Part shown: in pieces, positions 1 to 64,000 of the stretch | Numbering within the stretch: the first letter of the stretch is position 1 | How the letters are laid out: each line of letters opens with the position of its first letter | Assembly (NCBI RefSeq): GCF_003326675.1 | Contig: NZ_JPWF01000008.1 | Span: 1 to 64,000 of the forward strand | From: Thalassospira profundimaris | GTDB taxonomy: Bacteria; Pseudomonadota; Alphaproteobacteria; Rhodospirillales; Thalassospiraceae | Direction: 5' to 3' | Length of the DNA stretch: 64,000 nucleotides | Translations under genes and position numbers: made by a program | Notes under the pieces: model-generated | What the model was told of the DNA's origin: nothing | Seen by the model: the letters and a program-made list of their open reading frames with translations, nothing else | The model's database searches: none

Positions 1-30
1 TGACAACGTATTTCAGGACGAGACACAAAA

Positions 31-66
31 ACAATAAAGGGCGCCGGAAATGGCGCCCTTTATTGT
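31..66. terminator. Bidirectional hairpin terminator after recG
   Basis: Perfect 15-bp inverted repeat (31-45 against 52-66) with a 6-base loop. It is flanked by T runs on both strands, so it can stop transcription from recG (leftward) and from whatever enters from the left. The recG stop codon lies at 69-71, immediately beside the hairpin. Confidence 0.85.
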
Positions 67-68
67 TT

Positions 69-2156
69 TTAGCCGGATCGGAAGTAACGAACGGCCTCGT
101 CACGTTCAAACAGATACAGCAACAACCGCAATGCTTCCCCGCGGTTTTTTTGAAGATCCGGGTCGCGATCAACGATCAAACGTGAATCATCGCGTGCTAT
201 TGCCAACAGTTCGCCATGGAGTTCAAGATTGGCCAACCGGTATTCCTGAAGGCCGCTTTGCCGGGTGCCCAGAACTTCACCTGCACCACGCAGTTTCAAG
301 TCTTCCTCGGCAATTACAAAACCGTCTTCAGTTTCACGCATGATCTTAAGGCGGGCCTTGGATACCTGTCCAAGCGGGCTGCCATACAGCAACAAACAAG
401 TGGATGCTGCATCACCACGACCAATGCGACCACGCAACTGATGAAGTTGCGCCAAGCCAAACCGTTCGGAATGCTCGATCACCATGATGGTGGCTTCTGG
501 CACGTTAACGCCGACTTCGATCACAGTTGTGGCGACAAGAATAGACGTATCACCATGGGCAAAGCGTTCCATGACTTCGTCTTTTTCCTTGCCCTTCATC
601 TTGCCGTGAACAAGCCCGACACGGGCTTTTCCAAACAGTTCGACCAGAACCCGGTAACGTTCTTCTGCCGCCTGAAGGTCAAGAACTTCGGAATCCTCTA
701 CCAGCGGACAGACCCAATAAATCTTGGTGCCGGTGCGCATGGCGCGACCGATACCGGAAATCACATCATCAACCTTGTCGATGGGCAACACGCGGGTATC
801 AACGGGTTTGCGCCCGGGCGGCTTTTCATCAAGCCGAGAAACTTCCATATCCCCAAACGCCGTCAGGGTCAGGGTGCGCGGAATTGGTGTCGCCGTCATC
901 ACCAGAACATCAACAGCCTGACCCTTACCCGCCAGCATCAAACGTTGATGCACACCAAACCGGTGCTGTTCATCAACCACGGCAAAGGCAAGGTCCTTAA
1001 ACACGACGTCATCCTGAAACAGGGCGTGCGTTCCAACCGCGATCTGGACTTCACCATTGGCAAATCCTTCGAGTGATGCCTTGCGCGATTTGCCCTTGTC
1101 TCGTCCGGTCAGGATGGCACAGGTCACCCCGATCTTTTCAAGCAACGGGCCGATCGTTTCAAAATGTTGCCGTGCCAGGATTTCGGTTGGTGCCATCAGG
1201 GCCGCCTGACGTCCACATTCAACCGCATTAAGCATCGCCATCAGGGCAACAACCGTTTTGCCCGAACCCACATCCCCTTGCAAAAGCCGCAACATGCGGC
1301 CTTCACCCGACATATCGGCATAGATATCCTTCAATGCGCGTTGCTGTGCGCCTGTCATGGCAAAGGGCAGGTGCGACGCCAATCCGTTGCGAAGCTTGCC
1401 GTCGCCCTGCGTCACCCGACCACCAAGCTTGCGCATCTTGGCTCGGATAAGGGCAAGGGCAAGCTGGTTGGCCAACAATTCGTCATAGGCCAGCCGTTTA
1501 CGCGCCGGATGATCTGGCGAAAGATCGGCCTCGTCCTGGGGATTGTGCACCGTATGAAGGGCGGATTTGATATCCGGCCATTTATGGCGCGCAACCAATG
1601 CCGGATCATGCCATTCCGGCAAGTCGGGCAGGGTCGCCAGCGCCGCACGAGCCGCCTTGGTCAAGGTCTTGCCGGTGACACCAGCCGACATTGGATAGAC
1701 CGGCTCAACAGTTTGAATTTCAGCACGTTCAGCCTCGGTCCCGATCCGGTCCGGATGGGTGATCTGATACTCGCCGCGATAATGATCAATCTTGCCTGAA
1801 ACAATGCGCTTTTCACCAATCGGCAATACATCATTCAGATACTTTGCCCGCGCATTGAAAAAGGCAAGAACAAGGGTTCCGCTTTGGGTCTTGCAGATCA
1901 CACGATAGGGGCGCCGGCGGTTCGGTGACGGATCATGCCGTTCGACCCAGACATCCATCGTCACAACCGAACCATCAATGGTTTCCGACAGATCCGGGGA
2001 AAAACGTCGATCAATAATCCCGGACGGCAGGTGCCAAAGTAAATCCGCAACATGTTCCCCACCAATCAATCGCGCAACCAACGGCTTTAACCGCGGGCCA
2101 ATGCCAGTCAGCGTGTCAATTTCAGCAAAAAGAGGGAACAGAATTTCCGGGCGCAT
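69..2156 (-). CDS. recG: ATP-dependent DNA helicase RecG
   Basis: Branch-migration helicase that reverses stalled forks and processes Holliday junctions in the cytoplasm. The 695-residue protein has the family layout: N-terminal wedge/OB region, then two helicase lobes. Walker A GDVGSGKT is at about residue 294, followed by DEQHRFG, the TATPIPRTL motif and QLRGRIGRG near the C terminus. I chose the ATG at 2156 (protein begins MRPEILFPLF). The frame stays open 24 codons further upstream, but that stretch is not RecG-like and would run across the LexA-type box. It is divergent from sdhE-mfd, a usual alphaproteobacterial order. The upstream GAAC-N7-GAAC box suggests SOS control. Confidence 0.97.
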   Translation of the reverse strand: MRPEILFPLFAEIDTLTGIGPRLKPLVARLIGGEHVADLLWHLPSGIIDRRFSPDLSETIDGSVVTMDVWVERHDPSPNRRRPYRVICKTQSGTLVLAFFNARAKYLNDVLPIGEKRIVSGKIDHYRGEYQITHPDRIGTEAERAEIQTVEPVYPMSAGVTGKTLTKAARAALATLPDLPEWHDPALVARHKWPDIKSALHTVHNPQDEADLSPDHPARKRLAYDELLANQLALALIRAKMRKLGGRVTQGDGKLRNGLASHLPFAMTGAQQRALKDIYADMSGEGRMLRLLQGDVGSGKTVVALMAMLNAVECGRQAALMAPTEILARQHFETIGPLLEKIGVTCAILTGRDKGKSRKASLEGFANGEVQIAVGTHALFQDDVVFKDLAFAVVDEQHRFGVHQRLMLAGKGQAVDVLVMTATPIPRTLTLTAFGDMEVSRLDEKPPGRKPVDTRVLPIDKVDDVISGIGRAMRTGTKIYWVCPLVEDSEVLDLQAAEERYRVLVELFGKARVGLVHGKMKGKEKDEVMERFAHGDTSILVATTVIEVGVNVPEATIMVIEHSERFGLAQLHQLRGRIGRGDAASTCLLLYGSPLGQVSKARLKIMRETEDGFVIAEEDLKLRGAGEVLGTRQSGLQEYRLANLELHGELLAIARDDSRLIVDRDPDLQKNRGEALRLLLYLFERDEAVRYFRSG

Positions 2157-2183
2157 GTCGGTTTTGGTTGCAACTTTGAATGA

Positions 2184-2198
2184 GAACGTTAATAGAAC
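2184..2198 (-). promoter_or_regulatory. LexA-type SOS box upstream of recG
   Basis: GAAC, seven bases, GAAC (read on the recG strand as GTTC-N7-GTTC), centred 35 bp upstream of the recG start. GTTC-N7-GTTC is the LexA operator form established in alphaproteobacteria such as Rhodobacter. The site sits in the 230-bp recG/sdhE divergent region, so it could act on either gene, but it lies much closer to recG. Confidence 0.55.
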
Positions 2199-2386
2199 AA
2201 GTGCGTTTATGGCATGGGTATACAACAAAATTATCGCGGGACAACATGCAAGTCACCAATTGATGCAAATTCGTCCCATCACAGCATGGACCAAAACGGC
2301 ATTTTAACGTACAAACCAAGCCACAGAATTGCAGGCAGATGCCCACCCGCCGGGCGCTGCAAAGAGTAAAATTCAGGAGATCGATC

Positions 2387-2659
2387 ATGACTGACACCAT
2401 TTCGGAACTCGAAATGCGTCGCAAAAAGCTGTTGTTCCGCGGGGGCCATCGCGGCACCAAGGAAAACGATATCCTGATGGGCCGGTTCATGGACAAGCAT
2501 CTTGCCACCCTGACCGAAGAACAGCTTGATACGTTCGAAGCATTGATCAATGAGGTCCCGGATGCGGATTTCTTCAAATGGGCAACGGGCAAGGAACAGG
2601 CACCGGCACAGTATGATACTGACGTTCTGCGTATGATCCGCGAACTTAGCAACGCCTGA
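2387..2659 (+). CDS. sdhE: FAD assembly factor SdhE
   Basis: Small protein of 90 residues that promotes covalent attachment of FAD to succinate dehydrogenase SdhA (Sdh5/YgfY family). The family's RGxxE signature is visible as HRGTKENDILMGRF near residue 20, and the acidic helical C-terminal half and length fit. The ATG at 2387 is preceded by a good Shine-Dalgarno (TTCAGGAG); the frame is open 16 codons further up, but that part has no family resemblance. The stop lies 7 bp before mfd, so both are probably co-transcribed. Confidence 0.93.
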   Translation: MTDTISELEMRRKKLLFRGGHRGTKENDILMGRFMDKHLATLTEEQLDTFEALINEVPDADFFKWATGKEQAPAQYDTDVLRMIRELSNA

Positions 2660-2666
2660 TAAAGCA

Positions 2667-5600
2667 TTGAGCAAAATCAAAGAAATCATATCGACCAAAG
2701 GTCGGAAGCGGGTTGGCGGCGTTCCGGAAGGAGCCGACGCGCTGATCTTGCGCGAATTGCTAGAAACCGCCGGAACCAACCAGACGGTCTTGCATATCGC
2801 GCGCGATGACAAGCGCATGTCACAGCTTGCCGAAGCACTGCGCTTCTTTGCCGGTGAAGTGGAGGTTCTGACACTTCCGGCATGGGATTGCTTGCCCTAC
2901 GACCGCGTTTCGCCGATTGCCGAAGTCACGGCACGCCGGATCGAAACCCTGACGACATTGTCAGAAGGAAAGGCACCAGATGCCGGGTTTGGACGCATTG
3001 TTCTGACAACCGCGGCGGCCGCCATTCAGCGCGTCCCGTGTGTTGATGTCATGCGCAAAGGCAAGCTCGCCTTCAAGGCCGGTACGGAATATGACCGGGC
3101 CGATCTGACCGCCTATTTCGAGCGGATGGGTTATAACCGCGCCGAACAGGTTATGGAGCCGGGTGATTACGCCGTCCGTGGCGACATTGTCGATATTTAT
3201 GCACCGGGCATGAAAGAACCGGTGCGCCTTGATTTCTTTGGTGATGAGATTGAAAGCATCCGTCGATTTGACGTTGAAACGCAGCGTACGGTTGGCAAGG
3301 TCAAGGAAATCGCACTTTTGCCGGTGGGCGAGGTATTTCTGGACCCTGACAGCATTTCACGGTTCCGAAGCAACTATCGCGAACTTTTTGGCGCGGTTTC
3401 GCAAACCGATCCGCTGTATGAATCAATTTCAAACGGCTTGAAATACGGTGGCATGGAACATTGGCTTCCGCTGTTCCATGACGGGCTGGATACAATATTT
3501 GCCTATTTGCCCGACACCATCGTCACACTGGATTACCAGTATGGCGAGGTCATCGAAAACCGTCTTGAAATGATTGATGATTATTATCAAGCCCGCCTGA
3601 ACATCAAGGGCGGCGGTCTTTCGGGTGATAATGTCTATAAGCCGGTTCCGACAGAACGGCTTTATCTTGATCAGGCCGAGTTTGACCGCATGCTGGCCGA
3701 TCGCGTTGTTCTGGAATATTCACCATATTACGACGATGAAAACCCGGAACGCGGAATCTTTGATCTTGGCGCACGGGCAGGGCGCGACTTTGGTGATGTG
3801 CGCGCGCGGGCAGACACCAATCTTTATGACGAATTGCGTGATTTCATCACAACCCAGCGCGGTAAGGAAAATCAGGTTGTTATCGCAGCCTATTCCGATG
3901 GTTCACGTGATCGCATGGTGTCACTTCTGCGCGAACATGGTGTGGGCAAGGTCGTCACATGTGAATGCTGGGAAGATGTCACGGACGATCTGACCCACGA
4001 ACATGTGGCGGTTGTCATCCTTGATATCGAACGCGGTTTCCGTCGTCAGGGCCTGTGGTTTGTCACTGAACAGGATATCTTGGGCGACCGTATGAGCCGT
4101 CCGGGCGGGCGTCGCCGCAAGGCAGACAACTTCCTACGCGAAGCATCCGAAATTTCCGAAGGCGATCTTGTCGTTCATCTGGAACACGGCATCGGGCGGT
4201 ATCTTGGCCTTAAAACCGTGACAGCCGGCGGTGCGCCACATGATTGTCTTGAGCTTGAATATGACGGCGGCGACAAACTGTTTGTCCCGGTTGAAAATAT
4301 CGAGGTCCTGTCGCGATACGGCTCGGACGAGGGGATTTCAATCCTTGATAAGCTGGGCGGTGTCGCCTGGCAGGCCCGCAAGGCCAAATTGCGCGAACGT
4401 ATCCGCGATATGGCTGGCAAACTGATCAAGGTCGCCGCCGAACGTCATCTGCGCAAAGGGGCACAGTTGCAGGCACCTGAAGGCAGTTATGACGAATTCT
4501 GTGCAAGCTTCCCGTTTGCTGAAACCGAGGATCAGGCGCGCGCCATCCGCGACACTCTTGATGATCTTGCCGCAGGCAAACCGATGGATCGTCTTGTCTG
4601 TGGTGATGTCGGCTTTGGCAAGACCGAGGTCGCCATGCGCGCAGCCTTTGCAGCCGTCATGTCGGGCAAGCAGGTCGCCATTGTTGCGCCGACGACGCTG
4701 CTGTGTCGTCAGCATTACCTGAATTTCAAGCAACGCTTTGACGGACTTCCGGTCCGGGTCGAACAGCTTTCACGTCTGGTCACCGGCAAAAATGCCAAGC
4801 TGGTCAAAGACAACCTTGAAAGCGGTCATGTTGATATCGTCTGTGGCACCCATGCGCTTTTGGGCAACGGTGTGCATTTCAAAGACCTTGGACTTCTGAT
4901 TATTGACGAAGAACAGCATTTCGGCGTGAAACACAAAGAACGCCTGAAAGAACTGAAATCCGACGTTCATGTGCTGACACTGACCGCAACACCGATCCCG
5001 CGAACCTTGCAACTTGCACTGACCGGGGTTAAGGAATTGTCGATCATCGCAACACCACCGGTCGACCGGTTGGCAGTACGGACCTATATCACGCCCTATG
5101 ATCCGGTTGTGGTACGAGAAGCAATCTTGCGCGAACGTCACCGTGGCGGTCAGATTTTCTATGTCTGTCCGCGCGTGAACGAACTCGGCCGAGTTGCCAA
5201 GGAACTTGAAAACCTTGTTCCTGAAATCAAGTTTGATGTTGCCCACGGCCAAATGGGGGCACGTGATCTTGAACAGGTGATGACCGATTTCACCGACCGC
5301 AAGTTTGATCTGTTGCTTGCGACCAACATCATTGAATCGGGAATCGACGTTCCGAACGCCAATACCATGATTATTCACCGGGCGGATATGTTCGGCCTAG
5401 CACAGCTTTATCAGTTGCGTGGCCGTATTGGCCGTTCCAAGCAACGTGCCTATGCCTATCTTACACTTCCGAATGGCAAAAAGCTGACGGCAACGGCGCT
5501 TAAGCGTCTTGAGGTCATGCAAACTCTCGACAGTTTGGGGGCCGGTTTCAACCTTGCCAGTCATGACCTTGATATTCGCGGGGCAGGGAACCTGCTGGGC

Positions 5601-6164
5601 GAAGAACAATCGGGTCACATCAAGGAAGTCGGGATCGAGCTGTATCAACAGATGATCGAAGAAGCCGTGGCCGAGGCCAAAGGCGAAATTGATGCGTCCG
5701 AAGATGCAGGCTTTGTTCCGCAGATTAATATCGGCATGCCGGTTCTGATCCCGGATCGTTATGTGCCCGATCTCGGCGTGCGACTTGGATTGTATCGCCG
5801 GATTTCTGAACTGAGATCACGCGAAGAAGTCGATCAATTCGCAGCCGAGATGATTGACCGATTTGGCAAACTGCCCAAGGAAGTCGAAAACCTTCTGGAC
5901 GTTGTCACCATCAAACAATGGTGCCGCGTTGCCAATATCGAAAAGCTCGATGCCGGGCCCAAGGGGGCGTTGATCACGCTGCGCAATAACGAGTTCCCGA
6001 ACCCGGGCGGCCTGATCGGATTTATTCAACAACAGGTCGGCGTCGCACGCCTGCGACCGGATCACAAGATCGTCTACGCGGCGGGTTGGGACGGCCCGAC
6101 AGACCGCCTGGAAGGCCTGAAACGATTGATGAAACGGCTGTCGGACATCGCAGTCGCCACATAA
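2667..6164 (+). CDS. mfd: Transcription-repair coupling factor Mfd
   Basis: Translocase of 1165 residues that removes RNA polymerase stalled at lesions and recruits UvrA. The N-terminal UvrB-like domain 1, the CarD-like RNA-polymerase interaction domain (about residues 490-590), the RecG-like helicase module (Walker A GDVGFGKT near residue 646, DEEQHFG near 746, TATPIPRTL, QLRGRIGRS) and the C-terminal TRCF domain appear in the usual order, and length is normal. The start is a TTG at 2667, 7 bp after sdhE; no in-frame ATG upstream fits. Tight spacing suggests translational coupling to sdhE. Confidence 0.96.
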   Translation: MSKIKEIISTKGRKRVGGVPEGADALILRELLETAGTNQTVLHIARDDKRMSQLAEALRFFAGEVEVLTLPAWDCLPYDRVSPIAEVTARRIETLTTLSEGKAPDAGFGRIVLTTAAAAIQRVPCVDVMRKGKLAFKAGTEYDRADLTAYFERMGYNRAEQVMEPGDYAVRGDIVDIYAPGMKEPVRLDFFGDEIESIRRFDVETQRTVGKVKEIALLPVGEVFLDPDSISRFRSNYRELFGAVSQTDPLYESISNGLKYGGMEHWLPLFHDGLDTIFAYLPDTIVTLDYQYGEVIENRLEMIDDYYQARLNIKGGGLSGDNVYKPVPTERLYLDQAEFDRMLADRVVLEYSPYYDDENPERGIFDLGARAGRDFGDVRARADTNLYDELRDFITTQRGKENQVVIAAYSDGSRDRMVSLLREHGVGKVVTCECWEDVTDDLTHEHVAVVILDIERGFRRQGLWFVTEQDILGDRMSRPGGRRRKADNFLREASEISEGDLVVHLEHGIGRYLGLKTVTAGGAPHDCLELEYDGGDKLFVPVENIEVLSRYGSDEGISILDKLGGVAWQARKAKLRERIRDMAGKLIKVAAERHLRKGAQLQAPEGSYDEFCASFPFAETEDQARAIRDTLDDLAAGKPMDRLVCGDVGFGKTEVAMRAAFAAVMSGKQVAIVAPTTLLCRQHYLNFKQRFDGLPVRVEQLSRLVTGKNAKLVKDNLESGHVDIVCGTHALLGNGVHFKDLGLLIIDEEQHFGVKHKERLKELKSDVHVLTLTATPIPRTLQLALTGVKELSIIATPPVDRLAVRTYITPYDPVVVREAILRERHRGGQIFYVCPRVNELGRVAKELENLVPEIKFDVAHGQMGARDLEQVMTDFTDRKFDLLLATNIIESGIDVPNANTMIIHRADMFGLAQLYQLRGRIGRSKQRAYAYLTLPNGKKLTATALKRLEVMQTLDSLGAGFNLASHDLDIRGAGNLLGEEQSGHIKEVGIELYQQMIEEAVAEAKGEIDASEDAGFVPQINIGMPVLIPDRYVPDLGVRLGLYRRISELRSREEVDQFAAEMIDRFGKLPKEVENLLDVVTIKQWCRVANIEKLDAGPKGALITLRNNEFPNPGGLIGFIQQQVGVARLRPDHKIVYAAGWDGPTDRLEGLKRLMKRLSDIAVAT

Positions 6165-6170
6165 AGAAAA

Positions 6171-6207
6171 GGCGGGTAACATCATGTTATCCCGCCGTTT
6201 TTCTTTT
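6171..6207. terminator. Terminator between convergent mfd and DsbA-like gene
   Basis: Stem GGCGGGTAAC (6171-6180) pairs with GTTATCCCGCC (6186-6196) with one bulge and is followed by GTTTTTCTTTT on the plus strand. It also has A-rich sequence on the other side, so it can serve both converging genes. Confidence 0.85.
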
Positions 6208-6222
6208 AATCAATATCTGAAC

Positions 6223-6909
6223 CTATGCAGGCATTTGTTCCTGGCGTGCCAGACGGATCATGCGTTGCAAAATGTCCGGTTCCTGTGCGCCCGATAGTGC
6301 ATGACGGCTGTTAAACAGGAAGCACGGAACACCGGTAACACCCATTTGATGGGCGACCCTGTTTTCCTGACCGACATATTCCCGGTCCATATCACCTGTC
6401 AGGTATTCATGGATTTCCGAACGATCTTCGCCGTGACGCACTGCGATATCAATCAACAGATCAAGATCACCGATATCCTGACCTTCAAGGAAATAGGCGA
6501 CGAACAAGTCTTCAACCAGATCATTACCGACGGCAGGGCGTTCTGCGCAGACCTTGTAAATCAGGCGGTGAGAATCAGTTGAATCCGGTGTGACCTTGAT
6601 CTGGTCAAACTTGAAATCAATACCAACCGCGGCCCCGGCATCCTCGATGGCCTTATAGACCCGCGACGCACTTTCAGATCCGCCGAATTTTGCCGACAGA
6701 TAAAGTTTGCGGTCAATGCCACCACTAGGCATATCCGGGTTAAGCAGGAATGGGCGCCAGTGAATGATCAGATTATCAAGCTTTTCGCGCGCCAGCGCCT
6801 TTTCCAGGCGCTTCTTGCCGATATAGCACCACGGACAAATCGTATCGACAATCGCCTCGATCCGGATCGGCGACATCGATGGTTCACTTTGTCCGACTTG
6901 CCAGTTCAT
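6223..6909 (-). CDS. DsbA-family (FrnE-like) oxidoreductase
   Basis: Cytoplasmic thioredoxin-fold protein of about 228 residues of the FrnE/2-hydroxychromene-2-carboxylate isomerase type. It shows a CPWC redox motif in the N-terminal strand (DTICPWCYIGKKRLE), a helical insertion, and the cis-Pro segment GVTGVPCFLF near the C terminus. No signal peptide is visible, so it is not a classical periplasmic DsbA. The start at 6909 has a GGATGA Shine-Dalgarno formed by the end of deoB. Alternatives are 6921 (8-bp overlap with deoB) and 6876 (MSPIRIEAIVD). The substrate is unknown; it is probably translated with deoB. Confidence 0.85.
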   Translation of the reverse strand: MNWQVGQSEPSMSPIRIEAIVDTICPWCYIGKKRLEKALAREKLDNLIIHWRPFLLNPDMPSGGIDRKLYLSAKFGGSESASRVYKAIEDAGAAVGIDFKFDQIKVTPDSTDSHRLIYKVCAERPAVGNDLVEDLFVAYFLEGQDIGDLDLLIDIAVRHGEDRSEIHEYLTGDMDREYVGQENRVAHQMGVTGVPCFLFNSRHALSGAQEPDILQRMIRLARQEQMPA

Positions 6910-6913
6910 AACG

Positions 6914-8137
6914 TCATCCATTCAAAAATGATGTACCGGTCGCAAGTGGTGCAATCCCAAGATGATCCGCCACTGTTTGTCCGATATCGGCAAATGTATC
7001 ACGCATTCCAAATGGACCGGGTGCGATGGCCGGGCCAAAGGCCATTATCGGCACAAATTCACGTGTATGGTCGTTGCCGCGCCAGGTTGGATCACATCCA
7101 TGATCGGCCGTGATAATCACCAGATCACCGGGCTTAAGTGCCGCACGCAATTCGGGAATTCGTTTATCGAATTCTTCAAGTGCATTGGCATAGCCCGGAA
7201 CATCACGACGGTGACCGAATTCCATGTCGAAGTCCACCAGGTTGGTGAACACAATGCTGTTATCAGGCGCCTCGGCAATCTCGGTCATCATGGCATCGAA
7301 AAGCGCCATGTTGCCGGATGCCTTGACCTTCTTGGCAATGCCGCGATGGGCATAGATATCAGCAATCTTGCCAACCGAAATCACCTTACCACCGGTTGAA
7401 CTGAACTGATCGAGCAAGGTTGGTTTATGCGGGGGAACGGCAATGTCGCGACGGTTTGACGTCCGTTTGAAATCTGCCGGACTTTCACCGACAAACGGGC
7501 GGGCAATCACGCGACCAATGTTATAGGGCTCGACCAGCTTGAAGGCGATTTCGCAAACTTCGTACAAACGATCAAGGCCGAAATGTTCCTCGTGGGCGGC
7601 AATCTGAAACACGCTGTCGGCCGATGTATAGCAAATCGGCTTTCCGGTCTTGATATGTTCTTCGCCAAGTTCGGCAATGATGGTCGTTCCCGATGCGTGA
7701 CAGTTACCAAGAATACCCGGCAGTTTTGCCTGTTCAATCAGAGCATCCGTCAACTCGGCCGGGAAGGTCGGAACGGTCAGCGGAAAGTAGCCCCAGTCAA
7801 AGTCAACAGGCACGCCGGCAATTTCCCAATGACCACTTGGGGTATCCTTGCCGCGCGATAGTTCCTTGGCATGCCCGAACGCACCAATCATGGCGCCACC
7901 ATGATCAAGTCCCGGTGGCACACGACCAGTTGCATCGCGTGCCGCTTCGCCAAGACCCAGGGCGACCATATTTGGCACATTTAGCAGACCACTGCGCTGA
8001 TCATTATCTGCCAGCCCCTTGGCGCAATATTCGGCGATATGACCAAGGGTATCAGAGCCCTGATCACCGAACTTGGCTGCATCGGGTGCCGCGCCAATTC
8101 CAAAACTGTCTGCCACGATGATGATGGCACGTGCCAT
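6914..8137 (-). CDS. deoB: Phosphopentomutase
   Basis: Interconverts (deoxy)ribose-1-phosphate and (deoxy)ribose-5-phosphate in nucleoside salvage. The 407-residue length is typical. Alkaline-phosphatase-superfamily metal motifs are visible: the N-terminal [20 protein letters not shown] with the central cap domain, and the C-terminal [11 protein letters not shown] and HTREFVP segments that carry Asp/His ligands of the Mn site. It is 59 bp downstream of deoC in the same direction, so deoC supplies the next step (deoxyribose-5-phosphate cleavage). Confidence 0.97.
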
Positions 8138-8196
8138 TGATCTATTCCTTCAAACCGGATCGAACGGGATATCTGTCTCGCAGATAGTCACATATC

Positions 8197-9030
8197 TTAG
8201 TAGTTGCCAGTCGCAGCGGGCGCATCCGACGTTTTTGCCCCGCAAGTTTCCAGCAAGGCCGTCAAAACGCCACTGGCCCCAAAACGGAACGTTTCCGGTT
8301 TTGCCCAGCCATCCCCCATGATGAGATCGGCGATTGCAATGTAAAGGGCTGCATCCTCGGTGGTTTTAACCCCACCAGACGCCTTGAAACCTGCGTCAAG
8401 ACCATCTTCTTCTTTTGCATCTCGAATGGCGGTCAACATGGCCACTGCGGCTTCGGGCGTTGCACCAACCGGGACTTTACCGGTCGAGGTTTTGACGAAA
8501 TTCGCACCGTGTTTGATCGCCAGACGCGCCGCGTCATACACCTTGCCAAGATCATCAAATTCGCCGCTTTCCAAGATGACCTTCATGGTGGTCATGGAAC
8601 CGCAGGCCATGCGCGTGGCATCGACCACATCCTTGGCAATTTCAAGGTCGCCATCAATGAAGGCCTTATACGGAAACACCAGATCGACCTCGTCGGCACC
8701 CTTGGCGACGCAATCGGCTGTTTCATCGCCAATGCGCTGGGCATTGGTGCCACCGGCCGGGAAGTTGACGACGGTCGCTGTCTTGACACCGGACTGACCA
8801 AGTGCCCGCCAGGACGTTTCGATAAATGGCGCATAGACGCAAACCGCTGCTGTGTTGCCCACAGGCGTTTGCGCACGTTGGCAAAGAGCCTTGATCACCT
8901 CGGGCGTGTCATCGTCATTCAGACTGGTCAAATCCAGAACAGAAATGGCGCGACGTGCAGTATCGGCATCAGCAACGGCCTTTGCCTTGGCAGCGGCAAT
9001 CACGTCAGAAACGGTTTTCGGGTCAAACAT
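8197..9030 (-). CDS. deoC: Deoxyribose-phosphate aldolase
   Basis: Class I aldolase splitting 2-deoxyribose-5-phosphate to acetaldehyde and glyceraldehyde-3-phosphate. The 277-residue protein has LDLTSLNDDDT at the start of the barrel, DEVDLVFPYKAF, the Schiff-base lysine segment NFVKTSTGK and the second lysine KASGGVKT. The ATG at 9030 (MFDPKTVSDV) was chosen. An open frame extends 50 codons further but lacks family character and is proline/arginine-rich. First gene of a deoC-deoB(-dsbA-like) unit. Confidence 0.95.
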   Translation of the reverse strand: MFDPKTVSDVIAAAKAKAVADADTARRAISVLDLTSLNDDDTPEVIKALCQRAQTPVGNTAAVCVYAPFIETSWRALGQSGVKTATVVNFPAGGTNAQRIGDETADCVAKGADEVDLVFPYKAFIDGDLEIAKDVVDATRMACGSMTTMKVILESGEFDDLGKVYDAARLAIKHGANFVKTSTGKVPVGATPEAAVAMLTAIRDAKEEDGLDAGFKASGGVKTTEDAALYIAIADLIMGDGWAKPETFRFGASGVLTALLETCGAKTSDAPAATGNY

Positions 9031-9132
9031 CAGAACATCCTTGCAACGCGCCAAGCGCGGTTGGTCATTTCCGGCATTGCACCGTGTCCTTGTTGTAACC
9101 GGTGCGGCTGCCTGATCAGGTCTTAAAGATAA

Positions 9133-9195
9133 AGACGGATCAATCAATCGCCAACAAAGTACCCAACCTTGATTTGGCAATCAATCGATCCGTCT
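9133..9195. repeat. 22-bp imperfect inverted repeat between deoC and the AotO-like gene
   Basis: Arms 9133-9154 and 9174-9195 match over 18 of 22 bases around a 19-base loop. It follows the AotO-like stop codon by 56 bp and precedes the deoC start by about 100 bp, so it may be the terminator of the ABC operon or a 5' element of deoC. No strong T run is present. Confidence 0.5.
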
Positions 9196-9251
9196 TGAAA
9201 CACAGTTTCAATCAGAACCGGGGAAACAGTTCCGATATGTTGTGAAGGCGG

Positions 9252-10391
9252 TTATTTGGAAAGCAAAAGCTGTCCTTCGCGACCCGGCAACGGTTCTGCA
9301 CCTGCCACAGAACACAGATAACCACCCGGCACCACAAGACGGGTGCCCAGACGCGAATAAAGAACACCATCAGTTCGACTGGAGAACGGCGTCTTTTCAC
9401 CTGTCTCACAATCAAGAACATAGCCAAGTTCTTGGCCAGCCTTGACCATGGCACCAGCTTCAACCCCGAACACAACCATCCCGCCATGAAGCGCGGAAAC
9501 GCGGTCAACACCCGAAAGCGGGGTTGCATCGCATTTTGCTTCGGGAAGCGGGCCGGGATCGCCGGCAATCATTCCACGACGCTGTAGGAATTTGAACATA
9601 TTCAAGGCATCAGGAATGGCGAAGGTGTCATAAACGTCACGGTCACCGCGCAGCTCAATGGTGGTTGCAAGCGTTGCCATCGGGATCGGGAACTTGTCGC
9701 CATATGTCCGGCGCAGTTCGACCCATGGGCGGCTAAACGCTTCATCAAACGGGTTGTCGCCGCTGATTTCGGCAATCAGGGAACACTCCGAACCGATTTG
9801 CGCGGAAAGGTCGGCTGCATCGGGCCAGTTATGGTCACTGATGTAAAGATGCATCGGAGCTTCCCAGTCGCAATGCAGATCAAGAACATAGTCTGCATCA
9901 ATGGCCAGTTCCGCCAGTGTAAGGCGCAAGTCCTGCAAATCGGTCAGCGGACTGATATCCTTGCGATGCTGTACAATCAGACGGCGCAACTCGGCCCGGA
10001 TCAGTTTGACGTTTTCATCGGCATCCTGACCCAATTTTCCATCGACGGCGGCGATTAACGCCGCGCTCAGATCCGGGTAATAACGATTGAAGTTCTGGCC
10101 ACTGCGCAGTTCAAACCGGCCAAGCGGCTTCATATCAACATATTGGGTGAAGCCAATCGGGTTAGCGAACGGAACGACAACAATCTCGCCGGTAATTTCG
10201 CCCTTTGCGTCAGCTTCTTTCAGAAGCGTTTCCAGATGATGCAGCGTCAGGACACCGGGCAGTTCATCGGCATGTAAAGCCGCCTGGAAATAGGCCTTTG
10301 GCCCGTTGCCCGGTTTGCCATATCGGCGAACTGTCAGGGCGCGGGACGTTCCCATTTGCGGGCGCACGAGTGCAATGCGTTCTTCTTGCAT
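9252..10391 (-). CDS. Succinylglutamate desuccinylase/aspartoacylase-family protein (AotO-like)
   Basis: Zinc-dependent deacylase/carboxypeptidase-fold protein of 379 residues. The metal-binding HxxE motif is seen as ALHADELPG, with a later NFNRYYPD and a VLDLHCDWEAP segment carrying the third His ligand; the C-terminal part (from MVVFGVEAGAMVKAGQELG) forms a lipoyl/biotinyl-like beta-barrel. In Pseudomonas the arginine/ornithine importer operon aotJQMOP contains a similar gene, aotO. Here too it is the last gene of the ABC operon, 80 bp after the second permease. Start at 10391 follows AGGAAA. The true substrate is not known. Confidence 0.8.
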   Translation of the reverse strand: MQEERIALVRPQMGTSRALTVRRYGKPGNGPKAYFQAALHADELPGVLTLHHLETLLKEADAKGEITGEIVVVPFANPIGFTQYVDMKPLGRFELRSGQNFNRYYPDLSAALIAAVDGKLGQDADENVKLIRAELRRLIVQHRKDISPLTDLQDLRLTLAELAIDADYVLDLHCDWEAPMHLYISDHNWPDAADLSAQIGSECSLIAEISGDNPFDEAFSRPWVELRRTYGDKFPIPMATLATTIELRGDRDVYDTFAIPDALNMFKFLQRRGMIAGDPGPLPEAKCDATPLSGVDRVSALHGGMVVFGVEAGAMVKAGQELGYVLDCETGEKTPFSSRTDGVLYSRLGTRLVVPGGYLCSVAGAEPLPGREGQLLLSK

Positions 10392-10471
10392 TTTGATTTC
10401 CTGGAATATGGTGGCGTGGGGCAAAACAGCCCGGTGAAATTATGATCATCCGGGCTGTATATGGGTATTCT

Positions 10472-11215
10472 TCAGATAGAAGCTGTTTTGGGCCCGACCG
10501 GTTGCTTGTCTTTGCGACGTTCATTGCGGCGCAAATAGCGTTCAACACCCTTAAAGCCGAATGTCAGCACATAAACAATGATCAGATAGACCACACCGGC
10601 CGAAATAAACGCCTCATAGGGAAGGGCGGTTCGTGCCACGATCTTTCGTGCTGCACCGGTCAATTCCATCATGGTTACAGTCGATGCCAGCGACGTTGCC
10701 TTAAGCGTAAAGACCACGTCGTTGGTGTAGGCAGGCCAGATCATCTGCCACATGCGCGGGAAAATGATACGGCGATAGGTCGTCCAGGGTGTCATCCCGC
10801 ACGCGCGTGCGGCTTCCAGCTCGCCACTTGGCACGTTTTGAATGCCACCGCGCATAATTTCCGCGACATAAGCCGATGTGTTCAGAACAAAGGTCAGCAG
10901 GCAGTACCAGTAGGGATTGCGCAGATACGTCCAGCTCCAGTGATCTTGAATGCCATCGATGTTGGAAATTAACTGCCCGACGCCATAATACATCATGAAC
11001 AATTGCCCGATCAGTGGCGTTCCACGAAATACATAGATAAAGGCAAAGGGCAGGGCCTGGACCCAGACCTTTTTGGAAACACGCGCCACCGCCAGCGGAA
11101 TGGCAAGGAGCGTTCCAAAGGTAACTGAGATCACCAACAGCTCCATCGTCAGCAAAAAGCCGCGCCAAAGCCAGGTATCGTATTTGCCAAGAACGTAAAT
11201 CAGATCTTCAAACAT
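10472..11215 (-). CDS. Polar amino-acid ABC transporter permease (HisM/AotM type)
   Basis: Inner-membrane permease of 247 residues with five predicted hydrophobic segments. It has the EAA loop typical of the HisMQ family, here ELEAARACGMTPWTTYRRI, which docks on the ATPase. It follows the paired permease with only 3 bp between stop and start, so they should be made as a heterodimer. The family imports arginine, ornithine, lysine, histidine or opines; substrate cannot be set from sequence alone. Confidence 0.9.
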   Translation of the reverse strand: MFEDLIYVLGKYDTWLWRGFLLTMELLVISVTFGTLLAIPLAVARVSKKVWVQALPFAFIYVFRGTPLIGQLFMMYYGVGQLISNIDGIQDHWSWTYLRNPYWYCLLTFVLNTSAYVAEIMRGGIQNVPSGELEAARACGMTPWTTYRRIIFPRMWQMIWPAYTNDVVFTLKATSLASTVTMMELTGAARKIVARTALPYEAFISAGVVYLIIVYVLTFGFKGVERYLRRNERRKDKQPVGPKTASI

Positions 11216-11218
11216 ACC

Positions 11219-11911
11219 CTATGCCCTCGCGATACCGCGGGCAGCCCGCTTTTCAAGATAGTTGAAGGCAACAAGCGAAACCGTTGTAAATGAAAGAAAC
11301 ATCAGCATCGCAACAAGGTAAAACGTAAAGGGTGCCTTGTCGGTTCCAGCACCAATCGCCGCCTTGCGCATAATCTCTTCAACACCGACAACCGAAATAA
11401 GGGCGGTATCCTTGATCAGCACCTGAAACAGGTTATTCAAGCCGGGAAGGGCGAAACGCCACAGTTGCGGCAGTTTGATGCGCAGGAAAATCTGTTTAGG
11501 TGTCATACCGCATGCGGTCGCAGCCTCAATCTGTCCGACCGGAATGGACTGCATGGCCGCACGAAACACTTCGGAGGCGAATGCTCCCTGAACAAGTGCA
11601 AGCGCAGCAACACCAGACCAGAAAGCCGGAATATCAACACGCGTTTCTTCGCCTGAAATCATTTCGGCGATGTTCTGGACGGCGATCGTGCCGCCGAAAT
11701 AAATCAATAAAATAACAAGAAGCTCGGGAATGCCGCGAATAAGGACCGTATAGCTTTCCCCGATAATACGAAGAGAACGATAACGCGACAGTTTCGCAGA
11801 TGCGCCCAGCAAACCGATAATGATCATGAAAGGCAGAACGGTAAGGCAAAGCTGAACTGTAACCAGTCCCCCTTCAAGCATCTGCCAACCGCGGCCGTAT
11901 AAATCGAGCAT
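11219..11911 (-). CDS. Polar amino-acid ABC transporter permease (HisQ/AotQ type)
   Basis: Inner-membrane permease of 230 residues; partner of the downstream permease. EAA loop QIEAATACGMTPKQIFLRI is clear, and there are about five transmembrane segments. The ATG at 11911 (MLDLYGRGW) has a GGAGAAACC ribosome site; the longer frame to 11977 adds a basic, unlikely leader that crosses the end of the intergenic hairpin region. Confidence 0.9.
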   Translation of the reverse strand: MLDLYGRGWQMLEGGLVTVQLCLTVLPFMIIIGLLGASAKLSRYRSLRIIGESYTVLIRGIPELLVILLIYFGGTIAVQNIAEMISGEETRVDIPAFWSGVAALALVQGAFASEVFRAAMQSIPVGQIEAATACGMTPKQIFLRIKLPQLWRFALPGLNNLFQVLIKDTALISVVGVEEIMRKAAIGAGTDKAPFTFYLVAMLMFLSFTTVSLVAFNYLEKRAARGIARA

Positions 11912-11984
11912 GGTTTCTCCAGCTTTCCTTGATGCCGAATGTGCTCCATTCCCCTTCAATGAAACACGAAACAACAATAAGGGC

Positions 11985-12008
11985 GGGGCGGCAAATGAAT
12001 GCCGCCCC
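11985..12008 (-). terminator. Attenuating hairpin between binding-protein and permease genes
   Basis: GC-rich stem with 9-bp arms (11985-11993 and 12000-12008) just after the binding-protein stop, followed on the minus strand by a T-rich stretch. Such intercistronic stems commonly keep binding-protein mRNA in excess over permease mRNA. Confidence 0.65.
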
Positions 12009-12023
12009 GGAACAGTGTGCAGA

Positions 12024-12821
12024 TCAATTCGGGTGCAGGTTGATCGCTGGGAAATACTTTTTGTTCAGTTCAGCATAGGAACCGTTTGCAAGCATTTCAT
12101 CCATCGCCTTGTTCAGGATTTCTTTCAGATCCTGGTCTTCCTGACGGATGCCGATACCAGCGCCGTCACCGAACCATTCGCGCGGTGCGAACTGGTTGGA
12201 AACAAAGCCGTAACCTTTGCCTGCGTCGGATTTCAGCCAGTCTTCCAGCGTACCGGAATCAGCAAGGGTTGCGTCAACGCGACCTGCGGTCAGGTCAAGC
12301 AAAGCTTCGTCTTGGCTGCCATACATACGAATTTCGATGCTCGGGAAGTTGTCTTCCAGGAAGTTTGCATGGGTGGTCGAGCGCTGTACGCCGATAACCA
12401 GACCATCAAGCGCGTCTTCCATGACTTCGCCGTCTTTGTAGGCTTCGATCTTCATACCGTCTTTGCCAACGAAGACAGCAGGGGTGCTGCTGTAATAATT
12501 GGTGAAGTCGATGGAACGTTTGCGTTCTTCGGTGATCGACATCTGTGCGATGATCGCATCATATTTCTTGGCCAGAAGACCCGGGATCATGCCATCCCAG
12601 TCCTGGGCAACGATTTCACATTCGATTTTCGCGGTTTCGCAAAGCTTGTTCGCGAAATCAACGTCAAAACCAATGAGTTTGCCATTCTCGTCAACCATGT
12701 TGAACGGAGGGTAGGCACCCTCGGTTGCGACAACAACCTTCTCCCACGCCGCATTTGCTGCCGATGCGCTAAGAGCAATTGCAATAGCGGTAGCCGAAGC
12801 AACCTTGATCCAGTTTTTCAT
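12024..12821 (-). CDS. Periplasmic polar amino-acid binding protein
   Basis: Solute-binding protein (SBP_bac_3 family) of 265 residues. It has a Sec signal peptide (basic MKNWIK, hydrophobic core, cleavage near ANAA at about residue 24), then EGAYPPFNMVDENGKLIGFD, the family signature, with downstream FTNYYSSTPAVFVGK. The R in IGVQRSTTHA probably binds the ligand carboxylate. It is second in an operon that starts with the ATPase, and is separated from the permeases by a stem-loop. Confidence 0.92.
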   Translation of the reverse strand: MKNWIKVASATAIAIALSASAANAAWEKVVVATEGAYPPFNMVDENGKLIGFDVDFANKLCETAKIECEIVAQDWDGMIPGLLAKKYDAIIAQMSITEERKRSIDFTNYYSSTPAVFVGKDGMKIEAYKDGEVMEDALDGLVIGVQRSTTHANFLEDNFPSIEIRMYGSQDEALLDLTAGRVDATLADSGTLEDWLKSDAGKGYGFVSNQFAPREWFGDGAGIGIRQEDQDLKEILNKAMDEMLANGSYAELNKKYFPAINLHPN

Positions 12822-12908
12822 TCAAATTCTCCCTTGTAAATTGGAATGGCGTACAATCCCTTGCACCCATTCACGCGACTGCCGCCTCTTCTGCGACAGT
12901 CTGCCAAA

Positions 12909-13682
12909 TCAGAAATCACGCTGAAGGAATTGCTTCATGCGTTCCGATTTGGGATTCTCAAACACATCAGTCGGATTGCCAAATTCCTCAACCCGACCCT
13001 GGTGCAAATACATCACGTGGCTGGAAACCCCTTTTGCAAACCCCATTTCATGGGTCACAACCAGCATCGTGCGGCCTTCTTCGGCCAAATCCGTCATGAC
13101 TTTCAGCACTTCCCCGACCAGTTCCGGGTCAAGGGCCGATGTCGGCTCGTCAAACAGAAGAACTTCCGGCTCAATCGCCAATGCGCGTGCAATCGCAGCG
13201 CGCTGTTGCTGACCACCGGAAACATGTCCCGGATAATAGTCGCGCCGCTCATACATCCCGACCTTCTGCAAAAGGGCATCGGCACGTTCGATGGCTTCCT
13301 TTTTCGGAACGCCAAGAACGTGAACCGGTGCTTCGATCACATTTTCAAGAATGGTCAGGTGGCTCCACAGGTTGAAGCTTTGAAACACCATCGCAAGCTT
13401 GGTACGGATACGTTGGAGTTGCCTTTTGTCTGCAGCTTCCTGCGAACCGTCCTTCAATGTCTTCATGCGAATAAGTTCGCCGTGGACATGGACTTTGCCC
13501 GCATTCGGGGTTTCAAGCAGATTGATGCACCGCAGGAACGTACTTTTGCCCGAACCAGAGGAACCGACAATCGAAATCACGTCCCCGGTATGCGCCGTCA
13601 GGTCAATTCCTTTAAGGACTTCGTGATCCCCAAAGTTTTTGATCATCCCTTCGACCTGTAGGGCGGGTATGTTTTTGCTCAT
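12909..13682 (-). CDS. Polar amino-acid ABC transporter ATP-binding protein
   Basis: Cytoplasmic ATPase of 257 residues of the HisP/AotP/GlnQ group. Walker [11 protein letters not shown]-loop [14 protein letters not shown] signature [15 protein letters not shown], Walker [12 protein letters not shown] and switch His in VVTHEMGFA are all intact. First gene of the five-gene operon (ATPase, binding protein, two permeases, AotO-like). Gene order differs from Pseudomonas aot, where the ATPase is last. Confidence 0.95.
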
Positions 13683-14063
13683 AGCGCCTGAAAAGCTTCC
13701 CTGTTGAGAGTCTGAATTTTGTTTGTCTTAGCATCCTTGCCCGGATGCTCCCCCACAAGACACGCCTTTGATGCGCCTCTCATGGCACCAATAATTGCCT
13801 ATGGCCGCTGCGTATTTCCACTGATTTTTTGCATTTTTATGAATAAACCATAAGTTTCAAATGGTTATCGATATCACCTCGCAATCGTGACGCAAAAATA
13901 TGCCAAGTCTACGTACTGTCACGCAATTAAACGCCAAGCGATTTTTGGAAAAACGACGACATCGACAGACTCTTGTGCAAAAACCACGCAGCAAACCATC
14001 ATTGCACCGATAAGGTGCAATGATGGTTATGAAAACAAGGGCAGGGGTGAAAATGGTGTATTT
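13683..14063. other. Intergenic region with ABC operon promoter and an inverted repeat
   Basis: This 381-bp gap lies upstream of the ABC operon and downstream of a chemoreceptor gene, both on the minus strand. It holds a perfect 15-bp inverted repeat (13994-14008 and 14014-14028, 5-base loop), probably the chemoreceptor's terminator although its T run is delayed. An AT-rich stretch near 13830-13865 may hold the ABC promoter. I see no gene in it. Confidence 0.6.
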
Positions 14064-16010
14064 TCAGTCGTTCTCGCGGACCGACTTCAGGAAGCCCAGA
14101 ACCTCTTCACGCAGTTGCTGGGCAAGTTGACGCATTTCACGTGATGACACCAAAAGAGAATTGGCTTCTTCACTAACCATATTCGATGCATCCGAAACGG
14201 CCGAAACGTTCTGCGATACATCCTGTGTACCGGACGCAGCACGCTGAACACTGTCGGCGATTTCACGTGTCGCTGCACCTTGTTGCTCGACCGCCGCTGC
14301 AATGGCATTGCAGAACTCGTTGATCCGTTCGATGGTACTCGAAATGGATCCGATTTCTGAAACGGACCTGTTGGAAGACCCCTGAATACCATCAATCTGC
14401 GTCTGAATATCGCCAGTGGCCTTGTCAGTCTGGTTGGCCAATGATTTGACTTCGCCAGCAACCACAGCAAATCCTTTACCGGCATCGCCGGCACGCGCGG
14501 CCTCAATGGTGGCATTAAGAGCCAGAAGATTTGTTTGTCCGGCAATGTCCTGAATAAGCCCGACCACTTGTCCGATCCGTTCTGCTGCCGCGGCCAGCTC
14601 GGTCACAGTCGCCGTTGTGCTGTTGATACCATTGACCGCTTCTGTCGCCACATCAATGGACTGGGTAACCTGGGCACCGATTTCCCGAATGGCCGCCGAC
14701 AGTTCCTCGGTCGCGGATGCCACGGCCTGAACGTTTTCAGTTGTGATGTTCGCGGCATTTGAAACGGCGGCCGCCCGGGCAGTTGATTCCTCGGCATTGG
14801 CCGAAAGCTGGGTTGCGACCGATTGGGTTCGTTCTGCCGCGTCTGCGACTGTTTCAACAATCGAAAGGACGCTCCTTTCAAAATTGTCCGCCATCTTATC
14901 CAGCGTTCTTTTGCGTTCTTGGGCTGCACGCTGGGTTGCCTGTTCGTTTTCGCGCGCCAACCGGTCAACTTCGGCTGCGTTATTCTTAAAGACAAGAACC
15001 GCGGCTGCCATTGCACCGATTTCGTCCTTAAGTTCGGTGCCCGGTACTTCAATGTCTTTGTCCCCGCGGGCCAGCCGGGTCATTACGGACGTCATGCCAA
15101 GAACCGGACGCGAAACCCAACTGCGGACCAGAATGCCCATCAACCCCATGATCGCAAGCACAGCAATGATCGCAGTTATGACTGCTGTAAAACGAAACTC
15201 TGTCAAAGACGCATATGCCGCATCGCGATCAATCGCGAAGCCAAGATACCAGTTAACCGAAGGCAATCCATTAACCTTGAAGAAGGTGAAAAGCATGTCC
15301 CCCTGATCATCCACGATGCTTTGCATGCCTTCTGCCACCGTCGGAGTATTTTCCGGGAAGACTTCTGAAATTGGCTTTAAGGTAAATCCGGCATCAGGAT
15401 GAATAAGGACGGTTCCCTGATCATTAACCAGAAAACCGTAACCAATCCCGCCAAGATCAATACTGCGGACCAGATCGCCAAGGATGGTGATGTTTATGTC
15501 ACCGCCAACAACACCAAGCAGTTTCGATCCGTCAAAAACCGGGGTTGTTGCCGTCACAATTAACTGGCCGGTTGAGGCATCTGTGTAGGGTTCGGTAAGG
15601 GTACTATCACCAATCGCAACAGCATCTCCGTACCAAGGACGCTTGCGCGGATCATAGTCCGGCGGCAGGTCATCTGGCGGATACATGGTCATCACGCCGT
15701 CCGCACTTCCGAAATAGGAATAAATGAACGATTCAACCAGCGCCTGACCACTGGCAATCTTGCTGACAGCAGCAGGGGAGCTGTCTCGCGCAATGTTGTT
15801 TGCAAGGCTTTCGACCAATAACCTTCTGCCATCAAGCCAGTTTGAAATCCCGGCAGTCGCCAAAGACCCGCTTTCGCTAAGCTTTGATTGCAAAGCGCTC
15901 TGGATGGATGTTCGCTGTTGATAATCAAAATACAGGATAAAGGCGGCAAATGTCGCGACAACGATCATTGCTGCCGCAAGAAGAATCCTACTGCCGATAT
16001 TCAAAGACAT
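14064..16010 (-). CDS. Methyl-accepting chemotaxis protein with dCache sensor
   Basis: Membrane chemoreceptor of 648 residues. Order: N-terminal TM helix (about 10-30), periplasmic double Cache domain with the [11 protein letters not shown] ligand-pocket motif, second TM (about 280-305), HAMP ending near [10 protein letters not shown], then signalling domain with the conserved hairpin tip [20 protein letters not shown]. No CheR-docking pentapeptide at the C terminus. The ATG at 16010 (MSLNIGSR) fits the TM start; the frame extends 25 codons further without membrane character. It is divergent from a TAXI-TRAP operon, so it may sense the same nutrient. Confidence 0.93.
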
Positions 16011-16319
16011 TGCGCCGCACTCCGAATAAGGAAAACCTTTTATGACGTTGTAACGTTCCCGTGCGATTACAAGCGCTTGAAGCAAGTGTTCGTGCGTTAC
16101 ATCAATAAAAAATGATTTAGAGGTGCACTGCAGCCTTCACCGCAAGGTTCGACCAAAGTCGCATATGACGTGAGACCAACATCACTTTCCAAATCCCTTG
16201 TTTTAGTGATTGATTATGGAACGCGTTGTCTTCAACCTTTAGCTTCCCCATATGTGGAACTGTCTTGGAGCGCCTTGGGGGCAACGTCAGATAAACACCG
16301 ATTAAAACGGAGGAAATAG
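16011..16319. other. Divergent promoter region, chemoreceptor / TAXI-TRAP
   Basis: 309-bp region between oppositely oriented genes. It must hold both promoters and, before 16320, a strong ribosome site (CGGAGGAAATAG). I could not identify a convincing operator or a further gene. Confidence 0.5.
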
Positions 16320-17294
16320 ATGAAGCGCGCATTTATTGCAGGGATGGCGGTCGCGTTTGCGTTTGGGAGTACCGCAGCCGTGGCACAGGACCGCACCGGC
16401 TGGCCGGAAAGCTTTACTGTCGGAACGGCATCACAGGGTGGTACGTTCTTTGCCTATGGTTCAGGCTGGGCAAACCTTGTTGCTGAAGAACTTGGCATTT
16501 CCGGTGGCGGCGAAGTTACCGGTGGCCCGATGCAGAACATGGCACTGGTTCATACCGGCGAAGCAGCATTTGGCATGACCACCATGGGACCGGCAGCGGA
16601 ATCGCTTGCTGGTACCAACCCGATTGCCCCGGGCGTTCAGATGACCAACGCCTGTGCAATGTTCCCGATGTATCAGACGCCGTTCTCTATCACGGCTTTG
16701 TCTTCGTCGGGCATCTCATCGGTTGCCGATATCCCGGAAGGTGCGAAAATCGGTTTTGGTCCGGCTGGTTCAACCTCCGACACCTATTTCCCGCGGATGC
16801 TGGAAGAACTTGGTGTCAAGTTTGAACGCCGCAACGGTGGCTGGGCCGACCTTGGTGGTCAGCTTCAGGACGGACTGCTTGACGTTATCGCATTCGCCGC
16901 TGGCGTTCCGGTTCCGGCTGTTAGCCAGCTCGAAGTTCAGACTAAAGTGAACATTATCGAGTTCACCGAAGCAGAACAGAAACAGATCATGGATGCCTTC
17001 CCGGTATCCGAATTCAATATCGCCGCAGACACTTACACGACACTGACGGCACCGGCACGCTCGGTATCGATGTGGAACTTTGCGATTGCCAATTGTGATC
17101 TTCCGGAAAGCTTTGTCTATGCCGCAACTGACGTTGTGATGTCGGATAACGCCCGCATGGTTTCGATCCACCGTGCAGCACGTTCGACCGTTCCGGAAAA
17201 CTGGGACAAGAACAAAGTCATGAAATGGCATCCGGGTGCCGCCAAATGGTTCAATGAACATGGCGCGTCCATTCCGGCTGACATGATCCACTAA
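16320..17294 (+). CDS. TAXI-family TRAP transporter solute-binding protein
   Basis: Periplasmic receptor of 324 residues. Signal peptide MKRAFIAGMAVAFAFGSTAAVAQ with cleavage near residue 22, then the TAXI (DUF-type NMT1_3) pattern: VGTASQGGTFFAYGSGWANL, TGGPMQNMALVHTGEAAFGM and a C-terminal cap ending WFNEHGA. Known TAXI receptors deliver dicarboxylates or amino acids such as glutamate to a fused TRAP permease, which follows here after a hairpin. Ligand not assignable. Confidence 0.92.
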   Translation: MKRAFIAGMAVAFAFGSTAAVAQDRTGWPESFTVGTASQGGTFFAYGSGWANLVAEELGISGGGEVTGGPMQNMALVHTGEAAFGMTTMGPAAESLAGTNPIAPGVQMTNACAMFPMYQTPFSITALSSSGISSVADIPEGAKIGFGPAGSTSDTYFPRMLEELGVKFERRNGGWADLGGQLQDGLLDVIAFAAGVPVPAVSQLEVQTKVNIIEFTEAEQKQIMDAFPVSEFNIAADTYTTLTAPARSVSMWNFAIANCDLPESFVYAATDVVMSDNARMVSIHRAARSTVPENWDKNKVMKWHPGAAKWFNEHGASIPADMIH

Positions 17295-17317
17295 GTCAGT
17301 CACATATGATCTCGCAG

Positions 17318-17345
17318 GGCGGGCCACCAGACAAGGTGGCCCGCC
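17318..17345 (+). terminator. Intercistronic hairpin in the TAXI-TRAP operon
   Basis: Perfect 11-bp stem (17318-17328 with 17335-17345), six-base loop, short T run. It likely attenuates read-through so the receptor is made in excess over the permease. Confidence 0.7.
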
Positions 17346-17407
17346 TTTGCTCAATCGCCGCCAAGAAGCTTGCCAAAAACAATTGCCCAAAGAGTGTGGG
17401 GAAACCA

Positions 17408-19648
17408 ATGACCGAACCAAACAATCAGGACAACGAACATCTTATTGCTGATGGTGTGGACGAAGAGCCGATTGAACATAACCGACGCCTTTTTGAAGGG
17501 CGCGGGCTCAGTTTCATTACCATTGCTGCTGCGATTTACGCTGCCTTCCATATGCTAGCGCTCAATGGCGTATCGCTGTCGGCGATGACTGGCGGGTTGG
17601 TCAATCTGGATTTCCTGCCTGCTTTTCCGCTGGAAACCTGGAATTTCCGCATCGTTCACGTTGCCGGCGCGTTGGCTATCGGTTTTCTTTGGTACTCTGC
17701 CAACAAATTTGTAGATGAGCCAACCGGCCAGACACCATTGCTCGGCTATCTGTCCTATGTCCTCCTTGTTCCTGCCTTTGTTGCTGTTGGTACTGCAATC
17801 AGCTTTGCCTTCGAAATCAGTAACGGCGCGATGTGGAACGGCATTGATGCACGGATCAAATTCAATGAAACATGGGTCTTTGGTGCGCCGCTTATGGCTG
17901 CGACCGTTGGCGGTATTGTTCTTTCCTGGTTTAACAAAACCGGCAGAAACCGTTATTCGCCACCTGATTTTGTCCTGACTGTCTGTGGTCTTGCCGTTGC
18001 GATCTATCTGATCACGATTTACGGAACCCTGATGCGCAACTCGACCGGGACGCCATTTGCACCGATCGGGATTTCCATTGCCGCGATTTCCGGTACGCTT
18101 TTGATCATGGAACTCACACGTCGCGTTGCTGGTCTTGCGCTTGTGATCATTGCGACGATCTTCCTTGTTTATGTCTTTGTCGGCGAGTTTCTGCCGGGCT
18201 TCCTGCAGTCACCGGCCATCACCTGGCAGCGCTTCTTTAGCCAGGTTTATACCGATGCCGGTATCCTTGGTCCGACGACGGCTGTTTCTTCGACCTACAT
18301 CATCCTGTTTATCATCTTCGCAGCCTTCCTTCAGGCTTCCAAAGTTGGCGATTACTTCGTGAACTTTGCGTTCTCGGTCGCAGGTCGTGCACGTGGTGGC
18401 CCTGCCAAGGTGGCAATCTTTGCATCCGGCCTGATGGGGATGATCAACGGTACGTCTGCGGGTAACGTTGTGGCAACCGGTTCCCTGACCATTCCATTGA
18501 TGAAGAAGGTCGGCTATCACAAAAAGACTGCTGGTGCGATTGAAGCAGCTGCGTCAACCGGCGGGCAGATCATGCCGCCAATCATGGGGGCAGGTGCCTT
18601 CATCATGGCCGAGATTACCGGTATTCCTTATACCGATATTGCCATTGCGGCGGTTATTCCGGCGATCCTGTACTTCGTATCGATCTATTTCATGGTCGAT
18701 TTCGAAGCCGCCAAACTTGGCATGCGCGGCATGAAGGAAGATGAACTGCCGCGCTTTAACACGATGGTCAAACAGGTTTACCTGTTCTTGCCGATCATCA
18801 TTCTGATTGTGGCACTGTTCCTTGGTTATTCGGTTATCCGTGCCGGAACGCTGGCAACGGTTGCTGCTGTGGTCGTAAGCTGGTTAACACCGAACCGGGT
18901 TGGCGTTCGATCCGTTGCCAAGGCCTTCGAGCTTGCTGGCGGCATGTCGATCCAGATCATTGCCGTTTGTGCCTGTGCTGGCATCATTGTCGGGGTAATT
19001 GCCCTTACCGGGGTTGGTGCACGTTTCTCCAACCTGCTGCTTGGTCTGGCAGAAGCATCGCAGCTTCTTGCACTGATCTTTGCAATGTTGATCGCCATCC
19101 TGCTTGGAATGGGGATGCCTACAACCGCGGCATATGCTGTGGCGGCTTCTGTCGTTGCACCAGGCCTGATCGAACTTGGTATTGAACCGCTGACCGCGCA
19201 CTTTTTTGTGTTCTACTTTGCCGTGGTTTCCGCGATCACGCCGCCGGTTGCCTTGGCATCCTATGCGGCGGCTGGTATTTCGGGGGCCAACCCGATGGAA
19301 ACATCCGTTGCCTCGTTCAAGATCGGCATTGCGGCGTTTATCGTGCCGTTCATGTTCTTCTATAACTCGGCCATCCTGATGGATGGGACATATCTGCAAA
19401 TCGCACAGGCACTGGTTACGGCGGTTGCCGGTGTGTTCCTGTTGTCTGCGGGCGTTCAGGGCTGGTTCCTTGGCCGCAATGCGGTTTGGTTCCTGCGCAT
19501 TGCCTTGGTCATAGCAGCGCTCTTTATGATTTCAGGTGGCATTGTGACGGACCTTATCGGGGTCGGCATGGCCGCGGCGATCTGGTTTGTTCAACGCGTG
19601 CTTAAACCGAAACCGGGCGCAACATTCCGGACCGGCAGCGCCGACTAA
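17408..19648 (+). CDS. TRAP transporter fused permease (small plus large subunits)
   Basis: Fused 4TM/12TM inner-membrane permease of 746 residues. The N-terminal third carries the DctQ-like segment and the rest the DctM-like transporter: GLMGMINGTSAGNVVATGSLTIPLM, EAAASTGGQIMPPIMGAGAFIMAEI and LGMGMPTTAAYAVAASV are the family's re-entrant-loop and ligand-site motifs. Sodium-driven uptake with the upstream TAXI receptor. The ATG at 17408 (MTEPNNQDN) follows GGGGAAACCA; the open frame begins 34 codons earlier but those codons cover the hairpin. Confidence 0.93.
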   Translation: MTEPNNQDNEHLIADGVDEEPIEHNRRLFEGRGLSFITIAAAIYAAFHMLALNGVSLSAMTGGLVNLDFLPAFPLETWNFRIVHVAGALAIGFLWYSANKFVDEPTGQTPLLGYLSYVLLVPAFVAVGTAISFAFEISNGAMWNGIDARIKFNETWVFGAPLMAATVGGIVLSWFNKTGRNRYSPPDFVLTVCGLAVAIYLITIYGTLMRNSTGTPFAPIGISIAAISGTLLIMELTRRVAGLALVIIATIFLVYVFVGEFLPGFLQSPAITWQRFFSQVYTDAGILGPTTAVSSTYIILFIIFAAFLQASKVGDYFVNFAFSVAGRARGGPAKVAIFASGLMGMINGTSAGNVVATGSLTIPLMKKVGYHKKTAGAIEAAASTGGQIMPPIMGAGAFIMAEITGIPYTDIAIAAVIPAILYFVSIYFMVDFEAAKLGMRGMKEDELPRFNTMVKQVYLFLPIIILIVALFLGYSVIRAGTLATVAAVVVSWLTPNRVGVRSVAKAFELAGGMSIQIIAVCACAGIIVGVIALTGVGARFSNLLLGLAEASQLLALIFAMLIAILLGMGMPTTAAYAVAASVVAPGLIELGIEPLTAHFFVFYFAVVSAITPPVALASYAAAGISGANPMETSVASFKIGIAAFIVPFMFFYNSAILMDGTYLQIAQALVTAVAGVFLLSAGVQGWFLGRNAVWFLRIALVIAALFMISGGIVTDLIGVGMAAAIWFVQRVLKPKPGATFRTGSAD

Positions 19649-19674
19649 CCTTATATCTCAGGCTTATTGAAATA

Positions 19675-19710
19675 GAAAAGCGCACCAGAATATGGTGCGC
19701 TTTTCTTTTG
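19675..19710 (+). terminator. Terminator of the TAXI-TRAP operon
   Basis: Perfect 13-bp stem (19675-19687 with 19693-19705), five-base loop and a following TTTT. The flanking A and T runs make it usable from both sides, so it can also end the convergent yjdM-like gene. Confidence 0.85.
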
Positions 19711-19729
19711 GGATCATTGGGCCGGAAAA

Positions 19730-20068
19730 TCAGTCGGCGACTTTTTTCACAAATTCCGATTTCAACCCCATCTGGCCGATACCGGGAATTTTGCAATCAA
19801 TGTCATGATCGCCATCAACAAGGCGAATGCCTTTGACTTTGGTTCCGACTTTGACAACAGCAGATGAACCTTTAACCTTAAGGTCCTTGATAACGCTGAC
19901 TGTATCACCGTCAGCAAGCGGCGTTCCGTTGGAATCTCTGACAACCTTGTCAGAAGACGCATCACCTGATGCGGACCATTCATGCGCGCATTCCGGACAA
20001 ATCAAAAGCTCACCATCTTCATAGGTGTAGGGCGATTGACATTTGGGGCAGGGCGCTAACTCACTCAT
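19730..20068 (-). CDS. yjdM: PhnA/YjdM-family zinc-ribbon protein
   Basis: Cytoplasmic protein of 112 residues matching the family's normal length (about 111). N-terminal zinc ribbon [10 protein letters not shown]...CPECAHEW, then the SH3-like PhnA domain with [25 protein letters not shown]. The old name 'alkylphosphonate uptake' is not well supported; function remains open. It stands alone between two unrelated units. Confidence 0.92.
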
Positions 20069-20468
20069 ATCAAGGACTTTCTTTACAACGTTTTCAGTGT
20101 ACTTCAGACGTAGGCAACATTTCGCAGAACAGGGTTAGCTGCGTCAAGACAAACAGTAGCTGTGCAATCGTGATTTGCTGGCGAAGAATACGAAACGCTT
20201 GTTGAAATCCACAAATATCAATTCCAACGGGGCACTTTAAGATAAATACCAAATTCGGACGCACTGTTATGTGTGCTGCTGCTTGTAGCGTCGAACGCTG
20301 GTAAAACCGTTTAGCATATCCTTTCTGAGTTGCCTTCGCCAAACCCAACGATGTCTACCAATACACTACCAGTTTTAGTTACATATCTGCGTTGCAGAAT
20401 AAGAACTGTGCGTGTGGCTATGGATCAAGCCATAACGCATAAAGCCAATGCACAAGAGAGTCTTTAAT
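20069..20468. other. Intergenic, no gene seen
   Basis: 400 bp between the divergent yjdM-like gene and the small membrane protein. Open frames in it are short and unlike proteins. It must hold both promoters; I see no structured RNA or repeat. Confidence 0.4.
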
Positions 20469-20693
20469 ATGGATTGGGTCCCAATAGTTTTTGGTACTTT
20501 CAAGGTTGTCGCACTGATCACCGCCATGTTCTTCGCCATCAAGTGGCATTACGATCAAGGCGAGAAGGGAGACCGGCAAGCGCTATTGCGCTCTGGCGCG
20601 AAGGTCGCCACAGGTTTCGCAATCGCCTTATTTGGCGTCGGTCTTCTGGCCTTCACGCTTAGCAGAATGCTTGGCTTGGAACTGAGCTACTAA
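20469..20693 (+). CDS. Small membrane protein of unknown function
   Basis: 74 residues with two hydrophobic helices: one near 8-25 (IVFGTFKVVALITAMFFAI) and one near 47-65 (ATGFAIALFGVGLLAFTL), joined by a charged loop HYDQGEKGDRQ. The ATG at 20469 (MDWVPIVFG) has an AAGAGAG ribosome site; an upstream in-frame ATG at 20448 would add seven residues. I do not recognise a family. The balanced two-helix pattern makes it likely to be a real gene. Confidence 0.6.
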   Translation: MDWVPIVFGTFKVVALITAMFFAIKWHYDQGEKGDRQALLRSGAKVATGFAIALFGVGLLAFTLSRMLGLELSY

Positions 20694-20841
20694 TCACCTC
20701 GCAAGAGCGGCGCACCGAAAAGACACCAGTGATCTTCATCGCCGCTCGTTTGCACAGTCGATTTACCAAGTGTTGTGTCCAAACAGGCGCGACAACACGG
20801 AAATTCGACTGCGTTCTATAGAAAAATGATGTCTGGGGAAA

Positions 20842-20931
<90 letters not shown>

Positions 20932-21604
20932 GCAAAAATGGTCGGAGCATTTCGCTCTGGGCGCTTTCAATAAATTGGGTGTGCCGCCCTGTCAATAGGC
21001 CAATCATCGATTGTCGCCAATACTGGCGAAATAATGTGTTTTCAGGGTGCTATGGCAACCAAAGAGTGAAGCAGTCTCAGATCATGTTTCATGCGATCTG
21101 AATTGCAGACCAAAGCCCAGACATGCGTGCAATCCTGATGAATAAACTTGCCAAATTCCGGGCTGGTGCTGGTTTCAAACATCGGTAAAAGGTTGCCAGA
21201 CACGAGTGGCGATTCGCACTGTCCGGCACAAACCAATCTCCGTCGCACACATGAACAACACATATTCAGAAGACGCTAATTTAGAACGGGACCGCTTCCG
21301 TGGGCGCTTAACGACATGATAAAAACATCTTTATTTCAGAATAATACGCCAATTACCTGATGTCGGGCTTTCAAACATTTCGCCCTGATGCTCAAGCTGT
21401 CGCTTCATTCCCGGCAGGTGTTTCACATCTGCGACTATCCATTTAGCAAGTCTTAACGTCTGAGGCGGTATCAAATTCCTAAGCCGTGGTTTGCGCAAAC
21501 AGGATCGTGAGGTCCAATGTCGCAACAAAATGGCGATCGAATGACTGGATGCACGGCCCGACGGTGGCCTGATCCGATAATCACGACCCTGAATGAGGCC
21601 TTTG
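20932..21604. other. Intergenic region after tRNA-Ser, gene-poor
   Basis: 673 bp between the tRNA and the lytic transglycosylase. It contains one weak candidate on the minus strand (21042-21263). The rest shows only short frames. The tRNA 3' end points away from this region, and no integrase or att-like repeat is seen. Confidence 0.4.
21042..21263 (-). CDS. Possible small hypothetical protein
   Basis: 73 codons with a Cys-rich N terminus (MCCSCVRRRLVCAGQCES) and a mixed hydrophobic/charged remainder (PEFGKFIHQDC, THVWALVCNSDR). No family recognised and no clear ribosome site. It is listed only because it is the longest open frame in a 670-bp gap; it may be chance. Confidence 0.2.
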   Translation of the reverse strand: MCCSCVRRRLVCAGQCESPLVSGNLLPMFETSTSPEFGKFIHQDCTHVWALVCNSDRMKHDLRLLHSLVAIAP

Positions 21605-22609
21605 ATGAAATTCTGGAAATTGCTGACCGCCGCCTCTGTGCTTTCTGTTTTGGTTGCAAATGCACCTGCCTATGCACAGACCGATGAAAAACTTCCAGAA
21701 TTCACGACCGAGGGGTTCGATGAATGGCTTGTCGACTTTAAAAAAGAAGCAGTGACCAAGGGCATTTCCCAGTCAACGCTTGATGTAGCCTTTGCCAATA
21801 CCAAGCCGATCCCCAAAGTGATTGAGTATGATCGCAGCCAACCCGAATTCAAGCTGACCTTTGAACAGTATATTCAGCGTGTTGTGCCGCAATCGCGCGT
21901 CAATGAAGGCCGCAAGAAATATGCTGAAAACCGCGCTGTCATTGATGCTGCTGCGAAGAAATACGGCGTTCCGGGTCAATATCTGACAGCATTCTGGGGT
22001 ATCGAAACCGGCTTTGGACGTCATACTGGCGGATATTCGGTTGTTGATTCACTTGCGACCTTGGCATTCGAAGGCCGTCGCGCCGAGTATTTCCGCAAGG
22101 AACTGCTGAATGCGCTGACCATCATCGATGCTGGTCATATTGCACCGGAAAACATGTCGGGTTCCTGGGCCGGCGCAATGGGGCAGGCACAGTTTATGCC
22201 TTCCACCTTCCTGAATTATGCCCGCGATGGGAATGGGGATGGCAAGATCGACCTTTGGGGCGCCAAGGAAGACGTTTTTGCCTCGGCTGCGAACTATCTT
22301 TCCACGGTCGGCTGGAAAGGGGATGAACGCTGGGGCCGTAAAGTCAGTATTCCGGAAACCCTTGATAAATCACTGATCGGTCGTGACATTCGCAAACCGA
22401 TTGCCGAATGGCAGAAGCTCGGTGTCCGGATGCCGAATGGTACCGACCTTCCCAAAGCAGATATGGAAGCATCGATTGTTACCGTAAATGACGGTGAAGG
22501 TCCGGCATATATGGTTTATAACAACTTCCACACCATCATGCATTGGAACCGGTCGACCTATTTCGCAATCGCCGTGGGCACACTGGCAGATGCAATCGCA
22601 GGCCAATAA
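21605..22609 (+). CDS. Lytic murein transglycosylase (MltB/SLT-B type)
   Basis: Periplasmic peptidoglycan hydrolase of 334 residues. Signal peptide with cleavage near APAYAQ, then the MltB-type SLT_2 domain: catalytic Glu in FWGIETGFGRHTG, followed by SVVDSLATLAFEGRRAEYFR and SGSWAGAMGQAQFMPSTF, then DVFASAANYLSTVGW. No lipobox, so it is soluble, unlike E. coli MltB. The ATG at 21605 lies 8 bp after GAGG; the ATG at 21593 gives four extra residues. It lies 75 bp before rlpA, a second wall enzyme. Confidence 0.93.
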   Translation: MKFWKLLTAASVLSVLVANAPAYAQTDEKLPEFTTEGFDEWLVDFKKEAVTKGISQSTLDVAFANTKPIPKVIEYDRSQPEFKLTFEQYIQRVVPQSRVNEGRKKYAENRAVIDAAAKKYGVPGQYLTAFWGIETGFGRHTGGYSVVDSLATLAFEGRRAEYFRKELLNALTIIDAGHIAPENMSGSWAGAMGQAQFMPSTFLNYARDGNGDGKIDLWGAKEDVFASAANYLSTVGWKGDERWGRKVSIPETLDKSLIGRDIRKPIAEWQKLGVRMPNGTDLPKADMEASIVTVNDGEGPAYMVYNNFHTIMHWNRSTYFAIAVGTLADAIAGQ

Positions 22610-22684
22610 CGTTTCAATGTCTGAAGACAGGGAATTTTCCCCGTCACTGACAAGACCAGAGCATCTTAAAGCGGGGACACCTTG

Positions 22685-23731
22685 ATGCCCAAACCAACAA
22701 AAAGTGCATTTGCACGTCTGCGAACGAATGGCCGCCTCGGATTGTCAGTGGTTGCCCTCGGGATGCTTTTGGCTGGATGTGCAGAGACACAGCTTGCGGT
22801 TCATGGTGTTAAACGCCTTGGGGGCGTGCAATCACAACCAACCCAGGTCGGCAACTACAAGATCGGCAATCCCTATGAGATTGCCGGACAATGGTATTAT
22901 CCGGCCGTCGATTACGAATATAGCGAAACCGGTATCGCGTCCTGGTATGGTCCGAAATTCCACGGCAAGAAAACCGCCAATGGCGAAGTTTTTGATCAGT
23001 ATGAAATTTCTGCAGCCCACCGGACATTGCCTTTGCCAAGCATTGTCCGGGTTACCAACCTTGAAAACGGCAAATCGCTGAAAGTGCGCGTTAACGATCG
23101 TGGTCCCTTTGCCCATGGGCGTATCATTGATATGTCGCGCCGGGCGGCACAGTTGCTTGGCTTTGAAAAGCAGGGTACGGCAAAGGTCATGGTCGAAGTC
23201 ATTGAAAGCGACAGCCGTCAAATTGCCGCTATTGCGCAGGGCAAAGCAGCCCCGACCGTAACCGTTGCCGAACAGAATACCGTCACAGCAGCCCCTCGGG
23301 ATGTGGTCGAAACGGTACGTCTTGACGATGGTCCCATTACCGAAACGGGCCAGCCGACCACGTCAAAGATCAAACTGACACCGCCCGAAACGCAGACCAC
23401 TGTGTCGTCATCTCCGCTAGAAGGCACGGTTGAGGAAGCCGCGATCGTCAATGTCGAACCGATTACAAGTTCAGCCATTTATGTTCAGGCGGGTGCCTTT
23501 TCGATCTATGACAATGCGCTAAACCTTCGTAACCGGCTTTATGATCTTGCCCCAAGCAAGATCGAACCGATTGATGTTAAAGGCACAACCTTTTACCGGG
23601 TGCGTCTTGGTCCGTTAAACACTGTGCCAGAGGCAGATATCCTTCTGGAACGTGTTATCGCAACCGGCCAGAACGGTGCAAAAGTAGTTGTTGAATGTGC
23701 AGATGGCGGCGCGGCCAAGTCGGGATGTTGA
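22685..23731 (+). CDS. rlpA: Septal ring lytic transglycosylase RlpA family lipoprotein
   Basis: Outer-membrane lipoprotein of 348 residues. Lipobox LLAGC with Cys at residue 32, next residue Ala so not retained in the inner membrane. Double-psi beta-barrel domain: GIASWYGPKFHGKKTANGE (catalytic region) and VRVNDRGPFAHGRIIDMS. A Thr/Pro-rich linker (about 190-260) follows, then a C-terminal SPOR domain (IYVQAGAFSIYDNALNL...) that binds denuded septal glycan. A TTG immediately upstream is in frame; the ATG at 22685 is preferred. Confidence 0.93.
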   Translation: MPKPTKSAFARLRTNGRLGLSVVALGMLLAGCAETQLAVHGVKRLGGVQSQPTQVGNYKIGNPYEIAGQWYYPAVDYEYSETGIASWYGPKFHGKKTANGEVFDQYEISAAHRTLPLPSIVRVTNLENGKSLKVRVNDRGPFAHGRIIDMSRRAAQLLGFEKQGTAKVMVEVIESDSRQIAAIAQGKAAPTVTVAEQNTVTAAPRDVVETVRLDDGPITETGQPTTSKIKLTPPETQTTVSSSPLEGTVEEAAIVNVEPITSSAIYVQAGAFSIYDNALNLRNRLYDLAPSKIEPIDVKGTTFYRVRLGPLNTVPEADILLERVIATGQNGAKVVVECADGGAAKSGC

Positions 23732-23916
23732 TTGCTGAAACTGGCTATGCTACCGCTTTTTCTAATATCGGCTTTGCCGTTTTCTCTTAACTTCGCTTAA
23801 TTTGTAAGAGAATACGCTTGGTGTTGCACATTTTTGCCGAATTTGCGACGTAAGCAGCAAGGCCAACGTACCGGAACACCGGTCAAACAGATTTTATTAT
23901 ACAGGGTTAAGACGCT

Positions 23917-25089
23917 ATGACTTTCATGCCGCCAGTTCCGTTCAAAAACAGTCTGAACCGGGTAGTGGCCGGGGCCGCGATATTGGGCTCCGTCATGGCA
24001 ATGTCGATGACCAGTGCGCGGGCAATCGAGACGACCGCGCGCGAAGCCTATATCATGGATTTTGACACCGGCACGGTGCTGCTGAACAAGGATGGCGACA
24101 CGCTGACCGAACCGGCATCCATGACCAAGATGATGACTGTCCATATGTTGTTCAAGCATATCAAGGACGGCAGCGTGTCTATGGATGATACCTTCCACGT
24201 AAGTGAAAAGGCCTGGCGCAAAGGCGGGTCCAAGATGTTCGTCGAGGTAAATTCCGACGTATCTGTTTCCGATCTTTTGCACGGCATCATCGTTCAATCG
24301 GGTAACGATGCAGCAATCGTTGTGGCCGAAGGTCTTTCTGGCACAGAAGAAGCCTTCGCCGACGAAATGACCCAGGAAGCCCGCAATATCGGCATGACCC
24401 AGTCGGTCTTTAAAAATGCGACCGGTTGGCCTGCAGAAGGGCATCTTGTGACCGTTCACGACCTTGCCACACTTGCCCGTGATACCATTCGCAATTTCCC
24501 GGACCTTTATGAGCTCTATTCCGTCAAGGAATTCACCTATAACGGCATTCGTCAGCCGAACCGCAACCCGCTTTTGGGTACCAGCGCGGGCGTTGATGGC
24601 CTTAAAACCGGTCACACAGAAACAGCTGGTTATGGCTTGACGGCTTCGGCAGAGCGTGATGGCCGTCGCTTGATTATCGTTGTGAACGGGCTGAATTCGG
24701 TACGTGAACGCCGCACGGAATCCCAAAAGCTTCTGGATTGGGGCTTCCGTGAATTTGACAATTACGACCTGTTTTCAAAGGACGAGGCGGTTAGTTCCGC
24801 CAATGTCTGGCTTGGTGCGGAAACCAAAGTCGATCTGGTTGCAGACCAGGACATTCTTCTGACCCTGCCGCGCAGTGCAAGTCGCGATATGAAAGTGTCA
24901 GTCGTCTATGAAGGTCCGATTCCGGCACCGATCAGCAAAGGCGACCAGATCGCGACCCTGAAGGTCGAAGTTCCGGATCAGGAAGCACGCGAGTTCCCGC
25001 TTTACGCTGCACATGACGTTGGACGTCTTGGCTTCCTTGGCCGCATTGGCGCAGCCTTCAAGTATCTCCTTTGGGGGGCAAACGGGTGA
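23917..25089 (+). CDS. D-alanyl-D-alanine carboxypeptidase (PBP5/6 family)
   Basis: Low-molecular-weight penicillin-binding protein of 390 residues that trims the pentapeptide's terminal D-Ala in the periplasm. After a signal peptide (to about residue 36) the catalytic SxxK is SMTKMM, the SxN motif is SGNDA and the KTG box is LKTGHTETAG. A C-terminal PBP5_C beta-sandwich is followed by an amphipathic anchor-like end (GRIGAAFKYLLWG). The stop overlaps the tmk GTG start, so cell-wall and DNA genes are translationally coupled. Confidence 0.95.
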   Translation: MTFMPPVPFKNSLNRVVAGAAILGSVMAMSMTSARAIETTAREAYIMDFDTGTVLLNKDGDTLTEPASMTKMMTVHMLFKHIKDGSVSMDDTFHVSEKAWRKGGSKMFVEVNSDVSVSDLLHGIIVQSGNDAAIVVAEGLSGTEEAFADEMTQEARNIGMTQSVFKNATGWPAEGHLVTVHDLATLARDTIRNFPDLYELYSVKEFTYNGIRQPNRNPLLGTSAGVDGLKTGHTETAGYGLTASAERDGRRLIIVVNGLNSVRERRTESQKLLDWGFREFDNYDLFSKDEAVSSANVWLGAETKVDLVADQDILLTLPRSASRDMKVSVVYEGPIPAPISKGDQIATLKVEVPDQEAREFPLYAAHDVGRLGFLGRIGAAFKYLLWGANG

Positions 25090-25742
25090 TCGAAAAGCCC
25101 GGTTTGTTCATCAGCTTCGAAGGCGGTGAGGGCAGCGGCAAATCAACTCAAATTCGCCGTCTCGAAGAATGGTTTCGCAATCAGGGGCGCGACATTGTTG
25201 TCACTCGCGAACCCGGTGGATCATCGGGTGCAGAAGAAATCCGCACTCTATTGCTGACCGGTGATCCCGGTCGCTGGGATGCGGTGACCGAAGCCCTTTT
25301 GATGTTTGCATCCCGCCGCGATCATGTTGAACGCACCATCCGCCCGGCGCTTGCAGACGGAAAAGTTGTTCTTTGTGACCGCTTTGCCGACTCATCTGTT
25401 GCCTATCAGGGTTATGGTCACGGTCTTGGACCGGACTACATCCGCAATCTTTGGGAACTGGCAATTGACGGTTTCAAACCTGATCTGACCTTGATGTTTG
25501 ATTTGCCGGTTGAAGTTGGCCTTGCGCGTGCCGGGGCACGCTTTGCCAATGTCAGCGCCGCCGAAGACCGGTTCGAGCGGATGGGACTTGAATTCCATCA
25601 GCGTCTGCGTAACGGCTTTCGCGAAATTGCCGATGCTGAACCGCAGAGATGTCGCATCATTGATGCCGATGGCGATATTGAAACGGTTTCGGAACGCGTG
25701 ATTTCGACGGTCGAGGCGTTTATTGCCGGGCAGGGGGCTTGA
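25086..25742 (+). CDS. tmk: Thymidylate kinase
   Basis: Phosphorylates dTMP to dTDP. 218 residues with P-loop FEGGEGSGKSTQ, the DR(Y/F) motif CDRFADSSVAYQG and the LID region around DRFERMGLEFH. The GTG at 25086 overlaps the preceding stop (GTGA) and has a G-rich ribosome site. A TTG at 25071 is a longer alternative. It is followed 6 bp later by holB, a usual partner in alphaproteobacteria. Confidence 0.95.
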   Translation: MIEKPGLFISFEGGEGSGKSTQIRRLEEWFRNQGRDIVVTREPGGSSGAEEIRTLLLTGDPGRWDAVTEALLMFASRRDHVERTIRPALADGKVVLCDRFADSSVAYQGYGHGLGPDYIRNLWELAIDGFKPDLTLMFDLPVEVGLARAGARFANVSAAEDRFERMGLEFHQRLRNGFREIADAEPQRCRIIDADGDIETVSERVISTVEAFIAGQGA

Positions 25743-25748
25743 TCGCGA

Positions 25749-26858
25749 ATGGCTGGCAGCATTGACCTTCCGGACGAAGAAAACCCTTTTGCGCCGCGCC
25801 GCAACGATGCCCTGCTTGGGCATGAAGAGGCCGAGAAAACCATTCTAGAAGCCTGGAACAGCAAACGTATGCATCATGCGTGGCTTTTGTGCGGGCCACG
25901 CGGCATTGGCAAAGCAACGCTTGCCTATCGCATTGCACGTTTCATCCTTTCCGGTGGAGGCGAAAATGGCGGTGCTGGTTTGTTCGGGGATCAATCCGAT
26001 GGTCTCTATGTCGATCCGGAAGACCCGGTTGCGCGTCGTATTGCCGGCGGCGGGCACGGTGACCTTAAAATCATCGAACGCCAGTATGATGAAAAGAAAA
26101 AGCGGCTTCAGGGCGAAATCACCGTTGCCAATGTTCGTACTGTCGGCAACTTCATGTCAAAGACATCGGCCGAAGGTGGATGGCGGATTGTCATTGTTGA
26201 CGCAGCTGACGAGTTAAACCGCAATGCAGCCAACGCCATTCTGAAGGTTCTGGAAGAACCACCGGCAAATGCGATGATGATTTTGATCGCCCATCACCCG
26301 GGACGTTTGCTTCCAACCATTCGATCACGGTGCCGTCGTTTAAATCTTGGTGCACTGGAAGACCATCAGGTTGTCGATCTTTTGGGGCGCTATTGTCCCG
26401 AAATGGATCTTGGTGATCGTGATGCGCTGTCCGGTTTGGCCGAGGGCAGCATTGGTCGCGCGCTTCAGCTTCATGAAGTCGGCGGGCTTGAGCTTTATAC
26501 CGAGATGGTCAGTCTGATCGCCTCGTTGCCCGATGCCGATGTCGCGGCCCAGCACAAATTTGCCGAACGTTTTTCCCCGGTGGACAAGGACGCGGCCTTT
26601 GCCACAGTGACCGAACTTTTGCATTGGTGGCTGGCGCGCATGATCCGTTTTGCAGCCACCGGCCAGCCCCCTCGTGAAGTCGTAGAGGGCGAATTGCCGG
26701 CCATGCAACGCATGGCTGCTGCGCAACCGCTTGATCAATGGCTGGAGGTATGGGAAAAGATCAACGAATTGATGGGCGCGACCCGTGGTTTGCATCTTGA
26801 TCGCAAGCAGGCCTTGCTGAATGCATTCTTCATGCTTGAAGAAACCATGCGAACCTGA
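25749..26858 (+). CDS. holB: DNA polymerase III subunit delta'
   Basis: Clamp-loader subunit of 369 residues. AAA+ fold with a P-loop-like CGPRGIGKATLAYRIA, and the sensor regions IVDAADELNRNAANAILKVLEEPP and PTIRSRCRRLNLG (SRC motif conserved in delta'). No zinc-binding Cys quartet is seen between the helices, as is common in this branch. Part of the dacC-like/tmk/holB/metG run. Confidence 0.94.
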   Translation: MAGSIDLPDEENPFAPRRNDALLGHEEAEKTILEAWNSKRMHHAWLLCGPRGIGKATLAYRIARFILSGGGENGGAGLFGDQSDGLYVDPEDPVARRIAGGGHGDLKIIERQYDEKKKRLQGEITVANVRTVGNFMSKTSAEGGWRIVIVDAADELNRNAANAILKVLEEPPANAMMILIAHHPGRLLPTIRSRCRRLNLGALEDHQVVDLLGRYCPEMDLGDRDALSGLAEGSIGRALQLHEVGGLELYTEMVSLIASLPDADVAAQHKFAERFSPVDKDAAFATVTELLHWWLARMIRFAATGQPPREVVEGELPAMQRMAAAQPLDQWLEVWEKINELMGATRGLHLDRKQALLNAFFMLEETMRT

Positions 26859-26891
26859 CATCACTGCCCAGTAACCGAAATTTTGACCATC

Positions 26892-26913
26892 ACGGCCCAT
26901 TTCGGGCCGTTTT
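26892..26913 (+). terminator. Terminator between holB and metG
   Basis: Stem ACGGCCC (26892-26898) with GGGCCGT (26904-26910), followed by TTTGTTT. It separates the tmk-holB unit from metG, which probably has its own promoter or relies on read-through. Confidence 0.75.
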
Positions 26914-26944
26914 GTTTCACGACTTGCGCGAAGGATTTGCGACC

Positions 26945-28507
26945 ATGACCGGGCACAAACAGCCCTATTACATCACAACCCCGATCTATTACGTCAACGA
27001 CAAGCCCCATATTGGCCATGCCTATACGACGCTTGCCTGTGACGTTCTGGCACGCTTCAAGCGCCTGGACGGGTATGACGTGATGTTCCTGACGGGAACC
27101 GACGAACATGGTCAGAAAGTCGACAAGTCGGCTGCTGCCAAGGGTATCGACCCGCAAACCTTTACCGATCAGGTCTCGCAGAACTTCCGCGATCTGGCCG
27201 TGCATATGAACTATTCAAACGATGACTTCATTCGCACAACCGAAGAACGCCATAAAAAGGCCTGTCAGGCGCTTTGGAATACGCTGCTTGAAAAGGGCGA
27301 GATTTATCTCGGTTCCTATGATGGCTGGTACTCAGTTCGCGACGAAGCATTCTATGCGGAAAAAGAACTGATCACCAAAGACGGTGAGAAACTGGCACCA
27401 ACCGGCGCGCCGGTTGAATGGGTGTCTGAGCCCAGCTATTTCTTCAAGCTGTCGGCTTGGGGCGATCGTCTGCTTGAGTTCTATGAACAGAACCCGGACT
27501 TCATCGCACCGCAGTCGCGCCGTAACGAAGTCCTCAGCTTTGTGAAGGGCGGGATGCATGACCTTTCGGTATCGCGCACCAGCTTCAAATGGGGTGTACC
27601 GGTTCCGGGCGATGAAGATCATGTCATGTATGTCTGGCTTGACGCACTAACCAACTATCTGACCGCTGTCGGCTACCCGGATGCCGATCCGGCCAAGCTT
27701 GAGAAATACTGGCCGGCAGACCTGCACATGGTCGGCAAGGATATCCTGCGTTTCCATGCTGTTTACTGGCCCGCATTCCTGCTTGCTGCTGGTATCACGC
27801 CGCCCAAGCGCGTTTTTGCCCATGGCTGGTGGACCAATGAAGGTCAGAAGATTTCAAAATCGATCGGTAATGTCATTGATCCGTATGATCTGACCCAGAA
27901 ATATGGCCTTGATCAGACCCGCTATTTCCTGATGCGTGAAGTACCGTTCGGCAATGATGGTGATTTTTCCCATCGTTCCATGGTCAACCGCATGAACAGC
28001 GAACTGGCAAACGATCTTGGCAATATGTGCCAGCGTGTTCTGTCGATGATTCACAAGAACTGTAACGCTGCAATCCCGACACCGGGTGCATTGACCGATG
28101 CCGACAATGCCATTCTCGGCAAGGCCCATGGTATGCTTGAAACCGTACGCGCCCTCTTTGACGAGCAGGCATTTAACAAGGGGCTTGAGGCAATCTGGAG
28201 CCTGGTTGGCGATGCCAACCGCTATGTCGATGAAATGGCGCCTTGGGGCCTGAAAAAGACCGATCCGGAACGTATGGAAACGGTTCTTTATGTTCTGGCC
28301 GAAATCATTCGCCATGTCGGCATTCTGGTACAGCCGATCATGCCGGATTCCGCATCGAAGATCCTCGATCTTCTGGTTCTTGGCGACGACAACCGCGGCT
28401 TTGAGATGCTCGGCGCTGAGCATGCGCTTGTTCCGGGAACTGAGATCCCGAAACCGGCCGGTGTGTTCCCGCGCTATGTCGAAGAAGACGAAGGAGAGAA
28501 GGCATGA
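26945..28507 (+). CDS. metG: Methionyl-tRNA synthetase
   Basis: Class I synthetase of 520 residues. HIGH-like motif PHIGHAYTT near residue 20, the KMSKS equivalent KISKSIGN near 305, and an anticodon-binding helical C terminus. It is the short form without the C-terminal EMAP-like tRNA-binding domain, as in many alphaproteobacteria. The ATG at 26945 (MTGHKQPYYIT) was chosen; the frame opens 11 codons earlier inside the terminator region. Overlaps tatD by 4 bp (ATGA). Confidence 0.96.
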   Translation: MTGHKQPYYITTPIYYVNDKPHIGHAYTTLACDVLARFKRLDGYDVMFLTGTDEHGQKVDKSAAAKGIDPQTFTDQVSQNFRDLAVHMNYSNDDFIRTTEERHKKACQALWNTLLEKGEIYLGSYDGWYSVRDEAFYAEKELITKDGEKLAPTGAPVEWVSEPSYFFKLSAWGDRLLEFYEQNPDFIAPQSRRNEVLSFVKGGMHDLSVSRTSFKWGVPVPGDEDHVMYVWLDALTNYLTAVGYPDADPAKLEKYWPADLHMVGKDILRFHAVYWPAFLLAAGITPPKRVFAHGWWTNEGQKISKSIGNVIDPYDLTQKYGLDQTRYFLMREVPFGNDGDFSHRSMVNRMNSELANDLGNMCQRVLSMIHKNCNAAIPTPGALTDADNAILGKAHGMLETVRALFDEQAFNKGLEAIWSLVGDANRYVDEMAPWGLKKTDPERMETVLYVLAEIIRHVGILVQPIMPDSASKILDLLVLGDDNRGFEMLGAEHALVPGTEIPKPAGVFPRYVEEDEGEKA

Positions 28508-29322
28508 ATGTCGCCCTTGTCGACAGCCACTGCCATCTGGATTATCCGCAGTTTTCCGAAGACTTTGCCGGAACCATCGCACGCGCCAAGAATGCCGGCG
28601 TTGGTATGATGGTCAGCATCGGCGTGAAACTGACGACATTCGATCAGGTGCGCGCCATTGCCGAGAAGTCCGATCATATCTATTGCACGATCGGCGTTCA
28701 TCCGCACGAAGCAGGCGAAGAGGGGCTTGCAAGCCCCGAACCGCTGCTGGCCAGGACATCCGACCCTAAAATCATCGGGATCGGTGAAAGCGGGCTGGAC
28801 TATTTCTATGACAATGCCCCGCGTGAAGCCCAGCAACAAAGCTTTCGTGCACATATTGCCGCATGTCGTGAAACCGGACTGCCTTTGATCGTTCATACCC
28901 GCGATGCGGATGATGATACGATGGACATTCTTGAAGAAGAATACGAGAAGGGGCCGTTTACCGGCGTAATTCACTGCTTTTCTAGTTCGGCAGCTCTTGC
29001 ACAGCGGGCTTTGAAAATCGGTTTTTATATCTCGTGTTCGGGGATTATTACCTTTAATTCGGCCAAGGAAATCCGCGCAGCCCTTGAAGATGTGCCGCTT
29101 GATCGTCTGCTTGTTGAAACCGATGCGCCGTATCTGGCCCCGGTTCCCAAACGTGGCAAACCGAACGAACCATCCTATGTTGCGCATACGGCGGCAAAGC
29201 TTGCCGAAATCAAAGATGTAAGCCTCGAAGAAATCACCCGCATCACCACGGACAATTTCTTCCGGTTGTTTACCCGGGCTGACCGTAAGAACCTTTTGCT
29301 GTCCGGAGAAGCCGCGCAGTGA
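28504..29322 (+). CDS. TatD-family metal-dependent DNase
   Basis: 272-residue TIM-barrel hydrolase. Metal ligands are visible in DSHCHLDYP, Glu in GESGLDYFYD, His in IVHTRDADDD and IHCFSSS, and Asp in VETDAPYLAP. The family acts as a 3'-5' exonuclease on DNA and in D-aminoacyl-tRNA-related repair. It overlaps metG and the next gene by 4 bp each, forming one translation-coupled unit. Confidence 0.94.
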   Translation: MNVALVDSHCHLDYPQFSEDFAGTIARAKNAGVGMMVSIGVKLTTFDQVRAIAEKSDHIYCTIGVHPHEAGEEGLASPEPLLARTSDPKIIGIGESGLDYFYDNAPREAQQQSFRAHIAACRETGLPLIVHTRDADDDTMDILEEEYEKGPFTGVIHCFSSSAALAQRALKIGFYISCSGIITFNSAKEIRAALEDVPLDRLLVETDAPYLAPVPKRGKPNEPSYVAHTAAKLAEIKDVSLEEITRITTDNFFRLFTRADRKNLLLSGEAAQ

Positions 29323-30092
29323 CAAAAGTAACCATCCTTGGCTGTGGATCATCAAATGGTGTGCCATCTGTTGGCCTTGGATGGGGAAAGTGCGACCCGA
29401 GCAACCCGAAAAACCGGCGTTTACGCAGCTCTATCCTTATTGAAGAAGCGGGCAAGAAGATTCTTGTCGATGTAACGCCGGATTTTCGCGAACAGGCCCT
29501 AAGCCATAATATCGATCATCTTGATGCGATCCTGTTTACGCATTCCCATGCCGATCACGTGCACGGGATTGATGATTTGCGCTGGCTGAACGTCGCAATG
29601 AACAGTCCAATTGATATCTATGCCAACGCGCAAACGATTTCTGACATCGATCAGCGGTTCAACTATGTCTTTACACCGCTGCCTGATGGCGTTGAGTATT
29701 ATTTCAAACCGGTTCTGGTGCCGCATGTGATCACAGGGGCACTGAATGCAGCAGGGGTCCCGATAACCGTTTTTTCGCAAGATCACGGCTACGGGGAAAG
29801 TTTGGGCTTCAAGATTGGCAAGTTTGCCTATTGCACGGATGTCGTCGAGTTCCCAGAGGAATCTAAGCAACATCTGTATGACCTGGATGTCTGGATTGTT
29901 GATTGCCTGCGTCACAGACCACACAACACACACGCACATCTTGAAAAAGTTCTTGGCTGGGTTGAAGAATTCAAACCCAAGCAGGTTTACATGACCCATA
30001 TGAGCATCAAGTTCGATTACGCACAGGCGATGGCCGATACACCGGATCATGTCGAACCGGCGTATGACGGGCTGGTGATCGAGGTAAACTAG
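29319..30092 (+). CDS. PhnP-like metallo-beta-lactamase-fold phosphodiesterase
   Basis: 257 residues; GTG start overlapping the tatD stop. Glycine-rich start TILGCGSSNGVPSVG and the metal motif FTHSHADHVHGIDD place it with PhnP/RNase Z-like hydrolases. PhnP cleaves cyclic phosphodiesters in phosphonate breakdown, but here no phn genes are nearby. The metG-tatD-mbl arrangement is typical housekeeping in alphaproteobacteria. The island begins right after it. Confidence 0.9.
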   Translation: MTKVTILGCGSSNGVPSVGLGWGKCDPSNPKNRRLRSSILIEEAGKKILVDVTPDFREQALSHNIDHLDAILFTHSHADHVHGIDDLRWLNVAMNSPIDIYANAQTISDIDQRFNYVFTPLPDGVEYYFKPVLVPHVITGALNAAGVPITVFSQDHGYGESLGFKIGKFAYCTDVVEFPEESKQHLYDLDVWIVDCLRHRPHNTHAHLEKVLGWVEEFKPKQVYMTHMSIKFDYAQAMADTPDHVEPAYDGLVIEVN

Positions 30093-30235
30093 ATACAGGA
30101 CGCCTTAAGAACAGCTAAATTCCAGACGTGGGGCAACCTGATACCCGCGTCATTTCTCCACATCAATAAGTTCTATAATATATATTATGACAAAACCAAC
30201 TCATTTATATCTGTTGCGTTTATCTGGACATTCCA

Positions 30236-30297
30236 GCGCTACGCCCCACATGTGAGGCTTGTGTAGCGTAGCGGAACAAGGCTCACATGTGGGGCGC
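30236..30297. repeat. Long inverted repeat at left edge of the island
   Basis: Fifteen-base arms (30242-30256 and 30282-30296) match perfectly and extend by CTT after one mismatch. A second, competing pairing exists between CGCTACG before the left arm and GTAGCG copies in the loop. Positioned 32 bp before the first recombinase gene. It could be the element's end or recombination site, or an RNA hairpin regulating the recombinases. Confidence 0.6.
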
Positions 30298-30327
30298 GTC
30301 CGCCTTCCGGAGAAGGTTTACTGAACG

Positions 30328-31572
30328 ATGCCGACTATCGTTATCAATAGCCCACATCTCCCGAACCACTTACTTGGCGCATTATCAGCTGATACCGATG
30401 GTGTGCCTAGATACTGGATAATTGTTTGGCTCGACAGTTTAAAACCCAAATTGGCAAAAAGTACCCGCAGACGATATTGTCGCCATCTCAATACTTTCTA
30501 CGACTACAGCGAAGAACTTTACGGTAGACGCACGTTCGATCGGGCAATCTCCGATTTAGACTTTGATCAGATTGAAACGATACTAAGTGGGTATCTCTAC
30601 CGCCTCAGAAACCTTCAAAAGCACGAATCTTCTGGCAACCATGCTCATGACATTTGGAACACCTGCACTGCTTTCTTATTTGATTTGTTGAACTATCTCG
30701 TACCGCAGTCATATGACAATAAGGTTGGTGAGTTGTTTGAGAGACTCAAGCATCGGGTAAATCTATATGATCAGTTGACCCTCAGCGCCCATGCACGACC
30801 TACTTCAGCAAAGGTGCTTCCTGCCGCCGTCCTGACCGAGTTGTGTGAGATATTCAACCCGAACTCCTCCTCAAACCCTTTCCGTACGGAGAAGCAAAGG
30901 TGGAGAAACTATCTTATTTTTCATCTTCTGACTTCACTAGGTGTACGCCGAAGCGAACTTTTACTACTCACCACCACTTCGGTTAAACAAGATACCTTTT
31001 ATGGCAGCAATGGCTGTCAAACAAAGACATGGATTTCCATAGAACCACCAAATGTCAAAATTCGTGACCCTCGACATACTGAACCGTCACTAAAAACTTC
31101 TTTCTCCGCTCGTAACATTCCAGTCAATTCCGAGCTAACAGCTATCCACGATACTTATTTGCGCAACTTCCGAACAAGGTCACCCTACCCCTACCTTCTA
31201 ACATCTCGAAATGGACTTCCATTATCCACAGCTCGGGTAAATAGTGTTTTCGCTAGGGCAAAAGAGAACCTCTCTAACAATGCGCTTAACTGTATTGCGA
31301 ACGGGACACCTCTCTCTCCCCACGCCCTACGCCATACCGCAGCAGTCTACAGAATTCGAAAACACATCGATCAAGGCGATTCTTTGGAAATTGCTGTTGA
31401 AAAATTGCGTGTTTTTTTTGGTTGGGCACCGACCTCACAAATGCCACGGCTGTATGCCAGGGCCTATTTTGAATCTTCGCATCAGGACGTTTGGTCGGAG
31501 AACTTTGATCGATTTATTCACGGACTTAGGTTGACTTTGGGAGGCCGTTCCCATGAGCAAACCAGAGTATGA
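30328..31572 (+). CDS. Tyrosine recombinase, first of a trio
   Basis: 414 residues. N-terminal SAM-like core-binding part, then a phage-integrase catalytic domain: Arg in LGVRRSELL (about 207), HxxR box PHALRHT (H332, R335), W366 in FFGWAPT replacing the second His, and nucleophile Tyr in PRLYARAY (Y376). A complete active site. It is followed by two more recombinases, as in Tn554-type and 'recombinase in trio' elements. The next gene starts inside its last 20 bp. AT-richer than the flanking core genes. Confidence 0.88.
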   Translation: MPTIVINSPHLPNHLLGALSADTDGVPRYWIIVWLDSLKPKLAKSTRRRYCRHLNTFYDYSEELYGRRTFDRAISDLDFDQIETILSGYLYRLRNLQKHESSGNHAHDIWNTCTAFLFDLLNYLVPQSYDNKVGELFERLKHRVNLYDQLTLSAHARPTSAKVLPAAVLTELCEIFNPNSSSNPFRTEKQRWRNYLIFHLLTSLGVRRSELLLLTTTSVKQDTFYGSNGCQTKTWISIEPPNVKIRDPRHTEPSLKTSFSARNIPVNSELTAIHDTYLRNFRTRSPYPYLLTSRNGLPLSTARVNSVFARAKENLSNNALNCIANGTPLSPHALRHTAAVYRIRKHIDQGDSLEIAVEKLRVFFGWAPTSQMPRLYARAYFESSHQDVWSENFDRFIHGLRLTLGGRSHEQTRV

Positions 31573-33055
31573 TTTTGACGGTTTGATTGCATTCATCCAG
31601 CAGAACATTAACCGCTGGCCACCTCTTCCTGTACTAGCGCGTTATTATGACGACTACGCGGAATGTTATAACACACTAATTAATATCCGGACCGAAGATC
31701 GATGGCGCACTGAAATAGATGGAAGAGTTGAATACTTTGATTTTCGGCGGATTCCCGAAGGAGCCCGCGATTTATTCAAGCACTGGGTTATAAGTAAGAT
31801 AACCACCGGTTTGAAATGTCGAGTGGTTCATGCTTATTTGCAGCGAGTTGTGCTTTGGTGCTCACGTTACTCAATTAATAAATTATTATTAGTGATAATT
31901 TCGGGACCTGACGAAATACAACATTCTTGGCAGAGTTTAGTAATATCCACAGACATCAAAAAAGATACAGCAACGGCTATCAAAAGCTTATTAAGCTTCA
32001 TCTGCGAGAAAAATTTAGGTGCATGGCACCCATCTTATATGCAGAGAATTTCTGCTCTACCCACCCCAAAACTGGATTTGTACAAACGCATTAAATCAGG
32101 TGACTGCTTTATCTCTAGCAAAGATCAAACTTCTTTCGTGGAAAGGATAGATGCTACGGTTAAGGTTCTGAACAACAATAGCTCTAAAGAATCTCTATTT
32201 GAGATACAGTCGTATTGCATGCTCGTGCTCTGCTTTCAATATGGTTTGAGAGCAGGGCAAATAGCTCGCATATCTGTAAGTGATGTACGCTGTTTTGACA
32301 CTGGTGCTGTTCATATATCTTTCCCTCGTACAAAGCAGAGAAAGTCACATTTACGTGCTATGCGGCGCATCAAGCGTGAATGGTGCCCACTTTTTACAAG
32401 CTACCTTCAAACAAGAAAGCCCTCTTCTGACAAACTCTTTCACCTCAAACCTAATGAAGTAACAAAGCGTATCAAAGATTTCACAGAGGATATATGTGGC
32501 ACGCCATATACGCCGGGACATTTTCGGCATACAGCCAGTCAAAGATTGGTGGATGCTGGGGCATCATCTGTGTCCGTAGCGGAGTTCTTGGAGCATTCAA
32601 CGCTGAATGCGGGGACTGTGTATTACGATACATCAGCTAATCAGGCCGAATTGATTAACCAAGCGCTATCCATTTCCCCAATTTATTCAAGGATCGCCGA
32701 AGTCGCTCGTACAAAAACAATCACGAAGAGAGCACTTGGCGAGGCCCCCAGTGACACCATAGTAGCAGGTATGCCACATGGTATTCCTGTATCTGGAATT
32801 GGAAAATGCACTGTTGGTCAACCAAACTGCCAAAAACACCCCGTATTTTCTTGTTATAATTGTCGTCACTTTCTCGCGCTGAAGGACGAAGAAATACACA
32901 AACGGACGCTGACAGATTTTCGGCAGGTCGCACGTGAGTTTTACAACGCTGAACGCATCAGTGAAGTTTCTCCAGCATTTCTCCAGTTAAAAGATACAAT
33001 TGCGGCTGTGCAACGAACTCTCCAAGGCATTCAGGAGATGGATCGAGAGGGTTAA
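31553..33055 (+). CDS. Tyrosine recombinase, second of a trio, with C-terminal Cys cluster
   Basis: 500 residues. Catalytic features: Arg in YGLRAGQI (R233), box II TPGHFRHT, where the usual HxxR reads GHFR so the first His is shifted by one, then FLEHST (H348) and VYYDT Tyr pair (357/358). The C terminus carries a probable zinc-binding cluster KCTVGQPNCQKH...CYNCRHF. The start at 31553 follows GGGAGG and overlaps gene one. It resembles the second recombinase of known mobile trios (for example GmtY type); this is family-level recall, not a search. Confidence 0.82.
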   Translation: MSKPEYDFDGLIAFIQQNINRWPPLPVLARYYDDYAECYNTLINIRTEDRWRTEIDGRVEYFDFRRIPEGARDLFKHWVISKITTGLKCRVVHAYLQRVVLWCSRYSINKLLLVIISGPDEIQHSWQSLVISTDIKKDTATAIKSLLSFICEKNLGAWHPSYMQRISALPTPKLDLYKRIKSGDCFISSKDQTSFVERIDATVKVLNNNSSKESLFEIQSYCMLVLCFQYGLRAGQIARISVSDVRCFDTGAVHISFPRTKQRKSHLRAMRRIKREWCPLFTSYLQTRKPSSDKLFHLKPNEVTKRIKDFTEDICGTPYTPGHFRHTASQRLVDAGASSVSVAEFLEHSTLNAGTVYYDTSANQAELINQALSISPIYSRIAEVARTKTITKRALGEAPSDTIVAGMPHGIPVSGIGKCTVGQPNCQKHPVFSCYNCRHFLALKDEEIHKRTLTDFRQVAREFYNAERISEVSPAFLQLKDTIAAVQRTLQGIQEMDREG

Positions 33056-33059
33056 ACCA

Positions 33060-35399
33060 ATGGGAATCTCTGAATGTAAAACTCTAATTGCCAATGCTCA
33101 GCAACTGGCACGACAACGTGAGCTTAAATGGGACACGCCTATCGACGAAGAAGGAAACATTTTTAAGGAACACAGATGGAATTTAAACGCACTCATCGGA
33201 ACTCCACCTCCTCCTCTAATTTGGTTAGGGACCACTAGAATTACGGCAAATGCCGAAAAATCACTAAGGGAGATGTGTCTACAAAGAGATGTCCCCTGCC
33301 CTCAGCGATTATTCTTGGACGGGCACTGGTTAGACTTTTACAAAGCCATCATTATCAATGAGCTATTAGTAAAGAAGAACAAGCTTAGCCACGTAAATTC
33401 GAATATTGCCAAAATCATCCGGATCATTGGTGTCGTAAATCAAGCGCATCAACCTTGGGAAATCACCGCCGACGATGTTCGGCATTCTTACAACGTCGCA
33501 CTTGGCGTAGGCAGTTCGGGCAAGATTGCCGCGAATTTTGAAATGGTAGTGCGCCTTGTTTTTGACGGAATGCAAATAGCGGATACTCGTCCCCTTGCAC
33601 AGTATTGCTTACCCTACCGAGATCGACAGAATGCTCAGAATAAAGTAGATGAACGGCGCATTCATGAACGTACATTTCGTCAAACAGAAGGTGTTCGGAC
33701 CAAACTGTCGGAGCGCAAATCGAGTAAATCTTTGCCGGACAAGCGGGCTTTCTGGGAGCTCGTTGAAATCATCTTTACAGAACCACCCAAAACTTTTGCC
33801 GACTTCATTCGCTTTAGAATACTCCAGCTATGTATTATTACAGGACTTAGAATAGGTGAAGTCGTTTCGTTACCGGCCGATTGTTTGAGATGGCGGAGTT
33901 ACGCAACAAAGGATGGACAACCTGCAGAGAAGGAACACGGGATTTCGCAATCCCTTACATTGAAGTATTTCGCCGAAAAGACTCTTACTCAGCACCATAA
34001 ATCTTCTGTGATACTTTCAGAAAACATCCAGCATGTCCCTCCCCTATACGCAGAAGTTGTTGAAGATCTAGTGCAAAGTACGTTGGCAGCTACGTCCGTT
34101 ATGCGCAGTAATCTCGAACAGCAAATCAAACGAAATAGCCTGTTTCCAGATATTGACCAGTCGGCATTAATTCCCGCTTATGAGGCTTATGCCAGAGTTA
34201 CAGGAAACATTACGGTTAGTTCTCGACCTGTTAACCAGGAACTTATTGCTTTATATCGCGCGCATTATCAAGAAAGCGCACTACGGGACATCTATCGCGA
34301 GCAAGAAGATAACATCGCCGCCCGCGGCATAGACGTCACTCCCCAAATTCGTTCATTGCACACTCGCTGGCGAGAACACGTGGATGTATTTGACTGTCAC
34401 GGAGTAAAAGTTGAGGGGAGAGTGTCTTGGTCAAATGCCTACTTTAAGGTCTATCAAATTGAAGCCTTTCTCAGAAAATACCGGCGAGACAAAATGCCTG
34501 ATTGGATACCCGGCACACTGCATAATGGCTCTCCGATCTATCCATATCAGCATCTATTCCTAATGCCTGTTCGAGCGTTAGGTGAAGGCCGAAATGGTGG
34601 GATAACTGACCTTCTCCACTATTACGCAATAGGAAAATCCTCAGCGTCCGACATCATGCTAATGCTGGACGGAAAACGTAAAGACAGCATATTTGCGCGA
34701 TATCGCCCAAGCATTGCTGAGGATCTAGCAATTAAAACGCACTCATTTCGACATTTGCAAAATACCGAACTCATGCGCCTTGGCGTCGCTGACACGGTCA
34801 TATCCAAGCGCTTCAGAAAAGATGTACGTCATTCTGCTTCATATGACCATCGGAGTCTTTTTGAGGAACTACAACATATTGAAATCGAAGACGAACTTGT
34901 AAACGAGCTTAGTGAGCGCAGTCAGATCCTGTTTAAGATGATCAAGGAAAAGCAAATTGCTGGCCCAATAGTAAGCGAATTCTATAAACTTCAGGATACC
35001 GTGGGGTTCGATGACGCAATTACCTATCTGCAAACCGAGGCAGATGGCTTCCATGTTACCCCCTACGGGGTGTGCTTGAATGCTTTTACAGTTGATACAT
35101 GCCCAAACCACCTTGAGTGCTTCAATAACTGTAAACACCTAGCCCGGACGAAAGTTAAGTCGGAAGAAGACAACCTTAGAAAACTCAAAAGACGGTTATC
35201 CAGTTGGATTGATCAAATTGAGAGACAACCTATCGATGTTCGGCCACTCGGTTGGGAAAACCAGTTAACGCACGCTCAAACGCGATTAGACGCAGTGCAG
35301 AGAGCTCTCGATACCAAGCCGGGACAAAAAGTCTCACCAAATGGGGATGACCTATATGATGGTGGCTCCCTCTCTAACGCTTCCATCTTAGATGGCTGA
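33060..35399 (+). CDS. Large tyrosine recombinase, third of a trio
   Basis: 779 residues. Long N-terminal region without recognised domain, then the catalytic Arg in TGLRIGEVVSLP (about 260), box II KTHSFRHLQ, second His in DVRHSASYDHRS with the candidate nucleophile Tyr, and a C-terminal Cys cluster VCLNAFTVDTCPNHLECFNNC followed by a basic helix. Size and Cys tail are like TnpB of Tn554-type and GmtZ-type integrases. ATG at 33060, 4 bp after the previous stop; translationally coupled. Confidence 0.82.
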   Translation: MGISECKTLIANAQQLARQRELKWDTPIDEEGNIFKEHRWNLNALIGTPPPPLIWLGTTRITANAEKSLREMCLQRDVPCPQRLFLDGHWLDFYKAIIINELLVKKNKLSHVNSNIAKIIRIIGVVNQAHQPWEITADDVRHSYNVALGVGSSGKIAANFEMVVRLVFDGMQIADTRPLAQYCLPYRDRQNAQNKVDERRIHERTFRQTEGVRTKLSERKSSKSLPDKRAFWELVEIIFTEPPKTFADFIRFRILQLCIITGLRIGEVVSLPADCLRWRSYATKDGQPAEKEHGISQSLTLKYFAEKTLTQHHKSSVILSENIQHVPPLYAEVVEDLVQSTLAATSVMRSNLEQQIKRNSLFPDIDQSALIPAYEAYARVTGNITVSSRPVNQELIALYRAHYQESALRDIYREQEDNIAARGIDVTPQIRSLHTRWREHVDVFDCHGVKVEGRVSWSNAYFKVYQIEAFLRKYRRDKMPDWIPGTLHNGSPIYPYQHLFLMPVRALGEGRNGGITDLLHYYAIGKSSASDIMLMLDGKRKDSIFARYRPSIAEDLAIKTHSFRHLQNTELMRLGVADTVISKRFRKDVRHSASYDHRSLFEELQHIEIEDELVNELSERSQILFKMIKEKQIAGPIVSEFYKLQDTVGFDDAITYLQTEADGFHVTPYGVCLNAFTVDTCPNHLECFNNCKHLARTKVKSEEDNLRKLKRRLSSWIDQIERQPIDVRPLGWENQLTHAQTRLDAVQRALDTKPGQKVSPNGDDLYDGGSLSNASILDG

Positions 35400-35440
35400 T
35401 GTAGTTCTTTAACGCAAAGAACCTGCAGAGAGAAAAGACA

Positions 35441-35920
35441 ATGACCCTATCTCAGCAAGACTTGTTGGCGTTCGAAAGGCAGCTGAAGCAAATGTTAGCT
35501 GAAGATATCGACCTTTCTGCTCGTTCATGTGTTCGGCGTGGTTTAGTCAAAAACCCTTCAGATATTACTCGCATACCGGCTCGCCGAGATATTCTTGAAA
35601 AATATAGAAACTTTCAGAGAGAACGGCGAAGCAAAAATGATGACCGGCGTAAAGTCAAACAGCTAAAGAAAGAACTGGAGGGTGCGAGAAAAGAGATAAA
35701 AGAACTAGGTGAGCAACAACAAATGCTAATTGCATCCCACCGAGCGATGATTGCGATAATTGGAGAATACGGCGGGATGGCAGCTTGGAGAAGCTTCTTC
35801 GGTGAGTATGAAAAAGCGCTAACCTTCTTGGAAACCGCCTCCGGCCTTAGGCATGCTTCTGATCCAGCAAAAAGAAAGAGCGCGACAAAAGTCCAACGTC
35901 TTTCTGCGGAGCATGACTAA
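35441..35920 (+). CDS. Small basic coiled-coil protein of the recombinase cluster
   Basis: 159 residues, strongly helical. A basic stretch (ERRSKNDDRRKVKQLKKE) opens a coiled coil at about 60-95. Its position after three recombinases and its size parallel TnpC of Tn554 or GmtX of the Gmt trios, accessory proteins that assist or orient recombination. Not identified by sequence signature, so the assignment is by context. The last 40 bp contain one copy of a 15-bp direct repeat. Confidence 0.7.
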   Translation: MTLSQQDLLAFERQLKQMLAEDIDLSARSCVRRGLVKNPSDITRIPARRDILEKYRNFQRERRSKNDDRRKVKQLKKELEGARKEIKELGEQQQMLIASHRAMIAIIGEYGGMAAWRSFFGEYEKALTFLETASGLRHASDPAKRKSATKVQRLSAEHD

Positions 35921-36010
35921 ACGAGTTAAATGTCTAATATTTAAGGATTTATTTTCACCCTAAACAACTGAAAACCGCCGGTTGAACGATCTAACCGCGA
36001 CAAAAGTCCA
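35881..36010. repeat. 15-bp direct repeat at the 3' end of the recombinase cluster
   Basis: CGCGACAAAAGTCCA occurs at 35881-35895 (inside the small coiled-coil gene) and again at 35996-36010, 115 bp apart. The match is exact. It may be a recombination core or a duplication scar at the junction between the recombinase module and the cargo. Confidence 0.7.
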
Positions 36011-36279
36011 CTATCAAAGGTTCTTTTCATCCGATCAATTGGATCGACGATCTACTCCCTTGGATCATCGACATCCAATCCTGATTTCCTCTCGGAAACT
36101 GGTATTGAGGTAGCCGTGACGCACCCTTTACTTCCGCCAATCAGACAAGCGCGAACCTCGCCCGGTAACCATTTGGCGGAGCGTCAGTTTCACAGCCTGA
36201 GGCAACTTGTCGAAACAAAAACTTGCTACCAACTCATGTCGCGGTTTGGCCGATGATATTGAAGAGAGGAGGCTTGTTT
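35921..36279. other. Junction region between recombinases and cargo
   Basis: 359 bp holding the second copy of the 15-bp repeat, an IS66-type remnant (36028-36131), and about 150 bp of unassigned sequence before the SEC-C gene's stop. On the minus strand 36128-36240 reads as a short protein-like tail (KLPQAVKLTLRQMVTGRG) that may be the end of an interrupted gene. Confidence 0.45.
36028..36131 (+). mobile_element. IS66-type remnant, TnpC C terminus and right end
   Basis: Translating from 36028 gives HPINWIDDLLPW then IIDIQS and a stop at 36082-36084, matching the conserved HPIxRIDELLPW tail of IS66-family TnpC. It is followed by GGTAGCCGTGAC and a GTAA-type terminus at 36131 (read inward on the minus strand as GTAAAGGGTG). 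Only about 100 bp survive. Its orientation is plus, with the end facing the cargo. Confidence 0.65.
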
Positions 36280-39200
36280 TCAGTGCGGTCGTGGTGGAAG
36301 CGCCAAAATGCGATCTGAGCAGTTGTTCATCATCCAAAAGTCAAGACCATCAATTCTTACGAATTGGGTGTTGACCTCGTATGGGGGGAAGCGCATCCAC
36401 CAATAAATTTCTTTGCTTATGTACAATTCGTCAATGGATATCTGCCTAGTGGTAGGCGCTGGCCATTTCAGAAGCTCACGCAACCGCTCCATGTTTGTTG
36501 AGAGAAAAGCCCTGCGCCTCTCGATCTTGGCAAACTGCCCCCTGTCAGGGGAAATCCCAAAAATCCGCTCGCGCAATCGTCTTGCATCCTTTGGGCAAAA
36601 GGGAGGTTGGTTGTACTTACATTCGCCAACTAGCCACTTTCCCTCTTGCGGCCAGTAAGCGAGGACGTCGAAGTCACCAACATCGTCAAATTTTTCCTCC
36701 GGAAAACGGCGATTAAAGTCGATGCCTTTAACGGAGAACGAGGTGTAACTCGAGACGATTTCGAAAGCCAAGTGCTCTAGCCCCTTTTCATGAGCTTGCT
36801 TAATCGTCCGGACCTGCTTCTGGATCGATGGCCAATCATAGTCAGCCGGTAGGTAGCCACTCATGACGTTTCCCGCCCAAATTTTTTGTGCGTTCTGCGC
36901 AGATGCTGCGCCCCAAATTAGGATATCTTGGTCTAGGGGAACTAGTGGCTTGATTGTATATCGTCCGCCGCGTTTTTTATGCTCCCAAATGGGGACATCC
37001 CCTTCGTCGACATCCTTCCCGATCAGCCTCCGAATCTCGGTCGGGCGCAGGCTAAGGAATTGAACGATGCTATCCGCCTCATCTGCGCTTATTCCGTCAA
37101 TGAACGAGCAGAGCGCCTGCACAATGTTGCTCTTTGTTTCACGGTAGGAAAGTTGGAAACTCGATCTCCCATGAAGTGTTTCCCACTGCATCAAGACTGA
37201 CAGAGCGTCCATCATGTGGCTGAAGCTGAACTGAGTATCTCTGAGGAAAGCTGCATCAAAATCCTCTTTGTATCCATTATCGGCATTCTGCGGCATTGTA
37301 TCAGCGCTGGAATCGAGGTCGATACCTAGGCTGTAGCTCGCCTGTTCTCGTTTGAACGCCTCTTCCTGGGCCACCTGTTGGTCGGAATAAAAGACGTTCG
37401 GCACCAATTCCTCGCTGATTTCGATCCCTCCGGTAGCGATTCCGTTGTGAAGCGCGTCGCTGGCGCTGTAAAGGACCAGAAGCCAGTCGACATGCGCTAG
37501 AAGTTGTAGGATGTCGTCATCAGACGGCATAACGTCCTGTGTCGACGGCAGGCTGAGGGAGCTCTCCAACAGAAAGCGGAGATTGCGACTTTCTGTTACG
37601 AGGTCGTGAAGGGCATCAGCAAAAGCTTGTTCTCGATCATAACTGACTTCGTGCCTAAGACTTTGTTCCAGGCGATCTCGTGTTCGCTGAAATTTTACAG
37701 ACCACGCGTCATGTTGGGCGACGCAGTACGACAGCACCCGATTCTTGTTGAAGCGACCAATTTGCTTGTGAAGTTGATCACGAAAGGCATTGCGTGCCAA
37801 ATCGATCAACCTTTTTGCCTCATCGAGCTCAAATCGGCCGGGCTTGATACCGTGCTCTTTAAAGATGATCGCAATGGCTTTACGAGCAAGCTTGAACATA
37901 TCTGGTCGTGGTTTTTGCGGATCAACGAAGTCTGGGACATCGACGATTCGCGAGGATCGTGAGAGCATGAACCGTGGTTTGCCCGGCGCCACCGACCGCA
38001 CCTTCTGCATCAGCATTGCGTCCATGGGCTCTCCGAGAAATGCTGCCATTCCTTCCAAGATGGAACAGGCGCAACTGACCTCGAAGCTGTTGTCGACCGG
38101 ATCTTCAAAGTGGGCCAGAGCAGATGAAAGATTTATGGAAACACCGACTCTTATGGATGTGTCGTCGCTACCGTCGTCGATCTGCTCCCATCCTTGAAGT
38201 AAGGGTATATCGTCACCTTCAACCTGTGGTCCAGACGCAAGCATTTCCGCGTTAGCCCTGAGTTCGACAATGATCCGATGCCGGTGAAACATCTCGGCGG
38301 CCTCGAAATCACCCCGCATGCGGTAAATGGCGTCGGCAACACAGTGCGTGAAGAGTTCTAATACTCTGATGTCCAAGTTATCAAGCTCAAGTTGAATGTG
38401 GTGGACGAGAAGCAATGTGCATCCTGACACCGTCATTGCCCAAGCCTGCGTGGGCTGTGCCTTCGAGGTCATATCCAGAATTCCATCCTCGCCAGGCTCA
38501 ATGACCCAACTCCTTGGCTCATCGTTTGGGAAACATGCCGGTGCTATGCTCCAGAATTTGGTTAACTCCTCGTATCGCCAGTTCGATCCACTGTGCGGAT
38601 CGATCATGACGAGGTTCGGTTCAATCGCTCCATCTATCAGGACGCCATGGGAATAGCGAAACGCTGCAAATTTGTCCGTGAGGCTAAGGAGGCCCAGGTG
38701 GAGGGCGCCTTGATTTGCCTTGATATAAGCCCAAAACCGATCGAACTCAGACAGGTCCTTAATTGAGTCGAAAATCGACACCAAATCAGCAATTGGAAGA
38801 ATCTGAGCAGATTTCGTTTCGGGAGGTATAAAGTTGCTTCCCTCAGTAGATTCCTGCGGTAAGGCGGCCAGAATCACGATCTCGTCCGGCTTTATGGCGT
38901 TGCCATCGACGCCCGAAAATTGGAGACCTTGGCTTGTGCCGTCAATCTGGATCCCCCAGTCCTGGCGAGTTACCAGATCTAGAAGCTCGGCCTCGATCGC
39001 GGGAAGGCGCTCTAAATCGCCCTTGCTCAAGATGACGACGAAATAAAAGCAGCTATCACCCCGTAAGAAAGCGGCGAAAAGCGTCGGTATAATTCTATTC
39101 TCGTCACGAACCCAGAATGGTCCCCTGATAATCGTACCGTCAGCTATTCTGCTAGCGAGAAATTCGCTGACCTGTTGCGTGAAATTGTAATGCCCCCTGA

Positions 39201-40146
39201 AAGGTAAGGCTTCCGCCCGATGCCCCCAAAAGTCGACGATGTTGGTTACAGCGCATCTTGGTGCTACCGGGAATAGAAGCTCACCGATCTTAACAAAAAG
39301 AGCTGGGAGCAGTTTGCCGGTCATCAAGGCATCCCCAAAGCCGAAGAAGCTCTTTGGAAAGTCCGATTTTCCAAGCTCCACAACCAATTCCGAGCTGAAT
39401 TGCCCGGGTCTTGTGAAACTGGTTCCAACAGAAAGAAGTGTCGCCCGGCACACTTGCCAAAATGGTTCCGGGGGAATCTCGATATGCCCCGGAGAAATGC
39501 CGTCTATGTCACCGACGAGCGATTTATCGATGGAAGTTAAAATGCTATCTTGCAGAAGGACCCCGGCAAACATGTCGTCCAAAGCGGCCTGCTTATCTGC
39601 ATTCGTGAGGCGAAAGGCTTCGATGTAATCCGGAACGCGCTCAAGCGAGGTGCCATAAAACAGGCGCAGTGCTCGCCCCTGCCAGTAACTCTTGACTTCG
39701 CCCCAATCTGCTTCGGGAACATAGTCCTCAAGCATAGGAAACGACGGAAGCAGTTCGTGGATGTGTGTTAAAGCCTCACAAAATGTTTTATAGTCCTTCA
39801 CTCTGGATTCAGACTTAAATCGATTTGGTGAAATTGCAGCAAAAATGCCGAACGCAAACAGGTGTTTGATCTGGCTTGAAATATTCGGAAGCCAAAGATC
39901 TGAAACGCCGAGTGTCAGAATGACGTCTTCAGCGGAATACGCTGTGAATAGCGCCTCCAACGAGGACCGCACTTTATTAAATTGCAGGTCGTGAGGATCG
40001 TCGGCGGGCGAAGACGAGCCTATCATGCCAAGAACCTGGTGGAGATTAGGAGGCGTCGGTTCCTCAAAACCGGACCGTAAGCAGCATTTTTTATATTTCT
40101 TGCCGCTCCCACAGGGGCACGGATCATTCCGACCAATTTTGCTCAC
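36280..40146 (-). CDS. Giant SEC-C / PD-(D/E)XK-like nuclease protein
   Basis: 1288 residues. The N terminus is a textbook SEC-C zinc motif (C10, C12, C21, C22 in [16 protein letters not shown]). A long middle of unknown fold, rich in helices and without clear ATPase motifs, fills about residues 30-1100. Near the C terminus [20 protein letters not shown] followed by K gives the D-Xn-E-x-K pattern (D1158, E1175, K1177), the hallmark of restriction-like nucleases; a Glu about 30 residues earlier may complete it. GTG start with a GGAGG site 8 bp upstream. Lies in island cargo, 170 bp after the PIN gene on the same strand. Function unassigned; a defence nuclease is an inference. Confidence 0.75.
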
Positions 40147-40316
40147 ACTGTTCCTCCGGTCATTAGTAGTTATGATTGTACGCTCATCAAGCCTAGAGCA
40201 TTGGTCGGCATCCTCCTAAAGCGGTGTTACTGATTTTGTTCATTAAAGTTCCTTAACGGACAAATTCACAGCCGAAACAATTGCTGTAATCTCGGTAATA
40301 TAGCCAGCATGCACTT

Positions 40317-41201
40317 TCACGAACCAATATAGGGTTTGGTCCCGTTGTTTAGCGCGGCAAGGGCTTTCTGCTCTTCCGCTACTTTGTCTGATGCATAGAT
40401 CAGAAACTGTTGGATGTCCGGCCAAACATCGCCGATCCCCTGCCCAATGGATTTGATCACGGCACTAAAACGCGCGCGGCTCTCAGGATGGGCCAAGACA
40501 AAGATCACCCCAACCAACAGCAACAGCTTCATCCAGTCAGGCATTCGTGCGGCCATATCGCGAAAAAACAGCATGACTTTTCTCAGGACCGAAAGGCTTA
40601 TGTTGGAAATAACAACACCGCCAACTTTGATCGAAACTGAATAGCTTGCTGACCGGGCATAGGCGCGGATTGTCATCACCAGTTTTCGTTCAAGCCTAGT
40701 ACCACCAAGCGCATCAATATCTTTATCGTTGCTTAAAATGCCTAGCGCGGATATGGCGTTTTGTAGTTGCACATAAGGTGCATACTTGGGGTCCAAACTC
40801 TTTGTCGTGACCTCCTGCGCTTGATCAAATCGCGCGTCAAATATGATAGCCGCCTTATAGCTTTTCCAACTGGATCGCAAAGCCTCCTGCGATATTTTCT
40901 TTTTTTGCGATACCTGCGGAATGGTGCTTGTAAGCATCTCAGTTTCAAGCCAGCTCGGCGCGCAAAGCCTTACGACACCTGATTTAACGACCTCCTGAAG
41001 GGCGGTTTGTTCGAGGTGAGGGTTTTGATGCTTGTGCAGCAAGTCGCCAATAGCGATGTTTGCATCAAGCACGATATCGAACCTTGGTAGCTGCCCTGTC
41101 GCTTGCTCAAGAGCAGGATGTAAATCAATAAGCTGGCGCAAAGAACTCAGAATGGCTGAGTCGAGATAATTCGCCGGTTGATATGATTGCGAATCAAGCA
41201 T
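40317..41201 (-). CDS. PIN-domain ribonuclease-like protein with membrane segment
   Basis: 294 residues. PIN-fold acidic residues: D46 in VLDANIAI, E86 in APSWLETEML, and D159/D161/D163 in LSNDKDIDALGG. A hydrophobic helix at about 223-238 (WMKLLLLVGVIFVLAHP) and an amphipathic tail follow, so the nuclease domain may be tethered to the inner membrane. ATG at 41201 with AAGGGAG ribosome site. Unlike VapC toxins it is twice as long and has no small antitoxin gene adjacent. It may pair with the downstream SEC-C nuclease. Confidence 0.7.
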   Translation of the reverse strand: MLDSQSYQPANYLDSAILSSLRQLIDLHPALEQATGQLPRFDIVLDANIAIGDLLHKHQNPHLEQTALQEVVKSGVVRLCAPSWLETEMLTSTIPQVSQKKKISQEALRSSWKSYKAAIIFDARFDQAQEVTTKSLDPKYAPYVQLQNAISALGILSNDKDIDALGGTRLERKLVMTIRAYARSASYSVSIKVGGVVISNISLSVLRKVMLFFRDMAARMPDWMKLLLLVGVIFVLAHPESRARFSAVIKSIGQGIGDVWPDIQQFLIYASDKVAEEQKALAALNNGTKPYIGS

Positions 41202-41821
41202 TGCGCCGCTCCCTTTCTATCCACTGGCCCATAGTGCATCCTGAAAGCACTAGGTATCCGTCAAGTGTAAAACGCCAAAAAGCCTAACAGCACATTTCGA
41301 TATTTTCTTTGGGTTTTCTGATGCTTGGGCCTGCTCTCGATGAATTCATGTCCCTGACATTACCACAATCACATCTGAATTATAGGTTGTATCTCCCTGG
41401 GTATGCCTCTCTTTTTGCTTTCATGGAGGGCATTCAATGCAGAACCAAATTGATCTGGAGACACTTCTCAAGTAGGCGCTTAAACAGGCCATGAGAGATC
41501 GCAGATACTTCTATGTTTCGTGCTATCTCAAACCTGCTATTGAAACACTCCAAGAGTAAAAAGAAGTGAAAAAAGCGTTCTGATATCAAGTTGTAACATT
41601 GAGCAAACACAGACTGCCCGGCACGTTGCCGGGTAGGTTCTTGAGAGGGTGATATCGTCAAACACTAACGCATCAATTTTGACGTATTAACCGGTATTTT
41701 CGACGTTAACGTATCATTTTTGCGACATTATCTCAGGCACCTAATAGCAGTCATTATCAGTAGCGCACCTGTTTGGCTGATTCGCGAACACCCTCAGCAC
41801 TCAGACTCGGCTTACTAGCAT
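41202..41821. other. Intergenic, PIN upstream region with AT-rich repeats
   Basis: 620 bp with no convincing gene. A plus-strand segment near 41436-41560 reads like a decayed peptide (two in-frame stops). It also holds the direct repeats described at 41667-41725. Promoter(s) for the PIN gene are expected here. Confidence 0.4.
41667..41725. repeat. AT-rich direct repeats, possible operator array
   Basis: TAACGCATCAATTTTGACG at 41667 and TAACGTATCATTTTTGCGA at 41707 share 15 or more of 19 positions at 40-bp spacing. A related segment (ATTTTCGACGTTAACG) lies between. Such phased copies near an XRE gene may be its operator. Confidence 0.4.
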
Positions 41822-42190
41822 TTAGTCATCATCGAATACCGGCGCAGTATCATCGAAACCTGTCCAAACTGGCACCTCACTTTTGCTCCGAACACGCTGG
41901 CGATCTGCAATTGGCCGAGCACGACGTGGCGCAAACGGGCTGTCACGTGGTTCCGGAATATAGGCGGCCATTGCCTCGACCAGGTTCATCGCTTTGAGAA
42001 CGCGCAGGAATGTATCGAGTGTGGCGCCCTTGCCATTGAGCAAGCGGCTGAGAGTTGGAACAGATATACCGGCTTCATCGGCGAGTTCCTGCTGGGTAAG
42101 TTCAAGATGAATCCGGTATCGATTCAGTCGCTGCGCAATATCCTGATGGATCTGGTGGGTGGAAGCGATCTGATAGTCGAGTTTAGACAT
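41822..42190 (-). CDS. XRE-family transcriptional regulator (HipB-like)
   Basis: 122 residues. Helix-turn-helix in LTQQELADEAGISVPTLSRL with the antitoxin-type continuation LLNGKGATLDTFLRVLKAMN and a Pro/Arg-rich C-terminal tail. This architecture is common for HipB-like partners of HipA-type kinases, but no toxin gene lies next to it. ATG at 42190 (MSKLDYQIAS); the frame opens 9 codons earlier. It follows the NagA-like gene by 68 bp in the same direction and has a decayed second copy at 46.7 kb. Confidence 0.8.
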   Translation of the reverse strand: MSKLDYQIASTHQIHQDIAQRLNRYRIHLELTQQELADEAGISVPTLSRLLNGKGATLDTFLRVLKAMNLVEAMAAYIPEPRDSPFAPRRARPIADRQRVRSKSEVPVWTGFDDTAPVFDDD

Positions 42191-42258
42191 GATCCGGTTT
42201 CCTGCGACAGTTTGCATCAGGCCGAGCTGAGCTTGCAGAGCTGCTCACTGTGGTTGTT

Positions 42259-43377
42259 CTAATTCAATTGATGAGTTTCTTTCACGTTGAATTGGTTATC
42301 AAAACTCACCAAATCCGTTCCGTGACCAGCCATAAGTAAACGCTGCTCCCGCCCCACTAGTGCGGCGGGAACCGTGGTTACCATATTAATGGCGCTTGCC
42401 ATGGGCACACCAACTTTTTGAACCATAAACTTCAACCCAGCCTGTATGCTAGAGTTCGCTCCACCTATCGTTCCTGTTTTCGTAACTAGTGAGTCTGTTT
42501 TATCCAGCATGACGTCTTCCAAACAATCGATGCCATCCGTGACTATCGCGTCTGACGGCATAATATCACTTACGAGAAATACTTGATCGGGCCAGCAAGC
42601 CCGCTTGAGGACTTGGATTGTTTCACGTTGGAGGTGGCGTCCATCTGCTATTATCGAGGCCATTCGCGATCGATTGCCAATCAACCAACCAAGCGCATGA
42701 GGCATCCTTGATGAAAGCGGAGGCATTCCATTGAATAAGTGGGTGCAACCGTGTATTGCGGGCGGAGATGACTTTACCCAAGAACAATCTGTGTGGCCTG
42801 CTAAAACAGTCACATTGGACATCGATAACAAATCCTGCAACTCGTTGTATGGTATAATCTCCGGTGCCACGGTTGCGATTACAGGGCAGTATAAAGAAAC
42901 CGCCCGCACGAACTCCACATGAGCTTCACTAGAAGCCTTGATACGTTCGCTTGGGTGGCCCCCCTTAAAGTCCGGATTTATCCACGGACCTTCAACATGA
43001 ACACCGCTAAATCCAAATTTCCCCACTGTCGTTTGAACTACATGCTTGATTTGGTTGAATTTTGTTGATGGAACCGATGTCAAAGCTCCAAACCAACTAG
43101 TAGTTCCTTGTTGTCGAAGGAGCGTTCCGATCTCTTCGATACCGTCTCCGTTCGTGACATTTTCAAACAATGTGTTGCCGATCCCATTGACCTGTAGGTC
43201 CATCCAGCCTGCTGAAAGGTTATGGTTTGTGATGTCGATCAGTTCCTCATGATCGGATAAATCGACCTGATCCATCCTACCAATCGTTTCGATCTTGCCA
43301 TTCACGGTATCAATGTATCCGTGAGGGATTACTTGTTCGTGCGTGTAAATATCTGCATTGATGAAAATCTTGCGCAA
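42259..43377 (-). CDS. NagA-like N-acetylglucosamine-6-phosphate deacetylase
   Basis: Amidohydrolase of 372 residues. NagA hallmarks: GWMDLQVNG (the family's degenerate first metal motif), GVHVEGPWINPDFKGGH (metal Glu), VLAGHTD and CTHLFNGMPPL (metal His residues) and catalytic Asp in FLVSDIMPSD. It should hydrolyse the N-acetyl group of an amino-sugar phosphate or related compound. Last enzyme of a five-gene operon (11 bp after the acyltransferase). No nagB, nagC or PTS genes are nearby, so a role in GlcNAc catabolism is doubtful. Confidence 0.82.
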   Translation of the reverse strand: MRKIFINADIYTHEQVIPHGYIDTVNGKIETIGRMDQVDLSDHEELIDITNHNLSAGWMDLQVNGIGNTLFENVTNGDGIEEIGTLLRQQGTTSWFGALTSVPSTKFNQIKHVVQTTVGKFGFSGVHVEGPWINPDFKGGHPSERIKASSEAHVEFVRAVSLYCPVIATVAPEIIPYNELQDLLSMSNVTVLAGHTDCSWVKSSPPAIHGCTHLFNGMPPLSSRMPHALGWLIGNRSRMASIIADGRHLQRETIQVLKRACWPDQVFLVSDIMPSDAIVTDGIDCLEDVMLDKTDSLVTKTGTIGGANSSIQAGLKFMVQKVGVPMASAINMVTTVPAALVGREQRLLMAGHGTDLVSFDNQFNVKETHQLN

Positions 43378-43388
43378 TTAAGTTCTCC

Positions 43389-43925
43389 CTACCAATTCTC
43401 TTCGTCATTCCATCCTTCTAAGGGATTCCGTTCAATCTTTTGAATCGGACGGCAGGGACTGCCAAATGCCAGAACGCCAGATGGCACGCTATGAAACACC
43501 AATGATCCGGCTCCAATGAATGCCTTATCACCGATACTAACTCCCGCCGTAACCACGCAAGCTGCACTAATGATAACTCCAGATCCAATGATAACCTCTT
43601 TGAACTCTTCTCCAGTATTTCGGAGTGGCCCTTGGTCAGAGCGAATGTGCTCTTGACTTCCGACAAATGTAAGAGGTCCGATTGCCGTAGATTCACCAAT
43701 ATTCACGTCGCCATGACCATATATGACTGTATTTTCGCCAATACTCACACGGTTGCCTAAAGTTATCTTCCCACCATATGATACTAACCTAACACCAGCC
43801 TTGATATTGCAGCCGTTCCCAATTTCAATAACGCCAGTGCGCCCCGCGTTAAGTGAAGCCCGACCGCTTATTTGGGTCGAACTGCCTATGCCAACCGAGC
43901 CTATTTTTTCAAAACCTAGTGACAT
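43389..43925 (-). CDS. Left-handed beta-helix (hexapeptide) acyltransferase
   Basis: 178 residues built almost entirely of hexapeptide repeats (for example GRTGVIEIGNGCNIKAGVRL, GNRVSIGENTVIYGHG) ending in the typical GVLAFGSPCRPIQKI cap of sugar O/N-acetyltransferases. The extended loop around FVGSQEHIRSDQGP lies where the acceptor site usually sits. ATG at 43925 follows the phosphatase-like stop by 2 bp. Paired with a deacetylase in the same operon it suggests editing of an amino-sugar acyl group. Confidence 0.85.
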   Translation of the reverse strand: MSLGFEKIGSVGIGSSTQISGRASLNAGRTGVIEIGNGCNIKAGVRLVSYGGKITLGNRVSIGENTVIYGHGDVNIGESTAIGPLTFVGSQEHIRSDQGPLRNTGEEFKEVIIGSGVIISAACVVTAGVSIGDKAFIGAGSLVFHSVPSGVLAFGSPCRPIQKIERNPLEGWNDEENW

Positions 43926-43927
43926 GA

Positions 43928-44566
43928 TCAGGAAATCTCTGGCGGCGGACGCTGTGTGCGCTGCTCCGTCCACGGGCAGCAAATATCGTTCCGTGTAAAT
44001 TCAACCCATTCGAGATTTTCCCAAGGCCTTTCAAAATATCCACCACCAACGATGGGCTCTCTGCCTCGCAAGACATTCCACATGAGAACCAATGTAGATC
44101 GTGTTCCTACGAAAACACATTGCTCACCCTCTTGCTCAAGGTATGATAGAAAATGCTGTCCGTTTTTATAAAATTCGCTAGGTTCAGTAGCGTTAGGAAT
44201 TTTAAGCATTTGAATTTCGTCCAAGCCCCTCCGCCACCGATCCATCGCCAATGCATGAGCCGGGAACCGTTCTCTTGCTTCGGTGCGGGACAGGCCATCT
44301 AGTATCCCCAAATTGTATGGAGGCAGCAGCTCGGTGACCTCAGGCTCAACATTAATATCGGCACATATAATAGACGCAGTCTCTAAACACTGAGGTTTGG
44401 GTATCACTAAAACTCGGCTAATCTTACCGAAGTAATCTCGCAAGTCTGATGCAAATGTTTTAGCTTGAGTTCGTCCTTTTTCAGTTAGTTGAGATCCACT
44501 TCCCCCATGCCGATCCTGAACATTTTTTTCAGCCTGTGCATGCCGTACTAGGACTATCCTTCTCAT
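43928..44566 (-). CDS. Histidine-phosphatase-superfamily protein with degenerate active site
   Basis: 212 residues. Begins with the phosphoglycerate-mutase-like strand MRRIVLVRHAQAEKN, keeping the R-H phosphate site. Other expected residues are not seen: the second Arg (in the usual SPxxRxxQTA) is Gln or Cys in KPQCLETAS, the acidic donor is Pro in LLPPYNLG, and the second His of the VSHG box is replaced in CVFVGTRSTL. Catalysis is therefore questionable; it may bind a phosphorylated ligand or act on an unusual one. Two bp separate it from both neighbours. Confidence 0.75.
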   Translation of the reverse strand: MRRIVLVRHAQAEKNVQDRHGGSGSQLTEKGRTQAKTFASDLRDYFGKISRVLVIPKPQCLETASIICADINVEPEVTELLPPYNLGILDGLSRTEARERFPAHALAMDRWRRGLDEIQMLKIPNATEPSEFYKNGQHFLSYLEQEGEQCVFVGTRSTLVLMWNVLRGREPIVGGGYFERPWENLEWVEFTRNDICCPWTEQRTQRPPPEIS

Positions 44567-44568
44567 AA

Positions 44569-45210
44569 TCAGATCGTGAGGTATGGGTATTTTTTTAAGT
44601 ACAGGTCTGCGATAACAAACATCTTGTAGTAGTAGGGGTCTACTCGCGGGATGAAGTCTTCCGGAGAAATTTCTTTAGAAATATGGCTCCAGTCTCCAGA
44701 ACGATTTTTTTCAATGCCTGTAACTTCGATAGAAGGTAACTTTCCAGTAAAGAGATCTAACCCCTTGGCGATCGGCAAAGAGATCATTCCGTCTAACTCA
44801 ACTTTATCGAGAACAAGATCCTCAATTTTGGGTGCATTTGGATAGAGAAAGACATGTGCAAATTGCCTATTAATAATCTCGCCAGCTTTAGCTACATCAT
44901 GCTTAACACCCAAACTAATAAGATCTTCGAACGCAACCCGAATTCCAACCTCCTCTTCGATCTCACGCACACCGTCACTGACTTTTTCGCCAGCAGAAAG
45001 ATGACCCGCTGCTGAGATATCCAAGTAGTCCGGAAACAAGGCTTTGTCGGCGGCGCGTTTCTGGACTAGCATGCTTGGCTCTCCGGATAAGCTCAACATC
45101 CAACAGTGGAACGAATGGACCCATAATCCATTGGCTCGAGTCACGCTTTTTGGCGCAGTGCCAAGCGATCTATAGTTCTCGTCGAAATAGTCAAATTGTT
45201 CTTCAGCCAT
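44569..45210 (-). CDS. NUDIX hydrolase (IPP-isomerase-like/YfcD group)
   Basis: 213 residues. Intact Nudix box GHLSAGEKVSDGVREIEEEV then GI, preceded by the YfcD/IDI-like lead FDENYRSLGTAPKS and LWVHSFHCWML. Start at 45210 (MAEEQFDY) has GAGGTGCCAA upstream, 8 bp after the TPR gene's stop; a longer start at 45222 overlaps that stop. Acts on a nucleoside- or prenyl-diphosphate; substrate open. Middle of the five-gene operon. Confidence 0.83.
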   Translation of the reverse strand: MAEEQFDYFDENYRSLGTAPKSVTRANGLWVHSFHCWMLSLSGEPSMLVQKRAADKALFPDYLDISAAGHLSAGEKVSDGVREIEEEVGIRVAFEDLISLGVKHDVAKAGEIINRQFAHVFLYPNAPKIEDLVLDKVELDGMISLPIAKGLDLFTGKLPSIEVTGIEKNRSGDWSHISKEISPEDFIPRVDPYYYKMFVIADLYLKKYPYLTI

Positions 45211-45218
45211 TTGGCACC

Positions 45219-46373
45219 TCACAGTTTATCAAGTAATTCGTAGGGTACAGGAGTTTCTTGGATCATTTCGTTTGCTTGGGCTTTGTATGCAACCGCGGCC
45301 TCAGGATCTTCTTTAAGCTCCGCGATCTTCGCTAATCCATTCAAATTGCGGATAATTTCGTCTCTCCGACCGACGCTCTGTGCCTCCCTAAGCCCTCTAT
45401 GGAATACTGCTTCAGCCTCGCCGCGGCTCGTCGAGTCGCCGATTCTCAAAAGAATTTTGCCTCGAAGCGCGTATGATCTTACGGATCTAGTGACATCCCC
45501 GTTTTGATCACGAATATCCGCAGACTCTTGAGCAAACTTTAGAGCCTCTTCATATTTTCCTTCAAACAAGAGAGCGACGGCAGTCGCATATTTTATCCCA
45601 CCTAGCATTTCGGCTTTCTGCTTATCGTCATCGATCTCATCAGCGGCTAATTCCGATTTTTGCAGAGCTTCATACACCTCCTTGAAACGCCTATCGATCG
45701 TCGCAATGCCGGCTAGATGCCGATGCGCCTTAGAGACCCAGTAGGGGCTTCCAACGCGCTCCGCGATCTTTAGTCCGAGCTCGATCTTTTCTTTAGCTAA
45801 GGTGCGTTTTTCCATAGCCACCAGCGTCCAGCCAAGATCATCAATTAAAGCCGCTATTTGCTTATGATCATCGCCCAAACGTGCGGCCGCATTTGCGGCA
45901 GCGTCACCAACCGCAATTCTTGCTCGCAATAGTCCCTCCACCCACAAATGGCGGGACAGTGTATCTCTAAGCCTAAGTACATGCCGATCACGCCCTTTTT
46001 CGGAAAGCGATGATATGTATAAAGAAATCCCTTCAATGAACGATGCTTCGGGGGACACGGGCACCATACCATTCCTTAGCTCGGTGAGTTCACTTTGTAC
46101 CTGGCTGAGATTGGACCTTAATTGATCTCGCTCCGGTTCCAGCTCCAAATGAGCCCTGCGCAACACAAAAACCCACTGTGCCGAGACAAATAACAAACCG
46201 ATAAAAACAACCTTTGCCAGCAAAGTGGCTCCAACATTTTCATCGAACCAAGTCCGAAAGTCATCCCAACTATAGAAAGCAAGAAAACCAAAGACGATCG
46301 GAATCAGTCTTGAAAATCCCGCAATCCAAGTGTCCGATAAAAGAAATTTGATAGCTTTCTTGACCAAACCCAA
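45219..46373 (-). CDS. Membrane-anchored TPR protein
   Basis: 384 residues. Two N-terminal TM helices (about 15-35 and 50-72), a coiled coil (about 75-100, ELEPERDQLRSNLSQVQSEL), then a cytoplasmic array of tetratricopeptide-like helical hairpins (about 140-375) with recurring A-x-x-x-Y/A pattern. No enzymatic motif. First gene of the operon, so it may be the sensor or scaffold for the four downstream enzymes. No known family name recognised. Confidence 0.72.
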   Translation of the reverse strand: MGLVKKAIKFLLSDTWIAGFSRLIPIVFGFLAFYSWDDFRTWFDENVGATLLAKVVFIGLLFVSAQWVFVLRRAHLELEPERDQLRSNLSQVQSELTELRNGMVPVSPEASFIEGISLYISSLSEKGRDRHVLRLRDTLSRHLWVEGLLRARIAVGDAAANAAARLGDDHKQIAALIDDLGWTLVAMEKRTLAKEKIELGLKIAERVGSPYWVSKAHRHLAGIATIDRRFKEVYEALQKSELAADEIDDDKQKAEMLGGIKYATAVALLFEGKYEEALKFAQESADIRDQNGDVTRSVRSYALRGKILLRIGDSTSRGEAEAVFHRGLREAQSVGRRDEIIRNLNGLAKIAELKEDPEAAVAYKAQANEMIQETPVPYELLDKL

Positions 46374-46551
46374 CCGCCTAAGTTTCTATTGCGACATGTA
46401 AAATGCTACTTTTAGGGGAAGAAAGTCAAGCTGCGGCGAAGCCGGACCGACAATTAGGGGCAGGAATCATTAATGCCACCATATAACGATAGTGGCGATT
46501 GTTATTGCGGCAACGAAGGTGCTGGCAGACTAAGTTGAACTCTTCTCAGTT

Positions 46552-46690
46552 GTAAGCATCCACTCACGGCTACCTTGACAGGTTTTCAACACCCGTTTCA
46601 GGGAGATGGTCAGGCGTGGAAATCGATGTTCCAGGGTAGTAGTTCGTCGATTCAACTGATCGGATGACCGGCAATACGATCAACGACGAG
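46552..46690 (-). mobile_element. IS66-type remnant, TnpC C terminus and right end
   Basis: On the minus strand the sequence reads VDRIAGHPIS, a stop, then IDELLPWNIDFHA and a stop at 46610-46612, the conserved TnpC tail of IS66-family elements with one nonsense codon. Beyond it lies a GTAAGCATCC terminus at 46552. The inner 12 bases TCACGGCTACCT of this end are shared with the remnant at 36.1 kb, in inverted orientation. Confidence 0.7.
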
Positions 46691-46898
46691 ACGTCGCGTT
46701 AACGGACTGTCACGTGGTTCCGGAATATAGGCGGCTATTGGTTCATCGTCGCTTTAGGAATGGATCCAGTGTGGCGCCCCTGCCATCGAGCAATCGGCTT
46801 AGGGTTAGCCCAGATATGCCTGCTTCATCAGCGAGTTCCTGTTAGGTGAGTTCAAGGTGAATGCGGTATCCTTTCAGTCGTTCTGCAATATTCAGATG
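46691..46898 (-). pseudogene. Decayed copy of the XRE regulator
   Basis: Nucleotide similarity to 41925-42150 over about 200 bp, starting with an identical CTGTCACGTGGTTCCGGAAT block. It carries an internal deletion and a nonsense codon where the intact copy has LTQQEL (here LT-stop-QEL). Same orientation as the intact copy, so the two form a direct repeat flanking the five-gene operon. Confidence 0.8.
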
Positions 46899-47117
46899 AA
46901 CCAACAAAAAGTGAAAACCACCATCGACAGAGAAATTCATGGTAAGATGGTCGATACTACTCAATGTAAGGCCCTTTGGTGTAGGAACCTTGGGCCAATG
47001 GGATTCTTATCAAACGAATGGGATTTCAAATGTCCCAAACAATCCCGTTAAACGCCCTAAACGCATATTCGGCATCATCCTTGGCAAGGTCGAACTGTTG
47101 GATCTGAGGCTACGAGA

Positions 47118-47227
47118 AATCACAACAAAAGTCATTTAGAAGCACTTTTTTTGTAAGTTGTGATTTAAAGTAAAAAACGCAGTATAGCATTGTTTTATAT
47201 AATCAAAGTTTCGGCCAAAATCACAAC
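47118..47227. repeat. Three copies of AAATCACAAC at the island's right edge
   Basis: Direct copies at 47118-47127 and 47218-47227 and an inverted copy at 47157-47166. The first and the inverted copy can form a hairpin around a T-rich loop. Lies at the border with core gene 47319; it may be an end of the element or a terminator. Confidence 0.45.
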
Positions 47228-47318
47228 GTAAATTTTGGTGAGACACTTTGACAAATTTTATATTGCCGGAAATATGATATACTCCAATCACTTAGCCTTC
47301 AGTGCTCGCAGATTGTGT

Positions 47319-48728
47319 TCAATCGGATGCTGCTGCCGTTTCAAATCGGATGCTGAAAATACAGCCGCTATGCCCTTGCGGCTCCGACAACTTGACTTTG
47401 GTTTCGTGACGCATTGCGATTTCTTTGACGATTGAAAGACCGAGACCGCAGCCGTCTTCCTGCTTGTTGTCATTGATCCGATAGAACCGTTTGAACACAT
47501 CTTTATGGTGTTCAACAGGAATACCCGGTCCATTGTCCTCGACGGTTAGTCTGACGGCGTCCTGGTGATCTATTTTCTCAAGCCGTACGGTAACGGCACT
47601 GCCATCCGGGCAATAGATCAACGCGTTATGCACCAGGTTTTTAAGAAGCTCTTCGATCAGTGTTGCGTCGCCCAGGATGAATGCTGGCTCTGTCAGGCCT
47701 TCATACCCAAGATCTATGCCGCTTTCGATCGCGGCTGGTACTTTTGCACTGGTGACGGACCGTGTGATCTCGCAAAGATCAATCCTTTCAAATGGCCGTC
47801 CGGCAAGTCCTTCGGGTGCTGCACGCGCTGACGCCAGCAACTGATTGGCAAGATGCGATGTTTGCCGGGTTGATGCCGCAATTGTTGCCATGATCTGCCG
47901 CATCTTTTCGGAATCTTTTTCACGCTGACCAAGCTCTGCCTGTGTACGAAGTGCTGCCAATGGCGTGCGAAGCTGGTGTGCGGCGTCTGCTGTAAACCGC
48001 TGCATTGTTTTCAGACTGTTTTCAAGCCGTCCGAACAACTGGTTAATGGCCCCGACCAGATGCCGTACCTCGGTTGGAACGTCGTGCAAAATCGGCCGCA
48101 AATCCGTTGGTGACCGCCGATTTAAGGCTTCTTCAAGTCGCGTAAGCGGTTTAAGGCCCTGACCGATACCGAACCAGACAATGATCGCAGCCAACATGAT
48201 CAAAAGAATTTGGCGCGCTGCTGCACTTGCCAGAATATCTTCGCTCAGGCTGGTGCGTGTTCCCATGGTTTCGGCAACAAGCACGTGAAAACGCGTCGCT
48301 TTGCGGACACTTGCGACATAACGGGAAATTGCGCCAATCCGAACCGGCTCCCCATTATAGACCGCATCATAAAAAACCGGTTCTTCGTGGAGTGGTAAAA
48401 ACTGTTCCGGCACGGGTGGAAGGTCTTCGTAACCGGTGATGAATTCGCCCTGCCCGGTACTGACCTGATAGAAAACACGGTCTTCTGCCGCACTGGTCAA
48501 CATCTCAAGCGCAACATAGGGCACATCGACTTCGATCTTGCCACCGATCAAAACAACACGGTCGGCAATTGCCAATGCAGAACTTAAAAGTGCGCGATCA
48601 AACGCCTGATTTGTCGACTTAATTGCGTTGCTTCGAACTTCAAGCAGCATCAGAGAACTGATCACCAAGAGCGGGATCAGCAACCATATGACAAGCCTGC
48701 GCCTTAGGGATCCGTTACGCCATTTCAT
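47319..48728 (-). CDS. Sensor histidine kinase, TctE-like
   Basis: 469-residue membrane kinase. N-terminal TM (about 10-30), periplasmic 2CSK_N-type domain (ALAIADRVVLIGGKIEVDVP..., about 30-165), second TM near 168-185, HAMP, phosphoacceptor His in FTADAAHQLRTPLAALR, N box HNALIYCPDGS, G1 DNGPGIP and G2 EDGCGLGLSIV. Overlaps the regulator gene by 4 bp. The N-terminal domain type is that of TctE kinases that control tricarboxylate uptake, fitting tctCBA 5 kb away. Confidence 0.92.
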   Translation of the reverse strand: MKWRNGSLRRRLVIWLLIPLLVISSLMLLEVRSNAIKSTNQAFDRALLSSALAIADRVVLIGGKIEVDVPYVALEMLTSAAEDRVFYQVSTGQGEFITGYEDLPPVPEQFLPLHEEPVFYDAVYNGEPVRIGAISRYVASVRKATRFHVLVAETMGTRTSLSEDILASAAARQILLIMLAAIIVWFGIGQGLKPLTRLEEALNRRSPTDLRPILHDVPTEVRHLVGAINQLFGRLENSLKTMQRFTADAAHQLRTPLAALRTQAELGQREKDSEKMRQIMATIAASTRQTSHLANQLLASARAAPEGLAGRPFERIDLCEITRSVTSAKVPAAIESGIDLGYEGLTEPAFILGDATLIEELLKNLVHNALIYCPDGSAVTVRLEKIDHQDAVRLTVEDNGPGIPVEHHKDVFKRFYRINDNKQEDGCGLGLSIVKEIAMRHETKVKLSEPQGHSGCIFSIRFETAAASD

Positions 48729-49390
48729 GTCTTTTTCAACAAATAACCAAGCCCGCGAACGGTCTGGATTTTAACCCCGGCGGTTTCGACGCGTTTGCGC
48801 AACCGGCTGATATAAAGCTCAACCGCATTGGCACTGATATCATCTTCAAAACCTGCAAGTTGGTCAGAAATCTGCTCCTTGCTTAGGACATGTCCGACCC
48901 GCAGCAGCAGGATTTCAAGAATATTAAGCTCCCGGCGCGGAATTTCGATATCCTGATCCTCAATCATCACCCGCCTGGCCACGGTATCAAATGTCAGTTT
49001 TCCGCATTTGATCTGGGTGTTGTGCGTGCCTGCATGGCGGCGCATCAGCGCCCTCACCCGCGCTTCGAGCTCTACCAGCTCGAACGGCTTTGCCAGATAA
49101 TCATCCGCGCCAAGATCAAGTCCCTTGACCCTGTCTTCAATATCGCTTCGTGCGGTTAAAATCAGTACCGCACTTTCAGCCCCGCGATGCCGCAAGCGTC
49201 GCAAAATTTCCAGGCCGTCAAGTTTTGGAAGGTTCAGATCAAGCACAACAAGCCCGTATTCCTGCGTGCGCAGGATATCGTCGGCTTCCTCGCCATCGGC
49301 AATCACATCAACAGCATAGCCCGATTGACGCAAGGATCGTGCAATCCCGTCGGCCAGTGCTGCGTGATCTTCGACAACCAGGACTCTCAT
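48725..49390 (-). CDS. OmpR-family response regulator, TctD-like
   Basis: 221 residues. Receiver domain with acidic VVEDHAALADG, phospho-acceptor Asp in VVLDLNLPKLDG and Lys in DDYLAKPFEL, then a winged-helix effector domain (PRRELNILEILLLRVGHVLSK, RLRKRVETAGVKIQTVRGLGY). ATG at 49390; upstream frame is not conserved in type. First gene of the pair; probable DNA target is the tct promoter region. Confidence 0.93.
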   Translation of the reverse strand: MRVLVVEDHAALADGIARSLRQSGYAVDVIADGEEADDILRTQEYGLVVLDLNLPKLDGLEILRRLRHRGAESAVLILTARSDIEDRVKGLDLGADDYLAKPFELVELEARVRALMRRHAGTHNTQIKCGKLTFDTVARRVMIEDQDIEIPRRELNILEILLLRVGHVLSKEQISDQLAGFEDDISANAVELYISRLRKRVETAGVKIQTVRGLGYLLKKT

Positions 49391-49447
49391 TGTTTGTACT
49401 TCTCTTCCCTGATACACCGTTCTACGGCTTTGTTATGCTTTGCCATT

Positions 49448-49466
49448 TATCATGATGAACATGATA
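49448..49466. promoter_or_regulatory. Palindrome in the tctD-like / binding-protein divergent region
   Basis: TATCATG, five bases, CATGATA: perfect 7-bp arms about 58 bp before the regulator start and 73 bp before the binding-protein gene. Possible shared operator. Confidence 0.4.
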
Positions 49467-49538
49467 TAACAGAATGCCTCGACACCCTTTGTTCATATCA
49501 CAGCCACCAACTGGCCGAAGTGACATAGAGTATCCAAA

Positions 49539-50663
49539 ATGACCCTGGGCCGTACCCTTATTCGTTTATGTGCCATCCTGATCACGATGCAAGCATCTTC
49601 TGCATTGGCAGAGATGTTTACCTTTGAACCATTACGCACAGCACAAATCCCCGACCCGGAACAGTCAATTTTGGCCCCCGAGGCACCAACTGCAGTCATT
49701 TACGGATCAGCCGATATCGGGGCCTTCAGCCCGGTGATCGAAGCTTTCCAGCAAGAAAACCCGTTTATCCAGATTGAGTATCATCAACTTCAAACCCTTG
49801 AAATGTATGATTTGACGCTGACGCAACGGGCAAATGGCGAGGCAAATGCTGATCTGATCATCAGCTCGTCCATGGATTTGCAAATGAAACTTGCAAATGA
49901 TGGCTATGCAACATCCCATCAAAGCACCCAAACACAGGCATTGCCGCAATGGGCGCGCTGGCGGAACGAGGCCTTTGCCGTCACCCAGGAACCCGCCGTC
50001 ATCGCCTATAACCGGGCTTTCTTCCGTGAACATGGCATTGAACCGCCGCGTACCCGAAATGACTTCTTCGAACTTCTGACCAAACATGACGACCTGTTCA
50101 ATGAAAAGGTCACGACCTATGACATTGAACGAAGCGGCGTTGGTTTCCTGTTTCTTGCCCGTGATGAACGGTTCTTTCCCGGTATCTGGGATTTCGTCCG
50201 TATACTCGGTCAGTCCAAGGTAAAGCTGTACTCGAACACGTCACCGATGCTCGAAAAGATCGCCGACGGGCAGGTTGTTCTGGGCTATAATCTGCTAGGC
50301 TCCTACGCCGAAACCTTCAGCCATCGCAACCCCAACCTTGGCGTTATCCTGCCCGACGATTTCATTGTCGTGTATTCGCGTATCGCAATCATTCCGCGGG
50401 CAGCCCGACATCCGGAGCTCGGCGCACGCTTCCTTGATTTCATGTTGTCGATCAAGGGACAAAGCGTTCTGCAAAACGACGGCAATTTCAATCCGGTACG
50501 TTCGGATGTTCCGCAAAGCCCGTTCTCGTCGCTGATTTTTGATCGTTATGGTGAACGTGTACGTTCTTTCCCGGTAGGTCCGGGATTGCTGGTCTATCTT
50601 GATCAGTCAAAACGTGAACGGTTTATTCGTCGCTGGCAGGATGCGTTGCTTAATCGTCGCTAG
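49539..50663 (+). CDS. Periplasmic iron/organic-type solute-binding protein linked to the two-component system
   Basis: 374 residues with a signal peptide (MTLGRTLIRLCAILITMQAS, cleavage near ALA). Fold and motifs are of the AfuA/COG1840 class (VIYGSADIGAFSPVIEAFQQ, NADLIISSSMDLQMKLANDG, GYNLLGSYAE), unlike the Bug-type TctC. No permease or ATPase gene follows. Such orphan binding proteins beside TctDE-like pairs may present ligand to the kinase. Divergent from the regulator. Confidence 0.85.
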   Translation: MTLGRTLIRLCAILITMQASSALAEMFTFEPLRTAQIPDPEQSILAPEAPTAVIYGSADIGAFSPVIEAFQQENPFIQIEYHQLQTLEMYDLTLTQRANGEANADLIISSSMDLQMKLANDGYATSHQSTQTQALPQWARWRNEAFAVTQEPAVIAYNRAFFREHGIEPPRTRNDFFELLTKHDDLFNEKVTTYDIERSGVGFLFLARDERFFPGIWDFVRILGQSKVKLYSNTSPMLEKIADGQVVLGYNLLGSYAETFSHRNPNLGVILPDDFIVVYSRIAIIPRAARHPELGARFLDFMLSIKGQSVLQNDGNFNPVRSDVPQSPFSSLIFDRYGERVRSFPVGPGLLVYLDQSKRERFIRRWQDALLNRR

Positions 50664-50684
50664 GCACCCTGCCCGACATTTGCC

Positions 50685-51542
50685 CTACTCGCCTGACTGC
50701 AGTTTTGCGTCTTCGGGAACAGCACGATGTTCGGGACCGGTATAATTCCAGATCATCCGACGCGGGATCGGCCCCTTGTTGCGCCCGCCCTGTTGGGTTT
50801 GCTCCCACGCATGGGCCAAAATCCCGACCGAGCGTGACAAACAGAACAACCCGCGGGCCAGTTCAGGTGCAAATCCCAGTTCGGCATAGATCACCGCCGT
50901 CGCACCATCAATATTCATCGGTATGCGCTTGCCTTTGCGGGCCAGAAGCTCGTCTTCAATGGCGCAGGCAATCAGCCCGATACGCCCACTGACATGGCCT
51001 TGCACGGCCGCATCCTTGACCAGCTCCAACAATCTCGGCGCACGCGGGTCAAGCGGATGGAAGCGATGACCGAAGCCCGGAATATGTTTACCAAACTCGG
51101 CGATCTGATGATCAAGCCCGGCCGAGACCGCATCTGGCAATGACGCCCCCTCGTCCATGCGACGTGCGATATCGTGATAAAGGGTTACTGCCTGTTCACC
51201 CGCACCGCCATGAACATCACCAAGCACATTTACCGCACTGGCCATCGCATTGTTCAGACCAACACCACAAGTCGCCGCCATACGGGCGATGGCAATGCTT
51301 GGGGCTTGCGGACCATGATCGACGGCCGAAACCAGCGCTGCCTCAAGCAATTGTGCCTGACCGGCTGTTGGCAGTTCGCCACGGGTCATCAGCCAGATCA
51401 TGGTCGGGAAACTGACATTGCCAATCAAATCCTGAATGGCATAACCAGCGTAATGAATGCGACCCGGCTCCATATCGATGATGTCCGTTGCCCACCAGTC
51501 GCAAACTTCGTTCTCGATATCCTTCGCGGTTTTCTCGCTCAA
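50685..51542 (-). CDS. Citryl-CoA lyase (citrate-synthase-fold)
   Basis: 285 residues, matching the compact citrate-synthase domain without N-terminal extension. Catalytic triad equivalents are visible: His in GDVHGGAGEQ, His in PGFGHRFHPLDPRAPRL, Asp in MNIDGATAVIYAELG. Compact proteins of this family cleave citryl-CoA (or a homologue) to acetyl-CoA and an oxo acid. The gene overlaps the CoA-transferase stop by 4 bp, which would supply the CoA thioester substrate. Confidence 0.85.
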   Translation of the reverse strand: MSEKTAKDIENEVCDWWATDIIDMEPGRIHYAGYAIQDLIGNVSFPTMIWLMTRGELPTAGQAQLLEAALVSAVDHGPQAPSIAIARMAATCGVGLNNAMASAVNVLGDVHGGAGEQAVTLYHDIARRMDEGASLPDAVSAGLDHQIAEFGKHIPGFGHRFHPLDPRAPRLLELVKDAAVQGHVSGRIGLIACAIEDELLARKGKRIPMNIDGATAVIYAELGFAPELARGLFCLSRSVGILAHAWEQTQQGGRNKGPIPRRMIWNYTGPEHRAVPEDAKLQSGE

Positions 51543-52756
51543 AGCACGCCCTCCTCGGCCAAGGTTGCGATATCGTCCTTTGACAGACCAAGGGACGCAA
51601 GTATGTCTGAATTGTCCTGCCCCAGCACCGGTGGTGGCATGTCAACTGATGGCGCTTCACCATCCATTTTGATACCGGTCTTAAGAATGCGGATATCGCG
51701 ATCCGCCCCGGGCACATTTTCAAAGGATGCCAACATGCCGCGATCTGCAATCTGCGGCAGCGCAAGAACCTGCGGAACGGTCAATACTGCCCCGGCCGGA
51801 ACACCAACTGCATTGAACTTGTCGACCCAGTGACCGGTGTTTTCGGTGGTCAAAACCCTTTCGAGCAAAGCAGTCAGAACATTACGGTTCTCAAGTCGTT
51901 CCTTGCGCGATGTGAAGCGGTCATCCTCAATCAGGGCTTCAAGGCCCAACACTCCGCACAGGGCCTCAAACTGTTCCTGTTTGTTTGCCGCGATATTGAT
52001 CTGCCCGTCGGCTGTTTTGAATGCACCTGATGGTGAAGAAGTGAAATTGTCATTGCCGTTCGCAGTAGGCTCTTTGCCCGCCACAAGATAGTTCGAAACC
52101 ACCCACCCCATGGTCGCAATGACGGATTCCAGCATCGAGATATCGATAAAGCATCCCTTGCCATCCTTGTTGCCAAGCGCACGTCCGGCAAGGGCGGAGC
52201 TAATGGCAAAGGCCGCTGTCATGCCCCCGATGGTATCAGCAACCGGATATCCGACCCGATAGGTTCCCTTATCTTCTTCGCCGGTGATCGTCATGATCCC
52301 CGAAAGGCCCTGGACGATTTGGTCATAGGCCGGAAGCTTTTTCATCGGGCCGGTTTGCCCAAACCCCGAAATCGCACAATAGACCAGCTTCGGATTTACA
52401 GCAGCCAAAACATCATAGCCCAGTCCAAGCCGGTCCATCACACCCGGTCGGAAATTCTCGACCAGCACATCCGCACGTTCGACCAGCTTTTTAAGAATGT
52501 CCTTACCACGCGCGTCCTTAAGGTTCAGCGTGATGGATTTCTTTCCGGCATTTTGCGCCATGAACGAGATACCCATCAGCTTTTCATTAAGCCCCATATC
52601 GGCACCCAGCTGCCGGGCAAGGTCGCCGCGTCCCGGTGCTTCCACCTTGATGACCTCGGCACCGAGATGGGCCAATTGATGGCAACAAAACGGCCCGGCC
52701 AGAACATTGGTAAGGTCAAGCACAGTGATGCCCGACAGTGATTGTGATCCAAACAT
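51539..52756 (-). CDS. CaiB/BaiF-family (class III) CoA-transferase
   Basis: 405 residues. Family start GITVLDLTNVLAGPFCCHQL and HLGAEVIKVEAPGRGDLARQ, then NLKDARGKDILKKLVERADV and YCAISGFGQTGP; the catalytic Asp lies in the following segment. Transfers CoA from a donor thioester to a carboxylic acid. First gene of the transferase-lyase pair and divergent from iclR, with operators between them. Predicted acceptor: the tricarboxylate taken up by TctABC. Confidence 0.93.
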   Translation of the reverse strand: MFGSQSLSGITVLDLTNVLAGPFCCHQLAHLGAEVIKVEAPGRGDLARQLGADMGLNEKLMGISFMAQNAGKKSITLNLKDARGKDILKKLVERADVLVENFRPGVMDRLGLGYDVLAAVNPKLVYCAISGFGQTGPMKKLPAYDQIVQGLSGIMTITGEEDKGTYRVGYPVADTIGGMTAAFAISSALAGRALGNKDGKGCFIDISMLESVIATMGWVVSNYLVAGKEPTANGNDNFTSSPSGAFKTADGQINIAANKQEQFEALCGVLGLEALIEDDRFTSRKERLENRNVLTALLERVLTTENTGHWVDKFNAVGVPAGAVLTVPQVLALPQIADRGMLASFENVPGADRDIRILKTGIKMDGEAPSVDMPPPVLGQDNSDILASLGLSKDDIATLAEEGVL

Positions 52757-52770
52757 GGAAACTCCATAAA

Positions 52771-52805
52771 TTCTGTCTAGTAGAATTATGTTCTATTATA
52801 TAGAA
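52771..52805. promoter_or_regulatory. Twin IclR-type operators in the CoA-transferase / iclR divergent region
   Basis: TTCT-N7-AGAA occurs at 52771-52785 and again at 52791-52805, exactly 20 bp apart. The second is a perfect palindrome (TTCTAT-TAT-ATAGAA). An outer ATAAATTCT ... AGAATTTAT pair (52766-52774, 52802-52810) frames both. Two helical turns' spacing suits a tetramer of IclR type covering both promoters. Confidence 0.6.
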
Positions 52806-52874
52806 TTTATGACCATCGCGAAATCATTACCAAAGGCGTCCTAGCGTCATCACATCAGGAAAGACTCGTTTTTC

Positions 52875-53555
52875 ATGTCAGAACAAAATGTTAGTGCCGT
52901 TGAACGTGCCCTGAAAATCCTGGAAGTTTTCACCGATCAGGATGCGGATCTGTCCCTGAAAGATCTGGCCGAGCGCACAGGAATGTATAAAAGCACCCTG
53001 TCGCGACTGGCTGGCACATTGGAGTCACATGGATTTCTGATGATTTCGGGACGTGGCCGTTATCGTCTCGGCCCAGCATTATGGCGGCTTGGTTCGATGT
53101 ATCGTCGATCCTATCGCATGGATGATGTGGTACGCCCGCATCTTTTGGCACTGGTCGAGGAAAGCGGCGAAACCGCCTCCTTTTACGTGCCGGAGGGTTC
53201 CAAGCGTCTTTGCCTGTTTCGTGAAAACTCGTCCCGCAGCCTGCGACACCATCTGGAAGAAGGTGCGTTATTGTCATGTGACCGCGGGGCAGCAAGTCAT
53301 GTCATTCGCGCCTGGGGGGATGGTATCGATGACCGATCCATTCAGGTTCTTGACGACAGGTTTGCCGAAAGTGAAGGTGAACGAGACCCGGACATATCGG
53401 CCATTGCAGTTCCCGTTCTTGACCGTCGCGGACATTTTTTCGGTGCCTTGGCTCTATCTGGTCCGTCAAGCCGCTTCACCCAAGAAAAGCGTCGCAATGC
53501 GTTGATCTTTCTTGAAAAACACGCATCCGAATGTGGCGTAAAGCTGTCCGGCTAA
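52875..53555 (+). CDS. IclR-family transcriptional regulator
   Basis: 226 residues. N-terminal winged helix (LSLKDLAERTGMYKSTLSRL, then GTLESHGFL), then an IclR effector domain (about 75-226) with ETASFYVPEGS and DRGAASHVIRAW. Divergent from the CoA-transferase/citryl-CoA lyase operon; probably controls it in response to the organic acid or its CoA ester. Confidence 0.93.
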   Translation: MSEQNVSAVERALKILEVFTDQDADLSLKDLAERTGMYKSTLSRLAGTLESHGFLMISGRGRYRLGPALWRLGSMYRRSYRMDDVVRPHLLALVEESGETASFYVPEGSKRLCLFRENSSRSLRHHLEEGALLSCDRGAASHVIRAWGDGIDDRSIQVLDDRFAESEGERDPDISAIAVPVLDRRGHFFGALALSGPSSRFTQEKRRNALIFLEKHASECGVKLSG

Positions 53556-53596
53556 CGCTGTGTTTTCCACCACCTTTTCCATTGACGCAAAAATGC

Positions 53597-53613
53597 TGTG
53601 AAAATTTTTCACA
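53597..53613. promoter_or_regulatory. Perfect palindrome upstream of tctC
   Basis: TGTGAAAA-T-TTTTCACA, a 17-bp perfect palindrome 263 bp before tctC and 42 bp after iclR. No T tract follows, so an operator is more likely than a terminator. Confidence 0.45.
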
Positions 53614-53625
53614 CTAATTTCCGCA

Positions 53626-53646
53626 ATGACAGGTTGATGACAGGTT
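53626..53646 (+). promoter_or_regulatory. 11-bp tandem repeat, candidate TctD site
   Basis: ATGACAGGTT at 53626-53635 and 53637-53646, repeated at 11-bp spacing. Tandem half-sites of this spacing are the usual binding pattern of OmpR-family regulators such as TctD. Lies about 230 bp before tctC, in a 320-bp gap that holds no gene. Confidence 0.45.
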
Positions 53647-53875
53647 CTGCTGCTAACGTCCTCGCACTGCCGATCCGGTAACTCGTGAAGTTGCCGGGAC
53701 AAACAAAAAGAATATCGGCAAGGGAGGTCTGACTTAATAACCGCATGCAGATGGACTTAGGGTATCCGCATCGCGGTTTTTGACGCTCTTCCTTGCTGAA
53801 GTTTTGTTCCTGCTGGTCGGTCCGCCACCACAATGGTGGCCTGGGAAAATGCTTTAGTGTCTGGAGGAGACCCTG

Positions 53876-54874
53876 ATGAATAAGCTGACGATGTTCTCGC
53901 GTCGCGGATTTATTGCTGCAGCTACGGCTGTTGCTGTTTCAACTGCTGCATTTGGTGCAATCGATGCCAAAGCCGCAGAAATCAACGAAATTCACTTTGT
54001 CATTCCGGGTGGCGCAGGCGGCGGCTGGGATGGCACCGCACGTGGTACCGGTGAAGCCCTAACCAAATCGGGCCTGGTTGGCACCGCGTCTTATGAAAAC
54101 ATGTCTGGCGGCGGCGGCGGCAAAGCCATTGCCTATATGATCGAAGCAGCGGATCGTCTGGACAACACCCTGATGGTGAACTCCACCCCGATCATCGTTC
54201 GTTCGTTGACCGGTGTCTTCCCGCAGTCCTTCCGCGACCTGACCCCGATTGCAGCTGTTGTTGCTGAATATGCTGCATTCGCAGTACCGGCAGACAGCCC
54301 GTATCAGTCCTTCACCGACGTTGTAAACGCAGTCAAATCTGATCCGAGCTCTGTCAAGTTCGGTGGCGGCTCGGTTCGTGGCGGTATGGACCATATCGTT
54401 GCGGCCTATGCAGTTCAGAAAGGCGGCGGCGACGCGAAACAGGTTAAATACATTCCGTACGACGCCGGTGGCAAAGCAATCGCCGGTCTTCTGTCGGGTG
54501 AAACCGAAGTTCTGTCGACCGGTCTTGGTGAACTTCTCGAACTTGCCAAAGCTGGCCAGGTCCGCATTCTTGCTGTGACCTCCAAAGAACGTATCGAAGC
54601 AGCTCCGGAAGTTCCGTCGCTCGGTGAACTCGGCATTGATGCTGAATTCGTCAACTGGCGCGGTTATTTCGGCTCGCCTACTCTGTCCGCTGACAAAGCA
54701 GACGCCTATGCAGCCGTCCTCAAAGACGTTCAGGCAACCGAAGCATGGGAAACCGTCCGCAAGCGTAATGGCTGGGAAAAAATCTATAAGCCGCGCGCAG
54801 AGTTTTCCTCCTTCATGGAAAACCAGGAAAAGGTCGTTGGCGACCTGATGCGTGAACTCGGCTTCCTGAAATAA
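53876..54874 (+). CDS. tctC: Tripartite tricarboxylate transporter binding protein TctC
   Basis: Periplasmic Bug-family receptor of 332 residues. The N terminus has a twin-arginine motif SRRGFIAAA followed by a hydrophobic stretch and cleavage near AKAAE, so Tat export is likely. Body motifs fit the family: VIPGGAGGGWDGTARG, NMSGGGGGKAIAYM, YIPYDAGGKAIAGLLSGE. GGAGGAG ribosome site. First gene of tctCBA. Confidence 0.93.
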   Translation: MNKLTMFSRRGFIAAATAVAVSTAAFGAIDAKAAEINEIHFVIPGGAGGGWDGTARGTGEALTKSGLVGTASYENMSGGGGGKAIAYMIEAADRLDNTLMVNSTPIIVRSLTGVFPQSFRDLTPIAAVVAEYAAFAVPADSPYQSFTDVVNAVKSDPSSVKFGGGSVRGGMDHIVAAYAVQKGGGDAKQVKYIPYDAGGKAIAGLLSGETEVLSTGLGELLELAKAGQVRILAVTSKERIEAAPEVPSLGELGIDAEFVNWRGYFGSPTLSADKADAYAAVLKDVQATEAWETVRKRNGWEKIYKPRAEFSSFMENQEKVVGDLMRELGFLK

Positions 54875-54918
54875 GCCATTAGAATACAAGTAAAAAGACC
54901 TCCGAAGGAAACCACGCC

Positions 54919-55398
54919 ATGTCCATCAATCGCGACAAATTCGGCGCATTGCTATTCCTATGCCTTGCTCTGATCTATGGCTTTTATATCAGTGATATCC
55001 CGCTCCTGTTTGGGGACGAAGATGCACCGTTTAATGCCAGAACTCTCCCTACTGCCCTTGCCTGGATACTGGGCGTGGTTTCCTTCGTCCAACTGATCCT
55101 GCCGGCCAATGAAGAGGCCGGCAGTCTCTCAAATGCGTTTCGCGGCCTCAAATGGCGTCGCGTACTCATTCTTGCTGTGCTGATGGTGTTCTATGGACTG
55201 ACCATCAAGAGGCTTGGTTTTCCGCTTTCGACGTCACTCTTCCTGATGGGCGGATTCTACGTCCTTGGTGAAAGACGCCTTCATGTCCTGATCCCGACGG
55301 CTGTCGGTGTTGCGTTGGCATTCTGGGGGCTGTTGCACCTGATGGGAATTTATTTGCAGCCGGGCGATCTGTTCTACTGGATTTCAAACAATGCTTGA
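54919..55398 (+). CDS. tctB: Tripartite tricarboxylate transporter small permease TctB
   Basis: 159 residues with four hydrophobic segments (near 8-25, 45-60, 75-95 and 105-140), low conservation as usual for TctB. Begins 45 bp after tctC and overlaps tctA by 8 bp, so position and topology support the call. Confidence 0.88.
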   Translation: MSINRDKFGALLFLCLALIYGFYISDIPLLFGDEDAPFNARTLPTALAWILGVVSFVQLILPANEEAGSLSNAFRGLKWRRVLILAVLMVFYGLTIKRLGFPLSTSLFLMGGFYVLGERRLHVLIPTAVGVALAFWGLLHLMGIYLQPGDLFYWISNNA

Positions 55399-56926
55399 TG
55401 GAATTTTCCAAGGTCTCTCGACCGCCGTCCTGCCAATCAACCTTTTGATGGTTTCGGTTGGCTGTTTCGCGGGTACCTTCATCGGGATGCTTCCCGGTCT
55501 TGGCCCGATCACCGCAATTGCCCTGATGATCCCGATCACCTATGGATTTGATCCGTCAACCGGACTGATCCTGATGGCCGGTGTTTATTATGGCGCCATC
55601 TTTGGTGGTTCCACATCATCCATCCTGATCAACGCACCGGGTGTTGCCGGTACGGTTGCAACCGCCTTTGACGGTTACCCGATGGCCCAGAAAGGTCAGG
55701 CAGGCAAGGCCCTTGCAATTGCCGCCTACTCATCTTTCTCGGGTGGTACCATTGCGGCAATCTTCCTTCTGGTAGCAGCACCTGCATTGGCATCCGTTTC
55801 GCTTTCATTCCAGTCTGCCGATTATTTCGCCCTGATGGTTCTTGGCCTGACCGCTGTTTCGGCCTTTGCCGGCAAGGGACAGGTTCTTAAGGCGATCACC
55901 ATGACGCTGTTTGGCATCATGCTCTCGACCATCGGGACTGATCCGGCCGCAGGTGTTGCACGCTTTACCTTTGGCAGCATGGACCTTGTTGATGGTATCA
56001 GCTTCCTACTGTTGGCGATGTCGACCTTTGCGCTTTCCGAAGCTTTGTTGTCGATCCTGCGTCCGACAAAGGACACGCGTAGCGACGAGGAAAAGGCCCT
56101 TAAAAGCCTAGGCTCGATGAAGCTGTCCAAGGAAGAAGTCAAAACCATGGTTCCGGTAATCGGCCGTTCGTCGATCCTTGGCTTCTTTACCGGCGTTCTG
56201 CCCGGTGCCGGTGCGACCATTGCCTCTTTCCTGGCTTATGGCATGGAGCGCAACCTGGCATCGGCCAAGGAAAAGCTGCAATTTGGCAAAGGCTCGATCC
56301 GTGGTCTGGCTGCACCCGAAACCGCAAACAATGCGGCGTGCTCCGGCTCGTTCGTTCCGCTTTTGACCCTTGGGATTCCGGGTTCGGGCACGACGGCTGT
56401 CATGATGGGGGCGCTGATTTCCTATGGCGTTCAGCCCGGTCCGCGCCTGTTTGTTGAACAGCCCGCCGTGTTCTGGTCGGTCATCATCTCGATGTATATC
56501 GGTAACGTGGTGCTTCTGATCCTGAACCTGCCGCTGATCCCTTATATCTCGCGTTTGCTTGCGCTGCCCCAGCAGCTTTTGGTGCCGTTCGTTCTGTTCT
56601 TCTCGCTGGTCGGTGTTTATCTGGTGACCTTCAACACCATGGACATCCACATGATGGTGATTGCCGCAGCAATCGCAATCGGCCTGCGTCTCCTGAACTA
56701 TCCGATGGCGCCGATGCTTCTTGGCTTCATTCTGGGCAAGATGATGGAAGAAAACCTGCGTCGTGCATTGGCAATCAGCGACGGTTCGATTTCATTCCTC
56801 TGGGAACGCCCGATCACGCTTGTCATTCTTCTGATCAGCATCCTGTTCCTTGCTGCCCCGCTGATCGGTAACTTCCGTGAATGGATGCGTAACCGCAAAG
56901 CGGTTCCGAATGACGGTGAGTTCTAA
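55391..56926 (+). CDS. tctA: Tripartite tricarboxylate transporter large permease TctA
   Basis: 511-residue permease with about 11-12 TM helices. TctA signature GMLPGLGPITAIALMIPITY (Gly-rich re-entrant loop) and its internal pseudo-repeat GFFTGVLPGAGATIASFLAY, plus FGGSTSSILINAPG and LTLGIPGSGTTAVMMGAL. Imports citrate-like acids with sodium or proton drive. Confidence 0.95.
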   Translation: MLDGIFQGLSTAVLPINLLMVSVGCFAGTFIGMLPGLGPITAIALMIPITYGFDPSTGLILMAGVYYGAIFGGSTSSILINAPGVAGTVATAFDGYPMAQKGQAGKALAIAAYSSFSGGTIAAIFLLVAAPALASVSLSFQSADYFALMVLGLTAVSAFAGKGQVLKAITMTLFGIMLSTIGTDPAAGVARFTFGSMDLVDGISFLLLAMSTFALSEALLSILRPTKDTRSDEEKALKSLGSMKLSKEEVKTMVPVIGRSSILGFFTGVLPGAGATIASFLAYGMERNLASAKEKLQFGKGSIRGLAAPETANNAACSGSFVPLLTLGIPGSGTTAVMMGALISYGVQPGPRLFVEQPAVFWSVIISMYIGNVVLLILNLPLIPYISRLLALPQQLLVPFVLFFSLVGVYLVTFNTMDIHMMVIAAAIAIGLRLLNYPMAPMLLGFILGKMMEENLRRALAISDGSISFLWERPITLVILLISILFLAAPLIGNFREWMRNRKAVPNDGEF

Positions 56927-56961
56927 GACACGACGATAATCGCCACGAAGGAATTTGGTAG

Positions 56962-58644
56962 ATGCGTTTTATTGATAACCTGTCGATTGGTCCCAAAACC
57001 CTTTTGGTTCCTGTCTTCCTGATGGTCGTCATTGTCGCGATGGGAATTGCCACAGTTGCAACTCTGCAAAGCGAAAAAGAAACACTCACCAGCCTTCGTG
57101 TCGAAGCCTATGAACGGCGATCCGATGCCCTGACGTTAAGCAATGCCTTGAATGAAGCGCACGGATCGCTGTTTCGCATTCTGACATGGGATTCCAACGG
57201 CATTAATGCCGCTGTAGTTCCCGACCTTCGTGAAAAGGTCAGCAAACTGTCCGCCGAACTGGCACCGATCGCCGAACGACTGGCAACTGTTGGCGGTGAA
57301 GAATTTTCAGCCAACTACGCCAAATACATGGAACAGGTTGATCAGTTCCTTGTTGAAAGCGAAATGAATATCTACGGCGCGCTTGAAGTTATCGCGCAGG
57401 CCGATGAGACATTTCAGGCGCTTCAGGTCCCCCTGAATGCCATCCTGGTCCAGTCCCATGAAATTGCTACCACCTCCTTTGCCGATGCATCATCAAAGGC
57501 AGAAGCATTGCAGCGCGTATTTGTCATCGTTGCTGTGGTGGTTGTCGGGATTGCCGGGATCGTATCGATCTTTGTATCGCGACGCATCTCACGCCCGATG
57601 ACCGATCTTGCCCGCCTGATCGAACAAATTTCCAATGGTGATCTGGATATCGACATCCGCGGCGGTCAGCGCCGCGACGAGATCGGAACCGTTGCCCGGT
57701 CAGTTACCGTACTGCGCGACCAATCACGCGAAGCAGAAACCCTGCGTAAGGAACGCGAACGTGTGCGCGCTGTCGAACGCCAGCGTCAGCAAGATCTGAT
57801 CGAAGCAACCGAGCATTTCCAGCGCACCGTTCAGGAAGCCCTTTCCGGCTTTGACCGGGAATTCGGATCATTGAATGGTTCGGCAAGTGATATGGAACAG
57901 ATCGCCACCCATGCAAGTGCGCGTTCCGCCGATGCCAGCCAGCATTCCGAACAGGTCCTTCATCATATCGAAGCGGTATCGCAAACGACCGCAAGCCTGT
58001 CCGAAGCCATCGCCGAAATCGGCCATCAGGCACAGAATTCTGCAACGGTCGCCGGTCGTGCGCGTGAAGAAAGCGAACATTCCCGCGCCTTGTTCGAGCA
58101 ACTGACAACCGCAACCCAGCGCATTGGCGATATCGTTAGCCTGATCGAAGATATTGCAAGCCAAACCAATCTTCTTGCCCTGAACGCTACGATTGAGGCC
58201 GCCCGTGCGGGCGATGCCGGCAAGGGTTTTGCTGTGGTCGCTGGCGAAGTTAAAAACCTTGCCTCGCAAACAGCACGTGCCACAGATGAAATTGCAAGCC
58301 AGGTCGAAGAAATCCGCGGGTTGACGGACAATGTGGTCGCCGCCCTTCATAGTGTGGCAGATGTCATTGGCGAAGTGGATCAGTCCGCGGCGGCCATTGC
58401 CGCCGCTGTTGAAGAACAACAAGCATCAACCGCTGGCATTTCAGACAGCATTCAGGATGCGAATGGCGGCATGCGCACCGTTGCCGAGGCTGTCGGCGCA
58501 CTTGATAATGAAACCGCACGGGTCCATAACGGCTCGGAAAATGTCACACGGGCAACCAACACCCTGAATACCGAAGCATCCCGTCTGCGCGACGCGATCG
58601 ACGGGTTCCTCGATCAGATTGAAAAGAACAAGGCTGAAGCATAA
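56962..58644 (+). CDS. Methyl-accepting chemotaxis protein, four-helix sensor
   Basis: 560 residues. N-terminal TM (about 10-32), an all-helical periplasmic domain of 4HB type (about 35-180), second TM (190-210), HAMP ending at [11 protein letters not shown], then a signalling domain with [20 protein letters not shown]. It follows tctA by 35 bp and overlaps the next gene's ATG, so it is likely made with the transporter and may sense the same acid. Confidence 0.93.
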
Positions 58645-59765
58645 TGACCAAAACACAGAACGATCCATCGAATGACAGTTGGATCAATCGCGCTTCTCGT
58701 GTTTTGACACCGGCCTTTTTCAAAAAACTGACCATTGGTCTCGGCATTGGTTTGATCGGTGGCTTGATCGCCCATTCCATCAATATGCCGCTCGCTTGGA
58801 TGATGGGCCCGATGCTTGCGACCTTTATCGCAAGCCTTATGCGGGTCCCAATGGGAATCCCCATGCAGTTTCGGTCTGCCATTCTGGCGGTGATCGGCAT
58901 TTTTCTGGGGGCATCCTTTACGCCCGATACCTTTGATCAGGCCGCGCGATGGCCGATCAGCATGATTGCCGTTCTGCTGTATGTCCCGGTCATCACTGTC
59001 ATCATCACCTGGTTTTACAGCAAGGTCGCCCGTCTTGATCCGGCAACGGCCCTGTTTTCCGCAACGCCGGGCGGCTTGACGCCGATGGTGGTGCTGGGTG
59101 CCGCGGCGGGCGGGAATGAACAGGAAATCGCCCTGACCCAAGGCCTGCGCGTCCTGTTGCTGGTTATGTCCGCACCCTTGATCGTTCTGGTGATTACCGG
59201 TGTGGTCGCCAATGGTCACGGCGATGCTGATGCCATCCATATGAGTCTGGGCGAAGGCACCCTGACCGCCATATGTGCCCTGATTACCATTTTTGTATTC
59301 CGCAAGATCGGCGTTCCGGCGTCCTACATGACCGGTGCCATGGCTGCCAGCATGGTCTTGCATGTCACAGGCATCGTTGAAGGCAACCTGCCCGACTGGC
59401 TTCTGGCTGGAAGCCTCCTGATCCTTGGTTCGGCCATTGGCAGCCGCTTTTCCGGCGTCAAGCTTGCCGTTCTTGGACGTTTGGCGATCTATTCAATCCT
59501 CGCAACTCTTGTTGTTCTGGCCTTTACTGGCGTGGTTGCATGGTTTGTCGCGCAATGGCTTGATCTTGATTTTATCGCTGTCCTTCTGGCCTTTGCCCCA
59601 GGCGGCGTTGCCGAGATGTCCTTGATCGCACTTGCCCTAGATGTCGAGCCAAGCTTTGTTGCCTTCCATCATATTGTACGTATTTTTGAAATCGTACTAT
59701 TGGCCCCGATCATGGCGAAGTGGTTCGAACGCCATATGAAACGCAAGAATGGCGCCACGGAATAA
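58644..59765 (+). CDS. AbrB-family membrane protein
   Basis: 373 residues, about ten TM helices in two homologous halves. The repeated family motif appears as MPLAWMMGPMLATFI in the first half and VPASYMTGAMAASMV in the second, with LFSATPGGLTPMVVLGA and LLAFAPGGVAEMSLIAL. Annotated elsewhere as 'ammonia monooxygenase' or AbrB; in several genomes it accompanies tripartite transporters. ATG shares bases with the chemoreceptor stop. Confidence 0.88.
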   Translation: MTKTQNDPSNDSWINRASRVLTPAFFKKLTIGLGIGLIGGLIAHSINMPLAWMMGPMLATFIASLMRVPMGIPMQFRSAILAVIGIFLGASFTPDTFDQAARWPISMIAVLLYVPVITVIITWFYSKVARLDPATALFSATPGGLTPMVVLGAAAGGNEQEIALTQGLRVLLLVMSAPLIVLVITGVVANGHGDADAIHMSLGEGTLTAICALITIFVFRKIGVPASYMTGAMAASMVLHVTGIVEGNLPDWLLAGSLLILGSAIGSRFSGVKLAVLGRLAIYSILATLVVLAFTGVVAWFVAQWLDLDFIAVLLAFAPGGVAEMSLIALALDVEPSFVAFHHIVRIFEIVLLAPIMAKWFERHMKRKNGATE

Positions 59766-59855
59766 CGCACCGTTCAGCACACGTACAATTATCTGAATAC
59801 TCAGAGGATTACGGGATAAATCGCACCTGACTTACCAAGAAAACACAGGCGCGTG

Positions 59856-60335
59856 TTAATCCCGTTTTTCAACAATGACATCGTGGTCAAGAACGGGTGC
59901 AACATCAATATCACTGGCATCCATCATGCCTGACACCCGCTGCAATGCCGCGATCAGGAATGTCTGTTCCCATTCTTCAAGATTGTTGAAGTTATCAGAA
60001 AAACGATCATGCAATGCCATTGGCGCACGATCGAGAATAGCCACGCCTTGATCAGTCAGACGGACAAATACCTTGCGCTTGTCGGTATCGCCACGTTCGC
60101 GCGATACAAATCCCATTAACTGCAATTTATCGACCAATGACGTCGTCGATGCCTGGGCAAGATTAACCTTTGCAGCAATCTGGCCGACCGTCATTTCACC
60201 GAACTCTTCCAAAGACTGCAACACCAGCAATTGCGACGTTTTCAATCCGGTAATTTTACCGAGTTTTTTTGCGTGAATGTCACTCGCGCGCAAAATTCGG
60301 CGAATTGAAATCAGAGCTTCGTGCAATTTGTCCAT
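59856..60335 (-). CDS. MarR-family regulator, EctR-like
   Basis: 159 residues with winged-helix core (MTVGQIAAKVNLAQASTTSL, VDKLQLMGFVSRERG, DTDKRKVFVRLTDQG). Divergent from the ectoine genes by 323 bp, where methylotrophs and other proteobacteria carry EctR (CosR) repressors of the same class. It probably responds to osmolarity. Confidence 0.9.
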   Translation of the reverse strand: MDKLHEALISIRRILRASDIHAKKLGKITGLKTSQLLVLQSLEEFGEMTVGQIAAKVNLAQASTTSLVDKLQLMGFVSRERGDTDKRKVFVRLTDQGVAILDRAPMALHDRFSDNFNNLEEWEQTFLIAALQRVSGMMDASDIDVAPVLDHDVIVEKRD

Positions 60336-60658
60336 TTTGGCGATCCGGGCATCAATTATTGTCCTGTTGCAGGCACTGTTTTAGCCGTGAAACCCGCAGT
60401 TCGCAACGAATTACAGCATAATTCAATCGACTTTCTATGATTTAATATATCGACACTCGGTATTTTATCACGCTGCAGGTTTCACCAGCTCAATACACTT
60501 TCATCGAAATACGATTAATTATAAATTGTTTATTTTCACTAAGTTAACTTGTTTAACAAGATTTTCACAGTCAAACCCTTGATCATTTTATATCGATATT
60601 CTATACATCTGACGCGACATGAATGATCGTATATCGAAATAACAGAACAGGCAGACCG
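60336..60658. promoter_or_regulatory. Ectoine promoter/operator region
   Basis: AT-rich 323-bp divergent region. TATATCGA occurs three times (60446-60453, 60589-60596, 60630-60637), and two perfect palindromes overlap at AAGTTAACTT (60541-60550) and CTTGT-TTA-ACAAG (60548-60560). TTGATC...TATTCT near 60579-60602 is a possible promoter. These are candidate EctR sites; none is confirmed. Confidence 0.5.
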
Positions 60659-61207
60659 ATGAAAATTGCCACCACAAAGGGCAATACCGGCCAGAAAGCC
60701 AACCTGATTATCCGAAAACCCAAGGCCACAGACGGCGCAACAGTGAACAACCTGATCGCCGAGTGTAAGCCATTGGATGAAAACTCGATGTATTGCAATC
60801 TGCTGCAATGCTCACACTTCGCAGACACCTGCGCGATTGCAGAACTTGATGGCGAAGCCGTAGGGTTCGTATCGGGCTATATTGTGCCCAACAAAAACAG
60901 CCAGCTATTCATCTGGCAGGTCGCCGTATCACCCAAGGCACGCGGATTGCGCCTGGCAAAGCGCCTGATCCTTGACATCCTTGATCGTCCGGCATGCCAC
61001 AACGTGACCGAACTGAACACGACGATTACGTCAACCAACGCCCCGTCTCAGGGCGTCTTCCGTTCAGTCGCACGCGAGCTTGGCGCCGACGTCAAACGCA
61101 AAGTCCAGTTCGAACGTGAAACCCATTTCGAGGGTGCCGCCGCGAGCGAGATTTTGTGGCAGATCGGCCCGTTTGAACGTGAAGATGTCGAACGCGTTGC
61201 CGCCTGA
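60659..61207 (+). CDS. ectA: L-2,4-diaminobutyrate acetyltransferase
   Basis: GNAT enzyme of 182 residues that acetylates diaminobutyrate in ectoine synthesis. Family hallmarks: DENSMYCNLLQCSHFADTC, then FIWQVAVSPKARGLRLAKR (acetyl-CoA site, shifted from the usual RGQGLA). ATG at 60659 (MKIATTKG) is preferred to 60623; both ribosome sites are weak. Followed by ectB after 153 bp. Confidence 0.93.
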   Translation: MKIATTKGNTGQKANLIIRKPKATDGATVNNLIAECKPLDENSMYCNLLQCSHFADTCAIAELDGEAVGFVSGYIVPNKNSQLFIWQVAVSPKARGLRLAKRLILDILDRPACHNVTELNTTITSTNAPSQGVFRSVARELGADVKRKVQFERETHFEGAAASEILWQIGPFEREDVERVAA

Positions 61208-61360
61208 TCTAGCCCAACCAATTCGGCCAAACTAATCTGGCCAACTGATTTTCACCCATTTCATGCTGTGAACCGATCACATCCTTTTTGGAACAACCCG
61301 ACCGCCGGGACGTTTGGCATGACATGTGGATTTGATTTTCCCAATCTGAAAGAGGGAACC

Positions 61361-62644
61361 ATGACTGTATTTGATCGCCTTGAATCGGAAGTTCAGAGCT
61401 ATGCACGCTCCTTCCCCGTCACCTTTGAAAAAGCAGAAGGCGCCTGGCTCACCGACGACAACGGTAACCGCTATCTTGATTTTCTTGCTGGCGCAGGCAG
61501 CCTGAATTACGGGCACAACCATCCGGTCTTGCAGGAAAAGCTGATTGATTACATCAAATCAAACGGCATTACCCACGGCCTGGATATGCACACCAAGGCC
61601 AAGGCAGCCTTCCTTGAAGCGCTTGAAGGCAAAATCCTCAAACCGCGTGATATGGAATACAAGGTCCAGTTTACCGGCCCGACCGGCACCAATGCCGTCG
61701 AAGCCGCCCTGAAGCTGGCACGCCGCGTCAAAGGCCGTGAAACCGTCATTTCGTTCACCAACGGCTTCCACGGCTGCACCTTGGGCTCGCTTGCCATCAC
61801 CGGCAACGAACACCATCGTGGTGCAGCTGGCGTGTCGCTTGATAATGCCGTTGCGGTCCCGTTTGATGGCTATATGGGCGATGGTGCCGATACGACTGAG
61901 TACCTTGACCGGGTCCTGTCCGACAATTCCAGTGGCGTGGCCCTGCCCGCTGCCGTGATTGCAGAAACCCTTCAGGGCGAAGGTGGCTTGAATGCTGCTG
62001 ATTTCGGCTGGCTCAAAAACCTCGAAACGGTTTGCCGCAAACACGACATCCTTCTGATTATCGATGACATTCAGGCAGGCTGCGGTCGTACCGGCACCTT
62101 TTTCAGCTTTGAGCCCGCAGGTATCAAACCCGACATGATCACGCTGTCGAAATCTCTTTCGGCCTATGGCCTTCCGCTTGCGGTGGTTCTGATCAAGCCG
62201 GAACATGACATCTGGCATCCGGGCGAACATAACGGCACCTTCCGTGGCAACAACCACGCGTTTGTGACTGCTGCTGCTGCACTTGATCATTTCTGGTCGG
62301 ATGACAAATTCGCATCCGATGTTCGCGACAAGGCCGAATTCCTTGGCGCACGCCTTGAAGAAATCGCGCAGCGTTATGGTGATGGTAAATTGTATCGCAA
62401 GGGCCGTGGCCTGATGCAGGGCATCTGCTTTGAAAGCGGTGAAATGGCATCCAAAGTCACCAAGGAATGCTTCAAACATAATCTGGTTATCGAAACCAGT
62501 GGGCCGGAAGACGAAGTGGTGAAATGCCTTGTGCCGTTGATCATCTCCAAGCAGGATTTGGCACATGGTCTTGATATTCTTGAACTGGCAACAGCCAAAG
62601 CCATGGGCAAGAGTGTCGCACCGGCCAAAGCTGCTGCTGAATAA
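61361..62644 (+). CDS. ectB: Diaminobutyrate--2-oxoglutarate transaminase
   Basis: PLP-dependent class III transaminase of 427 residues. NYGHNHPVLQEKLIDYI, FTGPTGTNAVEAALKLAR, LLIIDDIQAGCGRTGTFF and PLP Lys in ITLSKSLSAYGLPLA are all present. Makes diaminobutyrate from aspartate semialdehyde and glutamate. ATG at 61361 follows GAGGGAACC. The ectA-ectB gap carries a tandem pair (AATTCGGCCAAACT at 61220, AATCTGGCCAACT at 61234). Confidence 0.96.
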   Translation: MTVFDRLESEVQSYARSFPVTFEKAEGAWLTDDNGNRYLDFLAGAGSLNYGHNHPVLQEKLIDYIKSNGITHGLDMHTKAKAAFLEALEGKILKPRDMEYKVQFTGPTGTNAVEAALKLARRVKGRETVISFTNGFHGCTLGSLAITGNEHHRGAAGVSLDNAVAVPFDGYMGDGADTTEYLDRVLSDNSSGVALPAAVIAETLQGEGGLNAADFGWLKNLETVCRKHDILLIIDDIQAGCGRTGTFFSFEPAGIKPDMITLSKSLSAYGLPLAVVLIKPEHDIWHPGEHNGTFRGNNHAFVTAAAALDHFWSDDKFASDVRDKAEFLGARLEEIAQRYGDGKLYRKGRGLMQGICFESGEMASKVTKECFKHNLVIETSGPEDEVVKCLVPLIISKQDLAHGLDILELATAKAMGKSVAPAKAAAE

Positions 62645-62710
62645 TGCCGACTTGGGCGGCGCGCACTTGTGCCGCCCTGCCCCACAACTTTATAAATCAA
62701 AGAGTTAAAG

Positions 62711-63112
62711 ATGATTGTTCGCACACTGAAAGAATGTGAAGCATCCGGTCGCCGCGTTGTATCGGACAACTGGGAAAGCACCCGTTTGTCGCTTGCAGAT
62801 GACGGCATGGGCTTCTCGTTCCATATCACCACCATCTATGCCGGCACCGAAACCGAGATCTGCTATGCCAACCATTTCGAGACGGTTTATTGCATCTCGG
62901 GCAATGGTGAAGTCGAAACCATCGAAGATGGCAAGAAATACAAGATTGAACCGGGCACGGTTTACATCCTGAACAAACATGATCGCCACTATCTGCGTGG
63001 CGGCACCGAGGACATGGTTGTGGCCTGCGCCTTCAACCCGCCTCTTAACGGTCGCGAAGTTCATGATGAAAACGGGGTTTACCCGCTCGATGGTGACGCA
63101 CTCGCCAGCTAG
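62711..63112 (+). CDS. ectC: Ectoine synthase
   Basis: Cupin of 133 residues closing acetyl-diaminobutyrate to ectoine. Start [20 protein letters not shown] and later [20 protein letters not shown] with [13 protein letters not shown] are diagnostic. A GC-rich stem lies between ectB and ectC (62654-62677). Confidence 0.96.
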
Positions 63113-63199
63113 GACTCTTGATTGGGGCGGCCGGTAACGACCGCCTCAAACTTTCTTACACCAATAAACTTCCAAGGAAACGCCCCCAAAGGAGGCAAC

Positions 63200-64000
63200 A
63201 TGCTTTCAGCCCAGAAAAAAACGGACGCTGGGCATAGCGTTCACAAGATCGGCGGTACGTCGATGACCCAGGTTGATGCGGTCATGGACAATATTCTGGT
63301 CGGCAATCGTAGCGAACAAGAGCTGTATAACCGGGTCTTTGTCGTTTCTGCATATGGCGGTTTCACCGACCTTTTGCTGGAAAACAAGAAAACCGGTGAA
63401 GCAGGCGTCTATCAGCTTTATGCCGGGTCGGAAACCGATTGGGCCTGGGGTGATGCCCTGACCGGGGTTTCCGAAAAGATGTGCGAAATCAACGAGAAGA
63501 TCTTTGGTGATGCGCCGGAACTGAAACTGGCCAATGCCTTTGTGCAGGAACGCATCGAGGGCACGCGCAGTTGCCTGATGGACCTCCATCGCCTGTGCAG
63601 CTTTGGGCATTTCAAACTTGAAAAGCACCTTCTGACTGTTCGTGAAATGCTGTCGGCGATTGGCGAGGCACATAGCGCGCACAACACCATGCTGCTGCTA
63701 CGCGCCAAGGGCGTAAACGCGGTATTTGCCGACCTTTCCGGCTGGCGTGAACCCGAAGCATCCACACTTGATGGTCGCATCAAGAAAGTCTTCGAAGATA
63801 TCGACCTTACCAGTCAGCTTGCGATTGCAACCGGCTACGCCCAGTGCAGCGAAGGTTTGATGAGCATCTATGGCCGCGGCTATAGCGAAGTGACCTTCTC
63901 GCGCATTGCCTGCCTGACCCGGGCCAGCGAAGCGATCATTCACAAGGAATTCCATCTTTCCAGTGCCGATCCGCGCATTGTGGGCGAAGATGCTGTACGC
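63200..64000 (+). CDS. ask: Ectoine-specific aspartokinase, 3' truncated by the window
   Basis: ATG at 63200 after GGAGG; the frame stays open to the window end (267 codons, incomplete). Begins MLSAQKKTDAGHSVHKIGGT and continues SMTQVDAVMDNIL, VFVVSAYGGFTDLLLENK and IATGYAQCSEGLMSIYGRGY, the start and kinase segments of Ask_Ect, a feedback-resistant aspartokinase in ectoine clusters. It supplies aspartyl phosphate for ectoine. Confidence 0.93.
   Translation, partial: MLSAQKKTDAGHSVHKIGGTSMTQVDAVMDNILVGNRSEQELYNRVFVVSAYGGFTDLLLENKKTGEAGVYQLYAGSETDWAWGDALTGVSEKMCEINEKIFGDAPELKLANAFVQERIEGTRSCLMDLHRLCSFGHFKLEKHLLTVREMLSAIGEAHSAHNTMLLLRAKGVNAVFADLSGWREPEASTLDGRIKKVFEDIDLTSQLAIATGYAQCSEGLMSIYGRGYSEVTFSRIACLTRASEAIIHKEFHLSSADPRIVGEDAVR

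Follow-up and report, generated by a model that had tools for sequence, protein, structure and literature searches.

Within the window, the 64,000-nucleotide stretch of Thalassospira profundimaris DNA analyzed here, five intact open reading frames (ORFs) follow one another on the minus strand (Table 1) and encode a TPR protein, a NUDIX hydrolase, a histidine-phosphatase-fold (HisPhos) protein, a left-handed beta-helix (LbH) acetyltransferase, and a divergent NagA-like deacetylase. With the NUDIX and LbH genes starting at the ATG codons at 45210 and 43925, the intergenic gaps are 8, 2, 2, and 11 bp, as an earlier sequence-only reading of the DNA had given them, and because of these gaps and the common strand the five genes very likely form one transcription unit. 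Two TTG codons could start the TPR gene; the one at 46367 is more likely because AGGCGG lies six bases upstream of it, whereas the one at 46373 touches that motif. The TTG start of the NagA-like gene at 43377 is preceded by AGGGAGA, also six bases upstream. Promoter-like sites were no commoner than chance would give (5 against 6.0 expected), and the TPR gene has none ahead of it; terminator-like sites numbered six within the operon on the operon strand and 7 on both strands, with 4.5 expected (SD 2.3). A tRNA was the sole match in an Rfam search. The HTH gene downstream is possibly a sixth gene of the operon or a mere neighbor.

Table 1. Features of the operon and the surrounding island
Feature	Position	Strand	Basis or remark
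TPR protein, ~382 aa	45219..46367	-	Pfam, hydropathy, AlphaFold2
NUDIX hydrolase, IPP-isomerase/YfcD-like, 213 aa	44569..45210	-	Pfam, NCBIfam, PDB matches
Histidine-phosphatase-fold protein, 212 aa	43928..44566	-	Pfam, alignment
LbH (hexapeptide) acetyltransferase, maltose/galactoside/NodL type, 178 aa	43389..43925	-	
Divergent NagA-like putative deacetylase, 372 aa, TTG start	42259..43377	-	NCBIfam, alignment
HTH (Cro/C1) gene	41822..42217	-	41 bp downstream of the NagA-like gene
Broken second HTH copy (stop and frameshift)	46690..46898	-	
Transposase C-terminal remnant, presumably IS66-like	~46586-46667		after the broken HTH copy
Island, ~17 kb, absent in sister genome G007	30190..47400	.	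sister-genome comparison; ends approximate
ginABCD-like operon (three tyrosine-recombinase genes and a small fourth gene)	30328..35920	+	

The island and its surroundings

The island that contains the operon is missing from a sister genome (G007), in which the flanks lie ~200 bp apart. Eleven sister regions were fetched, three with both flanks (L080, L084, and L085) and eight with the two-component-system side only; in two sister genomes the spot is occupied by genes that look metabolic by eye. Three consecutive tyrosine-recombinase genes of the island (PF00589 E values of 3.3e-9, 2.5e-15, and 0.0033, the third under the cut-off) adjoin a 159-aa ORF (35441-35920) whose sole match is spectrin-like and under the cut-off, and these were assigned as ginABC-like and ginD-like by Pfam domain and gene order. 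The published description of GInt islands (Bardaji et al. 2017, PMC5385486) gives the same layout, with three tandem tyrosine-recombinase genes and a small domainless gene at one end, cargo beyond the fourth gene, and an island-free site in a sister genome, and states that GinC is without some typical recombinase domains (PMC5385486). GInt islands as described there carry 10-11 nt imperfect direct repeats, whereas a simple scan for such repeats found none here: the left end is conserved and AT-rich, with no clear right-hand copy. The best reading is that the operon is horizontally acquired cargo of a GInt-type island.

Also encoded on the island are a 1288-aa SEC-C protein and one that is PIN-like, and insertion layers surround the operon in the form of the broken HTH copy, the transposase-like remnant, and an inverted repeat. 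The sequence-only reading had seen no nag or glycan genes nearby. This held for nag genes, none of which turned up when Pfam was run on 28 window proteins (a subset of the window's ORFs) other than those of the operon and of the three genes next downstream, but peptidoglycan genes (SLT_2, lytic transglycolase, and Peptidase_S11) are present at 21.6-25.1 kb, though outside the island.

The encoded proteins

The TPR protein matches TPR_12 (E 6.3e-9) and has two N-terminal hydrophobic stretches (residues about 10-34 and 43-76) that are predicted membrane helices, a membrane placement made by hydropathy only. In its AlphaFold2 model, residues ~110-373 form a confident helical repeat and residues 1-109 have pLDDT <50; a fold search with the model matched TPR proteins such as LGN, kinesin light chain, and Rap, with no functional hint among the matches. 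We propose that it is a scaffold or a sensor.

The NUDIX protein (Pfam NUDIX, E 7.7e-5) retains the box motif REIEEEVGI (RExxEExG), in agreement with the consensus REUXEEXGU; the spacing before RE, usually x7, is x6 in all six aligned members. Its best PDB and NCBIfam matches place it near the YfcD/type 1 IPP isomerase branch, from which it differs in having a NUDIX box shorter by one residue and a C-terminal extension and in scoring below the NCBIfam cut-offs.

The HisPhos protein, called phosphatase-like by the sequence-only reading, has the fold (His_Phos_1, E 5.7e-17) but a broken catalytic set. In an alignment in which a Radiobacillus homolog has every catalytic residue, it keeps the first RH, and the second Arg is replaced by Gln, the Glu by Pro, and the second His by Thr, positions that we take to be catalytic (RH motif, second Arg, acid, and second His). 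Because three of the four are replaced, it is probably a pseudo-phosphatase.

The LbH protein (Hexapep, E 4.9e-10, with WcaF/HpsU/NodL-like matches) shares with the maltose/galactoside O-acetyltransferase and NodL family the hexapeptide beta-helix and an aligned His, presumably catalytic; unlike those enzymes, it has no nodulation or sugar-uptake context. The NagA-like protein falls short of the curated nagA model TIGR00221 (161.4 bits, cut-off 225.65) and matches Amidohydro_1 under the Pfam cut-off (E 0.0011), and its homology to NagA is full-length. Aligned with 1ymy, it keeps the Glu, three His, the Asn, the Arg, a further His, and the Asp, which we assume to be the metal, phosphate, and catalytic sites; a neighboring Ala is Gly. 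Its gene differs from nagA in having no usual nag partners adjoining. The host encodes a canonical nagA on another contig (C13; 348.2 bits), beside a SIS-domain protein and a regulator identified by eye, and this NagA shares 26% identity with the window copy. The window protein is a divergent second copy, a putative deacetylase with catalytic residues retained.

Relatives in other genomes, plasmids, and viruses

The sequence-only reading had named failure to find the five genes together elsewhere as a result that would refute it. No second case was found in the collections searched; what recurs, once and with other partners, is the trio of TPR, NUDIX, and HisPhos genes. The second of these two loci is the plasmid pCSC3H3 of Thalassospira marina (CSC3H3_RS24175-RS24195), on which TPR, NUDIX, methyltransferase, TrpRS-like, and HisPhos genes form one operon with a single gap, of 13 bp, followed by genes that overlap at their ends, adjoining conjugation genes. 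Identity to the window proteins is 27% (TPR), 30% (NUDIX), and 25% (HisPhos), and the methyltransferase and TrpRS-like genes stand in place of the LbH and NagA-like genes. In contrast to the window proteins, the T. marina HisPhos protein retains the second Arg and second His, and the T. marina TPR protein lacks membrane helices. The TrpRS-like protein is doubtful as a working tRNA ligase because it scores 30.2 bits, far under the family cut-off of 176.75, and matches no Pfam family at E 0.01.

Across 297 genomes of the order, the NUDIX profile at E 1e-30 had matches in 2, in each case within a TPR-NUDIX-HisPhos operon. Twelve matches to the NUDIX subfamily were found outside the window in an alphaproteobacterial class sample. 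In the 11 neighborhoods read (the G145 locus, with an inner stop, was left out), some of which were ended by contig ends, with L029 and L034 on short contigs and the NUDIX ORF of L027 itself hidden by the ORF filter, we detected no relatives of the TPR, HisPhos, LbH, or NagA-like proteins at E 0.01. Since the subfamily occurs in other alphaproteobacteria without these partners, it may have an ordinary role. A gene directly upstream of NUDIX in L030 and L032, and one some kb off in L028, resemble the T. marina methyltransferase along a stretch of 39-40 residues (E 2.6e-5, 8.7e-4, and 3.1e-4); we take these as a common methyltransferase motif, though they tell against a clean picture of solitary NUDIX genes.

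Among plasmid relatives of the NUDIX gene (6 of 11 records read, the T. marina plasmid being one of them), HisPhos adjoins it in Radiobacillus, a HAD hydrolase lies beside it in Cytobacillus and Phaeobacter, and a phosphatase is absent beside it in Lysinibacillus and Stenotrophomonas, which have the same gene order. In the Cytobacillus plasmid, some 1 kb farther downstream comes a gene annotated as tryptophan--tRNA ligase. The NagA-like protein is at most 32.9% identical to the 40 of 218 plasmid matches listed, and its relatives in two alphaproteobacterial genomes (29-30% identity) have no operon partners within ~4 kb; nor were partners found near an Agrobacterium HisPhos relative. A TPR match in G087 (E 9e-4) was dropped as a repeat-rich TPR protein adjoining a malate-synthase-like gene (by eye). 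Viral contigs contained no relatives of the TPR, NagA-like, or TrpRS-like proteins and one NUDIX relative without operon partners beside it, and in phages the sole matches were partial ones to NUDIX, in two Listeria records. Literature titles and the beginnings of abstracts gave no paper on a gene cluster joining nagA, Nudix, and histidine phosphatase, and broader queries none whose title suggested a connection.

A proposed function and its alternatives

The reading that we tentatively place first, at somewhat less than even chances, is that the operon is a module tailoring an amino-sugar phosphate or nucleotide by deacetylation, O-acetylation, and diphosphate cleavage, built on an exchangeable TPR-NUDIX-HisPhos core and carried as cargo of the GInt-type island. 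The membrane-anchored TPR protein would gather the enzymes; NUDIX would cleave a diphosphate-linked substrate, such as a nucleotide sugar, yielding a phosphorylated product; an amino-sugar phosphate would lose its N-acyl group through the NagA-like enzyme; LbH would add an acetyl group to the sugar; and the HisPhos-like protein, without catalysis, would bind a phosphorylated ligand or serve as a structural or regulatory subunit. We infer these substrates, the order of steps, the formation of a complex, and a benefit to the host. Amino-sugar-phosphate chemistry, already suggested by the sequence-only reading, is plausible given the retained NagA residues and the pairing of a deacetylase with an acetyltransferase. 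In T. marina the core would accept the alternative pair of methyltransferase and TrpRS-like protein. Several observations weigh against this reading: the core is present at just two loci and the full set of five at one, the NUDIX subfamily also occurs apart from these partners, the predicted membrane helices are missing in T. marina, no promoter-like site precedes the TPR gene, and terminator-like sites fall inside the operon.

Membership in ordinary GlcNAc catabolism or LPS/exopolysaccharide synthesis, to which the NagA and WcaF/HpsU/NodL-like matches might point, is very improbable and was rejected: the canonical nagA lies on contig C13, the window copy is divergent and under the cut-off, and the Pfam matches of the island proteins include no glycosyltransferase or sugar transporter. 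The sequence-only reading is thereby supported in that the operon has no tie to the canonical GlcNAc pathway. Its proposal of a defence or signalling system fared less well. A TPR sensor that triggers enzymes altering a nucleotide or amino-sugar metabolite upon phage attack or exposure to a toxin would suit a rare and patchy operon on a mobile island with SEC-C and PIN-like proteins, and a T. marina relative beside conjugation genes; but a PADLOC search at E 0.1 gave no match for any of the five, their Pfam matches include no toxic effector domain, the island spot in sister genomes holds seemingly metabolic genes, and viral contigs lack TPR and NagA-like relatives. Defence or inter-bacterial immunity is possible but unlikely, and neither it nor signalling has direct support.

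We give a similarly low chance to a loose accessory operon of unrelated enzymes gathered on the island without a joint pathway. The nearby insertion layers, the NUDIX subfamily found elsewhere without these partners, and the apparent catalytic loss of HisPhos are in keeping with it. Arguing against it, all five ORFs are intact and separated by no more than 2-11 bp, and the TPR-NUDIX-HisPhos trio recurs in T. marina at 25-30% identity. Slightly less likely is resistance or detoxification, in which the operon would modify and hydrolyze an amino-sugar or nucleotide antibiotic and the T. marina TrpRS-like protein would serve as a resistant duplicate of the target. Toxic compounds are commonly disarmed by acetyl transfer, deacetylation, or NUDIX cleavage, and a TrpRS-like gene is present in the related operon, but its product is doubtful as a ligase.

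Beyond the tailoring module, a broader reading, which we consider doubtful, is that TPR, NUDIX, and the HisPhos fold are the core of an undescribed mobile and modular small-molecule system whose exchangeable enzyme pairs, for acetylation and deacetylation in the window and for methylation and aminoacyl activation in T. marina, would make or erase a specialized phosphorylated metabolite. If the core is not real, the locus is a documented orphan enzyme operon borne by a GInt-type island. If it is real, it would amount to a metabolic cassette that is both exchangeable and carried by mobile DNA, its constant parts being a TPR scaffold and a HisPhos fold (the latter probably dead in one case), and it would offer a handle for locating further such cassettes.

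Architecture and proteins of the operon

The five ORFs lie where the sequence-only reading placed them, all on the minus strand with intergenic gaps of 8, 2, 2, and 11 bp, and chance is a very unlikely source of five intact ORFs so closely spaced. Start signals favor TTG for the TPR gene and back TTG for the NagA-like gene (table). GC content is 0.45 to 0.48 in the five genes vs. 0.52 to 0.53 in one chromosomal gene on each side of the surrounding island. No promoter-like site was seen upstream of the operon and terminator-like sites are present within it, the counts of both kinds being near the shuffled-sequence level.

The N-terminus of the TPR protein has two hydrophobic stretches, and its structure model shows a confident TPR superhelix after the hydrophobic part (residues 1 to 109 have pLDDT <50), for which a fold search returned generic matches. 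The NUDIX protein is closest to YfcD and IPP isomerases and retains the catalytic acids; its NUDIX box is one residue shorter (E-x6-RE) in all six aligned members, the window protein and five relatives. This short-box subfamily is common to Alphaproteobacteria and Bacillota. The histidine-phosphatase-like protein (HisPhos) matches that fold well and carries Gln for the second Arg, Pro for the Glu, and Thr for the second His; the Glu is the sole catalytic residue missing from its Thalassospira marina counterpart, and the Radiobacillus protein is complete. Judged by its residues, the window protein probably has a binding role rather than one in cleavage. The hexapeptide β-helix protein (LbH) is of the O-acetyltransferase type with its His aligned, and the NagA-like protein retains the NagA residues, the canonical NagA of the host being encoded elsewhere in the genome.

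Distribution of the operon and its three-gene core

The sequence-only reading had named absence of the set from other genomes as counting against it. Such absence was observed for the five-gene set in the collections searched, but not for the core of TPR, NUDIX, and HisPhos, which was found in T. marina. There, on plasmid pCSC3H3 (908,044), a packed operon of TPR, NUDIX, methyltransferase, TrpRS-like, and HisPhos genes adjoins conjugation genes. Its TPR protein is without membrane helices, unlike the window protein with its hydrophobic stretches. The TrpRS-like protein has no Pfam match at E 0.01 and scores 30.2 bits against TIGR00233 (cut-off 176.75); with the motifs seen by eye (table), it would be a very divergent aminoacyl-activating enzyme. 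On a Cytobacillus spongiae plasmid, a HAD hydrolase gene is followed by a related NUDIX gene, with an annotated tryptophan--tRNA ligase ∼1 kb downstream of the latter, an arrangement weakly reminiscent of that in T. marina.

The genomes sampled at order, class, and phylum level were drawn from larger groups, and coverage beyond Pseudomonadota comprised plasmids, phages, viral contigs, and one genome-contig scan with the NagA-like query only. A TPR search of 100 relatives gave three positives: the own genome, T. marina, and a generic match in another genome (G087). The two-sequence TPR profile, with at most four candidates scored per genome, found only the own genome in the phylum (1/398) and class (1/385) samples, T. 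marina presumably lying outside both. TPR relatives were absent from plasmid records at E 1e-5 and from viral contigs. At E 1e-30, the NUDIX profile detected 10 of 385 genomes of the class, own included, and no TPR or HisPhos partners in the 11 neighborhoods read. Two of 297 genomes of the order were positive, each within a TPR operon; because the profile contains both sequences, their scores are uninformative as a test. No NUDIX copy was found outside a TPR operon in these 297 genomes at that threshold, and this absence is the informative part of the scan, recurrence still amounting to two cases.

Plasmid relatives, all <60% identical, numbered 113 records for LbH (NodL among the 25 listed) and 218 for the NagA-like protein (≤32.9% among the 40 listed). 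At E 1e-40, the latter was detected in 3 of 385 genomes of the class, own included, the other two being 29 to 30% identical; the genome-contig scan returned a single relative (28%, Mannheimia).

An accessory island carrying the operon

The operon lies within an accessory stretch of about 30.2 to 47.4 kb, at a site occupied by other genes, or by none, in three sister genomes. The two flanks are ∼200 bp apart in G007, and G006 and G001 carry different genes (judged by eye, a dehydrogenase-like gene together with one of HTH type, and genes for sugar ABC transporters); in the remaining eight sister regions fetched, the left flank was absent from view. The site lies between a metallo-β-lactamase-fold gene and a two-component system.

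Features of the island, its site, and related regions
Feature	Position	Strand	Remark
Metallo-β-lactamase-fold gene	29319-30092		
Three tyrosine-recombinase genes, small fourth gene	30328-35920	+	island start
SEC-C protein	36280-40146	-	1288 aa; Pfam: SEC-C motif at N-terminus
PIN_12-like protein	40317-41201	-	Pfam, below cut-off
NagA-like gene start	43377	-	TTG
NUDIX gene	44569-45210	-	
TPR gene start	46367	-	TTG
Two-component system	47319-49417		
TrpRS-like protein, T. marina	region L006, 11399-12448		HMGH and KMSKS-like motifs, by eye
Related NUDIX gene and its neighbors, C. spongiae	region L009, 8004-10722		

An 82-nt inverted repeat (78%) encloses 36.0 to 46.7 kb, one arm resembling the C-terminus of a transposase that we take to be IS66. 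The operon is flanked by an HTH gene and a broken second HTH copy (83% across 143 nt and 90% across 51 nt). The recombinase trio with its small fourth gene has the layout of GInt islands, as set out, together with their end repeats, in PMC5385486; no clear copies of GInt-type end repeats were found at the island ends.

Besides the operon, the cargo comprises the SEC-C protein, the PIN-like protein, and the HTH gene. The PIN_12-like protein, encoded between the SEC-C and HTH genes, is moderately hydrophobic around residues 188 to 240. By eye, the SEC-C protein has a D..ExK nuclease-like motif at its C-terminus. Its matches to the PADLOC defense models PDC-S12 (E 4e-7), E1-E2, and E2 are confined to the ∼22-residue SEC-C part, and a longer match to Upx is marginal (E 0.03); it is a possible defense nuclease on the operon's island.

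Proposed function

The sequence-only reading had proposed metabolic signaling or defense. A possible defense role for the operon itself has no direct support. From sequence, we infer substrate chemistry, binding, and membrane holding. Because the NagA and LbH sites are kept, the two proteins are proposed to deacetylate and O-acetylate, respectively, a phosphorylated amino sugar, with the NUDIX enzyme contributing a putative diphosphate cleavage. The HisPhos-like protein would probably bind a ligand without cutting it, and the TPR protein may, though its T. marina relative lacks membrane helices, keep the enzyme set at the membrane.
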